DNA from: Cerasicoccus arenae
Lineage (GTDB): Bacteria; Verrucomicrobiota; Verrucomicrobiia; Opitutales; Cerasicoccaceae
DNA: 64,000 bases
Direction: 5' to 3'
Assembly (NCBI RefSeq): GCF_014651635.1
Contig: NZ_BMXG01000002.1
Span: forward strand, 1-64,000
Under the pieces are notes generated by a model, which did no database searches, was not told the origin of the DNA, and saw only the letters and a list, made by a program, of their open reading frames with translations. Shown piece after piece: positions 1-64,000 of the stretch (position 1 is its first letter; every line of letters starts with the position of its first letter). Position numbers and translations under genes: made by a program.

Positions 1-1191
1 ATTGCTGGACCGAGTGTTTTTTGGGGCAACATTGGCCAGCGGGAGGCTGCTGCTGTGGGAGGGGGGGGGGGGGAGGGTTTGCTGGAAAGAGATATTGGCT
101 TGGCGGGCGAGCATTTCCTGCTGGTTGCGCATATTGCCGAGTTCGGCGAGGGCGGAGGCTAATTCATCGCGCAGTTCGGTATTGGTCTTGGCTAGGACGG
201 CGTTGTCTTTTGCCAGAAACTCTTGGCGCACAGTCATTTGCGCAACAGAGGCGGCGGAGAACTCCCGTGCTTCTTGTGAATCTTCCAGTTTCTCAAGCAG
301 GGCAGCGTTGGCCTTTTCCATAACTTGGATGGCTTCGCCGGAGCGCAGTTGCTCGGCTTGTTTGGCCAATTCGGCGTTGTGGGCTTCGAGTGCGGCGATC
401 TTCTCATCGCGGGCCTTGAGCTTCTGGTCCTGCAATCCGAGGCGGGTCTGCAAATCGGCGATCAGCTTTTCCTTGGCGGTCAGTTTTTCATCGAGCTCAC
501 GGATTTGCTCTTCGAGCTGCTGAAAGTCCTGCTGCGGGGTGACGTCGCGCTCCAGATTGGCAAAGAGGGTAATGGGGCCAGTGGCCTTGGCTTCTTCACC
601 TGTCTCGGGGTTAATGAAGAGAAGCTCGAAGCTGGCTTCTTTATAAGCGGGGGCGGTGTAAAATGGGTCGGTGGAGTCAACCATTTCGCCATCATCGTCA
701 AACAATGTAATGACTAAATTTTGAATCCTGAACCCGCTTTTTAGCGCCTCACCTTGCATCTGAGTGCTAAAGTAAATCACGTCGTCCTTATTCTTGGCTT
801 CTCCATTTGTGATTAGAACGTAGTTTAAAAGCGGGGTATGCCCATCGGTTAGGAAACCTTCATAAGAAATCACGTAATTACGATCCAAGGTGAACTCTGC
901 CTTGGTGATCGCTATCTTGGTTGGGAGGGACACGGTCGATGAGTATTTTCCAAAATTATTCGGATCTGAGTTAAGTTTTGATAATTCGCCCAGCTCCATC
1001 GTCCCGGCCAGCACTCTGGGCGGGCCAATCTCATCGCGGAGCACGGGGTCGACATGATCAATCTCGCCCTCGAAAACGAACGCAGGCGTCGTGTTGACAT
1101 TCGCCGACGCAGCGGTCCCGGCCTGCTGTGCGCGCAGAATGGGCGCAAGCAGGCTCAGGCAGAGCAGACAAACGATGATTTGGGGACGCAT
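1..1191 (-). CDS. Secreted coiled-coil protein, C-terminus cut by window edge
   Basis: The frame is open from an ATG at 1191 down to base 1, at least 397 codons, so the C-terminus is missing. The N-terminus is a typical signal peptide (MRP, then a run of Ile/Val/Cys/Leu, ending in LRA about residue 21). A beta-rich region of about 190 residues follows, with acidic turns and no motif I recognise. From about residue 220 to 355 the sequence is heptad-like and rich in Glu, Lys, Leu, Gln and Ala, a long coiled coil. After it comes a Pro/Ser-rich stretch encoded in part by a G13 tract on the plus strand. A periplasmic or surface structural role is possible. I do not recognise the family. The opposite-strand frames here are shadows. 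Confidence 0.7.
   Translation of the reverse strand, partial: MRPQIIVCLLCLSLLAPILRAQQAGTAASANVNTTPAFVFEGEIDHVDPVLRDEIGPPRVLAGTMELGELSKLNSDPNNFGKYSSTVSLPTKIAITKAEFTLDRNYVISYEGFLTDGHTPLLNYVLITNGEAKNKDDVIYFSTQMQGEALKSGFRIQNLVITLFDDDGEMVDSTDPFYTAPAYKEASFELLFINPETGEEAKATGPITLFANLERDVTPQQDFQQLEEQIRELDEKLTAKEKLIADLQTRLGLQDQKLKARDEKIAALEAHNAELAKQAEQLRSGEAIQVMEKANAALLEKLEDSQEAREFSAASVAQMTVRQEFLAKDNAVLAKTNTELRDELASALAELGNMRNQQEMLARQANISFQQTLPPPPSHSSSLPLANVAPKNTRSSN
61..73. repeat. Homopolymer tract G13
   Basis: Thirteen consecutive G on the plus strand, read as a Pro run (LPPPPS) in the minus-strand coiled-coil protein. A one-base length change would shift the frame of that protein's C-terminus. Confidence 0.9.
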
Positions 1192-1326
1192 ATTGATTAG
1201 AGACAGGTAGGATAAGAAAGGGTTCTCTCACGAAGACACAGAGGCGAAGATATCATTCAAAATTGTTTTTTGGATGAAAAACGCTCTGCCTTGGTGTCTC
1301 CGTGCGAAAATCCTCGTTGTATTCGA

Positions 1327-2490
1327 TTAGAGCTTCGGGAACTTGGTCCACTTCTTGGCCTTGGCGCTTTTGACGCAGGTTTCGATGAAGGCCATGCCGT
1401 AAACGCCGTCATCGACGTTCGGAAAGTCGTAGCCTTTTTTGCGTGGATACTTGCCCTGAATCTCGTCGGCAATGGCTTCGGCGGCGTTCGTGTAGGTGTT
1501 GGCAAAGGCTTCGAGGAAGGCTTCGGGATGGCCGGGCGGGATGCGGCACGCGGCCTGGGCGACGGGGGTTAGATATCCCTGTCCGCGCTTGAGCGTTTCG
1601 CGTGGCTTGTCTGGGTACTTGACGACCAGATCGGTTGGGTTTTCCTGATGCCATTCCAGCGAGGCTTTGGAACCATAAACGCGGATGCTGAGGTTGTTTT
1701 CCTCGCCGCTGGAAATCTGGGACGCATAGACGATGCCCTTGGCACCGCCCTTGTAGCGGACAAGCATGTTGCCGTCGTCTTCGAGTGTGCGGCCTGGCAC
1801 AAAGGAGGTGAACTCGGCGCAAATCTCATCAATTTCGAGGTCGGTAATGTAACGGGCCAAGTTTTCAGCATGCGTGCCAATGTCGCCCACGCAGCAGCTG
1901 GCCCCAGCGCGCTTGGGGTCAGTGCGCCAAGCGGCTTGCTTCTGGTCGTCGGCTTCAAGGGCTGACAGCAGCCAGTCCTGCGGATACTCAGCAACGATCT
2001 TCAGGATGTTGCCGAGCTTGCCTTTTTTCACCCACTCGCGGGCTTCCTTGACCATTGGGTAGCCGGTGTAGTTGTGGGTCAGGGCAAAGACTTTGCCGGA
2101 CTTTTCGACGATTTTTTTGAGCGCCTTGGCCTCCTTGAGGTCGAAGGTCATGGGCTTGTCGCAGATCACGTTGAAACCGGCTTCGAGGAAGCACTTGGAG
2201 ACCGGGAAATGCAGGAAATTCGGCGTGACAATGGAGACGAAATCAAGCCGCTGGTCTTCGGGCAGTGCGGCTTCGGCCTTGGCCATTTCCTCGTAGGAGG
2301 AGTAGGTGCGTTCTGGGGCTATAAAAAGATCCAGCCCGGAGAGGCGGGAGCGGCCGGGGTCGCTGGAGAAGCAGCCGGCGACGAGCTCGATCTGCCCGTC
2401 TAGGTTCGCAGCCATACGGTGCACCGCGCCAATAAAGGCGTCGCGGCCACCACCAATCATTCCATAGCGGAGTTTTCGTTTCAGTTTCAT
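1327..2490 (-). CDS. Gfo/Idh/MocA-family oxidoreductase
   Basis: This 387-residue protein has the Rossmann start GMIGGGRDAFIGAVHR (residues 10-25) and the family's catalytic Lys-Pro pair in CDKPMTFD (about 134-141). The C-terminal alpha/beta domain contains GDIGTHAENLARY, in which the His lies at the usual active-site position. Family members oxidise or epimerise sugars, inositols or sugar amines with NAD(P). The substrate cannot be read from sequence. Length is normal. No partner gene is adjacent, although a TIM-barrel sugar isomerase of the kind often paired with this family lies at 25935-26972. The ATG at 2490 is supported by the immediate glycine-rich motif. Confidence 0.93.
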   Translation of the reverse strand: MKLKRKLRYGMIGGGRDAFIGAVHRMAANLDGQIELVAGCFSSDPGRSRLSGLDLFIAPERTYSSYEEMAKAEAALPEDQRLDFVSIVTPNFLHFPVSKCFLEAGFNVICDKPMTFDLKEAKALKKIVEKSGKVFALTHNYTGYPMVKEAREWVKKGKLGNILKIVAEYPQDWLLSALEADDQKQAAWRTDPKRAGASCCVGDIGTHAENLARYITDLEIDEICAEFTSFVPGRTLEDDGNMLVRYKGGAKGIVYASQISSGEENNLSIRVYGSKASLEWHQENPTDLVVKYPDKPRETLKRGQGYLTPVAQAACRIPPGHPEAFLEAFANTYTNAAEAIADEIQGKYPRKKGYDFPNVDDGVYGMAFIETCVKSAKAKKWTKFPKL

Positions 2491-2935
2491 GATAAAATGT
2501 TTTTCTGGATTTCAGTTCTAAGATTAATTATTCGAGATGGGCGTTTGCGCCCGAGTTTTAACATCACACCAGCGTGGGAGGGGGACAGTGAATGCTTGAA
2601 AAAGCGAAACAATGCAGACCCACATCGTGCAAGTCAATGCGCTGCTTTGGGGTGGGGTGCAGCGCCTCATTGAACTGGAGAGAGCGGGGAGTCGTGGGGA
2701 AATCGGGGCTATTCTATTTATATGAACGTAAGTATATGTTTGGGTGCGGGTTTGTCGAGTGATTTGTTTGTCGTTTTAAGAAATTTCGTTTCTTCGGCAT
2801 CTCATGATGCGTGGATTAAGTCTTACTTTGCTGACCGAGTCATTGGATTGTTTCCAGGATGCGCGTTTCATCTGCATATAACTAATTAAAATAGTAGGAA
2901 ATGTTCTTGATTATGCTTTACTGTATCTTTAATTC
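2491..2935. other. 445-base gap, mostly non-coding
   Basis: This divergent gap separates the oxidoreductase from the lipoprotein genes. It holds a short GC hairpin (GGGCG TTTG CGCCC, about 2540-2553), a small AT hairpin (AAGAAA TTTCG TTTCTT, about 2779-2795) and one weak small open frame (2722-2889). It must carry promoters for both directions, but I cannot identify them with confidence. Base composition becomes AT-rich from about 2700 onward. Confidence 0.5.
2722..2889 (+). CDS. Possible 55-residue protein
   Basis: An ATG at 2722 opens 55 codons to a TAA at 2887-2889. The product has a hydrophobic first third and ends in FHLHITN. There is no clear ribosome binding site and no recognised motif. 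It may be a chance frame in the leader of the lipoprotein unit. Confidence 0.2.
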   Translation: MNVSICLGAGLSSDLFVVLRNFVSSASHDAWIKSYFADRVIGLFPGCAFHLHITN

Positions 2936-2968
2936 ATGATAAGTAATCCTGATTCGGTTGATTTACAT

Positions 2969-3340
2969 ATGTTTTTTGTACTTAAGATTTATTTTTTTGT
3001 GTTTTTGAGTTTATTCACGGTTGGGTGTCACATGCACACGTCTGAGTATGCAGACGGGGCTAGGGTAGAGCACTATTTTGGCTACACGAGCGTGAGTTAT
3101 CCTGCTACGGAGTCCAATGATGATCGTTTGGAAGTTAAGGATGTTGAAAATTTTGGTATCGCTCTGACGGATGGCATTCAGTTCGGGTATTCGAAGCAGA
3201 AAACCGTGCTATTGCCGTCGGATAACGCATTTTATGTAGAGAATTTGTCTGATCAACAAATTGATATTTTTGCATCAATAATAAGAGAAACTGAAACAAA
3301 AAATACGCTATGGCTACTGGAGAAAGAAACAAATCAATGA
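2969..3340 (+). CDS. Small lipoprotein of unknown function
   Basis: The product is about 123 residues when started at the ATG at 2969. That start gives a standard lipoprotein signal, MFFVLKIYFF followed by the lipobox FTVGC with Cys at residue 20. An in-frame ATG at 2936 would add 11 polar residues in front of the signal and is less likely. The mature part is short, acidic and not recognised. The stop codon overlaps the next gene's ATG (ATGA at 3337-3340), so the two are probably translationally coupled. The region is AT-rich compared with its neighbours, which suggests acquisition from elsewhere. Confidence 0.65.
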   Translation: MFFVLKIYFFVFLSLFTVGCHMHTSEYADGARVEHYFGYTSVSYPATESNDDRLEVKDVENFGIALTDGIQFGYSKQKTVLLPSDNAFYVENLSDQQIDIFASIIRETETKNTLWLLEKETNQ

Positions 3341-4413
3341 AGGCATTACTCCCAATGACTCTTGCATTACTGCTGGTTGGGGGATGCGTTCCCCAGCATA
3401 AGGATGCGATTGTTTTTGCTACAAACACAGTGGTCGGTGTAAAGGTGGGCACTAATTCGCAGCAGATTCCTGAAATCCAAGTGGGTTACACCAGACAAGA
3501 AGGTGCCTTTGTTCCACTCTATGTTAATGATGAGACATCAAAAGAGCTGGTTGCCGGTCAATTGAAGGATGATGTCGGTAAGGATTGGAGCAAAGAGCAG
3601 CAGTATTTGGGGCTCGCCTTAGTGGATCTTCAAGATGCGAAAAATATTTTTGAAGACCCGAATCAAAAGGGAGCTGTAAGCCAATTATTAGCGAACAGTA
3701 AGAACTATGTGGCTAATTTTAAAGCGAAGCCGATAACCAATGAGACAATTATTCAGTATATTGACGGTGCTATTACTGGAATCAATAACAGTGACACTCC
3801 GGCTGCCGGGTTGAATATCGAGAAGGCAATTCGCCTTATACAAGTGGAGCTTGATCTTCCTATTGCTATCATTGCATTCAATCCCGAAGCAAAATATACA
3901 GGCACGGTTAGTGAAAAAAATCGAACAGATGCATATTCTGTATTAGGAACGTTTTCTGGCGATATGAATGCAAAGTCTAAAACCAGCTTTAAGGCCAATA
4001 ACAATCGAGGTCCTAATGCGCCATCCTTCGGAACCGATGCTAGTGGCGAAACTGGTGTAAGCGGTGGGATTGCCCAGTATTTTGCGACTGGTATTGCCGC
4101 TCAAATAATGGCTGAGAAGGGCGGGGCTGCGTTGGTTAATAGTGGAAGTGAACCAGCTGCTGAGTCGGCTTCAAATGCAGAGGTGATTGATGCGTTTACT
4201 AAAAGTATTGATCGGGCAAAATTAGAGGCTAAAATCCAAAATCGCTTTAAGGCGCTGACGACGAATGTTGATCAGCAAAAATTTTGCAGTGCATTTAATG
4301 CAAAGTATGGTACTAGTATTACCGATGGGACTTCACTTAAAAACGCGCTGGCAACCCTCACTCCAGAACAAATTGTTGAGGCAGATAAACTAACCGGAAA
4401 TATCAACTATTAA
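3337..4413 (+). CDS. Lipoprotein of unknown function
   Basis: I place the start at the ATG at 3337, which overlaps the previous stop. Residues 1-17 then form a lipoprotein signal (MKALLPMTLALLLVGGC). A start at 3310 would put nine polar residues before it. The mature protein is about 340 residues, mostly helical and Lys/Asp/Asn-rich, with a Gly/Ser/Ala-rich middle and no Cys-rich or catalytic motif that I recognise. It sits between a small lipoprotein gene and a 57-residue gene on the same strand, so it is probably the main product of an AT-rich three-gene unit. Anchoring in a membrane is likely; the role is unknown. Confidence 0.7.
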   Translation: MKALLPMTLALLLVGGCVPQHKDAIVFATNTVVGVKVGTNSQQIPEIQVGYTRQEGAFVPLYVNDETSKELVAGQLKDDVGKDWSKEQQYLGLALVDLQDAKNIFEDPNQKGAVSQLLANSKNYVANFKAKPITNETIIQYIDGAITGINNSDTPAAGLNIEKAIRLIQVELDLPIAIIAFNPEAKYTGTVSEKNRTDAYSVLGTFSGDMNAKSKTSFKANNNRGPNAPSFGTDASGETGVSGGIAQYFATGIAAQIMAEKGGAALVNSGSEPAAESASNAEVIDAFTKSIDRAKLEAKIQNRFKALTTNVDQQKFCSAFNAKYGTSITDGTSLKNALATLTPEQIVEADKLTGNINY

Positions 4414-4425
4414 TAAATAAATGCT

Positions 4426-4599
4426 ATGAGAATAGAAGTTATTAAAGAAGCTACATTTGATCTAATTGCGGATGATGATGAGGTAATGAACAAATTCCGT
4501 GATTTTATTAAAAGTTGGAAAGAAGCAAATTGGAAAGTTGTGATGATTAAAGAGATAAAAGACGATGGAAAACCTGCGTTGGAGTTCACAATGGAGTAG
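4426..4599 (+). CDS. 57-residue hypothetical protein
   Basis: An ATG at 4426 opens 57 codons to a TAG at 4597-4599, only 12 bases after the upstream lipoprotein stop. The product starts MRIEVIKEATFDLIADDDEV, is charged and soluble, and has no signal sequence. Its codon use and AT-richness match the two lipoprotein genes before it, which supports it as the third gene of the unit. I do not recognise a family. Confidence 0.5.
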   Translation: MRIEVIKEATFDLIADDDEVMNKFRDFIKSWKEANWKVVMIKEIKDDGKPALEFTME

Positions 4600-4661
4600 T
4601 CTATTATAAATGTATTCGCTGGACGATTTCTTATCTTCTTAGATTGTTGTGGTAATTGTTG

Positions 4662-6863
4662 TCATATGAATACATCGCCAAGGCGGGTGCCGAGGCCGGT
4701 GAGGCGGCGGAGGGAGTCGACGTTGCGAACAGCCATCGCGTAGGCGGCGGGGTCGCCAACGAGGAAGACTTTTTTGCGGCCGCGCGTGATCGCCGTGTAG
4801 AGCAAGTTGCGTTGGAGCATCACGAAGTGCTGCTTGAGCAGCGGTATCACTACGATGGGGAACTCGCTGCCTTGGCTCTTGTGAATCGTTATGGCGTAGG
4901 CGAGGGAGAGGTCGAGTAGTTCCGGGCGCTCGTAATCGATCGGGTCGCCGTCGAAGCGAACGGCCACTGTGCCAGCTTCAGCGTTGACCGCGCTGACGCG
5001 GCCTAAGTCGCCATTGAAAACGCCTTTTTCGTAGTTGTTACGGGTCTGAATGACTTTGTCACCGATGCGGAATTTGTTCTGCCCATAGGTGATGCCGCGG
5101 CTTTGCGCATTGAGGACTTCGGGTAGGGTTTCGTTGAGGCGCATGACGCCGCCCGCACCCTTGTGCATAGGCGCGAGAACTTGGATGTCCATGAACGGAT
5201 CCGCCCATTTAAACCAGCGAGGCAGGTGTTCGTGGACGAGCGAAGTGAGCAGCTTGAGGGCGTCTTCGGGGTCTTCGGCAGCGAGGAAGTGCAGATCCTG
5301 TGCAGGATCGACATCTTGGATTTGATTGACGACGAAGGGGGCTTGAGCGCGGTTGTTGAGGATCGCGTGGGCGGTTGCAACGATGGCCGAGCGTGAGCCT
5401 TGGCGGAAAATTTTCTCCAGCCGCGTGACGGACATTTGCGGGCGGGGCTTTTCCTCGATAAAGGAAATGATGTCGCTGAGCACGGCACCGGCACCGACTG
5501 AGGGCAGCTGATAGATATCGCCAACCAGCAGTAGGTGCGCTGAGTCGGGTAGGGCGCGCAGCAGCGAGGAGGCGAGGCGGGAATCAAGCATCGAACTTTC
5601 GTCGACGATCATGAACTCCGTCTTGAGTCGGTTGTCATCGGTGTGAAGGAAGCCGCCAGCTTGGGCGTCAAACTTGAGCAAACGGTGGATGGTCTGCGCG
5701 TAGGCTCCCGTGCTTTCGGCCATGCGCTGGGCGGCGCGTCCCGTCGGTGCGGCCAAAGTCAGGCGGACTTTTTTGGCCTTCAAAATATCCACCAGAGCAC
5801 GGAGGATGGTTGTCTTACCCGTGCCGGGGCCGCCAGTGAGGATGCTTACTTTGCAACGCAAGGCATGGCGCACGGCGTCGGCCTGCTCGGGGGCGAAATT
5901 GAAGCCTGCGCGTTCCTGTGCCCATTCCACGGCCTTGTCGATCTTGATGTCGGGCAGGGCGCTTTGAGCTTTGGCTAGGTCGGCGATAGCTTGGGCGATG
6001 GAGACTTCGGCTCGGCGCAATGCGGGGAGCTGGATGAAGGCTTCGCCATCGGCTCCGGCTTGCTGGACCAAATGCGAGCCCTCGACCAGAGCGTTTACGC
6101 GGGGTGAAACGAGGTCTTCCACTACGTCGAGCAGTACCGCGGATTTTTTCACCAGGTCTGAAATCGGGTAGCCCGTGTGGCCATCGACTTCGAGCTCTTG
6201 GAGGGCGAACAGCAGCCCGGCGTCGATACGCTGCGCGCTTTCGTTGGAGTAGCCAAGGTTGACCGCGATTTTATCCGCTGTCTTAAAGCCGATGCCGGGC
6301 ACCTCGCGCGCAACGCGGTAGGGATCGTTTTGCAGGATGGTCTTGGCGGCGTTGCCGTATTGGCGGATGAGGCGCAGGCAAAGATTGGTGCCAACGCCAT
6401 AGGTTTGCAGGAAGGTCATCACGTCGCGCAGGGCGTGTTGCTCGTCCCAAGCCTTTTTGATTTCTTTGGCTCGTTTTGGGCCAACGCCGGGGATTTCGCG
6501 CAGACGGCCGGATTCCTCAGAAATGACGCGAAGAGTGTCCTCGCCAAACTTGGCGACGATTTTCTTGGCGAACTTAGGGCCGACTTTGGGGATTTGGCCG
6601 CTGCCCAGATATTTCTCGATTCCGTAGACTGAGGCGGGAAGTTGCGAGGTGAATTCTTTGACCTTAAACTGCTTCCCGTGCATCGCGTGGTTGGACCACT
6701 CGCCGGAGAGCTTGAGGGTCTCGCCGCACTGCACGCCTGGCAAGTTGCCCAAAACGGTGATCGGCCCTCGATGTCCGTCCGTCTTCAGCTCGCCAATCGT
6801 ATAATGGTTTTCCTCGTTGTGGAAAACAATGCGGTCAAGCACGCCTTGGAGAACATCTGGCAT
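4662..6863 (-). CDS. recD2: RecD2-type ATP-dependent DNA helicase
   Basis: This 733-residue SF1B 5'-3' helicase is of the stand-alone RecD2/YrrC type, not the RecBCD subunit. An N-terminal OB-like region and three helix-hairpin-helix segments (about 91-100, 123-131, 188-197) come first. The helicase core follows: Walker A GGPGTGKTT (344-352), Walker B MIVDESSM (418-425), a motif III region LLVGDIYQLPSVGAG (445-459) and motif VI YTAITRGRKK (689-698). An SH3-like insert lies near 598-640. Length and domain order are normal for RecD2. No recB or recC is visible nearby. The role is probably in DNA repair or replication-fork processing. It lies downstream of dxs, separated from it by a terminator. 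Confidence 0.95.
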   Translation of the reverse strand: MPDVLQGVLDRIVFHNEENHYTIGELKTDGHRGPITVLGNLPGVQCGETLKLSGEWSNHAMHGKQFKVKEFTSQLPASVYGIEKYLGSGQIPKVGPKFAKKIVAKFGEDTLRVISEESGRLREIPGVGPKRAKEIKKAWDEQHALRDVMTFLQTYGVGTNLCLRLIRQYGNAAKTILQNDPYRVAREVPGIGFKTADKIAVNLGYSNESAQRIDAGLLFALQELEVDGHTGYPISDLVKKSAVLLDVVEDLVSPRVNALVEGSHLVQQAGADGEAFIQLPALRRAEVSIAQAIADLAKAQSALPDIKIDKAVEWAQERAGFNFAPEQADAVRHALRCKVSILTGGPGTGKTTILRALVDILKAKKVRLTLAAPTGRAAQRMAESTGAYAQTIHRLLKFDAQAGGFLHTDDNRLKTEFMIVDESSMLDSRLASSLLRALPDSAHLLLVGDIYQLPSVGAGAVLSDIISFIEEKPRPQMSVTRLEKIFRQGSRSAIVATAHAILNNRAQAPFVVNQIQDVDPAQDLHFLAAEDPEDALKLLTSLVHEHLPRWFKWADPFMDIQVLAPMHKGAGGVMRLNETLPEVLNAQSRGITYGQNKFRIGDKVIQTRNNYEKGVFNGDLGRVSAVNAEAGTVAVRFDGDPIDYERPELLDLSLAYAITIHKSQGSEFPIVVIPLLKQHFVMLQRNLLYTAITRGRKKVFLVGDPAAYAMAVRNVDSLRRLTGLGTRLGDVFI

Positions 6864-6933
6864 GCAGAAGAGGTAAAAGGTTAAAGGTTAAAGATTAAAG
6901 TCGAAACGTTGGAAAAGCGTCCAAGGGACTTAT

Positions 6934-6963
6934 AAAAAGAAAAGGTCGCCATTTTGGCGACCC
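6934..6963 (-). terminator. Rho-independent terminator after dxs
   Basis: On the minus strand GGTCGCC pairs with GGCGACC (6956-6962 and 6944-6950) around a five-base loop, followed by a T-rich run. It lies 44 bases after the dxs stop. A ten-base inverted repeat (AGATTAAAGT at 6892-6901, ACTTTAATCT at 6979-6988) flanks it. Confidence 0.8.
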
Positions 6964-7006
6964 TTCTTTAAACTTTTAACTTTAATCTACGGCCTTAGGC
7001 CGGGCC

Positions 7007-8944
7007 TTATTTTCCGCTGGGGAAGCGGATAGCGTCGGCGGTGACTGATTCTTGCGGGATTGCGCGGAATCGGTTGAGGATGTCGTCCTCCATTTGCTGA
7101 GGGGACATGCCGTTGTCGCCGCGAAGTTCTTCGACTGTGTTGCCGTGGGTGACAAATTTGTCCGGCCAGCCAATGCGCACCACTGGGGTGTCAAGGCCAG
7201 CATCCTGAAGTTCTTCGAGGACCGCGCTGCCGAAACCGCCCTTGAGGACGTTTTCTTCGATCGTAGCGATCAGGCGGCAGCTCTTAGCATGCTCCAAAAG
7301 TAGCTCGGTGTCGATTGGCTTGGCGAAACGAGCGTTGACCACACCAACGTGCAGGCCTTGCTCAGCGGAAATCTTGCTGGCGAGCTTGAGGGCATCGTTA
7401 ACCATCGGGCCGAGAGCCCAGATCATGACGTCGTCGCCTTCTCGGAGCAGTTCAGCCTTACCGATTTCGATCGCTTCCGGCTCGTCCTTCATCTTGACGC
7501 CGACGCCGTTTCCACGTGGGTAGCGAATGAAGGTCGCACCCTTGTGGTCGATGCCGGTCTTCATCATGTCGACCAGTTCGTCTTCATCCTTGGGAGCCAT
7601 GATGATGGCACGGGGGACGCAGCGCAGGTAGGAAATGTCGAACAGGCCGTGGTGTGTTGGGCCGTCATTCGGTGACAGGCCAGCGCGGTCCATGCAGAAC
7701 ATTACATCGAGGTCTTGGAGGCAGACGTCGTGGATGATGCAGTCGTAAGCGCGCTGGAGGAAGGTTGAGTAGATCGCGACAACCGGCTTGATGTCACTGG
7801 TAGCGAGACCAGCGGCAAACAGGACGGCGTGTTCCTCGGCGATACCAACGTCGAAATATTGTCCTGGAAGCTCGTCGTGGAGATGCTTCATGCCAGTGCC
7901 TGATGGCATGGCACCAGTGATGCCGACAATGCGCTTGTCCTTCTTGGCGAAGTCTACCAATGCGCGTCCAAAGACATCCTGATAAACGGGTGGTTTACCG
8001 GGCTTGGAGGGCTTGGATTGGCCAGTTTCGGGGCAGAAAGGGCTGGTGCCGTGAAATTTCTCAGGATTGTTCAGGGCGGCTTCGAAGCCTTTACCCTTGG
8101 TCGTGAGGACGTGCAGGATGACTGGTTCTTCGCACTTCTTGGCAAAGGTCATGTACTGGTCGAGCAGCTCTTGATCGTGTCCGTCAATCGGGCCGATGTA
8201 GCGCAGGCCATATTTTTCAAAGAGTGAGGATTCCTGATCACTGAAGAAGTCCTTGGTTTCAGCCTTAACCTTTTTGCCAAATTTGCGGATCGCATTGCCG
8301 CCGGGAACGGACTCCAGGAAGCTCTCTAGATCGTTATGGAGGCGGTTGTAAACTGGATTGGTGATCAGTTCGTTGAGATAGCCGGGGATCGCGCCAACAT
8401 TGGGAGCGATGGACCACTTGTTGTCATTAAGGATGACGATCAGGCGTTTGGTGGAAGCTTTGATGTTGTTCAGAGCCTCCATTGTAATCCCGCAGGTCAG
8501 GGCGGCGTCACCAATGACGGCGACGACGTGTTCGTCAGAGCCCTTCAAATCACGAGCGGTCGCCATACCCAGAGCGGCAGAAAGCGCGGTGCCAGCATGG
8601 CCAGCGCCATAACAGTCATGCTCGCTCTCATCACGGGTCAAGAACCCTGAAAGGCCTCCCGTAGAGCGAATTTTCTTGAACTTGTCGCCGTAGCGGCCGG
8701 TGAGCAGCTTGTGCACGTAGCCCTGATGCGCGACGTCGAAAACAAATCGATCTTTCGGGGTGGAAAAGTGCCGATGCAGTGCGATGGAGAGCTCCACGAC
8801 ACCTAGGTTCGGTCCAATATGGCCGCCATTATCGGAAGTCACCTGGATAATTTCCTGGCGAATTTCGTTGGCCAAAATTGGCAATTGTTCCGGGCTGAGC
8901 GCCTTGACGTCATCCGGGCCCTTGATGCGAGGGAGTAATTCCAT
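7007..8944 (-). CDS. dxs: 1-deoxy-D-xylulose-5-phosphate synthase
   Basis: This thiamine-diphosphate enzyme condenses pyruvate and glyceraldehyde 3-phosphate in the first step of the MEP isoprenoid pathway. The 645-residue product has the usual length. The N-terminal TPP domain shows HIGPNLGVVELSIALH (42-57), the diphosphate/Mg motif GDAALTCG starting at 145, and NDN at 173-175. Its GDA replaces the commoner GDG. The central pyrimidine-binding domain carries the catalytic Glu in GIAEEHAVLFAAGLA, and a transketolase C-terminal domain follows. xseB lies 24 bases upstream on the same strand, a common pairing. A terminator follows the gene. Confidence 0.97.
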   Translation of the reverse strand: MELLPRIKGPDDVKALSPEQLPILANEIRQEIIQVTSDNGGHIGPNLGVVELSIALHRHFSTPKDRFVFDVAHQGYVHKLLTGRYGDKFKKIRSTGGLSGFLTRDESEHDCYGAGHAGTALSAALGMATARDLKGSDEHVVAVIGDAALTCGITMEALNNIKASTKRLIVILNDNKWSIAPNVGAIPGYLNELITNPVYNRLHNDLESFLESVPGGNAIRKFGKKVKAETKDFFSDQESSLFEKYGLRYIGPIDGHDQELLDQYMTFAKKCEEPVILHVLTTKGKGFEAALNNPEKFHGTSPFCPETGQSKPSKPGKPPVYQDVFGRALVDFAKKDKRIVGITGAMPSGTGMKHLHDELPGQYFDVGIAEEHAVLFAAGLATSDIKPVVAIYSTFLQRAYDCIIHDVCLQDLDVMFCMDRAGLSPNDGPTHHGLFDISYLRCVPRAIIMAPKDEDELVDMMKTGIDHKGATFIRYPRGNGVGVKMKDEPEAIEIGKAELLREGDDVMIWALGPMVNDALKLASKISAEQGLHVGVVNARFAKPIDTELLLEHAKSCRLIATIEENVLKGGFGSAVLEELQDAGLDTPVVRIGWPDKFVTHGNTVEELRGDNGMSPQQMEDDILNRFRAIPQESVTADAIRFPSGK

Positions 8945-8968
8945 GTTAAGCAGTCACCATATGCGGCT

Positions 8969-9220
8969 TCAGGGTTTAGAAGCGTCCGTAGGAATATCCT
9001 TCGGCTCGGCTTCGCCTTCCATCCGCAATTGTTCGATTTTCAGTTCAGCGTTAGTTAGTTTGCGATTACAAAGTTTAAAAAGGTTACTACCTTCTTCGTA
9101 TTTTTCAACGAGTTGGGCAAGGGCAATATCTCCACTTTCGAGGGAGTCGACAAGAACCTCAAGCCGCTCTAAAGCATGCTCGAATGAAAGTTCTTCATCG
9201 TTGTCACCGTTTTGACCCAT
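8969..9220 (-). CDS. xseB: Exodeoxyribonuclease VII small subunit
   Basis: The product is 83 residues from the ATG at 9220. An upstream TTG at 9244 would add eight residues and is less likely. The sequence has the family core SFEHALERLEVLVDSLESG, then ALAQLVEKYEEG and a helix ending in KIEQL, a two-helix coiled hairpin. Several XseB subunits bind the XseA catalytic subunit, which is not in this window. It lies just upstream of dxs in probable co-transcription. The acidic C-terminal tail is not conserved in the family. Confidence 0.93.
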   Translation of the reverse strand: MGQNGDNDEELSFEHALERLEVLVDSLESGDIALAQLVEKYEEGSNLFKLCNRKLTNAELKIEQLRMEGEAEPKDIPTDASKP

Positions 9221-9301
9221 AAATGTATCCTCAACGGATAGCAAAAGACGTGCCGAATGAAAGCGCTGATTTCAAGCGTAAAATTGTCTGACGATTTTCC
9301 A

Positions 9302-10834
9302 TTAGTCGCGGCATCGACCAAAAATATGGCCTAAATCCTTCAGGTAACCGGCTACTTCACGGTTGAGGAAATCGAGATTTTCTGGCTGATAACGCCATTG
9401 CCAATTGCCTTGAGCAGTGCCTGGGGCATTCATCCGTGCGTCACTACCCAGATTCAGGAGGTCTTGTAGCGTGATGACCGATAATTTTGCGGGCGAGCGG
9501 AAGCAGGCCCGAATAAAATCCCACTGAGGGGCCTCATCGCCCACACTCAAATAGCGTCGCACGTGCTCGCGAACATGGTCTCCCTCGGTCCAATACCAGC
9601 CGAGGGTGGTGTCGTTGTCGTGGGTGCCGGCGTAGGCGACGCTATTTTGCTCGTGATTGTGCGGCAGATAGTCGTTTTCGGCGTTTCCGCCGAATGCGAA
9701 CTGGAGGATGACCATGCCAGGTAGGCCAGTTTTGACGCGAAGCTCGTGGACACCTGGTGAGAGGTCTCCCAAATCTTCGGCTATCAAATGCGCGTCAGGG
9801 ATGGCCTTTTTAATCGTCTCGAAGAAATCGATCCCTGGGCCAGGCTTCCATTCTCCGCTGGTGGCGTCCTTGGCGTTTGCAGGGATGGCCCAGTAGTCGT
9901 GGAAAGCGCGGAAATGATCGATGCGCACCACATCATAAAGGGCGAAATTGGCCTTTAGGCGGTCGATCCACCAATCATATTGGCGGGCTTTTAGGGCATC
10001 CCAGTCAAATAGGGGATTACCCCATAGTTGGCCGAGCGGCGAAAAATAATCTGGTGGGACTCCAGCGACGGCCTTGGGTTTGCCATCCTTGGTCATCTGA
10101 AAGATTTCGAGCTGGGACCAGGCGTCTGCGCTGTCCAGAGCAACGAAAATGGGGACATCGCCAATAATGCCCACGCCTTTTTGATTGGCATAGTTCCGGA
10201 GTTGGGTCCATTGGCCGAAGAAGAGGTACTGGTAGAATTTTTCCGCCGCAATGTCGGTCGCTAGAGCTTTGGGCAAATCCGATTTCGACCACTCATCGAA
10301 GGAGCGGTATTTCTTGGGCCACTGGAACCATGCTTTGCCCTTGAAATGGGCTTTGGTCGCTCGATAGGCCGCATAAGCGTCCAACCAATGTGATTGTTTT
10401 TTGAGGAAGGCCTTGTAGTTGCCGTAGCCATCGAGGCTGGGTTCACCGTCTTTGGCGAAGCGTTTCGCGGCTTTGGCCATGAGTGGCCAGAAGGTTTCGT
10501 AAAGGGCACCGTAATCTACGTGGTCGTTGGGTAAATCGCGTAGGGGGGCGATTTCTTCCTCTTTTAATAAGCCAAAGCCGACGACGGGGTCTAGGTCAAT
10601 CAGGTAAGGGTTACCAGCGAATGCAGAAAAACACTGATAGGGAGAATCGCCAAACCCGGTGGGGCCGAGTGGGCAAATCTGCCAGTAAGCAAAGCCTGCG
10701 TTGGCCAAAAAATCGACAAACTGGTAGGCTGTGCGGCCCAAGTTGCCAATGCCATGGCAGGAGGGGAGGGAAGTTGGGTGTAACAGTACGCCTGATGAGC
10801 GCTTATCGAGCCAATTGAAGAGTGGACTGGGCAT
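9302..10834 (-). CDS. malQ: 4-alpha-glucanotransferase
   Basis: This GH77 amylomaltase transfers alpha-1,4-glucan segments in maltodextrin and glycogen metabolism. The 510-residue product starts with the typical SSGVLLHPTSLPSCHGIGNLG block. Catalytic residues are at the expected places: nucleophile D306 in VRIDHFRAF, acid/base E353 in IAEDLG, and D406 in YAGTHDNDT. The length matches the short bacterial and plant DPE1-like type. The gene is divergent from the plus-strand gene at 10969, and the shared upstream region holds a near-palindrome at 10899-10918. xseB lies upstream of dxs on the same strand, but there is no clear operon link. Confidence 0.96.
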   Translation of the reverse strand: MPSPLFNWLDKRSSGVLLHPTSLPSCHGIGNLGRTAYQFVDFLANAGFAYWQICPLGPTGFGDSPYQCFSAFAGNPYLIDLDPVVGFGLLKEEEIAPLRDLPNDHVDYGALYETFWPLMAKAAKRFAKDGEPSLDGYGNYKAFLKKQSHWLDAYAAYRATKAHFKGKAWFQWPKKYRSFDEWSKSDLPKALATDIAAEKFYQYLFFGQWTQLRNYANQKGVGIIGDVPIFVALDSADAWSQLEIFQMTKDGKPKAVAGVPPDYFSPLGQLWGNPLFDWDALKARQYDWWIDRLKANFALYDVVRIDHFRAFHDYWAIPANAKDATSGEWKPGPGIDFFETIKKAIPDAHLIAEDLGDLSPGVHELRVKTGLPGMVILQFAFGGNAENDYLPHNHEQNSVAYAGTHDNDTTLGWYWTEGDHVREHVRRYLSVGDEAPQWDFIRACFRSPAKLSVITLQDLLNLGSDARMNAPGTAQGNWQWRYQPENLDFLNREVAGYLKDLGHIFGRCRD

Positions 10835-10898
10835 AATTAGAGTTCGTGGTGGCGAAGCCTTTTATAACAATCCTGAGAGGGCCGTTTCTTCAAGCCGG

Positions 10899-10918
10899 AA
10901 ATAGTGCGCGCGCTATTT
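10899..10918. promoter_or_regulatory. Palindromic candidate operator
   Basis: AAATAG and CTATTT flank a GC-alternating centre, giving a 20-base near-palindrome. It lies between the divergent malQ and 10969 genes, where a regulator could act on both. This is positional evidence only. Confidence 0.3.
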
Positions 10919-10968
10919 ATACTTTACGCAAGGAACTTTTTCGGGAGAATGTGGTTAATAAATTATTG

Positions 10969-11550
10969 ATGATTGCTCCTCGAATTTTCAGCTCACGAGT
11001 GCTTATACTCGCCCCATTGATCGCCTTGGCTCCGAGCTTGTCGCATGCTGCCTTGGATGAGGCGCGTGAGAGTTTGCTGCGAAATTCACCCTTCGTCCAG
11101 TGGCAACCGCCACGTCAAGAGATCAAGGCACCGCCAGCTGTTGCGCCAGTTGGTAATTTAAGCCGAGAAGTGGATTTTAAGGGCATTCTGAAAATTGAGG
11201 ACGAAACCTTTATCAATCTTTTCGACAAGGTTGAAAACAGGAGCGTTCTGCTGGGGCTTAATGAAAGTAAGGATTCAGCTCGTTTTAAAGTGGTATCATA
11301 CAATAGCGAAGGAGACCGCTCCATCGTTCTTCAGGCTGGTAACGGCCAGAAAGAAACCATTTACTTAGCCTCGAGTGACGGCGTGTCGATTCCAACTGCT
11401 ACCGCGCAGCCAGCACGGCCCACGAGTCCGCAAACAATCGGTGTTGATCGAACGACGCCAGCGATTCTCAATCGTACTTCAAGCGAGCCCAATACAAACC
11501 GCCGTCGTCGGGTGATTCCCCGCCGCGTGAACAGTAACTCTGGCGGATAA
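10969..11550 (+). CDS. Exported protein of unknown function
   Basis: I choose the ATG at 10969 because it begins a clean signal peptide (MIAPRIFSSRVLILAPLIAL, cleavage probably after SHA near residue 27). A longer frame runs from 10846 but lacks export features. The mature protein of about 165 residues has a Pro-rich linker (QPPRQEIKAPPAVAPVG) and a compact beta-type domain of about 75 residues (KGILKIEDETFINLFD onward), then a disordered Thr/Pro tail ending in an Arg-rich patch. The layout of linker plus small beta domain recalls GspC/PilP-like periplasmic secretion proteins, but the match is too weak to name it. It is followed closely by a tRNA-Val gene. Confidence 0.6.
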   Translation: MIAPRIFSSRVLILAPLIALAPSLSHAALDEARESLLRNSPFVQWQPPRQEIKAPPAVAPVGNLSREVDFKGILKIEDETFINLFDKVENRSVLLGLNESKDSARFKVVSYNSEGDRSIVLQAGNGQKETIYLASSDGVSIPTATAQPARPTSPQTIGVDRTTPAILNRTSSEPNTNRRRRVIPRRVNSNSGG

Positions 11551-11593
11551 TAAGGACGAGCTTCCGGATCTGATTAACCTTTTTAAGAGGAAT

Positions 11594-11670
11594 GGGGGAG
11601 TAGCTCAGTTGGTTAGAGCGCATGCTTCACACGCATGAGGCCCCGGGTTCGAGTCCCGGCTTTCCCACCA
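11594..11670 (+). tRNA. tRNA-Val (CAC)
   Basis: A cloverleaf can be folded by eye. The acceptor GGGGGAG pairs with CTTTCCC through two G-U pairs. The D arm is normal. The anticodon stem CATGC/GCATG encloses loop TTCACAC with anticodon CAC, and the T stem CCGGG/CCCGG encloses TTCGAGT. The terminal CCA is encoded. Confidence 0.95.
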
Positions 11671-11718
11671 TTGTAGGGATTAACCCAAATGCCTCTTAGA
11701 GGACTCGTTGAGTTGCGG

Positions 11719-12768
11719 CTACACGTAGGAACTCAATAGCCGTAGGGCAGCCTCCACAGATGCAATGGACGCCGTTTCGCTGGCCGTATGATAGCCCGTT
11801 GTGGGGATCTGCAAGGTTGTGCCATTGATCGCACCACCGGTGGCCGCCGCAAGTCGCCCCAGTTCGGTGCGTCCGAGGGACATGGGTTTGGGCCGATTTA
11901 AATTTTGCTCGTCAATCCAAGCGTCCTTAAACGTGTAAGTGATTTTCAGTCGATCGCAAAGGGAAGCGATTTCTCTGGTGAAGCCTGGGTCGAACGGATA
12001 CGTCGCGTCCTTATTGCGCAGCACGAGCTCTTGCTCTGCGGCGGCTTCGGGCGTCGGATAGGGGCTAGTGTCGACGACCAGCAGCCGGGACGTTGTAATG
12101 GACTCCCGCTGGAACCACGACAGCGCATAGCGCCAACTGCGACCCGCCTCTTCCTGAGCAGTCAACAACGCGGTGCCGGTGAAGCCATTGCGGAAGAGGT
12201 GGATGATCATCGCGACACTCAAGACATTATCGAGCTGCGCGGAAAGGTGTGTGTCGGTGAGTTGGAGTCGATCCAGAAAGGAAACCGGAGCACCCGGTTG
12301 AAGATACTCCAAGCCCTTGATTTCAAAGATGAGATTATTCCGTTTGGGACAAAGGTAGCTATTGGAAATGACTCCTTGGCCCAGATACGTGCCAGTGTAT
12401 GGCAGGTGGGCCTGGACCCGCTGTCCAGTGAATCGATCCGCGATGGAGGCCATCATCTGCTCGGAAACAGAATCTCCCGTCAGCTCACCACGGTTTCCCG
12501 CAATGAAGGCTGCGTATTGAAACTCATTGGGCCCGGTGCAGAGCAGGCCATGTCGGTCAATGTGCGCCGAGAGGATCAGGCTTTCCGGCTCGGTTCCCTG
12601 GGCCACCAATACGCCCAGATGACGTTCAATGCGGACATTGACCTCCTCCAGTTCACGCCGAAGCACGCGGAAAAAGGAGTCCTCGGCGCCGACGACAGAA
12701 GGTTCGCGGACAAGCTGCTGGAGTATTTCGTAGAAGCCGGATAGGTCGGCGGCCGAGTGAGTGTTCAC
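11719..12768 (-). CDS. M42-family-like metallopeptidase
   Basis: The 349-residue protein shows the metal-ligand layout of the M42/M20-like co-catalytic zinc peptidases: H69 and D71 in SAHIDRHGL, D180 in SAQLDNVLS, E206-E207 in TAQEEAGR, D233 in VVDTSPY and H327 in TTGYHTASE. M42 enzymes are cytosolic aminopeptidases, often forming large oligomers. The inserted beta domain between about residues 90 and 170 fits this. No signal peptide is present. The frame starts at a GTG at 12768. It is convergent with the tRNA-Val gene and lies downstream of the secreted hydrolase gene on the same strand. The substrate is unknown. Confidence 0.85.
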   Translation of the reverse strand: MNTHSAADLSGFYEILQQLVREPSVVGAEDSFFRVLRRELEEVNVRIERHLGVLVAQGTEPESLILSAHIDRHGLLCTGPNEFQYAAFIAGNRGELTGDSVSEQMMASIADRFTGQRVQAHLPYTGTYLGQGVISNSYLCPKRNNLIFEIKGLEYLQPGAPVSFLDRLQLTDTHLSAQLDNVLSVAMIIHLFRNGFTGTALLTAQEEAGRSWRYALSWFQRESITTSRLLVVDTSPYPTPEAAAEQELVLRNKDATYPFDPGFTREIASLCDRLKITYTFKDAWIDEQNLNRPKPMSLGRTELGRLAAATGGAINGTTLQIPTTGYHTASETASIASVEAALRLLSSYV

Positions 12769-12844
12769 TGATGGATTTTAATGGGTGGCATAGCAAGAAA
12801 AGTGCCATGGCAATTTGATGAATTGTCGTGATTACGATGCATTG

Positions 12845-15502
12845 CTATTTCTCAATCAGATAATAAACAGTGTCTGGCAACAGTTCAAAACGCTTAGCGC
12901 CAGTGAAAGAGTTCTTCTGCGGATAGCCATTAAGGTCGAGCGGCGTGACCGTCATTTCTTGGGCATCTGGACGGGCGAGAAAGGCAGTGCCGTGCGGTGA
13001 CTTAAAGAGCCAAGGATCGCGCCCAAGATTAAGAATTCGCTCTAATCCGTTGCCAGCTGATTCAGTTTCATAGTCGGTGGGCTCTTCCTCGGTCATTACT
13101 TGGAAAAGCAGCTTGCGGGAGGTCTCGACCGGTTGGTCATCGAGAGACACCAGCGCGGTGTAGATGGCGTCCATATCTGATGACAGTGCGTATTGCCCCG
13201 CTACGACGGCTTGACTGCGCTTGCTTAAGTCGCCCATGATTATCTGGGCTTGTGGCGCATTAACCGCCAGCACGCCATCGCCGTAGTCCCACTGGATTTC
13301 CCCTGTGGCGCTGCGAATGATTTCCTGATCCAAATCGATATACGGGCTGAGGTCATCGACCCGGGTTTCGCCGCCATCCTCAGTCATGTCTACATGAGTT
13401 TGGCCGACGTAATGAATCAGTGAAGTAATCTGGCCTTCATCATCGAGAGGAGCTTTCAAGTCCTTGGCTCGTAGCATATCGAGGTTCGACCGGGGGGAGA
13501 GCGGGGTGCCCTTCAGCGCTAGGAGGTCGCTGATTTTTAGTTGGATATCCGCTATCCGTGGCGCAGTCTTCACCAAGCCTTTACGGTAGATCAGTGCGGC
13601 GACAGAGTATTGCCCCATTTGGGTTGGCGTCATGATCGTCCATGGATCGACGTGGTGATGTTGTTGCGTCTGCCATTCGGTGCCATGCAGCGCGAAATGC
13701 ATGATGGAATCGACGTCCTGTAGAGCACCAAAAATAGCATAATAGAGCTGTGATTCGCCGCGATAGCGATTGGGCCGCGTCCATGATGTTTCCGAAATAG
13801 TGCTCGGGTAATCGCCGTACTGAATGTCCATGACCGGATGGCTGAAGGAACGCGTTTCTCCCGGTTTTTGTGGATCGAATTTGAGGGCATTGCGATTTCC
13901 TGTAACGTGGTTTGTGCGGATGGACCACGAGGCCCCCGTACCTTCGCGATAGCTGCCAAAGTAGGCACCATGCCGGTCGATGAAGTCACCTGGGTAGTAG
14001 CTTAGGTATTCCAGTGGTCCAAGGATAGCTGGGCTTGCTGTTTGCCAGTTACTTGCGGTGATGAGTCCTTTGAAACCAAGTTCGTTACGTAGGAATTCGA
14101 CCTGTTCTTGATAGAAACGGCGCTGGTCTTCGTAGAGGAAAGTGATGGTGTCCTGGTCTCGCTTTGTCTTTTTCGTAAAGGTTTCGCCGATCGGACGGAA
14201 AGCGAGGCGACCTTCCTGTGGACGATCACGTTTCATGCGCAAGCCGTCCCATGCCTTGTAGGCTTCATCGAAGGAACCGTATTTTTGCTTCACCCAGTTG
14301 CCGAAAACGTTTTCGTAGATGTGCATTTGTTCCGCCGGGATATTGTCATAGTTGAATGTCCAGAACAGGTTGGAGTCTTCGTTTTGGATTTCCACGCTCA
14401 TCAATGCGGGATGGTCGATGAGCTTTCGCCCGTCTGGCCCTGGGACCAGCAACAGCTCACGCCACCAATTATGATAAAGCTCTTGAAACGCCTTATTAAA
14501 AAAGAGTACGGAAAAGCTGCGTTGTTTTCCATCGTAGCCCTTCAGGAAATCCAGGCCCGGTTCTGGGCGGAACCAAAGCGGAAAATAGATCGAGAGGTGC
14601 AGGTAAATGCCGTTTTTCTCGGCCTCGTCGGCCAAGGCTTGAATGCCCTCCCGCGCAGTGGGCTTAAAGGCCCCCGTGCTTCCGTCGAATACCGCCCCAT
14701 GAATACGTAGCAGGTTGACGCCACGCTTGGCCAGTAGGCGACAAGACTTCGCCAGCTCTTCGCCGCGCATGTGAATGCCTGGGCCGTTAACTGCCCAAAA
14801 TCGAACAGGCTCATCGGTTTTTTCAAAGAAAAATTGGCCGTCTCGGGCGATCACTCGGCCATCTAGGCCCGAGCGTTCCTGATTGAGCCAACGCATGTCG
14901 AGTGGGCTTTCTTTAAAGGAATCTTCATTGGGTTGCCAAACGGACCAACCGGGTTTCGCCTTGGGCTTTTCGTCCGGTCGTTGCACGCCAGATGGCCGGA
15001 ACGGTTCATTGGTAAATACGATGGCATCGACCATGCCGTGGTGGTGGTTTGCACTGTCAAGAGTGAGGACCAAGGTGTTGTTGCCTGTCTTAAGAGTTAC
15101 TTCGCCGACTCGGATCCACGCAATGAAACGCAGGTCGATTTTATCGTCTCTCGCTACATTTAGATGCCCCGTTTGGGCGGCGTCAGGAGGGACTGTTTGG
15201 GGTGCGCCGCCGTTGATCTCATACTGAATCTTTGTTCGGGTCGCATTCGCCCGTAACCATAAAACATAGTTGCCCCCCTCTGGGGCTTCAAAGCGATAGG
15301 TGAGCTTACCGGGCTCTTTATCGTCCCAATGATGCGCCAATGCGCCGTTGGAGAGGTTATTCGTGTGTATGCTGCCGTACCACGAATGTTCGGTTACGAC
15401 AGCAGGATTAGCGTCCTCTCCCTCTAGCCAAACGAAGGATGCAGGAAGAGGCGAATTTATGATTAACAAGAGGGTAAGCAGGCGGGGGAATTGCTTAGTC
15501 AC
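12845..15502 (-). CDS. Secreted GH5-like glycoside hydrolase with carbohydrate-binding domain
   Basis: This 885-residue protein starts at a GTG that opens directly into a signal peptide (residues 1-21). Residues about 24-165 resemble a CBM35-like beta-sandwich (begins FVWLEGEDAN; polar and aromatic). From about 200 a TIM-barrel follows, with RWAVNGPGIH-like entry strands, LLRIHGAVFD, LHLSIYFPLWF, and the clan-A acid/base Asn-Glu pair N374-E375 in SVEIQNEDSN. A beta-rich C-terminal region of about 250 residues follows. The nucleophile Glu is not certain. Together with the adjacent FAD protein it suggests breakdown of a plant- or algal-type polysaccharide. The exact GH family is unresolved. Confidence 0.8.
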   Translation of the reverse strand: MTKQFPRLLTLLLIINSPLPASFVWLEGEDANPAVVTEHSWYGSIHTNNLSNGALAHHWDDKEPGKLTYRFEAPEGGNYVLWLRANATRTKIQYEINGGAPQTVPPDAAQTGHLNVARDDKIDLRFIAWIRVGEVTLKTGNNTLVLTLDSANHHHGMVDAIVFTNEPFRPSGVQRPDEKPKAKPGWSVWQPNEDSFKESPLDMRWLNQERSGLDGRVIARDGQFFFEKTDEPVRFWAVNGPGIHMRGEELAKSCRLLAKRGVNLLRIHGAVFDGSTGAFKPTAREGIQALADEAEKNGIYLHLSIYFPLWFRPEPGLDFLKGYDGKQRSFSVLFFNKAFQELYHNWWRELLLVPGPDGRKLIDHPALMSVEIQNEDSNLFWTFNYDNIPAEQMHIYENVFGNWVKQKYGSFDEAYKAWDGLRMKRDRPQEGRLAFRPIGETFTKKTKRDQDTITFLYEDQRRFYQEQVEFLRNELGFKGLITASNWQTASPAILGPLEYLSYYPGDFIDRHGAYFGSYREGTGASWSIRTNHVTGNRNALKFDPQKPGETRSFSHPVMDIQYGDYPSTISETSWTRPNRYRGESQLYYAIFGALQDVDSIMHFALHGTEWQTQQHHHVDPWTIMTPTQMGQYSVAALIYRKGLVKTAPRIADIQLKISDLLALKGTPLSPRSNLDMLRAKDLKAPLDDEGQITSLIHYVGQTHVDMTEDGGETRVDDLSPYIDLDQEIIRSATGEIQWDYGDGVLAVNAPQAQIIMGDLSKRSQAVVAGQYALSSDMDAIYTALVSLDDQPVETSRKLLFQVMTEEEPTDYETESAGNGLERILNLGRDPWLFKSPHGTAFLARPDAQEMTVTPLDLNGYPQKNSFTGAKRFELLPDTVYYLIEK

Positions 15503-15549
15503 AAGCAGGGATTATTGCGCCTGCAAACCACCTGTCACTGCTAAATCAA

Positions 15550-17433
15550 TCACGCCCCCACGCGACTTTGTCCACGTGATGAGTTCTCCAAACCGTGGTC
15601 AGGCTCTTTCAGGTCATCCGGGTTCAAGCTGTTGACAACATCTGTCCATGACTGCCCATTTGGTGGGTCTTCGCTCAGTGGAATCGGCGTGGTTGACGCT
15701 TCAATACTGAATAGACGGATTGGCGAATCGCCCCACGCGCTCTTTCCTGTAAATCGGAGGCCGACGATCTCGTCTTTGACGGGTAGCACGACTAGGCGGC
15801 GCTTGTTGTCGTCCTCTTCGTGGATTGTTTCCCATCGGCCATCAGCATGCTGTGCCTCGATTTGGAAGGCGCGGACAAGCTGTTTGGGCATAGTAACCGG
15901 CTTTCGGTTATGCGGGTAAAGGACGGGCATGCGCTTGCTGTCGTTCAGATCGCTATCAAAGACCAAGCGTAGGCAATCAACCTGAGCCGGAGTCCCCAAA
16001 TTGAGGGTGACGGATGCGCCTGCCGGGCCTTCCCAAGCATTGTCTACCTGATTAATAATGCGTTCGTGCCCGTTGAGCAGGATGGAGGCGTCGGCGTCAT
16101 TGGATGCATTAACCGTGGCCTCAGCCATCAAAGGAAGCGCGGGCTTGGCTAGACCTGGGAGCCAGCAGTCGTCTTCCATGAGTTGACGTTGTAGTTCGTG
16201 GAGGGTGTCGCCGACGATGTCACGTGGTTCAATACCGAGCTTTGCACACAGAGACGCTGCCGTGCCGACTGCTTGCCCGAGTAGCGCGCAGGTGCCCATG
16301 ACACGCGTCGAGGACAGTGCACAGTGCGTCGCGGAAATGTTCCGACCTGCACAGAGCAAGTTGGGGACATTACGGGAGTAAAGTGTGCGTAGCGGAATGC
16401 CGTAGGGGGAGGGGGCCTGGTGAAACATCGTGGGTTTGCCGGGGTAGAGAAGCCCTGCAGGGTGATGATCGTCCATGCTCCAACCGCCGTAGGCGATAAT
16501 GTCCTCGAATTTGCCTTCAGCGGTGACGTCGTTTTGGGTCAAAATATGATCCCCTAGATAGCGGCGATTCTCACGTTTCCCAGGAAGTGCGCCAAGCCAA
16601 CGCAAGCGCCAATTAATGAGCTTTTCGGCCTGTGGACCGCGGTTTTTCATGTAGTCCCATACGCCCCAGGCGGCCTTAACAAGGTCATCGCGGATGTTTT
16701 CTGCATTGGAAATGGTGTTGGTCAGGCCGCCCAGCTCAAGCCACCAGAAGTTATTGCCCAAGCCACTGCCAAGGCGGGAGGGGAGGGTTGAGTTTTCGTC
16801 GAAATAATTGGCCCAAGGGGGGGGGGTAAAGGGTTGCGGTTCGGGGGTCTCTTCGAGCTGGAGGAGCACCGTGTTGCCCATGGTTTTCATGTCCGCGGCA
16901 CGGGGGGCCAGGGATTCGTTAAACTCTTCCTGAGCTTCGCGACCTTGGCGTGTCTCTGCGCCGGAAAGCGGGGCAAGGATGGAGTCGCCGGAGCAATCGA
17001 TGAAATACTTTGCCTCAATGCGCCGCCAAGTCTGGCTGGTCATTTCCCAAGCATCGATAGAGTTGAGCCGTCCGTCCTTGAGTTGTCCGTTGTTACAGGT
17101 GCAATTCAGGAAGGTCGTCAAGCCGGGCGTCATCTTGGCAAATTCGAACAAGACGGAATCCCAGACCGAATACATGCCTTGGGGGTTGCGGTGCAGGTTG
17201 CGGAGCTGGATCTCTTCCAGCAAGCCGGTTTCCTTCATGTTTTGGCCGTGGGCACCACAAATCCACATACGGATCTCCGATGAGGCGTTACCGCCAAGAA
17301 CGGGCCGATCATGAACGAGAATGACGGAGCTGCCTCGTCGGGCAGCAGATACAGCAGCGATTAGGCCGGCGACGCCGCCGCCTACTACGCATACATCAAC
17401 GGAATGTTTTTCTAGGGCAAGTTTGGGATTCAT
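15550..17433 (-). CDS. FAD-dependent oxidoreductase (FAD_oxidored family)
   Basis: The 627-residue protein has the dinucleotide-binding motif VVGGGVAG (16-23), the family signature LGGNASSEIRMW (46-57), and further FAD contacts in CAGRNISATH and the region after it. Residues about 430-600 form a discoidin-like beta domain (starting NASNDADAS). This composition is common in Verrucomicrobiota and Planctomycetota next to glycoside hydrolases, and the neighbouring GH5-like gene fits. The substrate is unknown and there is no signal peptide. A G10 tract at 16817-16826 is read as Pro-Pro-Pro near residue 204. Confidence 0.88.
   Translation of the reverse strand: MNPKLALEKHSVDVCVVGGGVAGLIAAVSAARRGSSVILVHDRPVLGGNASSEIRMWICGAHGQNMKETGLLEEIQLRNLHRNPQGMYSVWDSVLFEFAKMTPGLTTFLNCTCNNGQLKDGRLNSIDAWEMTSQTWRRIEAKYFIDCSGDSILAPLSGAETRQGREAQEEFNESLAPRAADMKTMGNTVLLQLEETPEPQPFTPPPWANYFDENSTLPSRLGSGLGNNFWWLELGGLTNTISNAENIRDDLVKAAWGVWDYMKNRGPQAEKLINWRLRWLGALPGKRENRRYLGDHILTQNDVTAEGKFEDIIAYGGWSMDDHHPAGLLYPGKPTMFHQAPSPYGIPLRTLYSRNVPNLLCAGRNISATHCALSSTRVMGTCALLGQAVGTAASLCAKLGIEPRDIVGDTLHELQRQLMEDDCWLPGLAKPALPLMAEATVNASNDADASILLNGHERIINQVDNAWEGPAGASVTLNLGTPAQVDCLRLVFDSDLNDSKRMPVLYPHNRKPVTMPKQLVRAFQIEAQHADGRWETIHEEDDNKRRLVVLPVKDEIVGLRFTGKSAWGDSPIRLFSIEASTTPIPLSEDPPNGQSWTDVVNSLNPDDLKEPDHGLENSSRGQSRVGA
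16817..16826. repeat. Homopolymer tract G10
   Basis: Ten consecutive G on the plus strand within the FAD oxidoreductase gene, read there as TPPPWA. A slip would truncate the enzyme after about one third. Confidence 0.9.
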
Positions 17434-17530
17434 TGTATAGCTACAAATTCCTAGAAAAAATTGGTTTAGTAAAGTTCAACTCCGACATTTCAATTGAACG
17501 CGTTAAGTTAAATTGCCTATCTTCTTAATC

Positions 17531-18403
17531 ATGGTGCGTATTCTCAATTTAGGTTCGATCAACATAGACCACGTTTATGCGGTTGATCATTTCGTCCGCC
17601 CCGGTGAAACACTTGCCAGCTTGGGCTACCAGGTATTTGCGGGAGGCAAGGGCTACAACCAGTCCATCGCTTTGGCCCGTGCTGGGGCCACTGTCAGCCA
17701 TCTGGGCTGCATCGGCGAGGACGGTCGCTGGCTAGTTGATCGCCTGACCAAGGATGGTGTGGGCGCTGACCTGATTGCTGAAAGTGACTCCGCCACTGGC
17801 CACGCGATTATCCAAGTTTCTAGCTCGGGGGAGAACGCCATCGTCCTGCATGCAGGCGCGAACCACGTTATCGACGAAGCAGCGCTAAAACTAGCGTTGG
17901 CGAGCTATGGCCCTGGCGATTGGCTGCTAACGCAGAACGAAACCAGTTCGGTGGCAAACGCCATGCGCCTGGCTAAGGCTAAAGGACTGCGCATCGCTTT
18001 CAATCCCGCGCCGATGACAGACGCTGTGCAGGATTTTCCGCTGGAGCTGGTCGACTGCTTCATCCTCAATGAAACAGAGGCCGAGGCGCTTTCCGGCGGT
18101 GAGACTGATCAGGCTGGCGAAGCGCTGCGGGCGCGTTATCCGCAGGCTGTTGTTGTGCTGACACTGGGGGCCAAGGGGGCATGCTATCTGGATGCTCAAG
18201 ACGAGGTCCATCAGGCGGCGGAACCCGTTGAGGCGGTGGATACGACTGCGGCGGGGGACACGTTTACGGGCTTTTTTCTAGCCTCGCTGATTGCGGGGGC
18301 CAAGCCTCAAGAGGCATTGGCGTTGGGCAGTCGGGCGGCAGGAATCTGCGTTACTCGGTCTGGCGCAGCCAATTCAATTCCGTTTCGGAGCGAGCTTGCC
18401 TGA
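17531..18403 (+). CDS. rbsK: PfkB-family sugar kinase, probably ribokinase
   Basis: From the ATG at 17531 the product is 290 residues, the usual length. It shows the first PfkB signature in FAGGKGYNQS (36-45; Tyr replaces the usual Ala of GGKGANQ), NPAPM at 158-162, ILNETEAEAL at 178-187, and the second signature DTTAAGDTFTG (237-247) with catalytic D243. These features favour ribokinase over fructokinase. It would phosphorylate ribose to ribose 5-phosphate with ATP in the cytoplasm. No ribose transporter or regulator gene is adjacent. A TTG at 17513 would give six extra residues. The gene is divergent from the FAD oxidoreductase. Confidence 0.87.
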   Translation: MVRILNLGSINIDHVYAVDHFVRPGETLASLGYQVFAGGKGYNQSIALARAGATVSHLGCIGEDGRWLVDRLTKDGVGADLIAESDSATGHAIIQVSSSGENAIVLHAGANHVIDEAALKLALASYGPGDWLLTQNETSSVANAMRLAKAKGLRIAFNPAPMTDAVQDFPLELVDCFILNETEAEALSGGETDQAGEALRARYPQAVVVLTLGAKGACYLDAQDEVHQAAEPVEAVDTTAAGDTFTGFFLASLIAGAKPQEALALGSRAAGICVTRSGAANSIPFRSELA

Positions 18404-18456
18404 TTCTTGAACGAGCTGAAATGGCGCGTGTGACCTGAGTCGTATAGCCAAACGGC

Positions 18457-19602
18457 TTATAGCGCGTTCATTTCCTCGTAGAGCGGGCGCAGTACGCTTT
18501 CCAGCTTTTCGAGGGCGCGTTTCTCTCGTTGGGAAACTTGCTGGTGGCTGATGCCGACTTCTTGGGCAATTTCGGAGAGGGTCCACTGTCTATTGCCTTC
18601 ATTGAGGCCGAAGCGTAGGGCGAGGACTTCGCGCTGCTTGTCGGTCAGCTCGCTCATCAGGCCACGCAATGCTGTGTGCAGATCCTTGCGGGAAAGTCGT
18701 TCGTGGGGGTCTTGGGCAAATTCGTCAGCCAGTTGGCGCGGGGCCTCATCATCGGTCGCTGGTGCGTCGAGCGGAACGCCGGGGTGAAGTAATTCATGAA
18801 ACTGATTGAACTCGTGGTTGGTCGGAGATGGATCGCCGGGCCGCTCGGTCTTGGCCTCGTTTTCTTCACGACGTTGGGCTTCATTACCCTCACGCAATAA
18901 GCGAGAGGCGAGATTGATTGGCACATGGACGGGGAAGCGTTCGCCCATCAGGTAATTACGGATTTGCCGAGTAATCCAAGTGCGTGCATAGCTGCCGAAC
19001 GATGCGCGGGAGTCCTCCACCTTATCAATGGCATGCACAAGGCCTAGAGCTGCTTCTTGGTAGGCGTCGGGGCGTTGCCCGGGATCGAAGACCTGGCGAT
19101 TGACGAGTCGGTAAAGAAGGGACTGATAGCGGCGGAAAAGAATTGTCTGTGCTTTCTTGTAGCGGCTGTGCTCAAGGCGCATGCGATACAGGAGGCGTTC
19201 CTTGAACTCGAGCCACTCACTAAAGGAGAGGGTTTCACCCATTGGCTGATCAACGCCATCGAGTGCCCAGATACGGGCAATTCGGCGTGCGTGAGCGGCG
19301 GGAAAGCGGCCTCGGTACTGGGTGATTACCCATTGGGCGAGGAGTTGCTTGTATTCAACCATGAGGCTGTCGAGCAGCGCGCGTAAGTTGATACCACGGC
19401 GAGGCAGGGGTAAGGACAGCTCTTCCAAACCGGGTTGGTAGAGGTTCTCCCACTCGGGCACATGAAGAAGGTAGTCCACCTGAATACGGTGACGTGAAAT
19501 TGTCTTGCGGCAGAGCCGCTCGCTAACCTGATCGTCCTTAGTCTCGACGCGCCCGAGTCCCGTCATCAAGTAAGGGCGAACAGACCTGTCTTCGGCGCTC
19601 AT
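18457..19602 (-). CDS. Sigma-70-family RNA polymerase sigma factor
   Basis: From the ATG at 19602 the protein is about 381 residues. A TTG frame extends to 19674 but adds an implausible Pro/Lys-rich leader. Region 2 is clear: DAYQEAALGLVHAIDKVE followed by FGSYARTWITRQIRNYL, the core-binding and -10 recognition helices. A region 3-like segment (VHVPINLASRLLREG) follows. Between regions 3 and 4 there is a charged linker of about 70 residues. Region 4 is LTDKQREVLALRFGL with the helix-turn-helix LSEIAQEVGISHQQVSQ near the C-terminus. The unusual N-terminal 170 residues do not look like region 1.1, so this is probably an alternative sigma factor rather than RpoD. Its regulon is unknown. Confidence 0.85.
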   Translation of the reverse strand: MSAEDRSVRPYLMTGLGRVETKDDQVSERLCRKTISRHRIQVDYLLHVPEWENLYQPGLEELSLPLPRRGINLRALLDSLMVEYKQLLAQWVITQYRGRFPAAHARRIARIWALDGVDQPMGETLSFSEWLEFKERLLYRMRLEHSRYKKAQTILFRRYQSLLYRLVNRQVFDPGQRPDAYQEAALGLVHAIDKVEDSRASFGSYARTWITRQIRNYLMGERFPVHVPINLASRLLREGNEAQRREENEAKTERPGDPSPTNHEFNQFHELLHPGVPLDAPATDDEAPRQLADEFAQDPHERLSRKDLHTALRGLMSELTDKQREVLALRFGLNEGNRQWTLSEIAQEVGISHQQVSQREKRALEKLESVLRPLYEEMNAL

Positions 19603-19835
19603 GGAAATTATAAGGGGTGTGGATTTATTCGGCGAGCAGCACGTTCGCCGAGGTGGTTTTGGGTTTTGAATCAACTTCTAACTAAAGAAGGCGTTGCCTT
19701 TCTGAATTTATTATGCATCGAGAATTGTTCGCATTGCCATACTGAAATGTAGTCTCAAGTAATTAAGTAGAACATCTGAACATATCACCTCAGTAATGCT
19801 TATCACGCATTTTTCTGGAACATCCCAAATTTTAT

Positions 19836-20519
19836 ATGTCGCACGACCATCGAACAAGCTTATCTGAAGCCTTATGCCGGTTCCGCGATTTTAAGGAAAA
19901 GCGTAATTATACCTTTGAAGAAATCCTGCAAGTAGTTGATGAAAAGGGCTTTGCGATTTTGTTGATTCTTCTTAGTTTGCCTGGTGCGCTTCCCATGCCA
20001 GCTACTGGCTATAGCACTCCGTTTGGCATCGTGATCCTGTCGCTCGGGGTCCAAATGCTACGAGGTAAGGCGATGCCGTGGTTGCCAGATAAGGTTAAAA
20101 AAATGACCCTACCGCACGGTTTTTTTCAGAAAATGATCAGTGCGGCGACGAAATTTCTGGGTGTGATCGAACATTTGATCCGTCCGCGTATGCGCTGGGT
20201 CACCCAGCCGATTGGGCGTCGGGCGCTTGCCATTTTGGTCATTATAATGGCTGCGCTGATGTGTTTGCCCATTCCGGGCACGAATACGTTTCCGGCCTTT
20301 GTTATTTTTTTAGTCGGTGTTTGCCTAAGTGAAGAGGATGGTCTGCTGGCTTTCTTTGCTCTAGCGGCTGGTCTTTTAGCGATATGCGTTTACGCCGCTG
20401 CAATCTTCTTTTGCGTGAAGTTCTTCCAGGAATACGGCTGGGATGGCATTCACGAATTCCTGAGCATGATCAAGGGTTACGTGAAGGGACTGTTGGGGCT
20501 GGAGCCTTCGGCTGAGTGA
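19836..20519 (+). CDS. ExoD-family membrane protein
   Basis: The 227-residue protein belongs to the exopolysaccharide synthesis ExoD family by its layout and by the segments LLSLPGALPMPATGYSTPFG (about 46-65) and LPIPGTNTFPAF (about 145-156), two similar re-entrant Pro-Gly motifs in hydrophobic hairpins. Three to four membrane segments are visible. In rhizobia ExoD affects exopolysaccharide production, but its biochemical role is not settled. It ends four bases before the end of the convergent copper ATPase gene, leaving no room for a separate terminator. Confidence 0.85.
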   Translation: MSHDHRTSLSEALCRFRDFKEKRNYTFEEILQVVDEKGFAILLILLSLPGALPMPATGYSTPFGIVILSLGVQMLRGKAMPWLPDKVKKMTLPHGFFQKMISAATKFLGVIEHLIRPRMRWVTQPIGRRALAILVIIMAALMCLPIPGTNTFPAFVIFLVGVCLSEEDGLLAFFALAAGLLAICVYAAAIFFCVKFFQEYGWDGIHEFLSMIKGYVKGLLGLEPSAE

Positions 20520-20523
20520 GGCT

Positions 20524-22920
20524 TTAATTCTTAATTTTCAATCGCTTCAGCCGCAGTGCGTTGCCAATCACGGAGACCGAGCTAAGGCTCATTGCAGCGG
20601 CGGCAATCATGGGGCTGAGCAGGATACCCAGAAACGGGTAAAGAATGCCCGCTGCGACGGGGACGCCAACGCCATTGTAGACGAAGGCAAAGAATAGGTT
20701 TTGGCGGATGTTTTTCATCACGCCTTGGCTCAGCGCACGTGCTTTCACAATGCCTAGCAGGTCGCTGTGTACCAGTGTGATGCCCGCGCTCTCCATTGCG
20801 ACATCGGTCCCTGCGCCCATTGCGATGCCCACGTCGGCGGCAGCGAGGGCAGGGGCGTCGTTGAGACCGTCACCGGCCATCGCGACCTTCTCCCCACTTT
20901 GCTTGAGGCGCTGGACTTCGTCATGCTTGGCGGCGGGTTTCACGCCAGCATAGTATTTGTCGATCCCGACTTCTTCTGCGACGGCCTTGGCGGTCTCTTG
21001 ATTATCACCAGTCATCATGACGATTTTCAGGCCCTGCGCATGAAGCTGGCGGATGGCTTCCTTGGTCGTGGACTTAATGGGGTCCGCAATTGCGATCAGT
21101 CCAGTCAGTTGGCCATCCTTCGAGACCCAGATAACTGTGCGGGCCTGCTTGGCAAGCGTGTCGCCTTTCTGGGTTAAATCATTCTGTGGCACCTTGCCTT
21201 GGGTGACAAATTCCAAACGTCCCACACGGATCTCGGCACCATCAATTTGGCCCATAACGCCGTCGCCGGTTTCCGAATCAAAATCCGTCACTTTGGCCAG
21301 CTTGAGATCGCGCTCCTCCGCGCTACGGATAACAGCCAGCGCGAGTGGGTGTTCACTCTGTTTTTCAATACTCGCAGCCAAGCGCAGCACGGCTCCTTCG
21401 TTGGAGCCATCGATGACGGCGACATCGGTCACTTTGGGTTGGCCTTCGGTCAGCGTGCCAGTCTTGTCGATGACAAGGGTAGTGACTTTTTCGAGGGTCT
21501 CAATGGCCTCGGCGTTTTTCACCAGAATACCTTCCCGGGCGGCGCGTCCGACGCCAACCATGATCGAGATCGGAGTCGCCAATCCGAGGGCGCAGGGGCA
21601 GGCAATGATTAGCACCGCGACGGCATTCACCAGCGCGTTGGCGAACTGCGGTGGTGGCCCAAAAATCGCCCAGCAAATGAACGATAGCACTGCGATACCG
21701 ATCACTGCTGGCACGAAAATGCCGGCCACACGGTCCGCTGCTGCCTGGATGGGCGCGCGGCTGCGTTGCGCCGAAGCAACTAGGCTAACGATGCCAGCCA
21801 GCAAGGTGTCGCCGCCAACCTTTTCCGCAGTCATGATGAACGAGCCGCGCTGGTTGAGTGTGCCCGCAGTGACGGCATCGCCCTGTGCTTTTTTCACCGG
21901 ATCGGGTTCGCCGGTAATCATGGACTCATCAACCGCGCCGCTGCCGTCGACCACCTGGCCGTCGACTGGGACTTTGGCACCCGGTTTGACTCGAAGGCGT
22001 TGACCGACTTTAACCTCGTCGAGGCTGACTTCCTTTTCCTCGCCGCTCTCATCGATCACGATTGCGGTGTCCGGCGTCTGACTCATCAAAAGCTGGAGCG
22101 CCTCGCCAGTTTTGCCACGGGCGCGCGCTTCGAGCATTTGGCCAAGCAAGACGAGGGACACGATAACCGCTGCTGACTCAAAATACAAATGGGCCTGCCC
22201 CCCCATCTTAAACGCATCAGGTAGGATGTCTGGCGCAATGACCGCGAGGGCGCTGAAGGCAAATGCTGCGCCGACGCCAATCGTAATCAGCGAGAACATA
22301 TTAAGGTTCCAACTGATGATTGATTTGTAACCGCGCACAAAAATGAAGCCGCCTGCCCAAATCAGGACTGGCAATGTAAGTGCAAACTGGAGCCAACCGT
22401 TAGCTGCCGAATGGAAAAAATCCGCTTCGCCAAGCCCCGGAATCATTGGGAGCATTGCCAGCAAGAAGACCGGGATGGAGAAGATCAGTGAGCCATAGAA
22501 ATACTTCCGCATGGTGCGGTATTCGGAGTCGTCAATAGCGCCAGTTGGCTCCTTTGGCTCAAGAGCCATGCCGCAAATGGGACATTCGCCCGGTCCGACT
22601 TGCTCAACTTCCGGATGCATGGGGCAGGTGTAAACCGCGTTGGGATCGGCTGAGCCAGTTTGCTTTTTCGGGCTGTGTCCATGACAGCATGAGCTGTGAT
22701 CGTGTTGGTCGTGAATAGGCTGTACGTGGCTTTCTTCTTCGTGGCAGCAGTCATTTTTATTATGTCCACAGCAGTCGCCCTCTTTTTTGTCTTTGGCGTG
22801 GTTATGCTTCTCGTGGCCTGCTTGTTCCTTGTGGCAATGCTGTTGGTGGCCGTGTTGGTGGCCGTGTTGGTGGTCATGACCATGGTCATGGTCGTGGTCT
22901 GTTTTTGGTTGGGAGCCCAT
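20524..22920 (-). CDS. copA: Copper-translocating P-type ATPase with His/Cys-rich N-terminus
   Basis: From the ATG at 22920 the protein is 798 residues. Residues 1-85 are extremely His-rich, with three Cys-Cys pairs (DCCGH, DCCHE, SCCHGH), then a heavy-metal-binding YTCPMHPEV...CPICG domain (about 97-117) instead of a classical HMA domain. The P1B core shows TGEPDPVKK, the membrane motif ACPCALGLATP (CPC at about 440-442, Cu+ type), DKTGTLT (484-490) and GDGLNDAPALAAADVG. It would export copper from the cytoplasm. The frame continues to a codon at 22968, but the ATG at 22920 starts the His-rich segment. No cueR or copper chaperone gene is adjacent. Confidence 0.93.
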   Translation of the reverse strand: MGSQPKTDHDHDHGHDHQHGHQHGHQQHCHKEQAGHEKHNHAKDKKEGDCCGHNKNDCCHEEESHVQPIHDQHDHSSCCHGHSPKKQTGSADPNAVYTCPMHPEVEQVGPGECPICGMALEPKEPTGAIDDSEYRTMRKYFYGSLIFSIPVFLLAMLPMIPGLGEADFFHSAANGWLQFALTLPVLIWAGGFIFVRGYKSIISWNLNMFSLITIGVGAAFAFSALAVIAPDILPDAFKMGGQAHLYFESAAVIVSLVLLGQMLEARARGKTGEALQLLMSQTPDTAIVIDESGEEKEVSLDEVKVGQRLRVKPGAKVPVDGQVVDGSGAVDESMITGEPDPVKKAQGDAVTAGTLNQRGSFIMTAEKVGGDTLLAGIVSLVASAQRSRAPIQAAADRVAGIFVPAVIGIAVLSFICWAIFGPPPQFANALVNAVAVLIIACPCALGLATPISIMVGVGRAAREGILVKNAEAIETLEKVTTLVIDKTGTLTEGQPKVTDVAVIDGSNEGAVLRLAASIEKQSEHPLALAVIRSAEERDLKLAKVTDFDSETGDGVMGQIDGAEIRVGRLEFVTQGKVPQNDLTQKGDTLAKQARTVIWVSKDGQLTGLIAIADPIKSTTKEAIRQLHAQGLKIVMMTGDNQETAKAVAEEVGIDKYYAGVKPAAKHDEVQRLKQSGEKVAMAGDGLNDAPALAAADVGIAMGAGTDVAMESAGITLVHSDLLGIVKARALSQGVMKNIRQNLFFAFVYNGVGVPVAAGILYPFLGILLSPMIAAAAMSLSSVSVIGNALRLKRLKIKN
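22843..22878. repeat. 12-base tandem repeat, three units
   Basis: Units TTGGTGGCCGTG, TTGGTGGCCGTG and TTGGTGGTCATG follow each other and encode the His-Gly-His-Gln repeats of the copper ATPase N-terminus on the minus strand. Unit number could vary in frame. Confidence 0.85.
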
Positions 22921-23027
22921 TAGCCAACTAATACAATCAAAACGTCGACAAGCGCAAGTGTTGAGCAATGTGTAAAATCGCCTTGCGCTTTCTCCGCAGA
23001 CATGGGAATAGTTCGCTTCTTGATTCT

Positions 23028-23115
23028 GGATGGGTGGCAGAGTGGCCGAACGCGGTAGTCTTGAAAACTATTGAGGCGCAAGCCTCCGGGGGTTCGAATC
23101 CCTCCCCATCCGCCA
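23028..23115 (+). tRNA. tRNA-Ser (TGA)
   Basis: Acceptor GGATGGG pairs with CCCATCC. The anticodon loop TTGAAAA carries TGA. A long variable arm GAGGC gcaa GCCTC marks a class II tRNA, and discriminator G and an encoded CCA follow. The structure and identity are clear. The region just downstream holds a GIY-YIG gene remnant. Confidence 0.95.
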
Positions 23116-23172
23116 TTCGGTGCGCTCCGCTTGCTCATGGCAGGTCGAAATGATATATTGGAGACAAACAGA

Positions 23173-23522
23173 ATGGAACTCCCAGAAGGGATAGTGTGCG
23201 TCGAATGCCCTGAGCCTGTCGAAGGGCTTTGCTGGGTGTACATTTTGTTGATGTGCAACGGAATGTTATATGTCGGTCAGACTCATAATGTTGCGAAACG
23301 TATTCAGCGTCATATTGATGGAACAGGTGCACGACAGACAAATCAGCTGAAAGATTTCCTTCTGGTATTCGTCGAAGGTCCATGGAATCTACTGCTGCGA
23401 TCAAACGCGAGCGTCAGCTCAAGAAATGGTCGCGGGCCAAGAAGATGGCTCTCATCCAAGGTGATCTGAAAATGCGCAGCATCGATAAGGTCGATACTCG
23501 ATCAAATCAATGGGCCTGCTGA
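23173..23522 (+). pseudogene. GIY-YIG nuclease-like gene, frameshifted
   Basis: The ATG at 23173 starts MELPEGIVCVECPEPVEG, then the GIY-YIG core WVYILLMCNGMLYVGQTH, then KRIQRHIDGTGARQTNQLKD. Around 23379-23382 the frame is lost. The expected C-terminal segment STAAIKRERQLKKWSRAKK continues in the frame that starts at 23382 and ends at a TGA at 23520-23522. One missing base explains the break. The intact protein would be about 115 residues, a small UPF0213/YhbQ-like nuclease. The N-terminal residues PEPVEG are encoded by a REP-like palindrome (23207-23227). The gene lies 57 bases downstream of the tRNA-Ser, a common landing site. A sequencing error at one base is the main alternative. Confidence 0.75.
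23207..23227. repeat. REP-like imperfect palindrome
   Basis: GCCCT and AGGGC arms enclose GAGCCTGTCGA, giving the widely dispersed sequence type GCCCTGAGCCTGTCGAAGGG. It lies in frame within the N-terminal codons of the GIY-YIG gene. No second copy was noticed in this window. Confidence 0.6.
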
Positions 23523-23526
23523 GATA

Positions 23527-24579
23527 TTACTGATGCCTTCCGGGCGGGCCAACAGGCAGTGTTTTTGGTGGCGAATTGGTGGATTCGTCGCTTATTTTAT
23601 CAGTTCCAGCGGGCTGGGAGACTGTATTGCTATCCTTTTGAGAGGAAATGCTAATGGCGGCTGGAGAAGCGTTGGCAGTGATCGGGAGTTCGACATCTGG
23701 TATGGTAAGTGGAATGTCGGGAGACCAATCGGCCCAATCATCTTCAGGGTCGTCATATAGCTTGAAAACAGTGCCATCAGTGGCGGGCGGACCCATGTTA
23801 TCATTGTTTGGAGTGGCAAGGGCGACGCCACCGCTGAGAATGGAGGACAGGGACTCAGTGTTTATCTTGGCACCGAAGAGGCCAAGGCTCATACCGATGC
23901 CTGATGCGTTCCAGAAGCGCGTGTTTTCGCGGATAAGCGGTTCATATTCAGCTTTGATGTGGATATGCGCATGGACGGAGCGGGAGTCACTGGAGAGGTA
24001 AACCTGATCCACTTCACCAATTTGGAATTCGCGATAATAAACCGGATCACCGTCAGTGAGTGAGCCGAGCTTTTCAGCTTGCAGGATGATGTTCAGGCCG
24101 GGTTCGTTAGGGCCTGCTGGTGGTTGCTCAGGCAGGCCGATAAATGATTTTGCCGGTGTTGATTCCTTACCCGGCGAAACTCCGATATATGGGCCGCTAA
24201 GAAGAGTATCGAGGCCACGTACCCCGCCGAGGCCAATTTGCGGACGTACGACCCAATAGGATGAGCCGTTCGTTGCGAGTCCGGCAGCGCTTTTATCGAG
24301 CCGTGCGCTTAGCACAACTTGTGATAATTTTTCGTCGAGATGGACTTTCTCGACCATGCCTACTTTGACGCCACGGTATTGGATTTCGGTTTTGCCAGCA
24401 ACTAGGCCCGACCCATCCTGAAAAGTGATGGTGATATCAGGGCCACGTTTGGAGTAGCTATTGTAAATTAGCCAGCCAGCAACTAGCAGTGCAATGATTG
24501 GCACGACCCAGATGATTGAGAAGCCGCTGTGTTTGGTCACCACTACTTCGGGCAGAGAGTCTTTATTTTGATTATCCAT
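23527..24579 (-). CDS. pqiB: PqiB-like MCE-domain protein
   Basis: From the ATG at 24579 the protein is 350 residues. It has an N-terminal membrane anchor (about 18-40, IIWVVPIIALLVAGWL) and two visible MCE-type segments, ITFQDGSGLVAGKTEIQYRG and GSLTDGDPVYYREFQIG, then a Pro/Ser-rich tail. PqiB forms a periplasmic tube for lipid transport between membranes. E. coli PqiB has three MCE domains and about 546 residues, so this one is shorter. It overlaps the second pqiA half-gene by eight bases, supporting co-translation. No pqiC follows. Confidence 0.85.
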   Translation of the reverse strand: MDNQNKDSLPEVVVTKHSGFSIIWVVPIIALLVAGWLIYNSYSKRGPDITITFQDGSGLVAGKTEIQYRGVKVGMVEKVHLDEKLSQVVLSARLDKSAAGLATNGSSYWVVRPQIGLGGVRGLDTLLSGPYIGVSPGKESTPAKSFIGLPEQPPAGPNEPGLNIILQAEKLGSLTDGDPVYYREFQIGEVDQVYLSSDSRSVHAHIHIKAEYEPLIRENTRFWNASGIGMSLGLFGAKINTESLSSILSGGVALATPNNDNMGPPATDGTVFKLYDDPEDDWADWSPDIPLTIPDVELPITANASPAAISISSQKDSNTVSQPAGTDKISDESTNSPPKTLPVGPPGRHQ

Positions 24580-25219
24580 GATGCGTAGCTGTTTCCGCGC
24601 TATCCCAGAGCACGCGCGGGTCAAAAGTGTTGGCCGCGAACATCGTGACGATGACGACTGCGGCGAAAAAGACAGCGCCAATTTCGGGGCTAATGGTGGC
24701 GATTTGGCCAAGGTTCACGACAGCGACCAAAATTGAAAGTAAGAAGACGTCCAGCATGGACCATCGGCCGATGCTTTCAATGGCGCGGTAGAGTCGGGTG
24801 CGGTCGCGTTTGCGATTTGGCTTGGCTCGTTGGACGGAAATTAGCAGGTAAGCCAAGCCAATGAGCTTCATCAATGGGACGACAATGCTGGCGCAGAAGA
24901 CAAGCAGTCCGATGGCCCACATACCGCTTTGAAAAAGTTGGATGACGCCCGAGAGGATGGTATCGGCCTGTGCATTTCCCATCATATCGAGTGTCATGAT
25001 GGGAAACAAGTTTGCCGGGATGTAGAGCATCATGCCCGTCAATACCAGTGCCCAGGTGCGTGAAACCATGCGATCAATGCGGCTTTCGACACGCTCGCCA
25101 CATGTCGGGCAGGTAAGGGATTCCTTGGTGTTTTTAGGCAGGCGTGATAGTTGTCCGCAGCTTTCACAGGCTACGAGTTGATGGGCTTTGGCGGTTGGGC
25201 GGGGGGGGGGAGGGGTCAT
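24572..25219 (-). CDS. pqiA: PqiA-like protein, second half
   Basis: The 215-residue protein carries a zinc-ribbon start (ACESCGQLSRLP and LTCPTCGERV) and four membrane segments with the family motif ALVLTGMMLYIPANLFPI. E. coli PqiA is one chain with two such repeats; here the repeats are separate genes overlapping by four bases (ATGA at 25216-25219). The first codons after the ATG are MTPPPPRPT, encoded by a C10 tract (G10 on plus, 25201-25210), so expression could be switched by slippage. It would act in the inner membrane with PqiB in lipid transport or stress tolerance. Confidence 0.88.
   Translation of the reverse strand: MTPPPPRPTAKAHQLVACESCGQLSRLPKNTKESLTCPTCGERVESRIDRMVSRTWALVLTGMMLYIPANLFPIMTLDMMGNAQADTILSGVIQLFQSGMWAIGLLVFCASIVVPLMKLIGLAYLLISVQRAKPNRKRDRTRLYRAIESIGRWSMLDVFLLSILVAVVNLGQIATISPEIGAVFFAAVVIVTMFAANTFDPRVLWDSAETATHHG
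25201..25210. repeat. Homopolymer tract G10
   Basis: Ten consecutive G directly after the start codon of the second pqiA half-gene, read there as Pro codons 3-6. Slippage would put nearly the whole protein out of frame. Confidence 0.92.
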
Positions 25220-25857
25220 GCGCGTCGCCTTTCACTGGCGGTGACATAACGGGACCAGAGTAGGTCCGGGTCGTAACTTAGGCTTGCGAGTACGGTGCAG
25301 GCCAGAACGCCTGCCAAGCAATAAAGTCCTGTTCCGGGATCGACTTTAGCGAGGTCGGCGAGCTTCACAAAGGCGACGAGGCAGGCGAGGATGTAAACGT
25401 CGATCATTGCCCAACGGTAAAGCTTCTTGAGCAGTCGCATTACCTGGGTGAACGAGCGGTCTGGAAAGCGATCCAGCTGGCCGCAGGCCGAGACGTAGCC
25501 AAGGCACAGTAGGAGGAGGATTGGGAACACGATGCTCGTTAGAAACACCAGTAAAGACACGGCGGGCATGCGGCTGGACAGTAGCTCGATGGGGCCAGAA
25601 GCTAATTCATTCTGATTGTGTACTCCGTAAGATGAGAGCGTGACGAGCGGAAAGATATTAGCCGGCAAAAAGAATACCAATCCGCTCAGTGATAAGGCGA
25701 GAGTGCGCTGAATGGAGTTCGGGATTCGAGTAAACAGCTTGTGGCCGCAGGCGACGCAGTGGCCATCTCCGGTCAGAGACTCATCTGGCCGACGATGTAA
25801 TGCGTCACAGCTGGGGCACGCGATCAAACCACGCCCAAACTTTACCCTCTCAGTCAT
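25216..25857 (-). CDS. pqiA: PqiA-like protein, first half
   Basis: From the ATG at 25857 the protein is 213 residues. An upstream codon at 25893 is less likely because the zinc-ribbon should be near the N-terminus. It shows the two Cys pairs ACPSCDALH and HCVACGHKL, then LALSLSGLVFFLPANIFPL and three further membrane segments. This is the first repeat of PqiA. It overlaps the second half-gene by four bases and would probably assemble with it into a PqiA-like inner-membrane unit for PqiB. Confidence 0.88.
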   Translation of the reverse strand: MTERVKFGRGLIACPSCDALHRRPDESLTGDGHCVACGHKLFTRIPNSIQRTLALSLSGLVFFLPANIFPLVTLSSYGVHNQNELASGPIELLSSRMPAVSLLVFLTSIVFPILLLLCLGYVSACGQLDRFPDRSFTQVMRLLKKLYRWAMIDVYILACLVAFVKLADLAKVDPGTGLYCLAGVLACTVLASLSYDPDLLWSRYVTASERRRA

Positions 25858-25934
25858 GCTGGGAATAGAAATGAAATGCGCACCGGGGCGCAATGCTGTA
25901 CAATCAGGAAATTTAATGCAGTTGTATAGCCAGC

Positions 25935-26972
25935 TTACTTATCCTTGTCGAACGCTGCGTCAAAGGCGACATCACTGGTTGGGAAATCGACGCTACGCAC
26001 GAATTCTGCGGCTTCCGCAGCGCCGTGAAAACGGTCCATGCGGATGTCTTCCCATTCGACGGAGAGTGGGCCAGCATAGCCAACATCGTTCAGCGCGACA
26101 ATAATGTCTTCGAACATGATGTCACCATGGCCGAGCGAACGGAAATCCCAGTAACGGCGGTGATCGCCGAAGTCGGTGTGGCCGCCGAAGACGCCCACCG
26201 AGCCGTCGCCATGGTCCCACCAGACGTCCTTCATGTGGACGTGGTGGATGCGGTCAGAGAAGGTGCGGATGAACTTCACGTAGTCGACGCCCTGATAGCC
26301 GAGATGGGATGGGTCGTAATTGAATCCAAAGCGTTTGTGGCCACCAATGGCCTTCAGGGCGCGTTGAGCGCTGGCGATGTCGAAGGCGATTTCAGTCGGG
26401 TGCACTTCGAGGGCGAAGTTGATGTCAACCTTGTCAAAGGCGTCCATGATGGGTTTCCAACGGGCGGCAAAGTCCTTGAAGCCGTCTTCGATCATCTTGG
26501 GGGTGACGGGTGGGAAAGAGTATATGAGGTGCCAGATACTGGAGCCAGTGAAGCCGTTCACGACAGCGGGGAACGAACTTTTGCCCAAGCTCTTGGGTTT
26601 GGCATCCATGAATTTGCGACAGGCCTTGGCGGTAGCGATCATTTCCTTGGCGGCACGTTTGCGGACGCCTTCCGGCTTGCCGTCTCCCCAGACATAATCG
26701 GGGATGATGGACTTGTGACGCTCGTCAATGAGGTCGCAGACGGCCTGGCCGACGAGGTGATTGGAAATTGCGTAGCAATTGAGACCGTGGTCAGCAAGCA
26801 GCTCCCACTTTTCAGTGAGGTATGATTTTTTACCGGCCTGGGAGACGTCGAAGTGGTCGCCCCAGCAGGCGAGTTCTACGCCATCGTAGCCCATCTCCTT
26901 GATGCGAGGGGCGAGCGTTTCTAGGGAGAGGTCGGCCCACTGGCCGGTGAACAAGGTGACAGGTCGGGACAT
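25935..26972 (-). CDS. Sugar phosphate isomerase/epimerase (AP endonuclease 2 family)
   Basis: The 345-residue protein has the xylose isomerase-like TIM-barrel fold: [12 protein letters not shown] near residues 27-38, [14 protein letters not shown] with the metal ligand Glu, [14 protein letters not shown] with the Asp/His pair, [12 protein letters not shown] with a third His, and PLSVEWED near the end. These are the metal and substrate positions of the family. The partner of this family is usually a Gfo/Idh/MocA oxidoreductase, one of which lies 23 kb away. No signal peptide is present. The substrate is unknown. Confidence 0.92.
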
Positions 26973-27238
26973 TGCAGCAGGGATTTAAGGTTTTATGTGG
27001 TAATGATTAAGCCGACTATGTTTCAACGGTTTTCGTAAGGCAGTTCAACTGCAAATCGCATTTTTTCATCATGCCCCGTACTTTCGTTTGGCAAATAAAA
27101 AGCAGAATCGAATGCTGAGTCGTTGTTTCCAGATGCCCAATCGCACAATGATTGAGCGGGGAATCCGCCTGATGGGTGAATTTGGGCTGGCCAATTCGGG
27201 CAGCGGGCACTTTAGTGCGCGGCTTTGTCCCACCAAAG

Positions 27239-27652
27239 ATGACTCCGAAGATCGATATTAATAACGTAATTGCCGTGGCGTCCACTAACGCCGAACAGCG
27301 CCAAGCCGCCTTTGAGGCGGTGAAGCAGATCGCTGCCGAATTCGGCGACAAGGTGCAGGTTGGCGAGGACCGTGTCCTTTTTCACTGTGAGTGGGAACCC
27401 CCTTTCAAGGCGCTTAAAAAGCTCTCCAAGGAGATGCCGGATGTATCTTTTACCCTTTGGGCGGATGCATTTCAAAAAAGCCACTGGATTTGCAAGGTGG
27501 AGTATCTGGAAGGCAAGGGCGAAGAGCAGACGCTGTCGCGCATTGACGACGATTTCCCCGGTATTTTTAAAGAAATCTTCGGTATCGAGGAGCCTTCTTG
27601 GCAAAAGAAGCAGACTGCGTCTTTTCAGGCGTGGTTTCCAAGCGCTCAGTAG
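27239..27652 (+). CDS. Hypothetical small cytoplasmic protein
   Basis: The ATG at 27239 gives a 137-residue protein starting MTPKIDINNVIAVASTNAEQ. A frame extends upstream to 27176, but those residues look like shadow sequence. It is a mixed alpha/beta protein with a Trp-rich C-terminal half (FTLWADAFQKSHWICKVEY, EPSWQKKQTASFQAWF). I do not recognise a family. It is convergent with the TPR lipoprotein gene, and the 265 bases upstream contain no other gene. Confidence 0.6.
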   Translation: MTPKIDINNVIAVASTNAEQRQAAFEAVKQIAAEFGDKVQVGEDRVLFHCEWEPPFKALKKLSKEMPDVSFTLWADAFQKSHWICKVEYLEGKGEEQTLSRIDDDFPGIFKEIFGIEEPSWQKKQTASFQAWFPSAQ

Positions 27653-27682
27653 AGCATTTGGCGGGTCTTTAGTCACGAAGCC

Positions 27683-28447
27683 TTATGGCTGCATGCTCTT
27701 GAGAATCTGCTGCGATAGAGAGACTGTTGCTCGGGTGGATTGCGGGTCGGTGATTAGCCCTTGCAGCAATTGATTTGCTTCTTTTTGGCGTCCCAAGAGT
27801 TGCAGCGCCATCGCTTTATTCATGATCAGCATGCCCTTGGTTTCGGCGTCCGGATTATAGGATAAGCCTCGATTGAGGTAATTAATGCGGTCATCAAGGT
27901 TTTCGGTCAAAATAGCCTTTTCCTTCCATGCGGGAGCAAAATTCGGCGCGTTTTTGATCAGTGTATTCACTTTTTGGAGTTTCGACTCATTGCTCTGCTC
28001 CCATTCGAGCATGGTGTAGGAAAGGAATAATCCTCGCGGAAACTCTTCCTTTGCTTCGCGCTCTAGGCTCCAGACGGCTGTTTTGGTCGCGAAGAATCCC
28101 TGAGGCTCTAGCTCGTCGACTTGCCGATAGATCGCCAATGCCTTTGCGGGGTCATTGATCAGGAGATGCGTAAAGGCCAAATCATAGCGTGGATATGCCC
28201 AATCGGGGGCGATCTGGATAGCTTGATTGAGTAGGGCAATCGCGGCGTCATACTCGCCAGCCTGCCCCTTCAATCTCGCTTCCTGATGAAGGCGCTTGGC
28301 GTCTTGGGTCATCATTTCAGAGCCAACTGGCGCGGACGAACTCTCAGAGGGCTGATCGTCGTCTATACGCGCAACTTGATTCTCTTTTTTGCCGCAAGCG
28401 GTAAGGAGAACAACAGCTGCAATGGCTGGTAATATTGAAAACTTCAC
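27683..28447 (-). CDS. TPR-containing lipoprotein
   Basis: Starting at a GTG at 28447, the 254-residue protein has a lipoprotein signal ending LLTACGKK (Cys 18). After an acidic linker come at least three tetratricopeptide-type helix pairs (AKRLHQEARLKGQAGEYDAA, AIQIAPDWAYPRYDLAFTHL, and AILTENLDDRINYLNRGLSY). It is likely an outer-membrane-anchored scaffold. A G12 tract lies 22-33 bases upstream of the start codon in the leader, where a length change could alter promoter spacing or translation. Confidence 0.82.
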   Translation of the reverse strand: MKFSILPAIAAVVLLTACGKKENQVARIDDDQPSESSSAPVGSEMMTQDAKRLHQEARLKGQAGEYDAAIALLNQAIQIAPDWAYPRYDLAFTHLLINDPAKALAIYRQVDELEPQGFFATKTAVWSLEREAKEEFPRGLFLSYTMLEWEQSNESKLQKVNTLIKNAPNFAPAWKEKAILTENLDDRINYLNRGLSYNPDAETKGMLIMNKAMALQLLGRQKEANQLLQGLITDPQSTRATVSLSQQILKSMQP

Positions 28448-28468
28448 TTGCCGATCGATTTATCTGTC

Positions 28469-28480
28469 GGGGGGGGGGGG
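28469..28480. repeat. Homopolymer tract G12 in lipoprotein leader
   Basis: Twelve consecutive G (C12 on the coding strand) lie 22-33 bases upstream of the GTG start of the TPR lipoprotein. This is a typical site for transcriptional phase variation. Confidence 0.92.
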
Positions 28481-28512
28481 CGCTTAACTTCCGCGATTTT
28501 AATTTACCCCGT

Positions 28513-29475
28513 TTACCGGGTCTTCATGCGCCACACGTTGTAGCGACCGAAGGACTTAATGTGGACGGAGATGTCGTCTTTGGGGATGCTCTCGTCGAGG
28601 CCAGGGACTGATCGGTCGATGAGTATTTCTGAGCCGTTACAGACGCTACAGAGGCGGCTGGCGACGTTGATGGGGCGGCCAATATAGTCATCTGCACCAG
28701 GGATTTGGCTGGCCAAGCCGAAAGACAGCCCGACTGCGACCTCTGAAGGGGCACCATGGCTGAATTGCGGTGCACGGCGAACGATGTCCCAGCGTTCTTG
28801 CAGCTCGCGAAGCCCGGTGAGGCACACGTCAAGCGCTGCGGCGCGGTCTTCATAAGTCGTTTCCCAAAGGGTAAGCACGCCGTCGCCCAAGTATTTGATG
28901 AGATCGGGGCGGAATTTGTTAAAGCGCTGCTCCACCACCTGATAAAAGGCGTACATGAGGCCGCAAGTATAAGGGCTTTCAATTTGAGGTTGCTCGCAAA
29001 AGGCGGAGAAGCCGCGCATGTCGATGATGGTGGTCAGGACTTCACAGGGGATGCCGAATTCAATACGTGGCTCGGAATCGTGGTCGAGCTGGTATTTTTC
29101 CAGCAATACTCCCTCAAATTCAAAAGTGTTCAGTCTGGAGATGGATGGAGTCTGTACCGTAAGGCCCATTGGTGAGTTGACTGAATCCCCGGCTTCGGTG
29201 ATGTAGTCGAGTTGGGCGCAAAGAGAGGAATCAACCTTACCGTTATAAAGGGTGGCGTGGAACCGGTAAATCGAGGTGGCCTTGTCATGGAGAACCTTGA
29301 GAATCAACGAAATGTCATGTTCGTCTTCTACTATGGGGCCGTGGTCCGCATAGATGCTGTAGCGGACTTTAGGGAACTGGGGTTGTACGCGAAGTAAATA
29401 GCCGCAAATATCCCAGAAGTCTGTAAAGTCCAGGTACGGTATTGCGTAGTGTCGGTGCAGGCTTTTCGCAGGCAT
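28513..29475 (-). CDS. Class III adenylate/guanylate cyclase domain protein
   Basis: The 320-residue protein ends in a class III nucleotide cyclase catalytic domain. Metal-binding D152 lies in TTIIDMRGFSAF, D198 in YLGDGVLTLWE, and the dimer-interface region PGADDYIGRPINVASRL is at about 258-275. Residues 1-145 are a separate domain with no match I can name (HGPIVEDEHDISLILK, YNGKVDSSLCAQLDYI). No membrane segments are present. It probably makes cAMP (or cGMP) in the cytoplasm in response to an unknown signal. The upstream neighbour is the L28 gene with its own terminator. Confidence 0.82.
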   Translation of the reverse strand: MPAKSLHRHYAIPYLDFTDFWDICGYLLRVQPQFPKVRYSIYADHGPIVEDEHDISLILKVLHDKATSIYRFHATLYNGKVDSSLCAQLDYITEAGDSVNSPMGLTVQTPSISRLNTFEFEGVLLEKYQLDHDSEPRIEFGIPCEVLTTIIDMRGFSAFCEQPQIESPYTCGLMYAFYQVVEQRFNKFRPDLIKYLGDGVLTLWETTYEDRAAALDVCLTGLRELQERWDIVRRAPQFSHGAPSEVAVGLSFGLASQIPGADDYIGRPINVASRLCSVCNGSEILIDRSVPGLDESIPKDDISVHIKSFGRYNVWRMKTR

Positions 29476-29568
29476 AGGGCGGAACCAGTTCAGAGATTCA
29501 GGATTTCTTATTTTATGGCAAGACTGAACCCTTTGTCATCATGCGAAGTCATCGAGTGGCGACGACAT

Positions 29569-29596
29569 AAAAAAACCGCCGCGAATGCGACGGTTT
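29569..29596 (-). terminator. Terminator after rpmB
   Basis: On the minus strand AAACCG and CGC pair with GCG and CGGTTT around a four-base loop with one mismatch, followed by seven T. It lies 28 bases after the L28 stop. Confidence 0.85.
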
Positions 29597-29624
29597 GGTG
29601 AAAGAGTAAAAATCTTGCTTGAAG

Positions 29625-29855
29625 CTAGGCCTTTTCGATCATGCCAGCCTTGATGGCCTTAACAGAAACCCACATGCGCTTGACTTGACCGCTAGGCAGC
29701 TTGACGCGTATGCGCTGAAGGTTTGGACGGAAGGTACGCTTCACGCACTTAGTAACGTGCGTGCCAATGCCGCCGCTCTTTTTGGTCAGACCACTACGGT
29801 GGATTTTACGGCCTTTTACTGGGCGCTTGCCGGTTACGGTGCAAATTCGTGACAT
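29625..29855 (-). CDS. rpmB: 50S ribosomal protein L28
   Basis: The 76-residue protein starts MSRICTVTGKRPVKGRKIHR and has HVTKCVKRTFRPNLQRIR, the L28 core. It lacks the paired CxxC motifs of zinc-binding L28 forms (single Cys at 5 and one later). It is divergent from the L36/L31 genes 163 bases away and has a clear terminator. Confidence 0.96.
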   Translation of the reverse strand: MSRICTVTGKRPVKGRKIHRSGLTKKSGGIGTHVTKCVKRTFRPNLQRIRVKLPSGQVKRMWVSVKAIKAGMIEKA

Positions 29856-29964
29856 GTTGTCAAATGGTTGAGATTTGTCTTAGGAAAAGCGGATGAAACT
29901 GGGTGTCGGCCTAGCTATTGGCAAGACCATTTTTTAAAAAAATGACACCTCTTCCAAAAATCCA

Positions 29965-29993
29965 TTGACACTTCGCTGGCGAAAGGCTTTTTT
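29965..29993 (+). promoter_or_regulatory. Possible promoter for L36/L31 genes
   Basis: TTGACA at 29965-29970 is a full -35 match. Seventeen bases later there is only a T-run rather than a good -10. The spacer holds the palindrome TTCGCTGGCGAA. Weak evidence. Confidence 0.35.
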
Positions 29994-30018
29994 CTCCCTT
30001 TTTCCAAATTTCACAATC

Positions 30019-30144
30019 ATGAAAGTCGTATCTTCCATCAAGTCGCTGAAACACCGCCACCCGGACTGTCAAGTAGTCCGTCGTCGCGGTCGCATCTACG
30101 TCATTAACAAGACCAACCCGCGCTTCAAGGCGCGTCAGGGTTGA
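30019..30144 (+). CDS. rpmJ: 50S ribosomal protein L36 (non-zinc form)
   Basis: An ATG at 30019 opens 41 codons to a TGA at 30142. The sequence [20 protein letters not shown] followed by [21 protein letters not shown] is the YkgO-like L36 lacking the zinc-binding Cys/His set. It is separated by 21 bases from the L31 gene, as in zinc-sparing pairs of other bacteria. Confidence 0.95.
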
Positions 30145-30165
30145 TCCTCAACGGATTCCTTTAAC

Positions 30166-30414
30166 GTGAAAACCGAAATTCATCCCAATTACAATCCGGT
30201 CTGCTTCGTAGACGTCTCCAGTGGTAAGAAATTTCTGACCCGCTCGACTCTCAAAGGCAAGCAGAAGGAAACTATTGACGGCGTCGAATACAACGTGCTC
30301 GTCTGTGACGTGACTATGGACTCGCATCCTGCATACACTGGTGAAAAGCGCTTTGTCGACACCGCTGGTCGTGTGGAGAAGTTCGAAAACAAGTTCCGCC
30401 GCCGCCGTCGCTAA
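30166..30414 (+). CDS. rpmE2: 50S ribosomal protein L31 type B
   Basis: The 82-residue protein starts MKTEIHPNYNPVCFVDVSSG and contains HPAYTGEKRFVDTAGRVEKF, the type B L31 without the zinc CxxC. It forms a two-gene unit with the non-zinc L36 and ends at a strong terminator. In E. coli the equivalent pair is repressed by Zur; no clear Zur site was seen here. Confidence 0.96.
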   Translation: MKTEIHPNYNPVCFVDVSSGKKFLTRSTLKGKQKETIDGVEYNVLVCDVTMDSHPAYTGEKRFVDTAGRVEKFENKFRRRRR

Positions 30415-30444
30415 GCGATTACGATTCCAAGGCAATTATTTATC

Positions 30445-30474
30445 TAAGCCCTCAGCTTCACCGCTGGGGGCTTA
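30445..30474 (+). terminator. Terminator after rpmE2
   Basis: A 12-base stem (TAAGCCCTCAGC with GCTGGGGGCTTA, one T-G pair) encloses a six-base loop, 30 bases after the L31 stop. The following bases are only moderately T-rich. Confidence 0.75.
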
Positions 30475-30609
30475 TTCTTGGATTAGTACAAGCACTGTTA
30501 AGAGGAACCGATTTTGATTGGTTTATTCGCAAAATCGACTCATTTAAACCGAATATAACGGGTAATGAGCCTATGAATATTCAATTTACTTCCAAGGGGC
30601 TGTTCTGCT

Positions 30610-31683
30610 TTGATTGATATGTTGAAAACTACTGCGAAATCTTTGCCCACCTTTGCTGGAAATCTTCTGGTTGTGGATGATGCTCCGAGCATTTTAATCA
30701 TCTTGAAAAGCTTTTTGGAAGGTGATCGCTGCCGTCTTTTTCCGGCCGAGAACGGTGCCAAAGCAATCGAAATACTAGAGCAGCAGTCGATCGATTTGGT
30801 TTTGCTCGATATTATGATGCCCGAAATGGGCGGATACGAAGTTTGTCGTCACATGCGCGCGAATCCGCGTACACGAGATATTCCGGTTATTTTTCTTACG
30901 GGCCTCGCTCGAAAAGAAGAAATTATTCGTGGTTTAGAGGTCGGAGGTTCAGATTACCTGATCAAACCTTTTGATCGGGAGGAGCTGGTGCTACGAGTTC
31001 GCCATCACCTTCAGGCCTATTCAAACCAGAAACGTCTTCAGCGCATTATGCATGAGCAGCAGCTGTTCAATCAGGCGCTTAATGAGGAGCTTAGGCGTCA
31101 AGCGACGGATTGGGAGTCTGTGTATCAAGACGCCGGTGGAATGGATTGGGCGACGCTGGATATGGACAGAAAACTCGTTGGCCTAAAGCGATTCTTCCAG
31201 AATGTGCGGCAGTGGGGCGATCTACTTTCCGGCAACGAGACGATCATCCGATCAATGGTGAATTTTCGCGATGAGATATCCTGGCCAGCGTGGGAAGGGT
31301 TCTTTGCTGATCGGAATTTAGATCGCCAAATTATCTGCGAAACTGGTGCGGAGATTTACGCCGATGTCCGCATGGTCAATTTGATGTTTAGCCAGCTGTT
31401 GCCTTGGATGACTGCGATGGCTGTGCCAAAGACTGCTATCACCATTCAGCTTCTGGCGACTAGTGACATGGTTACGGTGCAATTCTCATGGGAATCAATG
31501 CCAGAGCGACTGGATTCCCTGCCTGATATACTGGATGTGGATTTACGGATGGGAAATAGTGATGAGGCGGAGCTTCCTTTGCGCCTGTCTCGCCTGATAA
31601 TGAGCCGCCATTTTGGGGAGTTGATGTTGACGCGCGATGCACCCAATTGCGCCCGTCTTAGCTTGTCTTTTCCGACTACTTAG
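30610..31683 (+). CDS. Response regulator with degenerate kinase-like C-terminus
   Basis: I keep the TTG at 30610 because GGGG at 30596-30599 is well spaced; an ATG at 30619 is the alternative. Residues about 18-130 form a complete receiver domain: acidic pair D23-D24, phospho-acceptor D67 in LVLLDIMMP, T97 and K119 in LIKPFD. A helical linker follows (NQKRLQRIMHEQQLFNQALN). The last 110 residues run like a histidine-kinase ATPase domain (YADVRMVNLMFSQLLPWMTA, then LRLSRLIMSRHFGEL) but lack the N and G boxes. It may be a scaffold or output that does not use ATP. No kinase gene is adjacent. Confidence 0.8.
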   Translation: MIDMLKTTAKSLPTFAGNLLVVDDAPSILIILKSFLEGDRCRLFPAENGAKAIEILEQQSIDLVLLDIMMPEMGGYEVCRHMRANPRTRDIPVIFLTGLARKEEIIRGLEVGGSDYLIKPFDREELVLRVRHHLQAYSNQKRLQRIMHEQQLFNQALNEELRRQATDWESVYQDAGGMDWATLDMDRKLVGLKRFFQNVRQWGDLLSGNETIIRSMVNFRDEISWPAWEGFFADRNLDRQIICETGAEIYADVRMVNLMFSQLLPWMTAMAVPKTAITIQLLATSDMVTVQFSWESMPERLDSLPDILDVDLRMGNSDEAELPLRLSRLIMSRHFGELMLTRDAPNCARLSLSFPTT

Positions 31684-31699
31684 AGATGCCCCGAGTAGA

Positions 31700-31712
31700 G
31701 GGGGGGGGGGGG
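31700..31712. repeat. Homopolymer tract G13 between convergent genes
   Basis: Thirteen consecutive G lie directly between the response regulator stop (31683) and the stop codon of the lyase-like gene (31713). It is outside coding sequence. Confidence 0.92.
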
Positions 31713-34700
31713 CTAGCGAGCCTCGTAGATATATTGGCTTTCGCCTGCTGGTAGCTGTAGCTCAATTGAATTCTTGAAGGCTGCCGGTCCTTTACGTGCT
31801 TTGATACGTGACCATTGACCGGGCGCGACGATTTTTACCGAACCGCCTGGGCAGTCGTCTGTCGTGCTCACCATTAGTCGGCCTTGGGTCACTTTTAATA
31901 CTGTGGGGAAGTCGCCCTCGAGCTTCAATTTTCCTAGCTGGACTTGCCCTGGTGCACCGAGGATTAGCTCGCGCTCAGCGCCCCTTTCTTTGGCAGCTCC
32001 AGCGGTACCTCCAAAGGTTACTTCATCCATACTGGCCTTTTCATTTTGATCGCTTAAAAACGCATAATCTCGCCCTTGGGGCAGATCCACTCGGATGATT
32101 CGCCGACTCTCGTCTGTTGAAAAAGTTGGCGCTGGATGGTCATTAAAGCGGGGAAACAGGGCGAGGAAATACGAGCCATCATGGGGTAGCTGAAGGTGCA
32201 TGAGGTCTTGGAACTGTTTGTGGTTTTTTTCATGCTGCACATCGCCGCCATAGCGTAAGGTATGACGTGGTGTGCCTTGGGGGGAGGCGATAAAGTATTC
32301 TAGATCAACTCCATATTGCCCGAGGGCGGTGTAGTGATCCCCTGATGGCAATTGATGTGCAGGCTGGGTGGAGTCTCCAAGTTGTTTGCCGAGGCTTGCT
32401 TCGTTACTAGTGAAGAGCCCGTTGGAAAGCGTCCAGAACTGCCAAACCGTGGGTTCTCCCCCAGAGGTGGTGTCCCGTACCACAAGGTAAGCTGGTGCCT
32501 CAGGGTTTTCCTCGCGCATAAAGAGGAATTGTCGATCGACGGTCAGTTGGCCGCTTTGAGCCTCATTTATTTGTGGATATGCTGGCAGGTCGGGCGGTAG
32601 CCAATTGCGATCGTCGCGTTTAGTGTTGGTGCGACTTGTGCGGGTATAGTCGAGGCCGGGGAGTGAGGCGAAAGCAGAAAAATGCGTTGTCGAGTAATAA
32701 CCAAAGGGTAGGCCATTGTTTCCGGGTTGGTAATTGCGGGCTAACTGAACGCCTTCACTCAAGAGTTCATGCCGGTCTTTAGTGCCCGCTAGAATGGTGA
32801 AGCTGGTGCTGAGAGGCTTGCCCAAGGCATACCATTGGGCAATGTCCGTTACGCTGGGTGTCCAGATGTCCAAATTCCGTTCGGAGCCAACGCCGGTCAG
32901 TATGTTGACGAAGCTTTCCTGTGGCGTATTGAATGCTGCTCGGAAAACGGTGCCGAATTGAGGAAAGTTTTCGGAACCCCACTTGGGAGGAGACTGTGGC
33001 AAATTTCGGTCGAGATAGTAGCCAGCGAGCCCACTTAAGCGGAAGTCACCGATTTGTGCGGGGTACCCAGACTGAGCCCATGACCACTGCATTTCGGCGG
33101 AAAAGTCAGGATCACTTTTGGCTGTCATACGAGCTGCGATGCCAATCGTTGCAAGTTGCTCGGCGGCAATGCCTCGACCGTAAGCTGCTGTAGCCCGTTT
33201 GTCGCCTCGTTTGGGGTCCGGCGGCGTGTGCATACGGGCAAAGAAACTGATCAACTTTTTCAAGCGTGAATCGTTCGTGAAATCACGGTAGCCAGCGCGT
33301 TGTGATGCAATGGCGAAGCTGATAATGACTTCTAGGCTGACATTACCATAATGTGAGCCTTCGGGAATCCACTCGCCGGCGGAACCGACTTCCGCAGTCA
33401 GCCAATGATCCAGCCAGTCGCCCGCGTAATTTGCCCAAGTATCTGCCATAGGATGGTCCCGTAATACGCAGGCGACGACCCCAAGCGTGAGAATATAGGA
33501 GCAATGCATATTGGGGTTTCCGGAGCCATATCCTCGTTCTGATGACCAGCACATGGGATCGGCCAATACATAGCCTAAGTAGGCCATTTGAGCCCGGAAT
33601 AGGTTACGCTGCTTCGCGCTTAGTGAGCCTGAATCGATGAGCGTATCATAAAGCCCGGCCGTGGCGATACCTTGGCGCATGACGTCAAAATTACCCAGAA
33701 GTGAGAGCTGTTTACTTAGTTGAGCGATGGCCTTGCCTGCGCGGTCGGTTATCCCTTTCGGTTGACCAATCGCGACTGCTGCGGATGCCCATTGGTTACC
33801 CAGTTGGCTTGAAGGCTGGTTTTGATTGGCTAGTGTGATTTCTGCTGCGTTTAGGAAAAGTAATGGGTGTTGCGCAGTTTCGGCCCAGTCTAGATTGAGG
33901 GACTGAATATGTGCGAGTTGGTCACCTATTAGGGGAGGGGCATTGCTTATGCGCCACTCACGGGCACCACGTGCAAAGTCGGCAATGAGGCTGATTGCTC
34001 CATTTTTCCCATAAACGACGGGCATTCCGCGCTCACGCCAACCGACCCACATTTGCTCAATCATGGGTAGGCTCCACTGCTGTTGGCCAAAATAGGTTTG
34101 GGGGGATGGCGGCGAGACCCAATCTCCTGGCTTACTGGAGGATAATTCCAAGGTTGTCTGCCCGTTGGTGAACACAACATGGGAGGGGTGGTCAGGGAAT
34201 AGCCCTAGCAGGCTGGTATTTGGGCTTAGTTGCAGAAATCCATTGGCCGCCGATGTTGTTTGCAATTGGCGATCCTGTTTTGCCCATTGTCCGTAGCCCT
34301 TTGGCAATGTCACACGCTGGACATTGAATACGTTGGGCAATGCGAATACCAGCTTGGTGTCGGGGTTGTTGCCACTGACAGCCATTCGCCATCGAATGGC
34401 AGAATCTCCTGCGATTATTGTGGCCGTAAACGATGCCAAGGTCTGGTCAGTGAGTTCGTAGCTGATCCTTGTTTTAATATAAACGGGCCCTTCCTCAAGG
34501 ATGCTTGATGACCATTGCTTGATGAGTTGGGGATTTTGCCACTCGCTAGGGGGGGACCATTCACCAGTTCCTAGGCGGAGGCCGAGGAGAGGGGGGGGAG
34601 GGGTGGCATTGCCTTGACCAAGAGGAAGGCGCGCGCTGATCAAGCCAGTGGAGATTTCAATGGAACTGGTGGTGCGATTAACGGAAAGTTGAGGAGTCGT

Positions 34701-34988
34701 GGGCTTGGCAGCGGGTTTATCAACGAGATTGTATGTGGAGGATTCACTTGCGGAAAGTGGGGCTGTGACGAACCAAATATCTTCGCCTGATATCTGATAG
34801 GGGATCGGGCCTTGTGGACCAATCAGGCTGCTGGTGCTTGAAGGATTGGCATTCAGCGGAAAGTGGATAAGCTCCGGACCGTAGTTACGGCCGAGTACCT
34901 CAGTGACTGTATATTCAGCGAGTGGTGTAGAGAGGGCTACAGTAGTTGAGAAAAGCCAGAATAGGAAAAAGTGTAGCGAACGACGCAT
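31713..34988 (-). CDS. Secreted heparinase II/III or alginate-lyase-like polysaccharide lyase
   Basis: From the ATG at 34988 the protein is 1091 residues and opens with a signal peptide (MRRSLHFFLFWLFS, cleavage near LST). A frame extends to 35051, but that part lies in the terminator of the preceding gene. After an N-terminal beta region, an (alpha/alpha)-barrel segment follows about residues 430-680 (GLYDTLIDSGSLSAKQRN, ERGYGSGNPNMHCSYIL, WIPEGSHYGNVSLEVI). A beta-sandwich C-terminal half (FNTPQESFVNILTGVG, HFSAFASLPGLDYTRTS) completes the fold typical of heparinase-like lyases. Catalytic residues are not assigned. It closes the exosortase operon and could trim the polysaccharide made there. 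A G8 tract sits at 34591-34598. Confidence 0.72.
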   Translation of the reverse strand: MRRSLHFFLFWLFSTTVALSTPLAEYTVTEVLGRNYGPELIHFPLNANPSSTSSLIGPQGPIPYQISGEDIWFVTAPLSASESSTYNLVDKPAAKPTTPQLSVNRTTSSIEISTGLISARLPLGQGNATPPPPLLGLRLGTGEWSPPSEWQNPQLIKQWSSSILEEGPVYIKTRISYELTDQTLASFTATIIAGDSAIRWRMAVSGNNPDTKLVFALPNVFNVQRVTLPKGYGQWAKQDRQLQTTSAANGFLQLSPNTSLLGLFPDHPSHVVFTNGQTTLELSSSKPGDWVSPPSPQTYFGQQQWSLPMIEQMWVGWRERGMPVVYGKNGAISLIADFARGAREWRISNAPPLIGDQLAHIQSLNLDWAETAQHPLLFLNAAEITLANQNQPSSQLGNQWASAAVAIGQPKGITDRAGKAIAQLSKQLSLLGNFDVMRQGIATAGLYDTLIDSGSLSAKQRNLFRAQMAYLGYVLADPMCWSSERGYGSGNPNMHCSYILTLGVVACVLRDHPMADTWANYAGDWLDHWLTAEVGSAGEWIPEGSHYGNVSLEVIISFAIASQRAGYRDFTNDSRLKKLISFFARMHTPPDPKRGDKRATAAYGRGIAAEQLATIGIAARMTAKSDPDFSAEMQWSWAQSGYPAQIGDFRLSGLAGYYLDRNLPQSPPKWGSENFPQFGTVFRAAFNTPQESFVNILTGVGSERNLDIWTPSVTDIAQWYALGKPLSTSFTILAGTKDRHELLSEGVQLARNYQPGNNGLPFGYYSTTHFSAFASLPGLDYTRTSRTNTKRDDRNWLPPDLPAYPQINEAQSGQLTVDRQFLFMREENPEAPAYLVVRDTTSGGEPTVWQFWTLSNGLFTSNEASLGKQLGDSTQPAHQLPSGDHYTALGQYGVDLEYFIASPQGTPRHTLRYGGDVQHEKNHKQFQDLMHLQLPHDGSYFLALFPRFNDHPAPTFSTDESRRIIRVDLPQGRDYAFLSDQNEKASMDEVTFGGTAGAAKERGAERELILGAPGQVQLGKLKLEGDFPTVLKVTQGRLMVSTTDDCPGGSVKIVAPGQWSRIKARKGPAAFKNSIELQLPAGESQYIYEAR
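34591..34598. repeat. Homopolymer tract G8
   Basis: Eight consecutive G in the lyase-like gene, read as ATPPPPLLG on the coding strand. Confidence 0.9.
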
Positions 34989-34995
34989 GACACAT

Positions 34996-35031
34996 AAAAA
35001 AAGCGTGCTTGGATTTAACCAAGCACGCTTT
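34996..35031 (-). terminator. Strong terminator after PEP-CTERM2
   Basis: A perfect 13-base stem (35000-35012 with 35019-35031; AAAGCGTGCTTGG and its complement) closes a six-base loop and is followed on the minus strand by seven T. The T-run ends eight bases before the ATG of the lyase gene. Confidence 0.92.
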
Positions 35032-35052
35032 ATGAAAGATTTGCTCTGCAAT

Positions 35053-35931
35053 TTAGCTGGCTACTTCTTCTGTTGTTGCGATGGCCTTCTTGGCGCGGCG
35101 GCGATAGATGAAGTAGCCGAGGGCTACGAAACCGAGTCCAGCAATGTAGGTAGAAGGCTCAGGAACTGCAGCGATGCTGATATTATCGAGGCCTACACCT
35201 TGAACTGCGTTACCAGTGCTGACCACACCGAGTAGGTAGTAATCATACGTTGTTGCGCCAGCAATTGAGAAATTCTGCGTTTCCCATGCTGGTGCAGCAT
35301 CGGTGCTTAGACTTGAAACGGCACTAAGATTCGTATTGATAATGCTGGTGAAGCCGAAGCCTGCAGGGTCATTAATATGATAACCTTGTCCGAGGATGGA
35401 ATTACTCGATAAGGCCGTTGCCAAAGCCGTGGCATCGCCGGTAAATCCGTAAAGTGCAAATTGAACGTTTGCCGTATTGTTGATGTTTGCACCCGTAGTG
35501 GTAACAACGCCAGCGTCAGCTGTGTTGTAATCACTGAATACTGCAGCGTCGAAAGAAATGTCCGTTACGAAACCACTTTCACCGATTGCATCCATCGAAA
35601 AAAGATTCCATGCAGTTGTGCGGCCTGCTGCTGAAGCTGTACCGTTGGTAGCGAGGAAGAAGCCGCCGCCTCCATTGCCAGAAGTCGAATCTGTTAGATA
35701 GCTGCCGTATTGGCTCGGAACAGTCGTGTTTGAAAGACCATTGAAGATACGATTTGGATTATCTGATCCAATCCAGCCACCGTTTAAGTCGCTGCTTTCA
35801 ACATGCACGAGTCCACCGCCTGTACGATAGGCTGGTGAATTGAAATCGCCACCGACGATTATGCCAGCAAAAGCGGATGATGCGGTAGCGGAAAGTGCAC
35901 AAATTCCAATGATCTTCGTATAATTGTTCAT
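35053..35931 (-). CDS. PEP-CTERM sorting-domain protein 2
   Basis: The 292-residue protein has a signal peptide (cleavage near SAFA, residue 22), then a Gly/Ser/Thr/Asn-rich beta-type domain with no Cys, and ends with a standard PEP-CTERM sorting signal: VPEPSTYIAG at 256-265, a hydrophobic segment, and the basic cluster YRRRAKK. A ten-residue tail ATTEEVAS extends beyond the basic cluster, which is longer than usual. The exosortase 2.3 kb upstream on the same strand is the expected processing enzyme. A likely surface or matrix protein of unknown function. The strong terminator just after it suggests high, self-contained expression. Confidence 0.92.
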   Translation of the reverse strand: MNNYTKIIGICALSATASSAFAGIIVGGDFNSPAYRTGGGLVHVESSDLNGGWIGSDNPNRIFNGLSNTTVPSQYGSYLTDSTSGNGGGGFFLATNGTASAAGRTTAWNLFSMDAIGESGFVTDISFDAAVFSDYNTADAGVVTTTGANINNTANVQFALYGFTGDATALATALSSNSILGQGYHINDPAGFGFTSIINTNLSAVSSLSTDAAPAWETQNFSIAGATTYDYYLLGVVSTGNAVQGVGLDNISIAAVPEPSTYIAGLGFVALGYFIYRRRAKKAIATTEEVAS

Positions 35932-35964
35932 AGTAGTAGTACCTGTTGCAGATTTATAATTTAT

Positions 35965-35995
35965 TCACATTGAGATTTTCCTCATGTGAAGTCAA
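35965..35995 (-). promoter_or_regulatory. -35-like element and inverted repeat upstream of PEP-CTERM2
   Basis: On the minus strand TTGACT (35995-35990) is followed directly by TCACATGAG, six spacer bases, and CTCAATGTGA, an inverted repeat with one bulged base (35965-35989). A repressor or activator could bind here. The -10 is unclear. Confidence 0.45.
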
Positions 35996-36134
35996 GGCCT
36001 TACACGATTGATTTTGTGGAATTTAATTTTGCTCTATAATTACCTTGTTTTAGTATTCAGTGATCCAGTATGATTTGAGCTAAACTATTTTAAATCAGTG
36101 CTTTAGAAGTGTTTTTGGGGTTCGAGGCTGGGCG

Positions 36135-38228
36135 TTATTTTTTTCCCTCTAGAAAGAGTGCCTTTTCATTGGGAAGGATGGCCGTTGAAATGTCTGGCAA
36201 ATAGCTAAGATCACCAGTGACAGCGGCATATGCTAGGCGATGATGGCTAGATAGAACTTCTGGTTGGTATTGCATCGGCAATGATTTCAGGACTGCCTGC
36301 GCCATTTTTTCATGACCTGACTGGAAGTAAGCAAAGGCTAATGTGATGTAACAGTAGTATATTTCAGGGAACTCCTCGATGAACTGTTCGCTGTAGTAGC
36401 GACATTTTTCTAGATCCAGGCCAAACTGTAACTTCAGATAAATGATTAGGCTCATTGAGTCTGGGTCACCTTTGAATTGATCCAGATTAACATGCTTCAG
36501 GATCGTCTTGAGTTCATCGCTAAGGCCGAGAGCATATAGCAGTTCGACGTATTTGCGTATGGTGTAGGGGTTGCTATTGGTCAGGCCATATAACTCTCGA
36601 TAAAATACCAGCTGCTGATGTGGTGAGGTGTAGGTTTTGACAAGGAACTCGATTTCGCCCCAATCACTCACATCGGATTCATCGATGGCTTGGAGCATTT
36701 CCAGGGTGTAGCCTTCATTGTTGCCCTCATATAAGTGGATGAAACTTTTCCAAAAGTGTTTGTCCGACTCGTTGAGCGCGCTGTTCTTAGTATTAATATC
36801 CACTAATTCCTTGGCGCGCTCGATATCTGGGCTATCCGACATGATCAGTGAGTAAAGTAAATGACGGCAGAGATCACGGTCCCGTCGAAGATCATTTTCA
36901 GTGATCAGTATATCGCTGACATCCCCAATGTGGAAAAAATTAAGGACACCAAATACCGACTTTCGCTCATCAGAGTCCTTCAGGTCATACTCTTCCAGAA
37001 TGGACCGCAGGGCTTCTTCGCGGCCTAATTGTCCAGCTTCATAAGCGCGTCCAACGGCTAGAGTGATATGCTCGCGATTGGAGTCTGGATGTTTGCGTAG
37101 GTGCTCTAGAATGGCCAGGTAGTCAAAGGCATTGTCCCCTTGGTTTTCGGCGATACTTTGAGAGAGTGCGATTTCGCAAAGATAGAGGCCAATATCGTCC
37201 ATGCGCATCAAATTATCGCGATGGTGCTGTTTGCTTTGTTCTGCGATAGCTGGATCGTCATTATTCGCGAGGCCAATAATGATGTCGTGAACGAGGGGCG
37301 TTTCCATCCCTTTTGCGTACATTTCGCGAGCACGTGTGAGTGCGCGATTACGATGTCCTTGCGCAAGGAGTAACTTGAGTTCGGTGTCGATGACTTGCTG
37401 TGAATCTGGATGCTGGGCTTGTAGGCGTGCCAAATACTTGGCACCAGTCGGCACTTGATGATAATCTACTGCATAATCAATGACCTTAGCCATGCTCGGA
37501 GCATCAAATTGCTTTTGTTTGGTCATTTGCTCGCTCCACCAGACGGCTTCTGCGGTTTCCAATGAACGAGCAGTCTCCATGGTGCGTTCGAGCACTGATG
37601 TATTGGTTGGATTGAGTAAGGCCGCGCTACGTAGTTTTTCGTAGGCTTTTACTTCGTAGTCCTGATCTTCAAGAGTTTGTGCCTCCTGCACCAATTGATC
37701 AGAGCGCCATTGCTTTGCCTCGTCTATCACCCACCTACTACTGATCAAAAAACCGATGCCAACGAGCAGGACTAGTATCGTTAGAATACGGGTAAGCATC
37801 CGCATCGCCAGCCATCGGTTGAACAGGCCCTCGAAGATGTCAATTATCGCTAACAAGATAGCAATATAGGACCCCCAAATTCCGGCGAGGATGCTCTTCA
37901 GTGACATGGAACTGACGTATGTCCATGCCCCTTTCATTTGCCGGAAGGCACGTTTGGGTGAGGTTATGAGGTCCCAAAGGAAATGGAGTAACTTTTGTGG
38001 TATCTCCAGTAATTGATCCTTCAGCTTGTTAAGCGCCTCTTTCCTCTCATGTTGTCGTGTGCGGCGCGCGTTTGGCAGTGCCTCTTTCCACAACTTGAGC
38101 ATATAGAACTGATCATCAATCCATGCAAAGACTGACTTGATCTGATTTTTCAGGCCAAAGCGGAGATAGGCTCCAATGTCAGCAAGTGTGTCTTTTATTC
38201 GAAAGAATAATTCTTGGAAGAAATTCAT
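36135..38228 (-). CDS. Membrane-anchored TPR protein A2, exosortase locus
   Basis: This 697-residue protein has a basic, helical N-terminal cytoplasmic part (1-105), two hydrophobic segments (about 111-131 and 145-165), and a periplasmic C-terminal region of about 520 residues built from degenerate TPR-like helix pairs. It is a clear paralog of the 711-residue protein at 41511-43646: shared segments include AVWWSEQM/TVWWSERV, PTGAKYLARL/GTGARYLSVM, QQLVFYRELYG/QQLAFYRELFG and VTGDLSYLP/VSGDLSNLP, in the same order. It follows the exosortase by 18 bases. It may scaffold exosortase or the polysaccharide machinery. The family is not recognised. Confidence 0.8.
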   Translation of the reverse strand: MNFFQELFFRIKDTLADIGAYLRFGLKNQIKSVFAWIDDQFYMLKLWKEALPNARRTRQHERKEALNKLKDQLLEIPQKLLHFLWDLITSPKRAFRQMKGAWTYVSSMSLKSILAGIWGSYIAILLAIIDIFEGLFNRWLAMRMLTRILTILVLLVGIGFLISSRWVIDEAKQWRSDQLVQEAQTLEDQDYEVKAYEKLRSAALLNPTNTSVLERTMETARSLETAEAVWWSEQMTKQKQFDAPSMAKVIDYAVDYHQVPTGAKYLARLQAQHPDSQQVIDTELKLLLAQGHRNRALTRAREMYAKGMETPLVHDIIIGLANNDDPAIAEQSKQHHRDNLMRMDDIGLYLCEIALSQSIAENQGDNAFDYLAILEHLRKHPDSNREHITLAVGRAYEAGQLGREEALRSILEEYDLKDSDERKSVFGVLNFFHIGDVSDILITENDLRRDRDLCRHLLYSLIMSDSPDIERAKELVDINTKNSALNESDKHFWKSFIHLYEGNNEGYTLEMLQAIDESDVSDWGEIEFLVKTYTSPHQQLVFYRELYGLTNSNPYTIRKYVELLYALGLSDELKTILKHVNLDQFKGDPDSMSLIIYLKLQFGLDLEKCRYYSEQFIEEFPEIYYCYITLAFAYFQSGHEKMAQAVLKSLPMQYQPEVLSSHHRLAYAAVTGDLSYLPDISTAILPNEKALFLEGKK

Positions 38229-38246
38229 ACTGAGCCGCTAGTGGAG

Positions 38247-39797
38247 TTACCTGGCTTCATCCTTATTTAATGCCTCATGGATGAATCGATAAAGAGTGTC
38301 CTCTTCATTGGTTGATGAAGGGGAGGTGACTCCGATTAACAGGAGCTGTCGGGTCACCATGCTGTTTTCGTCAATACGATCCCAGAAATTTCGATATGAC
38401 ATTTTTAACTTATCAAACCATCCACTCGATGCTTGCAGGTAGAACTGGTTATATTTCTGCGTGCTTACTGGCAACATGAGGCTACGGTAGACGGCGATGC
38501 GCTCCGAGCTGATTGGATGCTGGAATTCGTAGCTCTCATACTCGGTGTCATCCCATGGCTGCTGGAGCATGTGTACCTCACGTGGTTTGGTGGTCAACAT
38601 GCCTTCCACTGTCCCCATGCAAACCTCAGGCGTATGTGCATTGGCCCGCATGACAGGGTAGCCATCCGTCCAAGTGATGAAGAAATAATTCACCAAGCTT
38701 TCACCCACGAGAAATTGGCCCGAATAGACATCTTCCGTTTCGTAAAGTGTCTTCACCAGTGGATCGACTTTCAGGGTGCGATGGGCTGGTAATTTGCTTA
38801 ACTGCGTAGGATCGATTTCCCAGTGGTCGCCATTATTCAGCTCTGGCATGTTATACCATTGCCAGCGAAAGAACTCGACTCCTCCGTAGGCTAGCAGAGC
38901 GAGCATAGAGAGTATCGAGCACCAGCGTGAGACAGGGAAGGTACTTGGTTTAGCTGCTGGTTTGGCGGACTTGTTATTCTTGGGCTCGATAATTAGAAAT
39001 GCGATAAAGACCACGCCTAGTCCGAAGACAAAGGTGATCGCGCCAGTGTTGTCATGCCAGCGATCATAGGCTTCGGAGCCTTCGATGCCAGTGATCCAAC
39101 CAAGGGCCAGAGCACGGATTGCATTTTGTACGAAAGAGGCACACATGCCAGCGATCAACAAGGCGATACGACGGGGCATTGAAAGCTGACCGTATTCGCC
39201 CAGAAAGAGCGTTGTAACGAGTAAGAATTGGAGGGATCGAATCCCACTACATGCCTCGGCGACCTCCACAACTGCATCGCCAATGGATATTTGGATGCCC
39301 TGAAGCATGGCGGGGATGCCGAGCATTTGAAGGGAAACAGTAACAAAGTTAGCAATGTGGCCGGTCAGCCAATCGCTGACTGCCATTTCGATGCGCCCAG
39401 GCCATGGAATTGATGTTAGAAAGAAAACTAAAGGGAACAGATAATGCCGGGACCAACGTACTCCGCCCCAAGCCATTCCCCAGAATATCCCAAAAGCGGC
39501 GAGGCAAAGACCCTCTGACCAACTGAGCATGTGCCAAGTGCTCATCGTTTCCCACAGCACTCGAATTATCGCGAATAGCCCGAGGAAAAACATAGCTGGA
39601 ATCAGCCAACCAAACGTAGGCAGGCTACGCGGAGGTTCGTCTTCTGCTCGCGTCCAAAAAAGAAAGAGGCTCAGGACTGGCACTCCCCAGCCGAAGAAAT
39701 AGTGCGAATCTGGGTCCCAGAAACCACATATCTGGTAATAGAACGCGAATTGAAGCAACAAAGGTAGCAGCCAGATCTTAAGGGTCGCAGTACTCAT
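38247..39797 (-). CDS. Exosortase fused to EpsI-like domain
   Basis: The 516-residue protein has eight or more membrane segments. The exosortase catalytic triad is visible: C183 in EVAEACSGIRSL, R228 in FVQNAIRALALG and H248 in DRWHDNTGA. After residue 280 a new membrane segment and a periplasmic domain follow with AHTPEVCMG (H388-C393), the EpsI motif, so exosortase and EpsI are one chain. Exosortases cleave and transfer PEP-CTERM proteins, two of which are encoded in this operon. The gene starts 2 bases after TPR-B2, so they are tightly coupled. The named Xrt subfamily cannot be assigned by eye. Confidence 0.93.
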   Translation of the reverse strand: MSTATLKIWLLPLLLQFAFYYQICGFWDPDSHYFFGWGVPVLSLFLFWTRAEDEPPRSLPTFGWLIPAMFFLGLFAIIRVLWETMSTWHMLSWSEGLCLAAFGIFWGMAWGGVRWSRHYLFPLVFFLTSIPWPGRIEMAVSDWLTGHIANFVTVSLQMLGIPAMLQGIQISIGDAVVEVAEACSGIRSLQFLLVTTLFLGEYGQLSMPRRIALLIAGMCASFVQNAIRALALGWITGIEGSEAYDRWHDNTGAITFVFGLGVVFIAFLIIEPKNNKSAKPAAKPSTFPVSRWCSILSMLALLAYGGVEFFRWQWYNMPELNNGDHWEIDPTQLSKLPAHRTLKVDPLVKTLYETEDVYSGQFLVGESLVNYFFITWTDGYPVMRANAHTPEVCMGTVEGMLTTKPREVHMLQQPWDDTEYESYEFQHPISSERIAVYRSLMLPVSTQKYNQFYLQASSGWFDKLKMSYRNFWDRIDENSMVTRQLLLIGVTSPSSTNEEDTLYRFIHEALNKDEAR

Positions 39798-39799
39798 GT

Positions 39800-41506
39800 C
39801 TAGGAATTGAGCCTTTGCTTGGCTTCCAATAATAATGCACGCTCTTCTGGTAACAAGGCGCTTTCTGATATGCTTAGCGAGATTGCCCGGGCTTCGCCTA
39901 ATTGGTTATTTCCTAAGGCGACTAACAGAGTAATCAATTGGCATGAGGGCAGAGGACGGTATTTATCAGGTAGTTGATCAAGAGCCTCTTGGGCAGCCTG
40001 GAAATCGCCATCACGCCATAAGGCTAAGGCATAAGTTGACCAGATGAAGCCATCCAGTTCCTTGATGATCTTTTCAGACGGATATGGGATGGGACCCTCT
40101 TGGACATCCAGCAGTGCCTCCAGATAGAATCGATTGTTGAGCATAACGCTGTGTTTGGGATAGACGTCGAGAAAGAGCCGAACGTCTTCTAATGCTTGCT
40201 GGGTACGCCCAATCTGCAGTTCAGCGTTGAACTTCTCTTGTAAAAGTTGAGCACGTGCGACTGGTGACTCTGTGGATTCTAATGCTGCGGAAAAACTTGC
40301 AAGTGAGTCTTTCCACCAGCGTGACCTTGCGGCTAATCGGGCCAGTGTGGTCAGCGCGTTGGCGTCTCCAGACTCCATTGCCAAGCTTTGTGCACTATAC
40401 CAGTATTGGGTCGGCTCGGGAGGCGTTTCAGTTAGTTGATCATTCTCGATCAGTGCCAAGAGCGTCGCTCGTTGTAATTTATTAACTCGACTGTCGGAAT
40501 GCACATTAGTGAGTAGCTTTTGAGCTTCCTGAAAATTCCCCTGATCCAGCGCGACTTTTAGATTTAATTCGAATTTTTGGTCAGGATTTAGCCCACGCGC
40601 GTCTTTACTCAGTAAGAACTGCTGAAGTTCTGGAATGGCCCGAATGCTAAGCAGCCATGGAGCGACATAGTCCGGGGCTGATTTTCCGTATTGCTTGATC
40701 CCATCCTGGATAATGCGCTCACGCTCTTCTGGCTTTAGAATAAGCTCTTGGTTTGAGGCGAGCAATCCAGTGCTGGCATTATTTTTAGAACTGTCGCGAA
40801 GTTCTCGAATTAGCCATGTTCGGTCATTATTGAACAGTGGTATCTCAGGTCGTGTGGCTAAAAGGATTAACGCTTCCGTGCCAACGGAACTATTATCGCG
40901 GGCGGCCTCACGCAAATTCACCTTGGCCTGCACGTAGTTGGCAAAAGAGTCTAGCCCGAGCAATAACTTTGCCCGCAAGAGGCGAGCTGATGAATGATCG
41001 GAATCAATCGCGAGCAATCGATCAAGCACGATTAAGGACTCCGCGGTTTGGTCCATCTCGTATTCGTATCGTGCCCACCAGTAAAGGTAGTCTGGCACGT
41101 GATTCAAATTATGGTAGTGCTTCTTAATCGCTTGGTCTGCCTGTTCATATAGCTTCGATTCGATCGCGATGCTTAAGTATGAGACAGTGTTCTCTTGGTA
41201 GTCCTCTGCGTTTGCATCCTCCATCAATGAATCGAGGATTTTAAGGGCTTCCTGCGGATCTTTCGCTTTTAGATTCAGTGCTTTTAGCTGTTGGACTTCA
41301 CGTTTGCGCAAGCTGAGTTTCTCGAGGGTTGCGGAGCGCTCTGTTGCTTCACTGGTACTGCCCTCAGAAACGTTTTTCCGCAGTGCCTCAATTTGCTTTT
41401 CCTGCCAAAGATACCACGATAAGATGCCGCCGCCAAGTACGAGTGCTAGCAATAAGAAAACTGGAAGGAACTTGAGCTTCCCTAAGCGTTCTGGAAATAA
41501 CAACAT
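39800..41506 (-). CDS. Membrane-anchored TPR protein B2, exosortase locus
   Basis: From the ATG at 41506, four bases after the TPR-A1 stop, the protein is 568 residues; a TTG at 41530 is also open. It has one N-terminal membrane segment (about 12-34, PVFLLLALVLGGGILSWYL) and a long helical repeat region with TPR-like pairs. It is a paralog of the protein at 44622-46316: ATRPEIPLFNNDRTWLI corresponds to GSRPEIKLFPDERLWLV, and AKVNLREAA to AKAALKEAA. It lies directly upstream of the exosortase. The function is unknown; a scaffold role is likely. Confidence 0.8.
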   Translation of the reverse strand: MLLFPERLGKLKFLPVFLLLALVLGGGILSWYLWQEKQIEALRKNVSEGSTSEATERSATLEKLSLRKREVQQLKALNLKAKDPQEALKILDSLMEDANAEDYQENTVSYLSIAIESKLYEQADQAIKKHYHNLNHVPDYLYWWARYEYEMDQTAESLIVLDRLLAIDSDHSSARLLRAKLLLGLDSFANYVQAKVNLREAARDNSSVGTEALILLATRPEIPLFNNDRTWLIRELRDSSKNNASTGLLASNQELILKPEERERIIQDGIKQYGKSAPDYVAPWLLSIRAIPELQQFLLSKDARGLNPDQKFELNLKVALDQGNFQEAQKLLTNVHSDSRVNKLQRATLLALIENDQLTETPPEPTQYWYSAQSLAMESGDANALTTLARLAARSRWWKDSLASFSAALESTESPVARAQLLQEKFNAELQIGRTQQALEDVRLFLDVYPKHSVMLNNRFYLEALLDVQEGPIPYPSEKIIKELDGFIWSTYALALWRDGDFQAAQEALDQLPDKYRPLPSCQLITLLVALGNNQLGEARAISLSISESALLPEERALLLEAKQRLNS

Positions 41507-41510
41507 AACA

Positions 41511-43646
41511 CTACAGGGCAGGCTTATCAATGGTCATTGACTGCAAGAGCGATTTCTCGCCTTGAGTTGGCAATTGGTCAATGGTGGGGAGGTTGCTTAA
41601 ATCACCGCTGACATAGGCATGCATTAGTCTAATACATGGCTGCGCATTCTGAGGAGGCGGAGGTATTTCACTGTCGATGGATCGGGCAAGTGAAAATTCA
41701 TCGGACATAGCGTAAACGAAGGCTAGGTTACGATAAAACAAAGCCGCCTTTGGATACTGACCAATCAATTTTTCCAGCCGCGTTCGAGTTTCTGGCAAGT
41801 TACGCCCTTGAACCGCATGCAAATAGAGGAGGAAATTTAGGGCATCCGGTTTATTCTCAAAGCGCTCGGGCTGAAGTTGCTTTAGAAGTATTTTCAATTC
41901 TTGGTCTTTGCCCAGTGCATATGCCAGCGTCAGATATCGTTCGGCCGCGATAACAGGGCTTTCCGGGCGCCCAAACAATTCGCGATAAAATGCCAATTGC
42001 TGCTCGGTGCTGGTGTGTTTTACCAAGATGCTGTGCATGTAGTCCCAATCACTGGTGGCCGAATTTTCTACGGACTGTAAAAGGCGAACAGAGAATTCCT
42101 TTTCCTGCTGTCGCGCGTTGGCGATCATTGCCTGCCAGAATCGTCGGTTGGCTTCGCTGATAGGTAGTGGGTGTTCCTGCTCGCCCGAAAGTAAGAGCGT
42201 GGCCGCATCGAGATCAGCCTGTTCGGAAAGAATTAACCATTCCAAGTAGGCGAGTGCATAATCAGGGTTTGAGTAAATTTTAGTTTCTGAGATCAATTGA
42301 TCTCGGCCCCAGTAAATTTCGAATCTGCTTAGTGTGTTCAATGCGTTTAGCACTTCATCGTCATTGTTTAGGTCGTACTCAGCAATGATTGCCTTGAATG
42401 CCTCTTCTTCTGATATTTGTCCAGTAAAGGACGCAAATCCATTGGCTTCTATTCGGTCCATTCGTGTGGCTGAAGGATGAGCCAAAATGAGTTTACGTAT
42501 AGACCGATCGCCCAGATCGATTTTTTCACGCTCTTCTGGTGGTAGGCGTTGAGCCAGTTTGCAAAACTCTAAACCGATGTCGTTTTGTTGTTCCAAGCCA
42601 TCGCTTAATTGTTTTCGCGCATCTTGCTTGAGGCGTTCATCACTCGTGCGAAGTGAGAGTTCTACAAATACCCGATTGGCTAGTGGGCTATCGCTTCCTT
42701 CTTTTACAAGTTTAGCAGCCTTGAGTAGGGCTTGTTCTCGAAGTTCCTGTCGGAGCAGTAGTTCGATTTCCACATCGGCAAGTGTCGTGCTTTCTGGGAA
42801 GCGTGAGCGCATGACTGATAAATAACGTGCGCCAGTGCCCAATTGCCCATAGCTCATCGACTGTTCGACAATATTGACTAGGGAATCCGAGTCGTAGTGC
42901 TTACTGCGAGCCACTCTCTCGGACCACCAAACAGTATGAGGGTGCCGGAGCTTATTGGCGAGATTCATGGTTTGCTCTAGATTTTCATGCACGTCTGGTG
43001 CAAGCATTGCGGCGACGCGAGATTTCTCGTATGCTAGCTTTACCTGTTCTGTCTCCATGAGTGATTTTGCCTGATCATGGAGCTTGGAGGCACGCCATAA
43101 TTTTGCCTCATGAAATAGATATGGACTGGCAACGAGGCCCACGGAAGCCGCCACTAGAAATGCCCCAGAAAGGACGCGTAGCCACACCTTTTGTTTCTTC
43201 CACCATTTAATGAACTTTTGTGGTAGGCGTGCAATGTAGCCAAGTATCGCTAAGTAAAGCCGCCAAGATTCCAGTAAGAATTCACGGAACGTTAGCTTAC
43301 GCAGTTTTTTGTATGTCGAGCGTAGCGACTTAATGCACTGCCCCGGTATTTTTACGAGGAAAGCAATGCTATTGCTAATCCGATCACGGATCTTTTGTGG
43401 TGCCTTGGCTATTGAACGGTTGAGCTTTTGGTTCGCCTTTTTACGATCCTGCTCTCGATACATCTTTCTTACTGGCTGACTTTCTCGCCAGCGACGGTAA
43501 GTATCTCCTAGTTTACGCCAAGACTTTATGAGCTTTCGTCGACGCTGAGGCAGCACCTGCGTCCGGAAATAATATAAATCGTCTAAGCGCTTTTTTATCC
43601 AAGACTGAGACTTTTTTTTCCGGTGAGTCTTCATCGGATTAGACAT
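41511..43646 (-). CDS. Membrane-anchored TPR protein A1, exosortase locus
   Basis: The 711-residue protein has a very basic N-terminal 150 residues (many KK, RR and RW pairs), a membrane segment at about 155-175 (VLSGAFLVAASVGLVASPY), and a long TPR-like helical C-terminal region. It is a paralog of TPR-A2, with a conserved tail (VSGDLSNLPTIDQ) and matching motifs throughout. The gene follows PEP-CTERM1 after a 130-base gap containing a terminator. The start at 43646 could also be the second Met (MKTHRKKK). Confidence 0.8.
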   Translation of the reverse strand: MSNPMKTHRKKKSQSWIKKRLDDLYYFRTQVLPQRRRKLIKSWRKLGDTYRRWRESQPVRKMYREQDRKKANQKLNRSIAKAPQKIRDRISNSIAFLVKIPGQCIKSLRSTYKKLRKLTFREFLLESWRLYLAILGYIARLPQKFIKWWKKQKVWLRVLSGAFLVAASVGLVASPYLFHEAKLWRASKLHDQAKSLMETEQVKLAYEKSRVAAMLAPDVHENLEQTMNLANKLRHPHTVWWSERVARSKHYDSDSLVNIVEQSMSYGQLGTGARYLSVMRSRFPESTTLADVEIELLLRQELREQALLKAAKLVKEGSDSPLANRVFVELSLRTSDERLKQDARKQLSDGLEQQNDIGLEFCKLAQRLPPEEREKIDLGDRSIRKLILAHPSATRMDRIEANGFASFTGQISEEEAFKAIIAEYDLNNDDEVLNALNTLSRFEIYWGRDQLISETKIYSNPDYALAYLEWLILSEQADLDAATLLLSGEQEHPLPISEANRRFWQAMIANARQQEKEFSVRLLQSVENSATSDWDYMHSILVKHTSTEQQLAFYRELFGRPESPVIAAERYLTLAYALGKDQELKILLKQLQPERFENKPDALNFLLYLHAVQGRNLPETRTRLEKLIGQYPKAALFYRNLAFVYAMSDEFSLARSIDSEIPPPPQNAQPCIRLMHAYVSGDLSNLPTIDQLPTQGEKSLLQSMTIDKPAL

Positions 43647-43706
43647 GTGTACTGTAAACCCGTAAGCATGGCTGAATGTTCCTTGGTTACAAGTGACAAT
43701 CCAATA

Positions 43707-43739
43707 AAAGAGCCTGCGACTATTCGCCGCAGGCTTTTA
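43707..43739 (-). terminator. Terminator after PEP-CTERM1
   Basis: AGCCTGCG (43711-43718) and CGCAGGCT (43728-43735) form an eight-base stem around a nine-base loop. T-rich bases follow on the minus strand. It lies within the 130-base gap before TPR-A1. Confidence 0.8.
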
Positions 43740-43776
43740 TGTTTGAAATTAAAGAAATTTTACTTTGCTTAAGCGA

Positions 43777-44583
43777 TTAAGCATTTTTCTTGGCCTTCTT
43801 CCGACGATAGCAGACGAATGCACCGAGCATAATCGCTGTTGCGCCAGCCATGTAAGTAGATGGTTCAGGGATTGCTTCCACAATGCCATTAAACTGAACG
43901 AAGTCGTTGTTTATGCTGGAGAAGGTTGCTCCAGTAGCTGCTCCTCCAGAGTTGCTACCTACGAGATAAAGCGTGTAGTGCTCAGGACCAAAAAAGCTGA
44001 TTGGCAAACGGCCAACAAGATCGAAGGTCAAAGTAAAGGCACCATTTGCTCCTGGAGTTGGTTGAAAGGAGACATCACCTTTGTTGTCTTGGAGCAAAAT
44101 ACCTGAGAGATTCGTTCCAACACCTTGGATGACAATGCTTTCAGGCAAGATTTGGTAACCAATCGGTGCATCAAAAGTAGGAGTCAAGTCGTTCAGAATT
44201 GTAAATTGACCAATTGCTGCGAGCTGTCCAGTTGCTTGACCTGGGTTTGTTGGATTCGATCCAGCTGGATTGACTGTTCCGCCATATGAGTTGGCACCGG
44301 CAAGTGGCTGCATACCAATTTGAATTGGGAAGGTAATCAGCGGTGCAATGGTCAAGCCAAGCGTATTGTTGAAAGTGGCAGTGTTGTTATCAATGATGAC
44401 CTTTGGGTCAAGGCTTGCGCCGCCTGCTGGCTGCCATCCGGCAGTCTCATCAATGTCAGCACCACTGTTAAAGAATGTGAATTCAGCCAAAGTGGCCGCA
44501 TTAAGGGATGCCGCGCTTGCAGCAGAAATTGTCAGTATTGATAGTAGCTTGGTTGCCGAGTAGCTCATAGTGCCAGTAAACAT
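43777..44583 (-). CDS. PEP-CTERM sorting-domain protein 1
   Basis: The 268-residue protein starts at ATG 44583 (MFTGTMSYSATKLLSIL); a second Met at 44568 would give a more standard signal peptide. Cleavage is likely near SLNA. The mature domain is beta-type, rich in Gly, Pro, Asn and Thr and without Cys. The C-terminus is IPEPSTYMAG (238-247), a hydrophobic stretch and YRRKKAKKNA, a classical PEP-CTERM signal. It lies inside the exosortase operon and is a probable target of the exosortase. A terminator follows it. Confidence 0.92.
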   Translation of the reverse strand: MFTGTMSYSATKLLSILTISAASAASLNAATLAEFTFFNSGADIDETAGWQPAGGASLDPKVIIDNNTATFNNTLGLTIAPLITFPIQIGMQPLAGANSYGGTVNPAGSNPTNPGQATGQLAAIGQFTILNDLTPTFDAPIGYQILPESIVIQGVGTNLSGILLQDNKGDVSFQPTPGANGAFTLTFDLVGRLPISFFGPEHYTLYLVGSNSGGAATGATFSSINNDFVQFNGIVEAIPEPSTYMAGATAIMLGAFVCYRRKKAKKNA

Positions 44584-44621
44584 AGATATTTCTAAAATTC
44601 TGTAAAGTATATTCTCAGCAA

Positions 44622-46316
44622 TTATTTACTTGGATTTAGCGATTTTAGAGCCTCTTCCCTGAGTGATTTTTCTTCAGGAAGTAAGTTTTCTGGATTGATT
44701 TGGCTGATAATTTCAATCGCTTGTTCTTGGTTGCCAAGTTTCCCCGTGATAAGCCCCTTGAGGAGCTTTACGTCGGCTTGCACCTTAAGCCAATCTGGCA
44801 AGTCTTCGATTTTCTGCTGGGCTAAGGCATAGTCGCCATCGAGATAAAGCAGGAAAGCATAAGTCGCGTTGAGAGATTTTACCTGATTCTCCTCAATCAG
44901 TTTTGCAAACTGTTGGGTTTGGTTTTCGTTCTCCAGCCCTAAGAGAGCTCGGAAATAAAAGTAATTATTTTGGAAGACAGGGTTAAATGGGAAAAGCTCG
45001 CGCAATTCAGTGGATACTTTGAGTGCTTCGGCAGTTTTTCCTCGGGCTAAGAGCACGCTTAAGTATTCCCGTTTGGCATTCGCTTTCATCAGCTGATCTG
45101 TGGACAGGTCAATCGTGATCAGATAGGCTTTTTCTGCTTTTTCCCACCATTCTTTGCTTCCAGCAGCACGCGCTAGAGCAAGCATGGAGGCCTGTTCTTG
45201 GCTTTTTTCGGCCATCGAAAAGGCTTCGTCCCAAGCTTGAGCGGAATTCGCGCCAATCGAATTTAGCCCAATCAGGGCCTGAAGTGTTTTGCGCTGGATG
45301 TCATTAGCGGCGGAGTAATCAACGTCTAGTAGCTCCTTGATTCGCTCAAGGTCTTGGTCTTGCAGAGCGAGTCGGTACTGCAAAACCCACAATTCAGGGC
45401 TCGCAGAAATATCTACACGATCTAGAAACTCACGCGCTATTTCCGGTTCATCTACCGCTAAGAGCCACCGCCCTACGACTAAAGGCGTTTGGTTGCCGTG
45501 CTGGGAAATTGTTTGGGTGACGATTTCTTTTTTGCGAGCCTCATCAAGCATGATCTTCTGGGTCGCAGCCATAAGATGTGCCTCAACATTGGCATATGGG
45601 TGATTTTCTATCTTTTGGACAAGCCAGAGTCGTTCGTCTGGAAAAAGCTTAATTTCTGGCCGTGAACCCAGTGCAATAATTGAATCTAGTCCGTATTTGT
45701 CAGGCATTTGGGCCGCTTCTTTTAGGGCCGCCTTAGCTTCGATCCAATTGGTCACTCGAGGTTGACTAAGGAGTATCTGCGCCCGAATCCATTGGGCTTC
45801 AGAATTGTTTGGCGATATCTTTAGTAGATAGGTGAGTTCTTCCATGGCTTGCGCCAGATTACCTTGTTGCGCTAATCTCCGGGCATGGAGCATCATGTAA
45901 TTGATGTTTTCACCCATACTCGGTGCCATGAGTTTAATGATGGCGTCAGCTTGGTCTCCTCGGCCAAGTTTGATACATAGATCTAAGTAAATCAGAGCAC
46001 TTTCTTGGAAGGCCTCGCCATTTGGGTCTTTTATGAGCTTCTCCAGAGCTTGGATCGCCGATTCAGGGTCCTGTTCTCGAATAGCGGCTGCGAATAAATA
46101 ATCATTCACTGGAGAACCAGGCTGAAGAATGCGGAGGAATCGAATATTTGAGAGCGCGGCGTCCCATCTGCCTTTTCGGATGTTCAGTTGTACTTGCTCT
46201 AGCTCATAGTTTAGCCAATTGGCCCAACCGAAATAGGAGACGCATGTTCCCATGAGGACTAACAATATTATTCCGAGCCATTTGGGCGGTTTTTTCTTCG
46301 AAGATCGCTTAGCCAT
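44622..46316 (-). CDS. Membrane-anchored TPR protein B1, exosortase locus
   Basis: The 564-residue protein starts with the basic stretch MAKRSSKKKPPKWLG, one membrane segment (about 14-33) and then TPR-like repeats up to the C-terminus (ending EEKSLREEALKSLNPSK). It is a paralog of TPR-B2 along its length. It is eight bases downstream of the O-antigen ligase-like gene and 38 bases upstream of PEP-CTERM1. The function is unknown, but the B/A pairing around sorting genes suggests a shared role. Confidence 0.8.
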   Translation of the reverse strand: MAKRSSKKKPPKWLGIILLVLMGTCVSYFGWANWLNYELEQVQLNIRKGRWDAALSNIRFLRILQPGSPVNDYLFAAAIREQDPESAIQALEKLIKDPNGEAFQESALIYLDLCIKLGRGDQADAIIKLMAPSMGENINYMMLHARRLAQQGNLAQAMEELTYLLKISPNNSEAQWIRAQILLSQPRVTNWIEAKAALKEAAQMPDKYGLDSIIALGSRPEIKLFPDERLWLVQKIENHPYANVEAHLMAATQKIMLDEARKKEIVTQTISQHGNQTPLVVGRWLLAVDEPEIAREFLDRVDISASPELWVLQYRLALQDQDLERIKELLDVDYSAANDIQRKTLQALIGLNSIGANSAQAWDEAFSMAEKSQEQASMLALARAAGSKEWWEKAEKAYLITIDLSTDQLMKANAKREYLSVLLARGKTAEALKVSTELRELFPFNPVFQNNYFYFRALLGLENENQTQQFAKLIEENQVKSLNATYAFLLYLDGDYALAQQKIEDLPDWLKVQADVKLLKGLITGKLGNQEQAIEIISQINPENLLPEEKSLREEALKSLNPSK

Positions 46317-46324
46317 GAGGTCAA

Positions 46325-47764
46325 TTAGTCGTAGTAACTTGTTTTTTCCTTACTGGGACCCAAGCTGAGGCGGGCACATGCCCCAAAGCAGACTGCAAAG
46401 AGCGCAATGCCTGCGGAAGGGCCAAATGGAAAATCAAATGAGGCAAAACTCAGGAACAGCCCGATCGAAAAAGCAAGCCAGTACGATTCAGGGCTTTTCC
46501 GTGGGCGTCGAAAAGTTAGTACGATTATCCCGACTGGCACTGAGAGAAACAGAACGTAGCCGACAGTGCCTAACTCGACCCAATATTGCATCCAGTCATT
46601 GTGAGCATACTCGTTTCGTTTAACGATTTTTCCAAGCGGATGGCGGTATTCAGGGCCTGCATATTGGTAAAAAACATAGGCATAGGAACCTAAGCCCCAG
46701 CCCCACACTGGACGGTCTTTTACCATTTTCCAGCAGTCCCGAGGCGAGGCGTAAAAGCGCTGATCTATGCGCCCTTGTCCAATTTCTTCTTTGGTTTTTT
46801 CTAGGCGGTAATTCAGATTATCCCATACTAGGGCGAAACCAACGAAACTAAAAATGGCGAGGAAAGCCAGGAGAGAAATGCCTAAAGCTTTTCTTGTCTG
46901 TCGTTCTAAATGGGAAAAAATTGATGTGCGCCGTCGATAGGCGAACACCAAATAAGCTCCGCTGCCAAAGATAAACAAGGCAGAGAAAATCATTCCCGAA
47001 CGTGATCCCGATAGAGGGATACTCACCCAAATGATGGCTGCAATTGTGACCCATACGATATCCCACCGCTGTCGTCCCCGCACATTCCATCCGGTGCGGT
47101 TGTAGTGTTGGATGTAGTTGTCGGCTACTGTAACTGCGCTGCCTAATGACAGAAGGGCGAATGCAACCCAGTGATTGTAATATCTAAAGCTCGAATAAAA
47201 TCTTGGGTTTACGGCTTCAAACATACCCAGCACTTCTGGGTTGTGCGTTATCTTGAACCAAGCGCCAATTACGGCAAGGATGACCCCATTTATCCCAATC
47301 AGGCTTAGTAGCGTTATCACTTGCTTCTTCTGTTGGATGATTGTGAATACGCTCGTGGCGGTGATAAGCGCTCCAATGAAAATCCAGATGTATTCCTGTG
47401 TTCTGATTGGGTTGAAGCACACGGGAATGCCAGCGATTGGTTCAATGCTATCCCATACAACGAATGCCGATTCGGTGTTGTTTTGTGGCTTCCTCATTGG
47501 GTTTAGGTAGCCAACTACGAGTTGGGTGATCAGCAATAGCCATGGTGAGAGACATAGCGCCCATTTTTTGAAGCCGTGACCCTCTCGTTCATACCAGTAA
47601 CGTATGAGCGGTATCAGGCCTAGCCACGCGATCGATCCAATATAAAAAGAGCTACCTGGGTAGCGCCCTCCCAGAGCCCAACTGGAAAACACGATCAGGG
47701 CGACGGCTTGCCCGGTTGCCAGCTTTACCGTAATGCCAGATGGTGAAGGTGAGTGCTGGTGCAT
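46325..47764 (-). CDS. O-antigen ligase/polymerase-like membrane protein
   Basis: From the ATG at 47764 the protein has about 479 residues and ten or more membrane segments. The periplasmic-loop motif NEYAHNDWMQYWVELGTVGY near the C-terminal third is the Wzy_C/WaaL signature with its His. It could polymerise polysaccharide, or transfer it onto a lipid or protein. The longer frame to 47815 begins with TTG and would run through a terminator. The start codon is immediately next to the terminator T-run. It is eight bases upstream of TPR-B1. Confidence 0.85.
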   Translation of the reverse strand: MHQHSPSPSGITVKLATGQAVALIVFSSWALGGRYPGSSFYIGSIAWLGLIPLIRYWYEREGHGFKKWALCLSPWLLLITQLVVGYLNPMRKPQNNTESAFVVWDSIEPIAGIPVCFNPIRTQEYIWIFIGALITATSVFTIIQQKKQVITLLSLIGINGVILAVIGAWFKITHNPEVLGMFEAVNPRFYSSFRYYNHWVAFALLSLGSAVTVADNYIQHYNRTGWNVRGRQRWDIVWVTIAAIIWVSIPLSGSRSGMIFSALFIFGSGAYLVFAYRRRTSIFSHLERQTRKALGISLLAFLAIFSFVGFALVWDNLNYRLEKTKEEIGQGRIDQRFYASPRDCWKMVKDRPVWGWGLGSYAYVFYQYAGPEYRHPLGKIVKRNEYAHNDWMQYWVELGTVGYVLFLSVPVGIIVLTFRRPRKSPESYWLAFSIGLFLSFASFDFPFGPSAGIALFAVCFGACARLSLGPSKEKTSYYD

Positions 47765-47796
47765 AAAAAAAGCTGGAGCGCATTTTGCGCTCCAGC
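47765..47796 (-). terminator. Strong terminator after FecR-domain gene
   Basis: A perfect 11-base stem GCTGGAGCGCA/TGCGCTCCAGC closes a three-base loop, followed on the minus strand by seven T (47771-47765). The ATG of the next gene begins at the very next base (47764). Confidence 0.92.
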
Positions 47797-47820
47797 AATT
47801 TAAATTTTTTGCCAATCAAC

Positions 47821-48699
47821 TTAGAACGGAGAATTCGTGAAGTTGGTGCTTTGACCCACATTATCAAGGTTCGTTGGGTCGTCCTGAGTCCGCAGGGGAG
47901 TCAAAACGAGATCACCTTGATCACCGCCGGGTGAAATCAGAAATTGATTGTTCTGGGCCTCGAGCAATTCATCGTCGAGTTTACGCAAGAGGATTGCGTC
48001 TGCCTCCAACAGGTCAGTTTCAGGCAGTTCTTCAGCGACTCGAATCCTCAATTCACCAACAGTGCCGTCTTCAAAACTGATTTCGATAACTTTAGATTCT
48101 CCAGCGGGGACAGTATATGTAACACCATCCACGACCAACTCCACCACACCCTCTCCAACAGAGAGCGAAGTAACGGTTGACTGAAGGTTGCCCTGAGACG
48201 CTTGTACTGCTTCACTTTTGGTGATAGTCGCATAGACAAACGTCGTGCCTCGGATCCCAGCGCTGCCGGTTGGTGAGTTGATAACGTATTTTGACTGAGG
48301 GGTCAACTTACGCACATTGCCAACGACTTTGCCGTAGTGAAGCTCTAATGTAGTATTAGAAGGGGAGGGGTCCTGGCCTAAAAGAGCATAGTTGCGCACG
48401 GACATCTCATACGGTTGCTGAGAGAACTCAGCGATGTTCAAGTAGGTTTCAGGAGTTACATTGATTGAACTGCCGTTGGAAAAGAGCAATAATGCGGAAG
48501 AGTTTACTTGTGTCTCAATCGCATAGCCCTCGCCAATTAGATCGCCACGTTGCAGTGGTTGAGTCTCTCCGGTGGCTAATTCAATTAGTGTGACGTCACC
48601 CTTAACCAGATAGACTTGAACAATGGCCTTTTCAACGGTGCCCGCTGATAAGGCGCTGGCTAGGGCCAGCCATAGAAGAAAGTGAGTAATAGTTTTCAT
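47821..48699 (-). CDS. Exported FecR-domain protein
   Basis: The 292-residue protein has a signal peptide (MKTITHFLLWLALASALSAG) but no membrane anchor. The FecR domain is clear: PLQRGDLIGEGYAIETQ (49-65), SSALLLFSNGSSINVTPET (67-85), and the beta segment YVINSPTGSAGIRGTTFVYA. A beta-rich middle and a disordered C-terminal tail follow. In secreted form it is unlikely to signal to a sigma factor; it may bind polysaccharide or coat the outer membrane. It is 41 bases downstream of the beta-barrel gene. Confidence 0.88.
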   Translation of the reverse strand: MKTITHFLLWLALASALSAGTVEKAIVQVYLVKGDVTLIELATGETQPLQRGDLIGEGYAIETQVNSSALLLFSNGSSINVTPETYLNIAEFSQQPYEMSVRNYALLGQDPSPSNTTLELHYGKVVGNVRKLTPQSKYVINSPTGSAGIRGTTFVYATITKSEAVQASQGNLQSTVTSLSVGEGVVELVVDGVTYTVPAGESKVIEISFEDGTVGELRIRVAEELPETDLLEADAILLRKLDDELLEAQNNQFLISPGGDQGDLVLTPLRTQDDPTNLDNVGQSTNFTNSPF

Positions 48700-48740
48700 T
48701 GGATTGATAGTCTTGAATTTAGCAGTCTAGTAGAAGCGAT

Positions 48741-49943
48741 TTAAAAATGCACGCCTACATTTCCGAAGACCTGCCAGCTATTGTAATGGAATGTGTTCAC
48801 GTCTGAATCATTAAATTGGTAGGATCCGTTAAGCCCGGCATTGGCCCATTCATTGATCTTGTATAAAAGCCCTCCACCAAAAATGAAGGAGTCATCACGG
48901 CGATTCGTTACTCCAGTGAAAAAGGTGTGCGTGTAATCAAACGCTGCATTGGCGCTCCATTGATCGGTGAATTCATGTGAGGCAGTGATGCCCGCGCCGG
49001 CTGTTTCCAATCCTTGATTGCCAGGGGATTGTCCGAGATCAACGCCAGCGTTTAAGCCAAAGGTAGTCTTGTCATCATATGCCCACTCCAACCCGATGTT
49101 AACGTAAGGATATACGAAATTTGATTCAGTATTGGGGTCTATCCAGTCGCGATATGTCAAACCGACCTGTGCGTTACCGGTTACTTTGGGGGCAATGACA
49201 CCAAAGGCACCAGCAAACAGCGTGTGGTCCATGGATTCATAGGTCGGGCCGTTTCTGCTGCTTGGGGTGTACTCGTATCTGAACCGGTACCCTGCATCAA
49301 ATGAGAGGAGTTCTGAATAGTTATATTGTAAATCCGTCGCTAAGCTGGCGGATAGCACGTCAGAGAATCCACTAGTGCGATAATCTTGGTATTGGAACGA
49401 CGGTGATACGCCGATAGAGAACCTGTCCGACAGTTTGTAATTAAGGTCTGCGACTACATTATAATTGTAGCTGCTCGTTAATTCGCCAACTAAGTCGTTG
49501 GCTTCTGTCACGCGGCGGAAATCGAACAAAAGCTGAGCAGTTAGAGGCGATGTAACTCCATTTGGCCCCGCTAGCTTCAAGTAGAAGAATGGATCAACTG
49601 AATTATTTCCCTTCTGTGGAGTGATGACGAAACCAAAAGGAGAAAGTATTGTCGGTGTGACCACACTTCTTGAATTACCGGTTTTGTCGTATCGAATGAT
49701 GCTCACACCAGCGCCGACGTCCAACGTGACGATTCCTTGTCGTCTTATAAATTGAACAGCAGGTGTAATTGTGAGGATGTCATCTCCTTCTTCGCCACTG
49801 TTAGCATTGATATTGGATGAGTATCCATATTTAGTGTTAAGAGAGACGCCGACCTCTCCACCCATGACTGGGAACAGCGCGTTTACTTGTGATGCTAAAG
49901 CAATGCATGCTGTAGCGGATAGCAGAATATTTCGTTTGTGCAT
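48741..49943 (-). CDS. Outer-membrane beta-barrel protein
   Basis: From the ATG at 49943 the protein is 400 residues with a signal peptide (MHKRNILLSATACIALASQVNA). The mature part is a repeated amphipathic beta-strand pattern with aromatic girdles (for example DRFSIGVSPSFQYQDY, LSFDAGYRFRYEYTPS, KTTFGLNAGVDLGQS) and ends QVFGNVGVHF with a terminal Phe, typical of barrel proteins. It precedes the FecR and ligase genes and could be the export or anchoring pore for the polysaccharide. A frame extends to 50006 but without a signal. Confidence 0.88.
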   Translation of the reverse strand: MHKRNILLSATACIALASQVNALFPVMGGEVGVSLNTKYGYSSNINANSGEEGDDILTITPAVQFIRRQGIVTLDVGAGVSIIRYDKTGNSRSVVTPTILSPFGFVITPQKGNNSVDPFFYLKLAGPNGVTSPLTAQLLFDFRRVTEANDLVGELTSSYNYNVVADLNYKLSDRFSIGVSPSFQYQDYRTSGFSDVLSASLATDLQYNYSELLSFDAGYRFRYEYTPSSRNGPTYESMDHTLFAGAFGVIAPKVTGNAQVGLTYRDWIDPNTESNFVYPYVNIGLEWAYDDKTTFGLNAGVDLGQSPGNQGLETAGAGITASHEFTDQWSANAAFDYTHTFFTGVTNRRDDSFIFGGGLLYKINEWANAGLNGSYQFNDSDVNTFHYNSWQVFGNVGVHF

Positions 49944-50015
49944 AGCTAGTGTAATGCAGTTAGTTGCAGTTTGGATTAGAGATAGCGTGAATTCAGATAG
50001 TCGCAAGGCTAATTT

Positions 50016-51407
50016 TTACTTAATTCTCAAAACTGGAGCTGTTATGGCGGTTATAGTTGGAGGTATGCTAGTGCCAATGTGGCGCCAGATCTGGTATGTT
50101 TTCCCTGGCGGGTCTGGGGTCGATATTTCGATGGGGAGATCCCAGATATTAATGATAATTGACGAAGGTGGAGTGGAACCCACGGGAGTTACACGAGCAA
50201 CTGCGTAGCTGAGATTTGATAAAGCTGACCAAACGACTTCATTATCTCCTTCTTTCGGGATATCAAAGTTACACACCTTGCCGGTTTTGATTAATGAGTT
50301 GTATTCGCTAAGTTCGCGCCAAATTTGGCTGATGTCTTGGATTTCGGCTATCTGTTCGTCCTGACTAAGTGTTGGTGCATTGAATATCATCATGCCCTGT
50401 ATGCCACGCAACCACAGGTGTCGAAGACTCTCTCTGTACGCTTCGCGGCTCATAACGGGAAGGTCTTGCTTTTGGGCGTCGCGCACGATTCGTGCCACCC
50501 ATGCGACTGAGCCTATGTATGGGGCGGATACGGCTCGATTCCGGGCGTCTACTGAGACGTGTTGTAGGAGCAGCCTTTGGTAAAACTGATCAACTTGGTC
50601 TGCTGCAAGTTCTGGCGAAAGACCGGCTAGCTCATAGGCTAAGGTGTTACCGTATGCATATGGATTACTATGGGTAAAGAAGAGTGCCCCGCTAGCTGCT
50701 GTCTGTTGTCCGGTTGCATCAATTATCGGTGATGCTGGGTATGATAGGTTTCCTACCCAGTTTAAGGTCGATATATTAGGAAAACTTTCGCGAGCAGGAG
50801 CAGCTAAATAGGCCGACGCAATGTTAAGGGCGAATTGTCGTCTCCATTGTGACCATTCGTGCAGATTCAAGCCATGTGGGGCATCCGTTAGGAGCTTACT
50901 AGTAGGTGCCATGAATGGAAATCCCTCATAGTCGAGCCAGAGTGCATTAACGGTGATGCCCCGTTCCTTGTAGCTCGTCATCCTGTCTCGTACAAGGTTT
51001 CCCACCGCATGCCAGCGAGATAAATCGGTTGAATCTTCTACCTGAGCTGGAAATTGATTTATATGGCCATCAGAGTCTTTAATCGGAAATGTTTTGAGGC
51101 CTTGCATCAGTTGGATAGGTGCCCCCCGCTTGCTTAGTGCTTTTGCTGTTTCGAAATGGTCTCCAAGCAGCGGCAGATGCTGATTAAAGCCAGCATTGAG
51201 GAGAAGTTGGATATCCTCTGGGGGCAGCGGCTCAAAGCCAACTCCGGACCAAAGCAGAATCGGGCCGGCTGGAGGAGAGGGTATCGCCTCTTGTGTAGCG
51301 GCTTCTTGCCGAAATATCTCAAGTATATCTTGAACTGATAATGGAGCCGCCCTGAGCGTCATACCGCATAGGATTAGCGTAAGGATTATTGTGGCGCGTA
51401 TTATCAT
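50016..51407 (-). CDS. Secreted TIM-barrel-like protein of unknown function
   Basis: The 463-residue protein starts with a signal peptide (cleavage near LRA, residue 20). The central part has repeated strand/helix segments of TIM-barrel type (VNALWLDYEGFPFMAP, TLNWVGNLSYPAS, GIQGMMIFNAPTL) and acidic residues that could be catalytic, such as those in WLDYEG. The C-terminal 80 residues are beta-type. It starts one base after the phosphodiester glycosidase gene stop and is probably co-translated. It could be a polysaccharide-processing hydrolase. The family is not identified. Confidence 0.65.
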   Translation of the reverse strand: MIIRATIILTLILCGMTLRAAPLSVQDILEIFRQEAATQEAIPSPPAGPILLWSGVGFEPLPPEDIQLLLNAGFNQHLPLLGDHFETAKALSKRGAPIQLMQGLKTFPIKDSDGHINQFPAQVEDSTDLSRWHAVGNLVRDRMTSYKERGITVNALWLDYEGFPFMAPTSKLLTDAPHGLNLHEWSQWRRQFALNIASAYLAAPARESFPNISTLNWVGNLSYPASPIIDATGQQTAASGALFFTHSNPYAYGNTLAYELAGLSPELAADQVDQFYQRLLLQHVSVDARNRAVSAPYIGSVAWVARIVRDAQKQDLPVMSREAYRESLRHLWLRGIQGMMIFNAPTLSQDEQIAEIQDISQIWRELSEYNSLIKTGKVCNFDIPKEGDNEVVWSALSNLSYAVARVTPVGSTPPSSIIINIWDLPIEISTPDPPGKTYQIWRHIGTSIPPTITAITAPVLRIK

Positions 51408-51408
51408 T

Positions 51409-52314
51409 TCAGTGATTGGGCGTAATTCCTAGGATGACAGGAACCGGCCGCGAAATGTATTTCTCAGGAGGAGGCGTTAGCAGATAGCTCTTTTGTTGCT
51501 TGATGATCATGCTAGTACTGCTTCCGCCATCAAAATTGAGGGCATTGGCTACGCCGAGGGACAACATGAATTCTGCTAGCTCGGGTAATGACGCGCCGGA
51601 ATCTTTTGAGCTCTTTTGATTACTTGGGCCGCAGGCGACGAGAAAAAGCCACCTTCCATCCTCGGAGATCCCAGCGGCTGAGCGATTGGTTCTCTTGATG
51701 TAAGGGAGGGCCGCGTGGAAGACTTGATGCTCCTTGATTAACCAATGATAGGCGCTCAGGAACCATACGGCATTTTCAGGAGGCCGTAGGGTCGTTAATC
51801 CTACTTTGCCATTACTGTCTTGCCACAGAACGGGATAGCTGGGGGCTGCTGGGCCAAGACCAATTTGTTCCTGGTTTCGCGGTTTCGCTACGCCGCGCAA
51901 GGTCACGTTTGTTCCGGGGAGAAACGTTCTCCATGACTCTGTTTGCTCAGGTGACTTTCCCGGTAAGGTATATGATGTTGCGTTAACAGCGACAAGATAT
52001 CCACCGACTTGCGCCATGGCGAGTGGGGATTCTAATCTCGCATTCGCGTCTTTATTTGTGCTGTTGTTGCTTGGATTTACTAATAAATTCAATGCGTAGT
52101 CGACCGCATGTAAATCTAATCGAACGGCCGTAAATTCGCCAAAGCCACTGCGAGAAATTTCACTCCACCAGACTAGTGGTCGTTCATCTGTTTTGTCTGG
52201 TCGCTCATCGATTCTTACGGGGAACTCGGGTCGTCGTAGACTCAACAAAACGATCAGAATGCTGATTGCGACCAAAGCAGGTGCAGCAATCACTAGTTTT
52301 GTTTTTGTTCTCAA
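51409..52314 (-). CDS. NAGPA-like phosphodiester glycosidase
   Basis: The 301-residue protein has an N-terminal membrane anchor or signal (residues 7-27) and the NAGPA/DUF2233 core in its second half: RSAAGISEDGRWLFLVACG, then LPELAEFMLSLGVANALNFD followed by GGSSTSM. The Asp in NFDGGSS is the conserved signature. Family members hydrolyse GlcNAc-1-phosphate phosphodiesters or remove sugar caps from periplasmic substrates. The frame starts at a TTG at 52314. It sits between an acetyltransferase and a TIM-barrel protein in the polysaccharide operon, suggesting a role in processing exported polymer. Confidence 0.83.
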   Translation of the reverse strand: MRTKTKLVIAAPALVAISILIVLLSLRRPEFPVRIDERPDKTDERPLVWWSEISRSGFGEFTAVRLDLHAVDYALNLLVNPSNNSTNKDANARLESPLAMAQVGGYLVAVNATSYTLPGKSPEQTESWRTFLPGTNVTLRGVAKPRNQEQIGLGPAAPSYPVLWQDSNGKVGLTTLRPPENAVWFLSAYHWLIKEHQVFHAALPYIKRTNRSAAGISEDGRWLFLVACGPSNQKSSKDSGASLPELAEFMLSLGVANALNFDGGSSTSMIIKQQKSYLLTPPPEKYISRPVPVILGITPNH

Positions 52315-52328
52315 TCCTCAGACTGATC

Positions 52329-52886
52329 TCAACGTTTACCAATCACACGGGCAGGGTTACCAGCAACAATAACTCCCGGTTCGGTGATATCCTTAATGAC
52401 AATTGCCCGTGCGCCGACGACTGCGTTATTTGCGATCGTGACTCCTGGTCCGATGAAGGCACCTGCGCAAATCCAGACTCCGCTGCCGACCGCGATGGGG
52501 GGGGTGATCAGAGGTAAATTGGGCTTTCGGAATTCGTGTGTGCCTGCGCATAGTTGTACTCCTTGGGAGACTAGGGTGTGTGAGCCAATCTCAATTGGGC
52601 CCAAGTTGTACACCTTCACATCCCAAGAGATAATGGAATGATCGCCCACCTTCAAGTTCCATGGGAAGAAGATTTCGGCCTGTGGGTAGATGACGACTTT
52701 TTCGCCAATTTCGGCTCCCATCTTACGCAATAGCCAATTCCTAAACTCGTACAGCGGTCGAGGGCTGAATCGAAATAATACCTTTAGAGCCCCCCAGATC
52801 ACTCTTTTGATTAGAATGGATCTTGGGTAATTCTGGTTTAGGCGGTGTGCGGCTAGATCTTGATGGATCGGATTGGACTCATCCAT
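52329..52886 (-). CDS. WcaF-like hexapeptide acetyltransferase
   Basis: From the ATG at 52886 the product is 185 residues; a GTG at 52922 overlaps the end of the previous gene. The N-terminal helix (YPRSILIKRVIWGALKVLF) precedes a left-handed beta-helix with hexapeptide repeats (IGEKVVIYPQAEIF, VGDHSIISWDVKVYNLG, VWICAGAFIGPGVTIANNAV). It is similar in layout to WcaF-type acetyltransferases of colanic acid synthesis. It would acetylate a sugar or lipid-linked intermediate. A G8 tract at 52497-52504 is read as Pro-Pro in TPPIAVG. Confidence 0.88.
   Translation of the reverse strand: MDESNPIHQDLAAHRLNQNYPRSILIKRVIWGALKVLFRFSPRPLYEFRNWLLRKMGAEIGEKVVIYPQAEIFFPWNLKVGDHSIISWDVKVYNLGPIEIGSHTLVSQGVQLCAGTHEFRKPNLPLITPPIAVGSGVWICAGAFIGPGVTIANNAVVGARAIVIKDITEPGVIVAGNPARVIGKR
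52497..52504. repeat. Homopolymer tract G8
   Basis: Eight consecutive G in the acetyltransferase gene, read as TPPIAVG on the coding strand. Confidence 0.9.
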
Positions 52887-52902
52887 ATCAGCCGTTAATA
52901 CA

Positions 52903-54204
52903 TCAAGCGGCGCGTTTAACACAAGTCGGCATTGTTGATTGTCCGCTTAACCATGAATATACTTCATTGATTTGGCGTGCGATTCCTGTCCATCCATATT
53001 TTTCGAGGACCATTTGTCGACCGCGCCGTCCCATTTCTTTTCGCTGATGGTCGGTTAGGTTCATTGCCTCAAGCATTGCAGAGGCGAGGGGATCGACGCC
53101 AATGTCGACCCACCAGCCACATGAGTTTGTGGATATTTCCTTCCAAGGCGCACCCTTTGTTGTAATGACTGGAGTCTCGCAACCAAGTGCCTCAGCGACG
53201 GTTAGGCCAAAGTTTTCGGTATAGGTTGGAAGCACAAAAATATCCGCGTCATGGTATGTTTTCCATTTCGCTTCGTTGCTTTGGGGGCCGGTAAAGCTGA
53301 TGTCTTGCAATACGCCTAAGCGGCGCGCTAAACGCTCAATCTCTGACTGATGATTGTCTTCCTCGGGGCCAACTATTTGAATGCGCCAACCGGGTTGGCG
53401 TACTTTTGCCCATGCCTTAACCAAGTTGGTTAGCCCTTTTACTTTTTGAATTCGCCCCAAGAATAACAGAGTGCGTATTTCTGGGTGTGCGCGATGCTTT
53501 CTTTCTACATTGAGCTGTTCAAGGCGTTCGTTTGAAATGATCTCTACGCCATTGGGGATTACAGCGATGGGCGCTTTAATGCCTAAGTTGCGGAGATGCT
53601 GCATCTCAATATCTGCAGTTGCGTGCAAGCAATTGGCATTTTGGAGGATCCGCTTTTGGTAAAGCCGCCAAGCCATAGCTTTTTTGATTTGCTTATGCCG
53701 CATTGCCCAAGGAGCAGCCATCCCTCTTGGTGAGACAACATATGGCACATTTGCGTTTTGAGCGAAGCGTGGACCTGCATTGAGAAACGGAAGCCAAAGC
53801 CCGTTCACATGGATGATGGAACGACTCTTTACGGCAATTCGTGTTTGAAGATATTCGTCTGCGTTGCGCGCATTAGCACTGAGCAGAAAGCATTCTGGCC
53901 CGTCCATGGTGATGGGGGCCGCGCTATTGCGCGAAATGATAGAGACATCAATGCCTTGCGACGCTAATTCGCAGCAAACCTGCGGAACTGAACGAGAAAG
54001 ACCACCTGAGCTGGCGTCCAAATCTTTGACGAAGTGATATACACTTAGCGGTGAAGTGTTATTTCCAGGATGCCTTGGCCATTTCGCGGACCGATTAGTC
54101 GAGCGATCCGTAGACTTTGTGCCCGTAGCAAGGCTGTCTTGGATTAATCCAGCAGTGGAATGTTTGGCGAAAACGGGAGCCGTGTTTTTTAGTAGTGTAG
54201 TCAT
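52903..54204 (-). CDS. Glycosyltransferase family 4 protein
   Basis: The 433-residue protein contains the GT4 core: LDASSGGLSRSVPQ, IPNGVEI, LFLGRIQKVKGLTNLVKAW, and VLPTYTENFGLTVAEALGCE with the conserved Glu pair, then the GMA-like C-terminal helix. It is a GT-B retaining transferase in the cytoplasm, building the repeat unit of a surface polysaccharide. The first 50 residues, before SVYHFVKD, are unlike the family and overlap the open frame at 54095-54448. No later ATG, GTG or TTG is in frame before the core, so the long start at 54204 is kept. Confidence 0.92.
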   Translation of the reverse strand: MTTLLKNTAPVFAKHSTAGLIQDSLATGTKSTDRSTNRSAKWPRHPGNNTSPLSVYHFVKDLDASSGGLSRSVPQVCCELASQGIDVSIISRNSAAPITMDGPECFLLSANARNADEYLQTRIAVKSRSIIHVNGLWLPFLNAGPRFAQNANVPYVVSPRGMAAPWAMRHKQIKKAMAWRLYQKRILQNANCLHATADIEMQHLRNLGIKAPIAVIPNGVEIISNERLEQLNVERKHRAHPEIRTLLFLGRIQKVKGLTNLVKAWAKVRQPGWRIQIVGPEEDNHQSEIERLARRLGVLQDISFTGPQSNEAKWKTYHDADIFVLPTYTENFGLTVAEALGCETPVITTKGAPWKEISTNSCGWWVDIGVDPLASAMLEAMNLTDHQRKEMGRRGRQMVLEKYGWTGIARQINEVYSWLSGQSTMPTCVKRAA

Positions 54205-54448
54205 TAGCGCGTTCGTTAGCCAGTTTAAGTAGTGGCGAGATCTGTAGGACCTCGCAGAGCAGCTTTACATAATACGCATGGTGGGTGATTTCGTTCCGCA
54301 GCTGAGTCACCATGCCTCCAATAGGTCTGAGTTTATCTGTATGTTGAGATACCCTGTCCATATTGATGCCTTCAGCACATACTATACCAGAAGAGAACCT
54401 TTCTAGAGCCTCCAAGTGGTGTGCAGTATGCCGCAGTTTTTTACTCAT
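54095..54448 (-). CDS. Doubtful small open frame upstream of the glycosyltransferase
   Basis: An ATG at 54448 opens 117 codons that overlap the first 110 bases of the glycosyltransferase gene in another frame. The first 85 codons (MSKKLRHTAHHLEALERFSS onward) look plausible, with conserved-looking LRNEITHHAYYVKLLCEV. It may be a real small gene, with the overlap a result of an N-terminal misstart of the glycosyltransferase, or a remnant. No family is recognised. Confidence 0.35.
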   Translation of the reverse strand: MSKKLRHTAHHLEALERFSSGIVCAEGINMDRVSQHTDKLRPIGGMVTQLRNEITHHAYYVKLLCEVLQISPLLKLANERANDYTTKKHGSRFRQTFHCWINPRQPCYGHKVYGSLD

Positions 54449-54500
54449 TATTTTTACAACTAGCTAATTTGGGTAGGCTTGGCGAGTCTTGAATTTTCTG

Positions 54501-55898
54501 TTAATTTACCGCGCTGATTTGATCGGTAGCATCGTCTTCATTATCGTCTTCGTCTTCATCATCAGTCTCAATTTCTTGATTGATTTGATCAGGAACCAAG
54601 AAATGGTGCAGGCAGGTATATACCAAATAAGCCACGATCGATCCTTTGATTAGCTGATTTAACACTACGAGTAGCTCCGTTTCTGCTTTAATGGCTTGGT
54701 AGAAAACCAGTGGTATCCAGAACAGGAATGCGATGTCTCGGTGCGTAAATCGAGTAACAATACGGTAAATCGTGGCGTAAGCTAGCCCCCAGATGAACAT
54801 GAATATGGCTCCCCCAAACGAGCCATAGTTGCCATAAGCTTCACCCAAGATACTAATGCCCATGGAAGTGTTGCTCTCTAATCTGAGCCCAGTAAAATGT
54901 TCAAAGTTTATTTTTCCCCCTGCGAGTGCCTTGTTCTTCATGATGGCACGAGGAAAAATTGAGCTAATTACAGCTTCTTTGATTGTATCTCCGTTGGCAT
55001 ACGGTTCAACCATTGGGACATTTAGCATGATTGCTGAAATAATCCAACCTTGGTTGATACGCTGTCCAGCTGCTTTCAGTGATTGCTCATTAAAGAACGC
55101 CTGGTTGCGGACGATTTTGTCGTAGGCGACTGCAAAAAGAGAAGCGTCGCGCCCTGACCATACTTGGGCGCGATAGTCTGCCTTGACCAACTGGATTGTG
55201 AATACACAAATGAATCCGGCAGTGAAAAATACAGCTTTTTTGGATGCCGACCATTTTATGGTTTGATACCAAAAGCATGCGATTAAGCTGACCCAAATGA
55301 TGAGGTCATGAAACATCGCCGATTCCGCACTCCGCACGACCAATGTTCCGATTGAGAAAATGATCAGCAGATACCGCATCCGGTGTCCGGAGAAGAGGAA
55401 GTATATTGCCCCAACATAGCGTAACTGAGTAAGCAGAAAGAAGAAAAATGCTAAACTGCCTGGGACGCGACCTGCAATTAGCTGGGCGACCAAGCTGATT
55501 ATCAATAAGGCGATGCCTCGTCGAAAATAGATTTCTTCCTTAAGTGTTGAAAGCTTTAGCGCCTGCCACTGATCCATAGGCCACATGAACAATGCGGCTA
55601 AGTAGAAACACGTGCCTGGAATTGCATAGGAGAAATATCGTGCGGCATCGACATACATTTCATAACGCAAGTCTGTCGAACCATATCGGTAACCAATCAC
55701 GGGGCCTACCAACCACTGAAGTGTGGCGATACAGGCCGTGATCTCAATAATCGGAATGTGCGTTTCCAGTGCCCGATAGAAAGCCAGAAACATTAGACCA
55801 AAGACTGCCAATGCGAGAATGTCGTTGGGCGCAATCTGGAAACTACCCAGAAAGCCAGCAAACAACAGTGATCCGATTAATGTACCGCGGAAATTCAT
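54501..55898 (-). CDS. Polysaccharide polymerase-like membrane protein
   Basis: From the ATG at 55898, overlapping the previous stop by four bases (ATGA), the protein is 465 residues with about ten membrane segments and a long periplasmic loop (NQAFFNEQSLKAAGQRINQ to FTGLRLESNTSMGISILGEA). The segment ESNTSMGISILGEAYGNYG resembles the loop of Wzy/EpsG-like polymerases. A highly acidic tail (DDEDEDDNEDD) closes the protein. It would polymerise the repeat unit assembled by the neighbouring transferases. Confidence 0.75.
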   Translation of the reverse strand: MNFRGTLIGSLLFAGFLGSFQIAPNDILALAVFGLMFLAFYRALETHIPIIEITACIATLQWLVGPVIGYRYGSTDLRYEMYVDAARYFSYAIPGTCFYLAALFMWPMDQWQALKLSTLKEEIYFRRGIALLIISLVAQLIAGRVPGSLAFFFFLLTQLRYVGAIYFLFSGHRMRYLLIIFSIGTLVVRSAESAMFHDLIIWVSLIACFWYQTIKWSASKKAVFFTAGFICVFTIQLVKADYRAQVWSGRDASLFAVAYDKIVRNQAFFNEQSLKAAGQRINQGWIISAIMLNVPMVEPYANGDTIKEAVISSIFPRAIMKNKALAGGKINFEHFTGLRLESNTSMGISILGEAYGNYGSFGGAIFMFIWGLAYATIYRIVTRFTHRDIAFLFWIPLVFYQAIKAETELLVVLNQLIKGSIVAYLVYTCLHHFLVPDQINQEIETDDEDEDDNEDDATDQISAVN

Positions 55899-57007
55899 AA
55901 TGAAAGTTGATCCAATAGAGGAGCGATAGCTGCCTCGCAACTATAGTCTGACCCGGTGGTTTTTGCTTCAGGCGGTATTAATACAGGAGGCTGAAAGTCG
56001 TCCAGCGACGAAAAATCCATTTTCCGTAATGGTGGTGTTGGCTGGCGTTCCGCAAATTCACTGATCTGCTTCATTTCCTGAGGATACCATGTCTCAAGGC
56101 CAGCTGCCCAATATTCGAACAATTTATTAGGTGCGTTGTAGATGAAATTAATTGTATTTCCGCGGTAAAGTATAAGACCGACATCATATTTACCAAGCTG
56201 TTGCGGAAGCTCATCGTAGCTCCATCCTTTTGGATTAGTTGCTACGTTGGGATAGGCCATTTTATTGAGCCATTCCCATATTGCGGGTTCGATGTTATAG
56301 CCGCTGATCATCAGAGTGACATCGTCGGGATGGCGTGCTACCCATTCGACGATCTCCTTAATGTATGTGTCACGAAATGAAGCCGAACCCACAAACAGCA
56401 TCCGAACTGGCTTGGTTTTCTTAGTGGCCGTGGACTCCGGGTGCCAAGACCGAGGAGGATAGTTAGGCCAAACCTTGAGTTTGGCCGTTGCTAGTTTGGG
56501 ATTATCTCTTTGCAGAAATTGCAGCCGATTCTCGTTTGTTTGAGAAATCCACAGAGCTCTTGGAAACAAATGTTTTTTTTCTAGTTTACTGGCCAACTGC
56601 ACATTTCGCATGCCCTTTCGTTGATAATCAACGGGCGCATAGTATTCATGGTGGTGGATGAATAACTTAGCGCGTCCACCCAGTAGGTAATAATAGAACC
56701 AAACGGCGAGGGCCGAGTGAGGTTCAACTGAAATGATCGCATCCGCTTTTGATCGCTTTATGGCGCGCGCGCAATACCAGTGCCATGTATAGCTCTGAGC
56801 CACTCGCTTAAAAATATTGTCCGTTTTAACTACAAACTGCGGCCTTTCAATCGCGACACCACGGCACTCAAACGGCTGTCGGTTTTTCAGATTCTTACTG
56901 GTCCACACCGTCAGTTGAACGTCTTGCTTGCTGGCAAGTATTCGAATGGTATTGGTGGCCGGCGGATAATATTCGATCGGCAGAATGTGGACGTAAGCGA
57001 TATTCAT
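55895..57007 (-). CDS. Glycosyltransferase (GT4-like)
   Basis: The 370-residue protein starts MNIAYVHILPIEYYPPATNT. It has a GT-B layout: an N-terminal domain with VEPHSALAVWFYYYLLGG, a central RMLFVGSASFRDTYIKEIVE entry, and a C-terminal site NAPNKLFEYWAAGLE, whose Lys-Leu-Phe-Glu block is typical of NDP-sugar binding. It lacks the usual EGxxxxxxE motif, so it is a divergent GT4-like enzyme. It overlaps the polymerase gene by four bases and follows the next transferase gene by two. Confidence 0.83.
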   Translation of the reverse strand: MNIAYVHILPIEYYPPATNTIRILASKQDVQLTVWTSKNLKNRQPFECRGVAIERPQFVVKTDNIFKRVAQSYTWHWYCARAIKRSKADAIISVEPHSALAVWFYYYLLGGRAKLFIHHHEYYAPVDYQRKGMRNVQLASKLEKKHLFPRALWISQTNENRLQFLQRDNPKLATAKLKVWPNYPPRSWHPESTATKKTKPVRMLFVGSASFRDTYIKEIVEWVARHPDDVTLMISGYNIEPAIWEWLNKMAYPNVATNPKGWSYDELPQQLGKYDVGLILYRGNTINFIYNAPNKLFEYWAAGLETWYPQEMKQISEFAERQPTPPLRKMDFSSLDDFQPPVLIPPEAKTTGSDYSCEAAIAPLLDQLSL

Positions 57008-57009
57008 GA

Positions 57010-58032
57010 TCAGTTCGTCGCTAGAACCCCCGTTTGCTCAAGCAAGGATTGTAGGATGCTGCGGTAATCACGTTGATCCCTTTTGACTCGGGCCTCGCCA
57101 GCGGCGGCCATTTTTTCCATTCGTGAGCTATCCTGAAGGAGGGCCTTTAACAACCCAGCCAGCTCGTTATAATCCTGAAAGAAAAGTGCCTCTTGGTCTG
57201 AAAAAAACGACTGAGTTTCGCTGTTTTTTTCGGTTGCCAGAATTGTACCGCAAGCTGGGATTTCGAATGTTCGAGTGGTGTGCAGCTCAGGAAAGCGTTT
57301 GGATACCAGGCCCAGGCTAATCCAAGATTGCGAGAGAAGCTGGGCGTAATCTTCACCGAATACTGCATTGCCGATGTAATGGAAATCAGGATTGTTGGGA
57401 TGGCGTTGCTGGAATCCATCCCATCCGAAGCCTGCGATACGCACAGGAATACCTGCTTTCAATAGCTCTTCGACGCACGTTTCTCGATCTGGCTCGCAAA
57501 GGCCTACAAACACAGCTTCGAGGCGCTTTTCGGATGCGGGCGTCCGTGGAGAATGGAGGGTGTTATCGTAGCCTTGAGTTGTCATGATCAAGCGATCAGC
57601 TGGCAACCACTTTAGATATTCGTTTGCCTCAAATGACTTCGTAGATATCGCCCAGTCGTAGAATTGAAGTGACCGATTGAATGCTTGGGAACGGTTGGTG
57701 TGGTAAGCGGTGTCTGGCGTGTAATGTATCAGCGTTTCTGCATGCTGACGCATTATTTTGGTCGTATTGAAGGACAGGTAGGCGGCTTTATCTACCCAGA
57801 TGAGATCCTGCTTTTCGGTGAGCTTTTGTTTCACCAGCTTGTTCGTTTGGCTGATGACAGGCCCTAGTTTTGCGCGGAAAGACAGTGTTTTTGCCCATCG
57901 CGGAGCGGTTAAGTAGGGTGGGTGGGTATCGATCCAAGACCATTCCCAGCCAGGGGTCAGTGATCGGAGGACGTCGGCGCGCATACGTGAAGTCGTACCT
58001 GGCGTCAGGATGCCAATGTAAGTTGCTTTCAT
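57010..58032 (-). CDS. CgeB-like glycosyltransferase
   Basis: From the ATG at 58032, one base after the preceding stop, the protein is 340 residues; a frame runs to 58155 with an Arg-rich leader that is not family-like. The C-terminal domain has the Glyco_trans_1_2 signature HTTRTFEIPACGTILATEKN followed by FFQDYNELAGLLKALLQD. The N-terminal domain has MKATYIGILTPGTTSRMRAD. It is a GT-B transferase of unknown sugar specificity. Confidence 0.85.
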   Translation of the reverse strand: MKATYIGILTPGTTSRMRADVLRSLTPGWEWSWIDTHPPYLTAPRWAKTLSFRAKLGPVISQTNKLVKQKLTEKQDLIWVDKAAYLSFNTTKIMRQHAETLIHYTPDTAYHTNRSQAFNRSLQFYDWAISTKSFEANEYLKWLPADRLIMTTQGYDNTLHSPRTPASEKRLEAVFVGLCEPDRETCVEELLKAGIPVRIAGFGWDGFQQRHPNNPDFHYIGNAVFGEDYAQLLSQSWISLGLVSKRFPELHTTRTFEIPACGTILATEKNSETQSFFSDQEALFFQDYNELAGLLKALLQDSSRMEKMAAAGEARVKRDQRDYRSILQSLLEQTGVLATN

Positions 58033-58033
58033 G

Positions 58034-59164
58034 CTAGGCAAGGCACATCTTGATCCGGTCGGCCATTTGCGCGCCGATGACTTTCCACGTGGATTTTTGC
58101 ATCGCGGTATCTCGTGCTTGTTGGCGCATTGCGCGGTAAATCTCAGGTTGTTCAATGAGGTATGAGATTTTTTGCACCAAGTCCTTGGGAGTGATTGGAG
58201 GGTCTAGGAGGAGTCCTGTTTCGCCATCCATTACCAGTTCCGGGATACCAAATTTCCGCACGCTGATAGCCGGGCATCCAAAGGTGGCTGCTTCAGTCAG
58301 CACGAGTGGGTTGGTATCTTCTCGGGTCGGGTGAATAATGAGGAACGCGTTGGCGTAAATGCTCTCGAAACGAGCTAACTCCTCCGGAACATCGGGGCTC
58401 AGTTTACCCACATACTCAATTTGCGGAAAGGCTCGCCAGCGGTCATTTGGGGGGGGGCCGCCAACTATCGTCCAGTGAAGTTCGGGATACTGCGTTACTA
58501 ACTGCTCGAAGGCGTTCAATAAAATATCGCCGCCTTTCTGTTCGAAGTTCATGGCGATGGTCACCAAATTCAGGGAATGGCCATCCCAGACGTCCGAGGG
58601 GGGGGGGGGGAGGACACCGCCTCGCCCGAGAGCGACATAGTGCTCGCCTGATAGTTGATAGGCCTCGCGGGCTCGATCCAGACCCCATTGAGACTCAAAA
58701 AACACCGTTTCGGCACCTTCGAGGAATTGCGCTTCTTCGGCCCAAATCCGTCTGAGGTCTTTTTGATTAAAGTCGTTGATAGACAATCCGTTATGGAAAA
58801 ACGTGTGAAAAACGACGTCAAGATAGACAAAATACGGGCGTTGTGGGCGACATCGGCTCCACCGTGCGGCAGATCGGAAAAACACGGCATCTAGGCAGTT
58901 TGCATCCAGTTGCCGCACTTGTTCGGCATTCCTGTTCAGCGTATTGGGGGAAAAATAGGCAAAGCGGCCTGGCTGGCGCAGGATTTTGCGCTGGAGCCGG
59001 GACCAGAGTTGCTCGCCCCAAGGAACCGATGGTTTATAGACCAAGGGTTCAATTTCGTCAAAATGCGCTTTGAGTTGCTGATAAGCATGCCAGCTCACCG
59101 CATAGCTACCACCACCAGAGGGCTGGAGATCTAAATCGGTGATGAATGCAAGTTTTGCGCACAT
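58034..59164 (-). CDS. Glycosyltransferase family 4 protein with long C tract
   Basis: From the ATG at 59164 the protein is 376 residues; an upstream TTG at 59188 is unlikely. Core segments are VFFESQWGLDRAREAY, VTIAMNFEQKGGDILLNAFE, TIVGGPPPNDRW and FLIIHPTREDTNPLVLTEAA, the GT4 donor-binding region. Two plus-strand G tracts, G13 (58598-58610) and G9 (58449-58457), encode the Pro runs in GVLPPPPSD and GGPPPND. A length change in either would truncate the enzyme in its C-terminal half. It is followed after one base by the next transferase gene. Confidence 0.9.
   Translation of the reverse strand: MCAKLAFITDLDLQPSGGGSYAVSWHAYQQLKAHFDEIEPLVYKPSVPWGEQLWSRLQRKILRQPGRFAYFSPNTLNRNAEQVRQLDANCLDAVFFRSAARWSRCRPQRPYFVYLDVVFHTFFHNGLSINDFNQKDLRRIWAEEAQFLEGAETVFFESQWGLDRAREAYQLSGEHYVALGRGGVLPPPPSDVWDGHSLNLVTIAMNFEQKGGDILLNAFEQLVTQYPELHWTIVGGPPPNDRWRAFPQIEYVGKLSPDVPEELARFESIYANAFLIIHPTREDTNPLVLTEAATFGCPAISVRKFGIPELVMDGETGLLLDPPITPKDLVQKISYLIEQPEIYRAMRQQARDTAMQKSTWKVIGAQMADRIKMCLA
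58449..58457. repeat. Homopolymer tract G9
   Basis: Nine consecutive G inside the glycosyltransferase gene, encoding GGPPPND. Confidence 0.92.
58598..58610. repeat. Homopolymer tract G13
   Basis: Thirteen consecutive G inside the glycosyltransferase gene, encoding VLPPPPSD. It is one of the three longest tracts of the window and the strongest candidate for an on/off switch of a surface enzyme. Confidence 0.93.
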
Positions 59165-59198
59165 TTCCCGCACAACATCGACGCTCAACGGTCATCAT

Positions 59199-60203
59199 TC
59201 AAGCCGTTTCGATTCGCTGGACCCGCTGTCTCTCCTTGCGGGCGAGAATCGCTGACCAGCCATATTGGTAGATAAATGACTGAAGGCGGCGAATGTTCTT
59301 CCAGCCAAGTATCGGCAAGAGCACTTGCAACGCCCGCCCTCCCTGAATGCGTAGCTTGCTGCCTCCTAGTTGGTGGACAGCTTTTTCGGCCTGTATGGCA
59401 ATTTCAGGGAAATCGGGGAAAAATTGATAGAGCCACATCTGATAGCGATCAGCGCAGATGCGACGGATACGTTCGCTGTTTTCGCGAGCTAGCAGGAGGT
59501 CGCAGCCGAGCGATGTGGTCAGATAGGCGGACGCCATTGCTTTTTGACCGCGGGTGCCACTGAGGGTTGGTGTCAGATTTTTACGGTAGGCGTAGAGCGC
59601 CTTATCTGCCCAACGAACGCCTTCCGAATGCAGAAGCAGGCGAATGCTGAACTCGAAATCATTATTGAGACTGAGTTGCGAATTCCAGCCGCCTGCTTGG
59701 GCGATGATTGCCTTGGGGATTAGCCATTTCCAGCCACCCATCATTCCCTCGTTGTGTGCGAGTGAATCGTAGAGCCACTCCAGCGGGTCATCGTAGTTAC
59801 GATTGGTCGTCTCGATTCTGGCTTTGGCGAGGTTTTTGTCTTCAACAAAGTAGCCCCAATGGCAATCTGCCAAGCAGCGCGGGGAGTCGCGTAGCGCATC
59901 AATTTGTGCCTCCAGGTGTCCGGGCATGAGGGCGTCATCCGCGTCCACAAATTTAATATAGCTCCCCGTTGCTTCCTGAAGGCCGCGATTCAACGCTGCT
60001 GACTGTCCAGCATTGGCTTGTCGGATGAGCCGAATACGTGGATCGCCGAAATTGGTAATGATCTCCGCAGTGGCGTCGCGGGAGCCGTCATCTACGACGA
60101 TGATTTCGAGTTCAGAGTAGGACTGTTCACAAACGGACGTCAGCGAAGTCTTAATCCATTCTTCGGCGTTATAGGCGGCAATGATGACCGATATCAGACT
60201 CAT
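59199..60203 (-). CDS. Glycosyltransferase family 2 protein
   Basis: The 334-residue protein starts ISVIIAAYNAEEWIKTSLTS, then IIVVDDGSRDAT, AGQSAALNRGLQEA and the DXD-type motif FVDADDALMP (about 86-95). These are the inverting GT-A signatures of family 2. After residue 240 a helical segment follows instead of a membrane anchor. It is separated from the following GT4 gene by 34 bases. The acceptor sugar is unknown. Confidence 0.93.
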   Translation of the reverse strand: MSLISVIIAAYNAEEWIKTSLTSVCEQSYSELEIIVVDDGSRDATAEIITNFGDPRIRLIRQANAGQSAALNRGLQEATGSYIKFVDADDALMPGHLEAQIDALRDSPRCLADCHWGYFVEDKNLAKARIETTNRNYDDPLEWLYDSLAHNEGMMGGWKWLIPKAIIAQAGGWNSQLSLNNDFEFSIRLLLHSEGVRWADKALYAYRKNLTPTLSGTRGQKAMASAYLTTSLGCDLLLARENSERIRRICADRYQMWLYQFFPDFPEIAIQAEKAVHQLGGSKLRIQGGRALQVLLPILGWKNIRRLQSFIYQYGWSAILARKERQRVQRIETA

Positions 60204-60209
60204 AATGGC

Positions 60210-61091
60210 CTAGTAGTAGGCTTTGAGGCCAGTCAGCATTTCGCTGAACGTTAGTTTGGAGTCTCGGTATGCGCTTCGGGCTAACGAGAGATTTCGGCTT
60301 TTTAAGGCTAAGGCGAGGATACGTCGTGCGTGGTGCTGTTGCACGCGTCGCTTTGCCATTTCAGAATCTGTTGAGCTGAGCGGGCATTCGGGGCTTTGCA
60401 GTGCGTTGATTACCGCTTGATGGCCGAGCACGAGGTATTCTTTTTGTGCCGGCGCACTGCGAAATTCTTGCCCCTCATGTACTCGCCACCAAACCAAAGA
60501 GGGTGGGAACAGAATGACTGGCCAGCGGGCGGCTAGGCGTAGCCACATGTCGTTATCACTGGCAACGCCGAAGGCCTGAAAGCAGCCGACGTCATTAAAA
60601 GCATTTCGACGCATGATTGCGCCGGATGGGCCGCAGGATAGGCAGCCTCGCTCTAGAAAATGTTTGTGGTAGGCTTCCTTGGGCGAAATGAGCCAGGGAT
60701 ATGGTTTCTCGGCTTGGAGATCTGAATGAGACAGGCCTAGTGCGGCATCGGGATGGGCTTCCATTGCTTCGACCATGATCGCGAGGCTGTGCGGGTAGAT
60801 CAGATCGTCGGCATCGACATACTTGATGTATTTGCCTTGGGCCAGCGATGCGGCGCGATTACGATTTGGATAATCACGTAGATTCTTGGCGTTGAAATAT
60901 GCCTGAACGCGGGAGTCCTTGGCCGCGATGTCCTTCATTAATGCCGCCGAACTGTCCGTCGAGCAATCGTCCACCATGATGACCTCAAGGTCTTCGAAGG
61001 TGGATTGAAGAATGCTCTCTACACAGGCCTCAAGGTAGGCTTCACGGTTATAGACCGTTACGAGAACGGAAACTGTTGGCGGGCTACTCAT
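60210..61091 (-). CDS. Glycosyltransferase family 2 protein
   Basis: The 293-residue protein has VSVLVTVYNREAYLEACVES, VIMVDDCSTDSSA, FNAKNLRDYPNRNRAASLAQ and YVDADDLIYPHSLAIM, a GT-A family 2 enzyme. The C-terminal helices match those of neighbouring family members. It starts MSSPPT at 61091 and ends six bases before the next gene. It probably adds one sugar of the repeat unit. Confidence 0.93.
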   Translation of the reverse strand: MSSPPTVSVLVTVYNREAYLEACVESILQSTFEDLEVIMVDDCSTDSSAALMKDIAAKDSRVQAYFNAKNLRDYPNRNRAASLAQGKYIKYVDADDLIYPHSLAIMVEAMEAHPDAALGLSHSDLQAEKPYPWLISPKEAYHKHFLERGCLSCGPSGAIMRRNAFNDVGCFQAFGVASDNDMWLRLAARWPVILFPPSLVWWRVHEGQEFRSAPAQKEYLVLGHQAVINALQSPECPLSSTDSEMAKRRVQQHHARRILALALKSRNLSLARSAYRDSKLTFSEMLTGLKAYY

Positions 61092-61109
61092 CAGCGAAAG
61101 TCCATCTGG

Positions 61110-61856
61110 CTATTGGGCATTCGTCAAGCGACGCCATGCGCGAACTGGTAAGCTGTGGCTGATTTTTCGTGGATCGATTTGCCAGCGTACCTTGTGGGAT
61201 GATCGCAAATTATGCCAAGGTGTTTGCCAAGCAGGCAGTAAATTATGTGGCCAAAGATACCGGTACGGCGCATCAACAAATCCTTGCTGATTCGTCTCGG
61301 CGTATTCCCGCGGCTCCTCGTTGTGTTGATGGTGGCACGTCACGCTAAAGGCGGGATTGAGCGTTTCATAGTTGGCCGCTTGTAGCTCATACAGGAGTCG
61401 ATTATCGCAACGAGGGGCACCCAAAAGAAAGTCTCCTGAGATGTCACGCAGTTCTCCGCGAAACGCCCAAGCATCCTGACTGTCGTTCCGATCAAAAAGG
61501 ACCGAGCCTGATTTGCGACAATCCCAACGCGCCAAGGCCCAGCATTGATTTGACTTCAGGAATTGCTCAGCTAGCACGATTGATTGATCAAACCAAATAT
61601 CGGTATTGGCAATCAGCGCAATGTCATCCGGCCCTTGTCGTTCCTTAATCCAGACAAAGAAATCAGTAAAATTCGGTCGAGATGCGATATCGCGCACTTG
61701 GAGTTTCTCCGAAGAAGGCAAGTCAGCCTGACCTTCACGCAGTATGCACACTTGGCCCAATGCCGGGTTTTTCAGATTGTTCTCCAAAGCCAGTGACATT
61801 TCACCGTGGCGGTTTGGATCGGCACAGGGATACCATGTAGTGAAGAGCCGTATCAT
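61110..61856 (-). CDS. Glycosyltransferase-like protein
   Basis: The 248-residue protein starts MIRLFTTWYPCADPNRHGEM and has IALIANTDIWFDQSIVLAEQ, a GT-A-like acidic motif (NTDIWFD), and HHQHNEEPREY. It overlaps the upstream GT2 gene by four bases (ATGA). It appears related to small GT-A-fold proteins of capsule loci, but I cannot name the family. Confidence 0.65.
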   Translation of the reverse strand: MIRLFTTWYPCADPNRHGEMSLALENNLKNPALGQVCILREGQADLPSSEKLQVRDIASRPNFTDFFVWIKERQGPDDIALIANTDIWFDQSIVLAEQFLKSNQCWALARWDCRKSGSVLFDRNDSQDAWAFRGELRDISGDFLLGAPRCDNRLLYELQAANYETLNPAFSVTCHHQHNEEPREYAETNQQGFVDAPYRYLWPHNLLPAWQTPWHNLRSSHKVRWQIDPRKISHSLPVRAWRRLTNAQ

Positions 61857-62953
61857 CTTTCGCGCTTATCCTGTGCTGCTGCGGCAGCTTGATATTGCTC
61901 AAGTTGCTCTTGGATGGCTTGACGGATGCCGTTGCTCATACGGCGCGCGGAGTCGCTAGCTGGTGTGGCAAAATAGCTGGGCGGCAACAGCTGGACGGCT
62001 ACACGCCGGGCCAGCCGAAGGATGATATAGGCTTTAGCTTTGCAACGCAAAGCGATTCGAAAATACGTCCGAATGATTAATCGCCGAGCAAGGCTTAGAT
62101 TGTAGTTGGCCTGCATCGATTGAAGCGTATCAGCGATTGCCATATCTGCATGGTTCATGTTGAACAAGAGAAATTCTGCTTCGATGAAATACTGACCTTC
62201 CCACAGCAATTGAAGCACTGGGGAAGCATTGCTTTTTCGCAATGAATCCGCTCCCTCGTTCAATCGAATGGCGCGCGAAGCGACCAGTTTTTCGATGGCA
62301 CTGTTGGTGATGCGAGCTTGTTCGCTGCGGCGGATGAATACATCGGGCAATGACTGGTCAAATTTTCTGTAAGTCAGCCCAGCCAGTATTGCACGTGTAT
62401 GCACATCGGAATCGTCGCCATAGAAAACTCGTTCATTGAACCCCCCAATCTTTAGAAAGGATTTTCGGCACCAGAGAGGAGAGGATGTTTGCCAGACGGA
62501 ATCAGCTGTGAGAAAGCGATTGAGATCGGGCGCGTCGTTACTCAGTTGATTCCAAAGGCAATCCAAGTCGCCGATTTTTTCGTGAAATAGGGCGACAGGA
62601 AATACTAAGAAATCCGCTGCGTTCTCTTTAATTTTAGCGGTTCGATTTTCCAGGCACCATGGTGCCATGAGATCATCTGAATCGAGGAAGAGCAACCACT
62701 CCCCATGCGCATGTTGGGCACCGATATTACGGCAGGTCGATGGCCCCTTTAGGCCTTCGTTGCGTTGCAAAATATGTATCCGGTCGGCTTCGGCCAATTG
62801 GGATACTGTCGCCCAAGTTTCATCGCTCGAGCCATCATCGACGATCCATGCCTCCCAATTTGAGTAGGACTGAGAACGTATCGTCTGCAGCGTTTGTTGC
62901 AGCAACTCAACCCGCTCAAAGTGGGGGATGATGATGGAGATGCGCGGCTTCAA
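61853..62953 (-). CDS. Glycosyltransferase family 2 protein
   Basis: The 366-residue protein starts at a TTG at 62953 that overlaps the upstream stop (TTGA). Family 2 motifs: ISIIIPHFERVELLQQTLQT, AWIVDDGSSDETW, STCRNIGAQHAHGEWLLFLD ending in the acidic SDDLM site, and FYGDDSDVHTRAILAG. The last 120 residues are helical. It is part of the same operon of transferase genes. Confidence 0.92.
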   Translation of the reverse strand: MKPRISIIIPHFERVELLQQTLQTIRSQSYSNWEAWIVDDGSSDETWATVSQLAEADRIHILQRNEGLKGPSTCRNIGAQHAHGEWLLFLDSDDLMAPWCLENRTAKIKENAADFLVFPVALFHEKIGDLDCLWNQLSNDAPDLNRFLTADSVWQTSSPLWCRKSFLKIGGFNERVFYGDDSDVHTRAILAGLTYRKFDQSLPDVFIRRSEQARITNSAIEKLVASRAIRLNEGADSLRKSNASPVLQLLWEGQYFIEAEFLLFNMNHADMAIADTLQSMQANYNLSLARRLIIRTYFRIALRCKAKAYIILRLARRVAVQLLPPSYFATPASDSARRMSNGIRQAIQEQLEQYQAAAAAQDKRER

Positions 62954-64000
62954 ATTTGTTGATAAAGCGATGCGTATTGTTGGGCAGCTACTGCGCTAGC
63001 GTAGCGAATTCTGGCTCGGTGCGAGATGGCTTCGCGATCAAATTTTTGTGACATGGCTTGATGCAACGCGTTGACCAAGGCATTGGCGTCGATTTCGGAA
63101 ACGAGAATTCCGTCTTCGTCATTGTTGATCATTTCAGGAATGCCACCTACTGCAAAACTGATGACCGGCAAACCACAGCAAAGCGCTTCGCTGATAACAT
63201 TGGGCAAGTTATCTTGTCGGCTGGGCAGCACGAAAAGATCGGCTGCGTTGTAGAGGATTGCCATCAGTCGTTCATCTTGTATTGAACCCAAACGGTGGAC
63301 CTTGCCTAGGCCATCAGGGAGTGCGCCTTTTCCGGCCACTGCGATGGACCAATCTTCTGGCAAAGGCTTGCTGGTGAGCGCCGTGTGCAGCAGGTCGCCA
63401 CCTTTTCGGTAGTCGTCGATGTTTTCCGCCACAAAAGCTAAGATTTTCCCTTCAGTTGGTAATCCAAGTGCCTCGCGGGCGAAGGTCTGTTGGAGTGGGC
63501 GAAAGACATCTGTGTTTAACCCGTTGGCGATGACTTTATGCTGCGTCGGCTGGAGCCCAGTCGAAGCGGCTGCTTCAGTATTCAACCATTCCGAAGGAGA
63601 CACGCAGGTCAAATTCGATGGCGTGCGCAGCAAATTGCGCTGCTGGGTGATGACCGATTCGTTTTGCTTTTGAAGCGACTGCGGAGCACGTTCCAGATCG
63701 ATACTGTAATGAAAGCCGCCGAGAAAGGTATGCATGTCGTGGAACGTCCAGACGATCGGGCAGGGGGCGTTTTTAAAAAACGTTGGCCAGTCTAAAATGC
63801 CAGACGTCCAATGAAGATTTATGATGTCTGCCTGTGCAATAAAGGGCACGCTGAGAAGGTCGTAATCGGCTTCAATGGACGAGTAAAAAACGTCCGTATT
63901 CTGGCGGCGCATGAACTGCTGGTGGCTTGCATCTTTAGTTGCAGCAATATTGAATTTAAACAACGCACGTTCGTGAAAACGAAGGTAACGTTTGGGCAGT
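62950..64000 (-). CDS. Glycosyltransferase family 4 protein, N-terminus cut by window edge
   Basis: The frame stays open to the last base, with in-frame residues LPKRYLRFHERALFKFNIAA, so the true start lies outside the window. Core segments: INLHWTSGILDW, WTFHDMHTFLGGFHY, VIANGLNTDVFRPL, LAFVAENIDDYRKGGDLL and VLPSRQDNLPNVISEALCCG. The last includes the conserved donor-binding ENLPxxxxE-like region in variant form. It is a cytoplasmic GT-B retaining transferase of the polysaccharide locus. At least 350 codons are visible. Confidence 0.9.
   Translation of the reverse strand, partial: LPKRYLRFHERALFKFNIAATKDASHQQFMRRQNTDVFYSSIEADYDLLSVPFIAQADIINLHWTSGILDWPTFFKNAPCPIVWTFHDMHTFLGGFHYSIDLERAPQSLQKQNESVITQQRNLLRTPSNLTCVSPSEWLNTEAAASTGLQPTQHKVIANGLNTDVFRPLQQTFAREALGLPTEGKILAFVAENIDDYRKGGDLLHTALTSKPLPEDWSIAVAGKGALPDGLGKVHRLGSIQDERLMAILYNAADLFVLPSRQDNLPNVISEALCCGLPVISFAVGGIPEMINNDEDGILVSEIDANALVNALHQAMSQKFDREAISHRARIRYASAVAAQQYASLYQQI

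Follow-up and report, generated by a model that had tools for sequence, protein, structure and literature searches.

A pair of TPR protein families neighbouring long exosortases in Cerasicoccus arenae and other Verrucomicrobiota

Two families of TPR proteins, designated A and B, accompany a lineage of long exosortases in the Verrucomicrobiota, and the tie between them is real and old, extending across several families of the phylum. Exosortases are bacterial enzymes that are believed to cleave surface proteins and fix them in place. The window analyzed here, a 64,000-nucleotide stretch of the Cerasicoccus arenae genome, contains an exosortase locus of seven genes (positions 35,053–46,316, all on the minus strand). 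The original prediction had placed these in the order TPR-B1, PEP-CTERM1, TPR-A1, TPR-B2, exosortase, TPR-A2, and PEP-CTERM2, and both the order and all coordinates match. The genes and their neighbours are listed from the highest to the lowest coordinate.

48,741–50,006, minus strand: BBP2_2 beta-barrel protein, a genus-conserved neighbour
47,821–48,699, minus strand: FecR-domain protein, a genus-conserved neighbour
46,325–47,815, minus strand: Wzy_C/O-antigen-ligase-type membrane protein, a genus-conserved neighbour at which the polysaccharide cluster starts
44,622–46,316, minus strand: B1, TPR protein (564 aa)
43,777–44,583, minus strand: PEP1, PEP-CTERM protein (268 aa), tail PEPSTYMAG...YRRKKAKKNA
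41,511–43,646, minus strand: A1, TPR-like protein (711 aa)
39,800–41,506, minus strand: B2, TPR protein and second B copy (568 aa counted from ATG; 576 from the TTG start in the ORF list), directly before the exosortase
38,247–39,797, minus strand: exosortase (516 aa), PF09721
36,135–38,228, minus strand: A2, TPR-like protein and second A copy (697 aa), directly after the exosortase
35,053–35,931, minus strand: PEP2, PEP-CTERM protein (292 aa), tail PEPSTYIAG...YRRRAKK...
31,713–35,051, minus strand: 1112-aa protein without a Pfam match, its N terminus resembling a signal sequence

A1, B2, the exosortase, and A2 are tightly packed, with intergenic gaps of 4, 2, and 18 bases. A counterpart of the 1112-aa protein follows the exosortase in sister genomes (55–57% identity), and at the other end, beyond B1, the Wzy, FecR, and BBP2_2 barrel genes are joined by many glycosyltransferase genes.

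The exosortase matches PF09721 with 127.8 bits (cut-off 25.7; domain at residues 17–267), and Cys183, Arg228, and His248, which we take to be its catalytic residues, are invariant in 10 out of 10 aligned relatives. The catalytic residues of exosortases are given as Cys, Arg, and His in PMC1569441. The label exosortase-EpsI in the original prediction holds for its first half, but the EpsI half is weaker: the C-terminal EpsI-like part has an H388-x-P-x-x-C-M motif, invariant in the same 10 relatives, and neither EpsI model (TIGR02914 or PF11984) matches at E ≤ 0.01. Among the 18 NCBIfam models that match the protein, only the broad signature TIGR04178 exceeds its cut-off (50.6 vs. 23). The locus resembles the PEP-CTERM/exosortase (EpsH) system in its Cys-Arg-His exosortase domain, its PEP-CTERM genes, and the surrounding polysaccharide cluster, whereas its exosortase falls below every curated subfamily cut-off (best XrtD, 91.2 of 400; XrtA, 89.1 of 208), and none of the versions of that system found in the searches includes the A/B TPR pair.

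Alignments bear out the original claim that the copies of each TPR protein are related beyond TPR bias. A1 and A2 are identical at 193 of 652 positions (30%; 303 bits, E 4e-97) and B1 and B2 at 155 of 541 (29%; 187 bits, E 1e-56), scores far above the A1 vs. B1 control (26 bits, E 0.004), which rules out TPR bias as the source of the similarity. Judged by sequence, A1/A2 and B1/B2 are true homologues and their duplication is old. That A and B form one family is ruled out by the same A1 vs. B1 score and by their two separate clades in the trees; a profile comparison points to a remote relationship between the two (95% probability), perhaps for the most part through TPR units. Neither family has a specific Pfam or NCBIfam label.

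B1, a member of ortholog group 1 of the genus, has a single N-terminal hydrophobic helix at about residue 14 with a predicted TPR solenoid behind it. A1, which has no Pfam match, begins with a Lys/Arg-rich arm of about 150 residues (46 K+R, 9 D+E), followed by a hydrophobic helix at about residue 154 and a predicted solenoid at 181–700. One N-terminal hydrophobic helix is typical of A and B, and A2 has an additional segment near residue 110. A simple pattern search of the first 40 residues found no lipobox in 18 A and 18 B proteins, one of the latter being N-terminally cut. Charge and hydrophobicity point to membrane-anchored proteins with a predicted TPR solenoid in the periplasm. The AF2 models of A1 and B1 are solenoids, and fold and PDB-sequence searches with A and B returned generic TPR solenoids only. 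LbcA-CtpA of Pseudomonas aeruginosa is a comparable arrangement in that a TPR spiral in the periplasm works with a processing protease, to which it might bring substrates; however, the protease is unrelated, and the adaptor is a single TPR protein and an outer-membrane lipoprotein. The similarity in fold between B1 and LbcA (TM-score 0.41–0.42, vs. 0.24–0.29 for A1) may simply reflect the geometry of TPR units.

The clade of the window's exosortase (10 rows, SH-aLRT 98) has an adjacent TPR gene in 10/10 cases and two TPR genes in 7/10. When this clade is taken with the fourth Cerasicoccus genome, both A and B lie within 5 kb of the exosortase at 9 out of 11 loci (counting a B cut by a contig end in L089 and a B in two pieces in L082), the exceptions being a contig edge (L088) and a B located 20 kb away (L068). 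Of twelve further named Verrucomicrobiota long exosortases, none counted before, nine are accompanied by an A-type and a B-type gene, as judged by HMMs whose training sets did not include them. In the draw of 103 genomes, A-clade proteins from other genera lie beside an exosortase in 6 out of 8 cases (one exception is on a 3.6-kb contig), and all six B-clade proteins in the tree lie within 1 kb of one. The A/B loci often include a PEP-CTERM gene. Since identity to the window's exosortase is 21–23% outside Cerasicoccus, the layout is considered old.

Among the fetched exosortases, a TPR gene is located within 300 bases of 28 of the 65 with at least 440 aa but of only 1 of the 32 shorter ones (Fisher 3e-5), and the contig ends within that one. 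The split between long and short exosortases by TPR neighbour is not clean. The long exosortases L210 and L214, near the A/B lineage, have no TPR neighbour and L228 has one only, while the short L221, L225, and L227 of Verrucomicrobiales-type genomes have one B-like neighbour each, and a short open frame in G045, outside the fetched set, has a TPR match 72 bases upstream. Long exosortases of Nitrospira (L232–L234) have an adjacent TPR gene in 0/3 cases. In the exosortase tree, the side with the A/B loci also includes six short exosortases as well as L210 and L214, and the Cerasicoccus exosortases are on a long branch between this side and the side with one or no TPR neighbour. The tandem partner of the exosortase, A or B, differs by lineage, and so no fixed division of labour is claimed for the two proteins. 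A third related TPR family is unlinked to the exosortase in many genomes; the unlinked protein occurs in 16 out of 19 genomes of the neighbourless exosortase lineage and in 4 out of 84 others.

When 387 genomes of the phylum were searched with the A profile at E ≤ 1e-8, scoring a small number of candidates in each, 23 genomes had a match, mostly through other TPR relatives, and 12 of the 29 returned loci have an exosortase inside the 1.5-kb flank. With the three A copies as the query, a scan of the named genomes gave no match, and their loci came from a second scan with the exosortase clade as the query. Among the exosortase matches listed, nearly all long ones (open frame of about 500 aa and over) were fetched and short ones were sampled; G022:C67, G071:C23, G070:C8, and G089:C42 (471–496 aa) were left out. 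Eight loci in which the HMM or ORF caller missed the exosortase (L017, L086, L150, L151, L152, L154, L164, and L171) lie outside the tree of 97: L086 has a TPR gene beside the exosortase (the same locus as L264), L151 has a weak TPR match, and the other six have none. The first A/B tree omitted TPR rows below 300 aa or 100 bits, and the second omitted several duplicates together with L209_5 and L222_0, two A fragments truncated at contig ends.

The A and B trees mirror each other in four Cerasicoccus genomes with three pairs per genome, and the distances among the 12 A and 12 B proteins correlate at 0.947, the best of 1296 label assignments. The mirrored trees support the view that A and B act as partners of each other, and the loci and clades across families support their partnership with an exosortase lineage. 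Two sister genomes have the order B1-PEP1-A1-exosortase, and a third has B1-PEP1 20 kb from A1-exosortase; the second pair, A2/B2, is at the locus in this genome only, the three relatives carrying one pair there. The block duplication originally proposed, with one copy holding a substrate and the other the exosortase, is upheld in so far as the copies are old, true homologues, but the division into two such blocks is not the usual layout. A recent block duplication in this genome is not supported, since A2/B2 branch outside the close groups. A2 groups with group 1 at 86/86 in one tree and with the free copies in another, and the position of B2 in the B tree is not fixed. A2/B2 form a separate lineage that is itself old.

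The idea of A and B as fixed partners beside an exosortase agrees with the mirrored trees and the neighbourhoods across families. The finding that the original prediction had named as refuting it, A and B homologs commonly occurring without an exosortase, nevertheless applies in part within the genus: across the four Cerasicoccus genomes, 7/12 A and 7/12 B have no exosortase in the fetched stretch (1.5-kb flanks only for the third B of G103, L199), and another B lies at a distance of 20 kb from the exosortase. The third A/B pair of this genome is among those with no exosortase in the fetched stretch, and the surroundings of the unlinked pairs of the genus differ from the exosortase locus.

The PEP-CTERM proteins of the locus are candidate substrates. 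Between PEP1 and PEP2, the alignment is confined to the final 71 columns, which are the sorting signal. PEP2 exceeds the Pfam PEP-CTERM cut-off (24.4 vs. 20.7); PEP1 is below it (17.5 bits) but ends in IPEPSTYMAG...YRRKK, comprising a PEP motif, a hydrophobic stretch, and a basic end, and its orthologues adjoin B1 in three Cerasicoccus relatives (44–49% identity). Genome-wide, 54 PEP-CTERM matches exceed the Pfam cut-off; 40 tails were fetched, including 6 unparsed, 1 doubtfully parsed, and L268, a repeat of the L013 protein. At six other loci (L079, L080, L082, L211, L218, and L222), a PEP-CTERM protein with an HExxHxxGF motif is encoded directly before B in the same direction, and the four tested have weak matrixin matches.

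As the A/B-exosortase trio recurs in distant relatives, the two TPR proteins probably hold substrates, and on balance we favour, by a little, the reading that A and B act as the sortase's substrate-loading component, bringing the exosortase and its dedicated substrates together. The homology, the shared neighbourhood, the mirrored trees, and the presence of substrate genes at many of the loci are observed. A and B are ancient TPR paralogues, co-inherited with a lineage of long exosortases that have an EpsI-like tail, and would work as a pair. The N-terminal helix would keep both in the inner membrane with the solenoid facing the periplasm, where the active site of exosortases is located. One solenoid may dock on the exosortase while the second encloses the portion of a dedicated PEP-CTERM protein that lies in the periplasm, the C-terminal helix of this protein still being in the membrane, so that the PEP motif would be presented to the active-site cysteine. 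The extra Cerasicoccus pairs may serve other substrates in trans; we infer this role, like the contacts and the loading itself.

A and B could instead be scaffolds of polysaccharide export, as PelB, AlgK, and BcsC are, with the exosortase nearby only through shared exopolysaccharide clusters. The polysaccharide genes beyond B1 in the window fit this, as does a Glycos_transf_4 protein neighbouring L077, which makes at least one other locus with a polysaccharide-type gene. The explanation is nevertheless unlikely given that the A and B clades accompany the exosortase across families, that the free Cerasicoccus pairs lie in other surroundings, and that none of the six scanned neighbours at the compact A-exosortase-B loci L079, L082, and L218 is a polysaccharide gene (MoxR AAA, DUF58, DUF1501, a histidine kinase, a cytochrome c protein, and one without a match). 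The coupling to polymer export that had been suggested at first is thus not required.

We give a similarly low chance to A and B being general periplasmic TPR adaptors of the assembly or quality-control kind, such as LapB, or LbcA-like, with the exosortase as one client among several. The free Cerasicoccus pairs, the unlinked third family, and weak matches of the B profile to LbcA/PA4667 (E 2e-4 to 4e-4) would suit such adaptors, but the close linkage outside the genus (6/8 for A, 6/6 for B) would not, and the unlinked family, too, follows a lineage of exosortases.

It is very improbable that A and B represent PrsT (TIGR02917) in a Verrucomicrobiota form with a role outside sorting, such as EPS or floc assembly, although PrsT is likewise a large TPR protein of the PEP-CTERM system (PMC1569441) and is required for floc formation in Aquincola (PMC9850573). 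PrsT is one lipoprotein, of proteobacterial systems, whereas A and B are two distinct proteins lacking a lipobox and directly flank the exosortase; in PMC1569441, prsK/prsR are in tandem with prsT in 4/13 genomes and near EpsH in 3/13. Identity with PrsT is rejected, as no TIGR02917 match in the genome exceeds the cut-off of 312.2 bits (B1 scores 20 bits, and the top match, located elsewhere on C2, scores 80.5); 13 of 14 control genomes also match, one over the cut-off. The CrtB-associated protein TIGR04533 and the partner of XrtF in Flavobacterium are also encoded by conserved genes adjoining an exosortase; the passages of PMC12188702 on them do not call them TPR proteins.

The A/B-exosortase arrangement is a new form of the PEP-CTERM/exosortase system that differs from PrsT, and it marks out two protein families to which neither Pfam nor NCBIfam gives a specific label. 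How an exosortase selects from numerous PEP-CTERM proteins, and what further proteins it requires, is poorly understood. For this question the A/B pair is a small, testable unit, as it has accompanied a single exosortase lineage across several families and shares a compact locus with PEP-CTERM genes. Beyond the substrate-loading reading, it is conceivable, though we hold this tentatively, that long Verrucomicrobiota exosortases are multi-subunit sortases, each lineage with its own TPR loading partner or partners: an A/B pair for the window's lineage, a single TPR neighbour for sister lineages, and an unlinked TPR protein for the neighbourless lineage. If so, the TPR partner rather than the exosortase alone would set the choice among the many PEP-CTERM proteins, and duplication of the A/B pair would widen the substrate range.

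The locus at 35053-46316 encodes, in transcription order, the TPR-like protein B1, the PEP-CTERM protein PEP1, the TPR-like protein A1, B2, an exosortase with an EpsI-like tail, A2, and PEP2. All seven genes named in the original prediction are present on the minus strand, and pairwise alignment agrees with it that A1 and A2 are homologous over almost their full length, as are B1 and B2. Similarity of A1 to B1 is only at background level, and PEP1 and PEP2 have little in common outside the tail. The exosortase scores over the PF09721 cut-off and below every curated subfamily cut-off, exceeding only the broad TIGR04178 signature; in C. maritimus and C. frondis it has relatives of 67% identity. 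Upstream of the locus are a Wzy-type protein, FecR, a BBP2_2 barrel, and a run of glycosyltransferases, and one further gene is conserved in the genus:

Window 31713-35051: 1112-aa protein, no Pfam match, located behind the exosortase

Co-inheritance of the A/B pair with the window-type exosortase lineage is well supported. Searches with A, B, and PF09721 covered 103 genomes from the order, and the surroundings were then fetched. In a tree of 97 fetched exosortases, among the matches listed, the window exosortase falls in a clade of 10 from four families (SH-aLRT 98); all 10 have a TPR neighbour and 7 have two adjacent ones, and the members outside Cerasicoccus are merely 21–23% identical to the window exosortase. 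Among the matches listed, a TPR gene lies within 300 bases of 28 of the 65 fetched long exosortases (at least 440 aa) and of 1 of the 32 short ones, that one being cut by a contig end. In one clade, with 19 long exosortases, no member has an adjoining TPR gene; two sister clades of 8 long exosortases have exactly one TPR neighbour each, and a clade of six from family f14 contributes 3 further cases with one. A copies and B copies form separate clades in the TPR tree (99 and 96). A larger tree places every A-side protein (20) in one clade and every B-side protein (22) in another, a test that is not fully independent because the labels of new loci were taken from HMM scores; the A clade also takes in two proteins without linkage, and the B clade three that are single neighbours in Verrucomicrobiales/Akkermansiaceae-type genomes.

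A scan of named genomes gave 33 loci, of which 8 repeat fetched contigs and 25 do not. Twelve of the 25 are long exosortases from Verrucomicrobiota: nine sit beside a single A-type and a single B-type gene (two share one MAG, and in two A is cut by a contig end), two have no TPR neighbour, and one has a single TPR. Ten are short exosortases, with one B-like neighbour in three (L221, L225, and L227), and for three long Nitrospira exosortases the nearest TPR gene is no closer than ~4 kb. The deep placement of the Cerasicoccus exosortases is not firm: they join the A/B lineage in a tree with outgroups, and in one with more relatives but lacking an outgroup their position is on a long branch between the A/B side, which also includes L210, L214, and six short exosortases, and the side with one or no TPR neighbour. 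The two trees can be reconciled by the position of the root.

A and B occur together in 18 loci, and in 15 of these they flank the exosortase on either side. The exceptions are L073 and L188, ordered B1-PEP1-A1-exosortase, and L213, with B and PEP on one strand and A and the exosortase on the opposite strand. Loci of the f21 type (types are by family) pair B with the exosortase in tandem, A being convergent. In those of the f19 and f2 types it is A that forms the tandem, with a few-base overlap to the exosortase or a gap of 18 bases, and B faces the two; at these f19- and f2-type loci, where the contig is long enough, a PEP-CTERM gene stands immediately before B in the same direction, and its product carries an HExxHxxGF motif in all six such loci and a weak matrixin match, under the Pfam cut-off, in all four scanned:

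L079, 12805-13926: HExxHxxGF PEP-CTERM protein
L080, 6264-7400: HExxHxxGF PEP-CTERM protein
L082, 833-2002: HExxHxxGF PEP-CTERM protein
L211, 11027-12220: HExxHxxGF PEP-CTERM protein
L218, 11018-12199: HExxHxxGF PEP-CTERM protein
L222, 3469-4650: HExxHxxGF PEP-CTERM protein

This protein with a metalloprotease motif is apparently a dedicated substrate. Polysaccharide genes were absent among six neighbours scanned at L079, L082, and L218, which, together with the layouts, argues that the travelling unit is TPR-exosortase-TPR plus substrate and not a polysaccharide cluster.

Each of the four Cerasicoccus genomes examined has three full-length A and three B genes. The locus order is B1-PEP1-A1-exosortase-1100-aa protein (the counterpart of the 1112-aa protein) in genomes G094 and G103, and in G069 the A1-exosortase-1100-aa part is separated from B1-PEP1 by 20 kb (~20 kb within contig C5:167470-189399, where A1 is adjoined by what looks by eye like an LpxA-type acyltransferase gene); among the four genomes, only C. 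arenae has B2 ahead of the exosortase and A2-PEP2 behind it. The A and B trees group identically into group 1 (at the exosortase), group c (convergent pairs), and group d (an unlinked A and an unlinked B), with a pair on C. arenae contig C18 beside group d (support 80/75 for A and 94/95 for B). With pairs named by position, and those of group d by elimination, the A and B distance tables correlate at 0.947, the top of all 1296 within-genome assignments, 6 of which are mere relabelling of whole groups; the runners-up reach 0.930 and 0.815. By this agreement, A and B multiplied as one unit, and A and B genes now apart have also stayed in step. Identity across the four genomes is 67–74% for the exosortase at the locus, 62–67% for FecR, 60–72% for BBP2_2, 54–66% for Wzy, 55–63% for the 1100-aa protein, 50–64% for A1, 42–50% for B1, and 44–49% for PEP1. 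In the free pairs, A and B are 40–58% identical within a group, and the flanking genes mostly 72–96%, some 50–68%. By these identities, A and B both evolve fast.

The C. arenae genome contains 5 exosortase matches and, above the cut-off, 54 PEP-CTERM matches; one more A/B pair, the third, lies elsewhere in it:

L013, 8687-12533 (contig C18): third A/B pair, convergent, neighbours fabG/fabF-like by eye

No exosortase match was found on contig C18, and A or B genes are absent from the other 4 exosortase neighbourhoods of this genome (15–17 kb each). The proposed tie of A and B to an exosortase is thus partly contradicted within the C. arenae genome itself. The original prediction was right in its observation and in part in its interpretation.

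Among 36 distinct PEP-CTERM tails read from C. arenae, there are 8 in which the residue following PEPSTY is I, L, or M and the length from PEP is 30–36 residues; the others have a different residue there and reach up to 29, a narrow gap given that PEP1 measures 30. Both PEP1 and PEP2 are in the group of 8, the other 6 members of which come from 34 tails, and PEP1 orthologues have tails of similar look. The tails can be described as a shorter PEPSTYAL-type and a longer PEPSTY[IML]-type; a PEPSTYI-type PEP-CTERM gene lies ~6 kb from the third A/B pair. The longer kind may be a weak pointer to substrates of the window exosortase, and is a testable guess.

An N-terminal hydrophobic helix is present in 18 of 18 A and 17 of 18 B proteins (the other B is cut), preceded by a region that is basic in all A and most B. 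The topology of A2 is less sure, since this protein carries a further hydrophobic segment around residue 110. The ~150 residues ahead of the helix in A1 contain 46 K+R against 9 D+E; this basic arm, long in A proteins of Cerasicoccus, has 85–117 residues in f2/f19 and nearly none in f21, and a match to the arm alone occurs at C. arenae contig C7:52868-53044 (E 3.5e-4). AlphaFold2 models from two-sequence alignments predict solenoids for A1 (mean pLDDT 76, ~87 over 181-700, and <50 across much of the arm) and B1 (mean pLDDT 79), with generic closest PDB fold matches. LbcA, the TPR partner of the protease CtpA, has a TM-score of 0.41 to the B1 model and 0.24 to that of A1, and LbcA-CtpA may serve as a model for the role of A and B by analogy only.

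Among the open-licence papers listed on exosortases and PEP-CTERM, including those on PrsT and Verrucomicrobia, no title, abstract opening, or passage describes an exosortase-linked A/B-type TPR pair; this covers PMC8764530 and PMC11340318, the latter of no relevance here. PrsT is defined in PMC1569441, the accessible portion of which has no PrsT entry for Verrucomicrobium spinosum. Floc formation requires prsT (PMC9850573), and CrtB and XrtF have partner genes (PMC12188702).

A TPR protein related to A and B stands apart from the exosortases in C. arenae:

Contig C11, 51617-53284 (L018, 5612-7285): unlinked TPR protein

Its family is strongly present (>240 bits) in 20 of the 103 genomes, a count that excludes two exosortase-adjacent hits, and it occurs in 16 of the 19 genomes that carry the exosortase clade without TPR neighbours vs 4 of the 84 others (Fisher 2e-12, kinship ignored); in four genomes the two genes are 7.9–8.5 kb apart. 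A substrate-loading mechanism for A and B is offered as a proposal. That the C11-type family follows the neighbourless clade suggests that TPR partners may be a general feature of long exosortases in these genomes.
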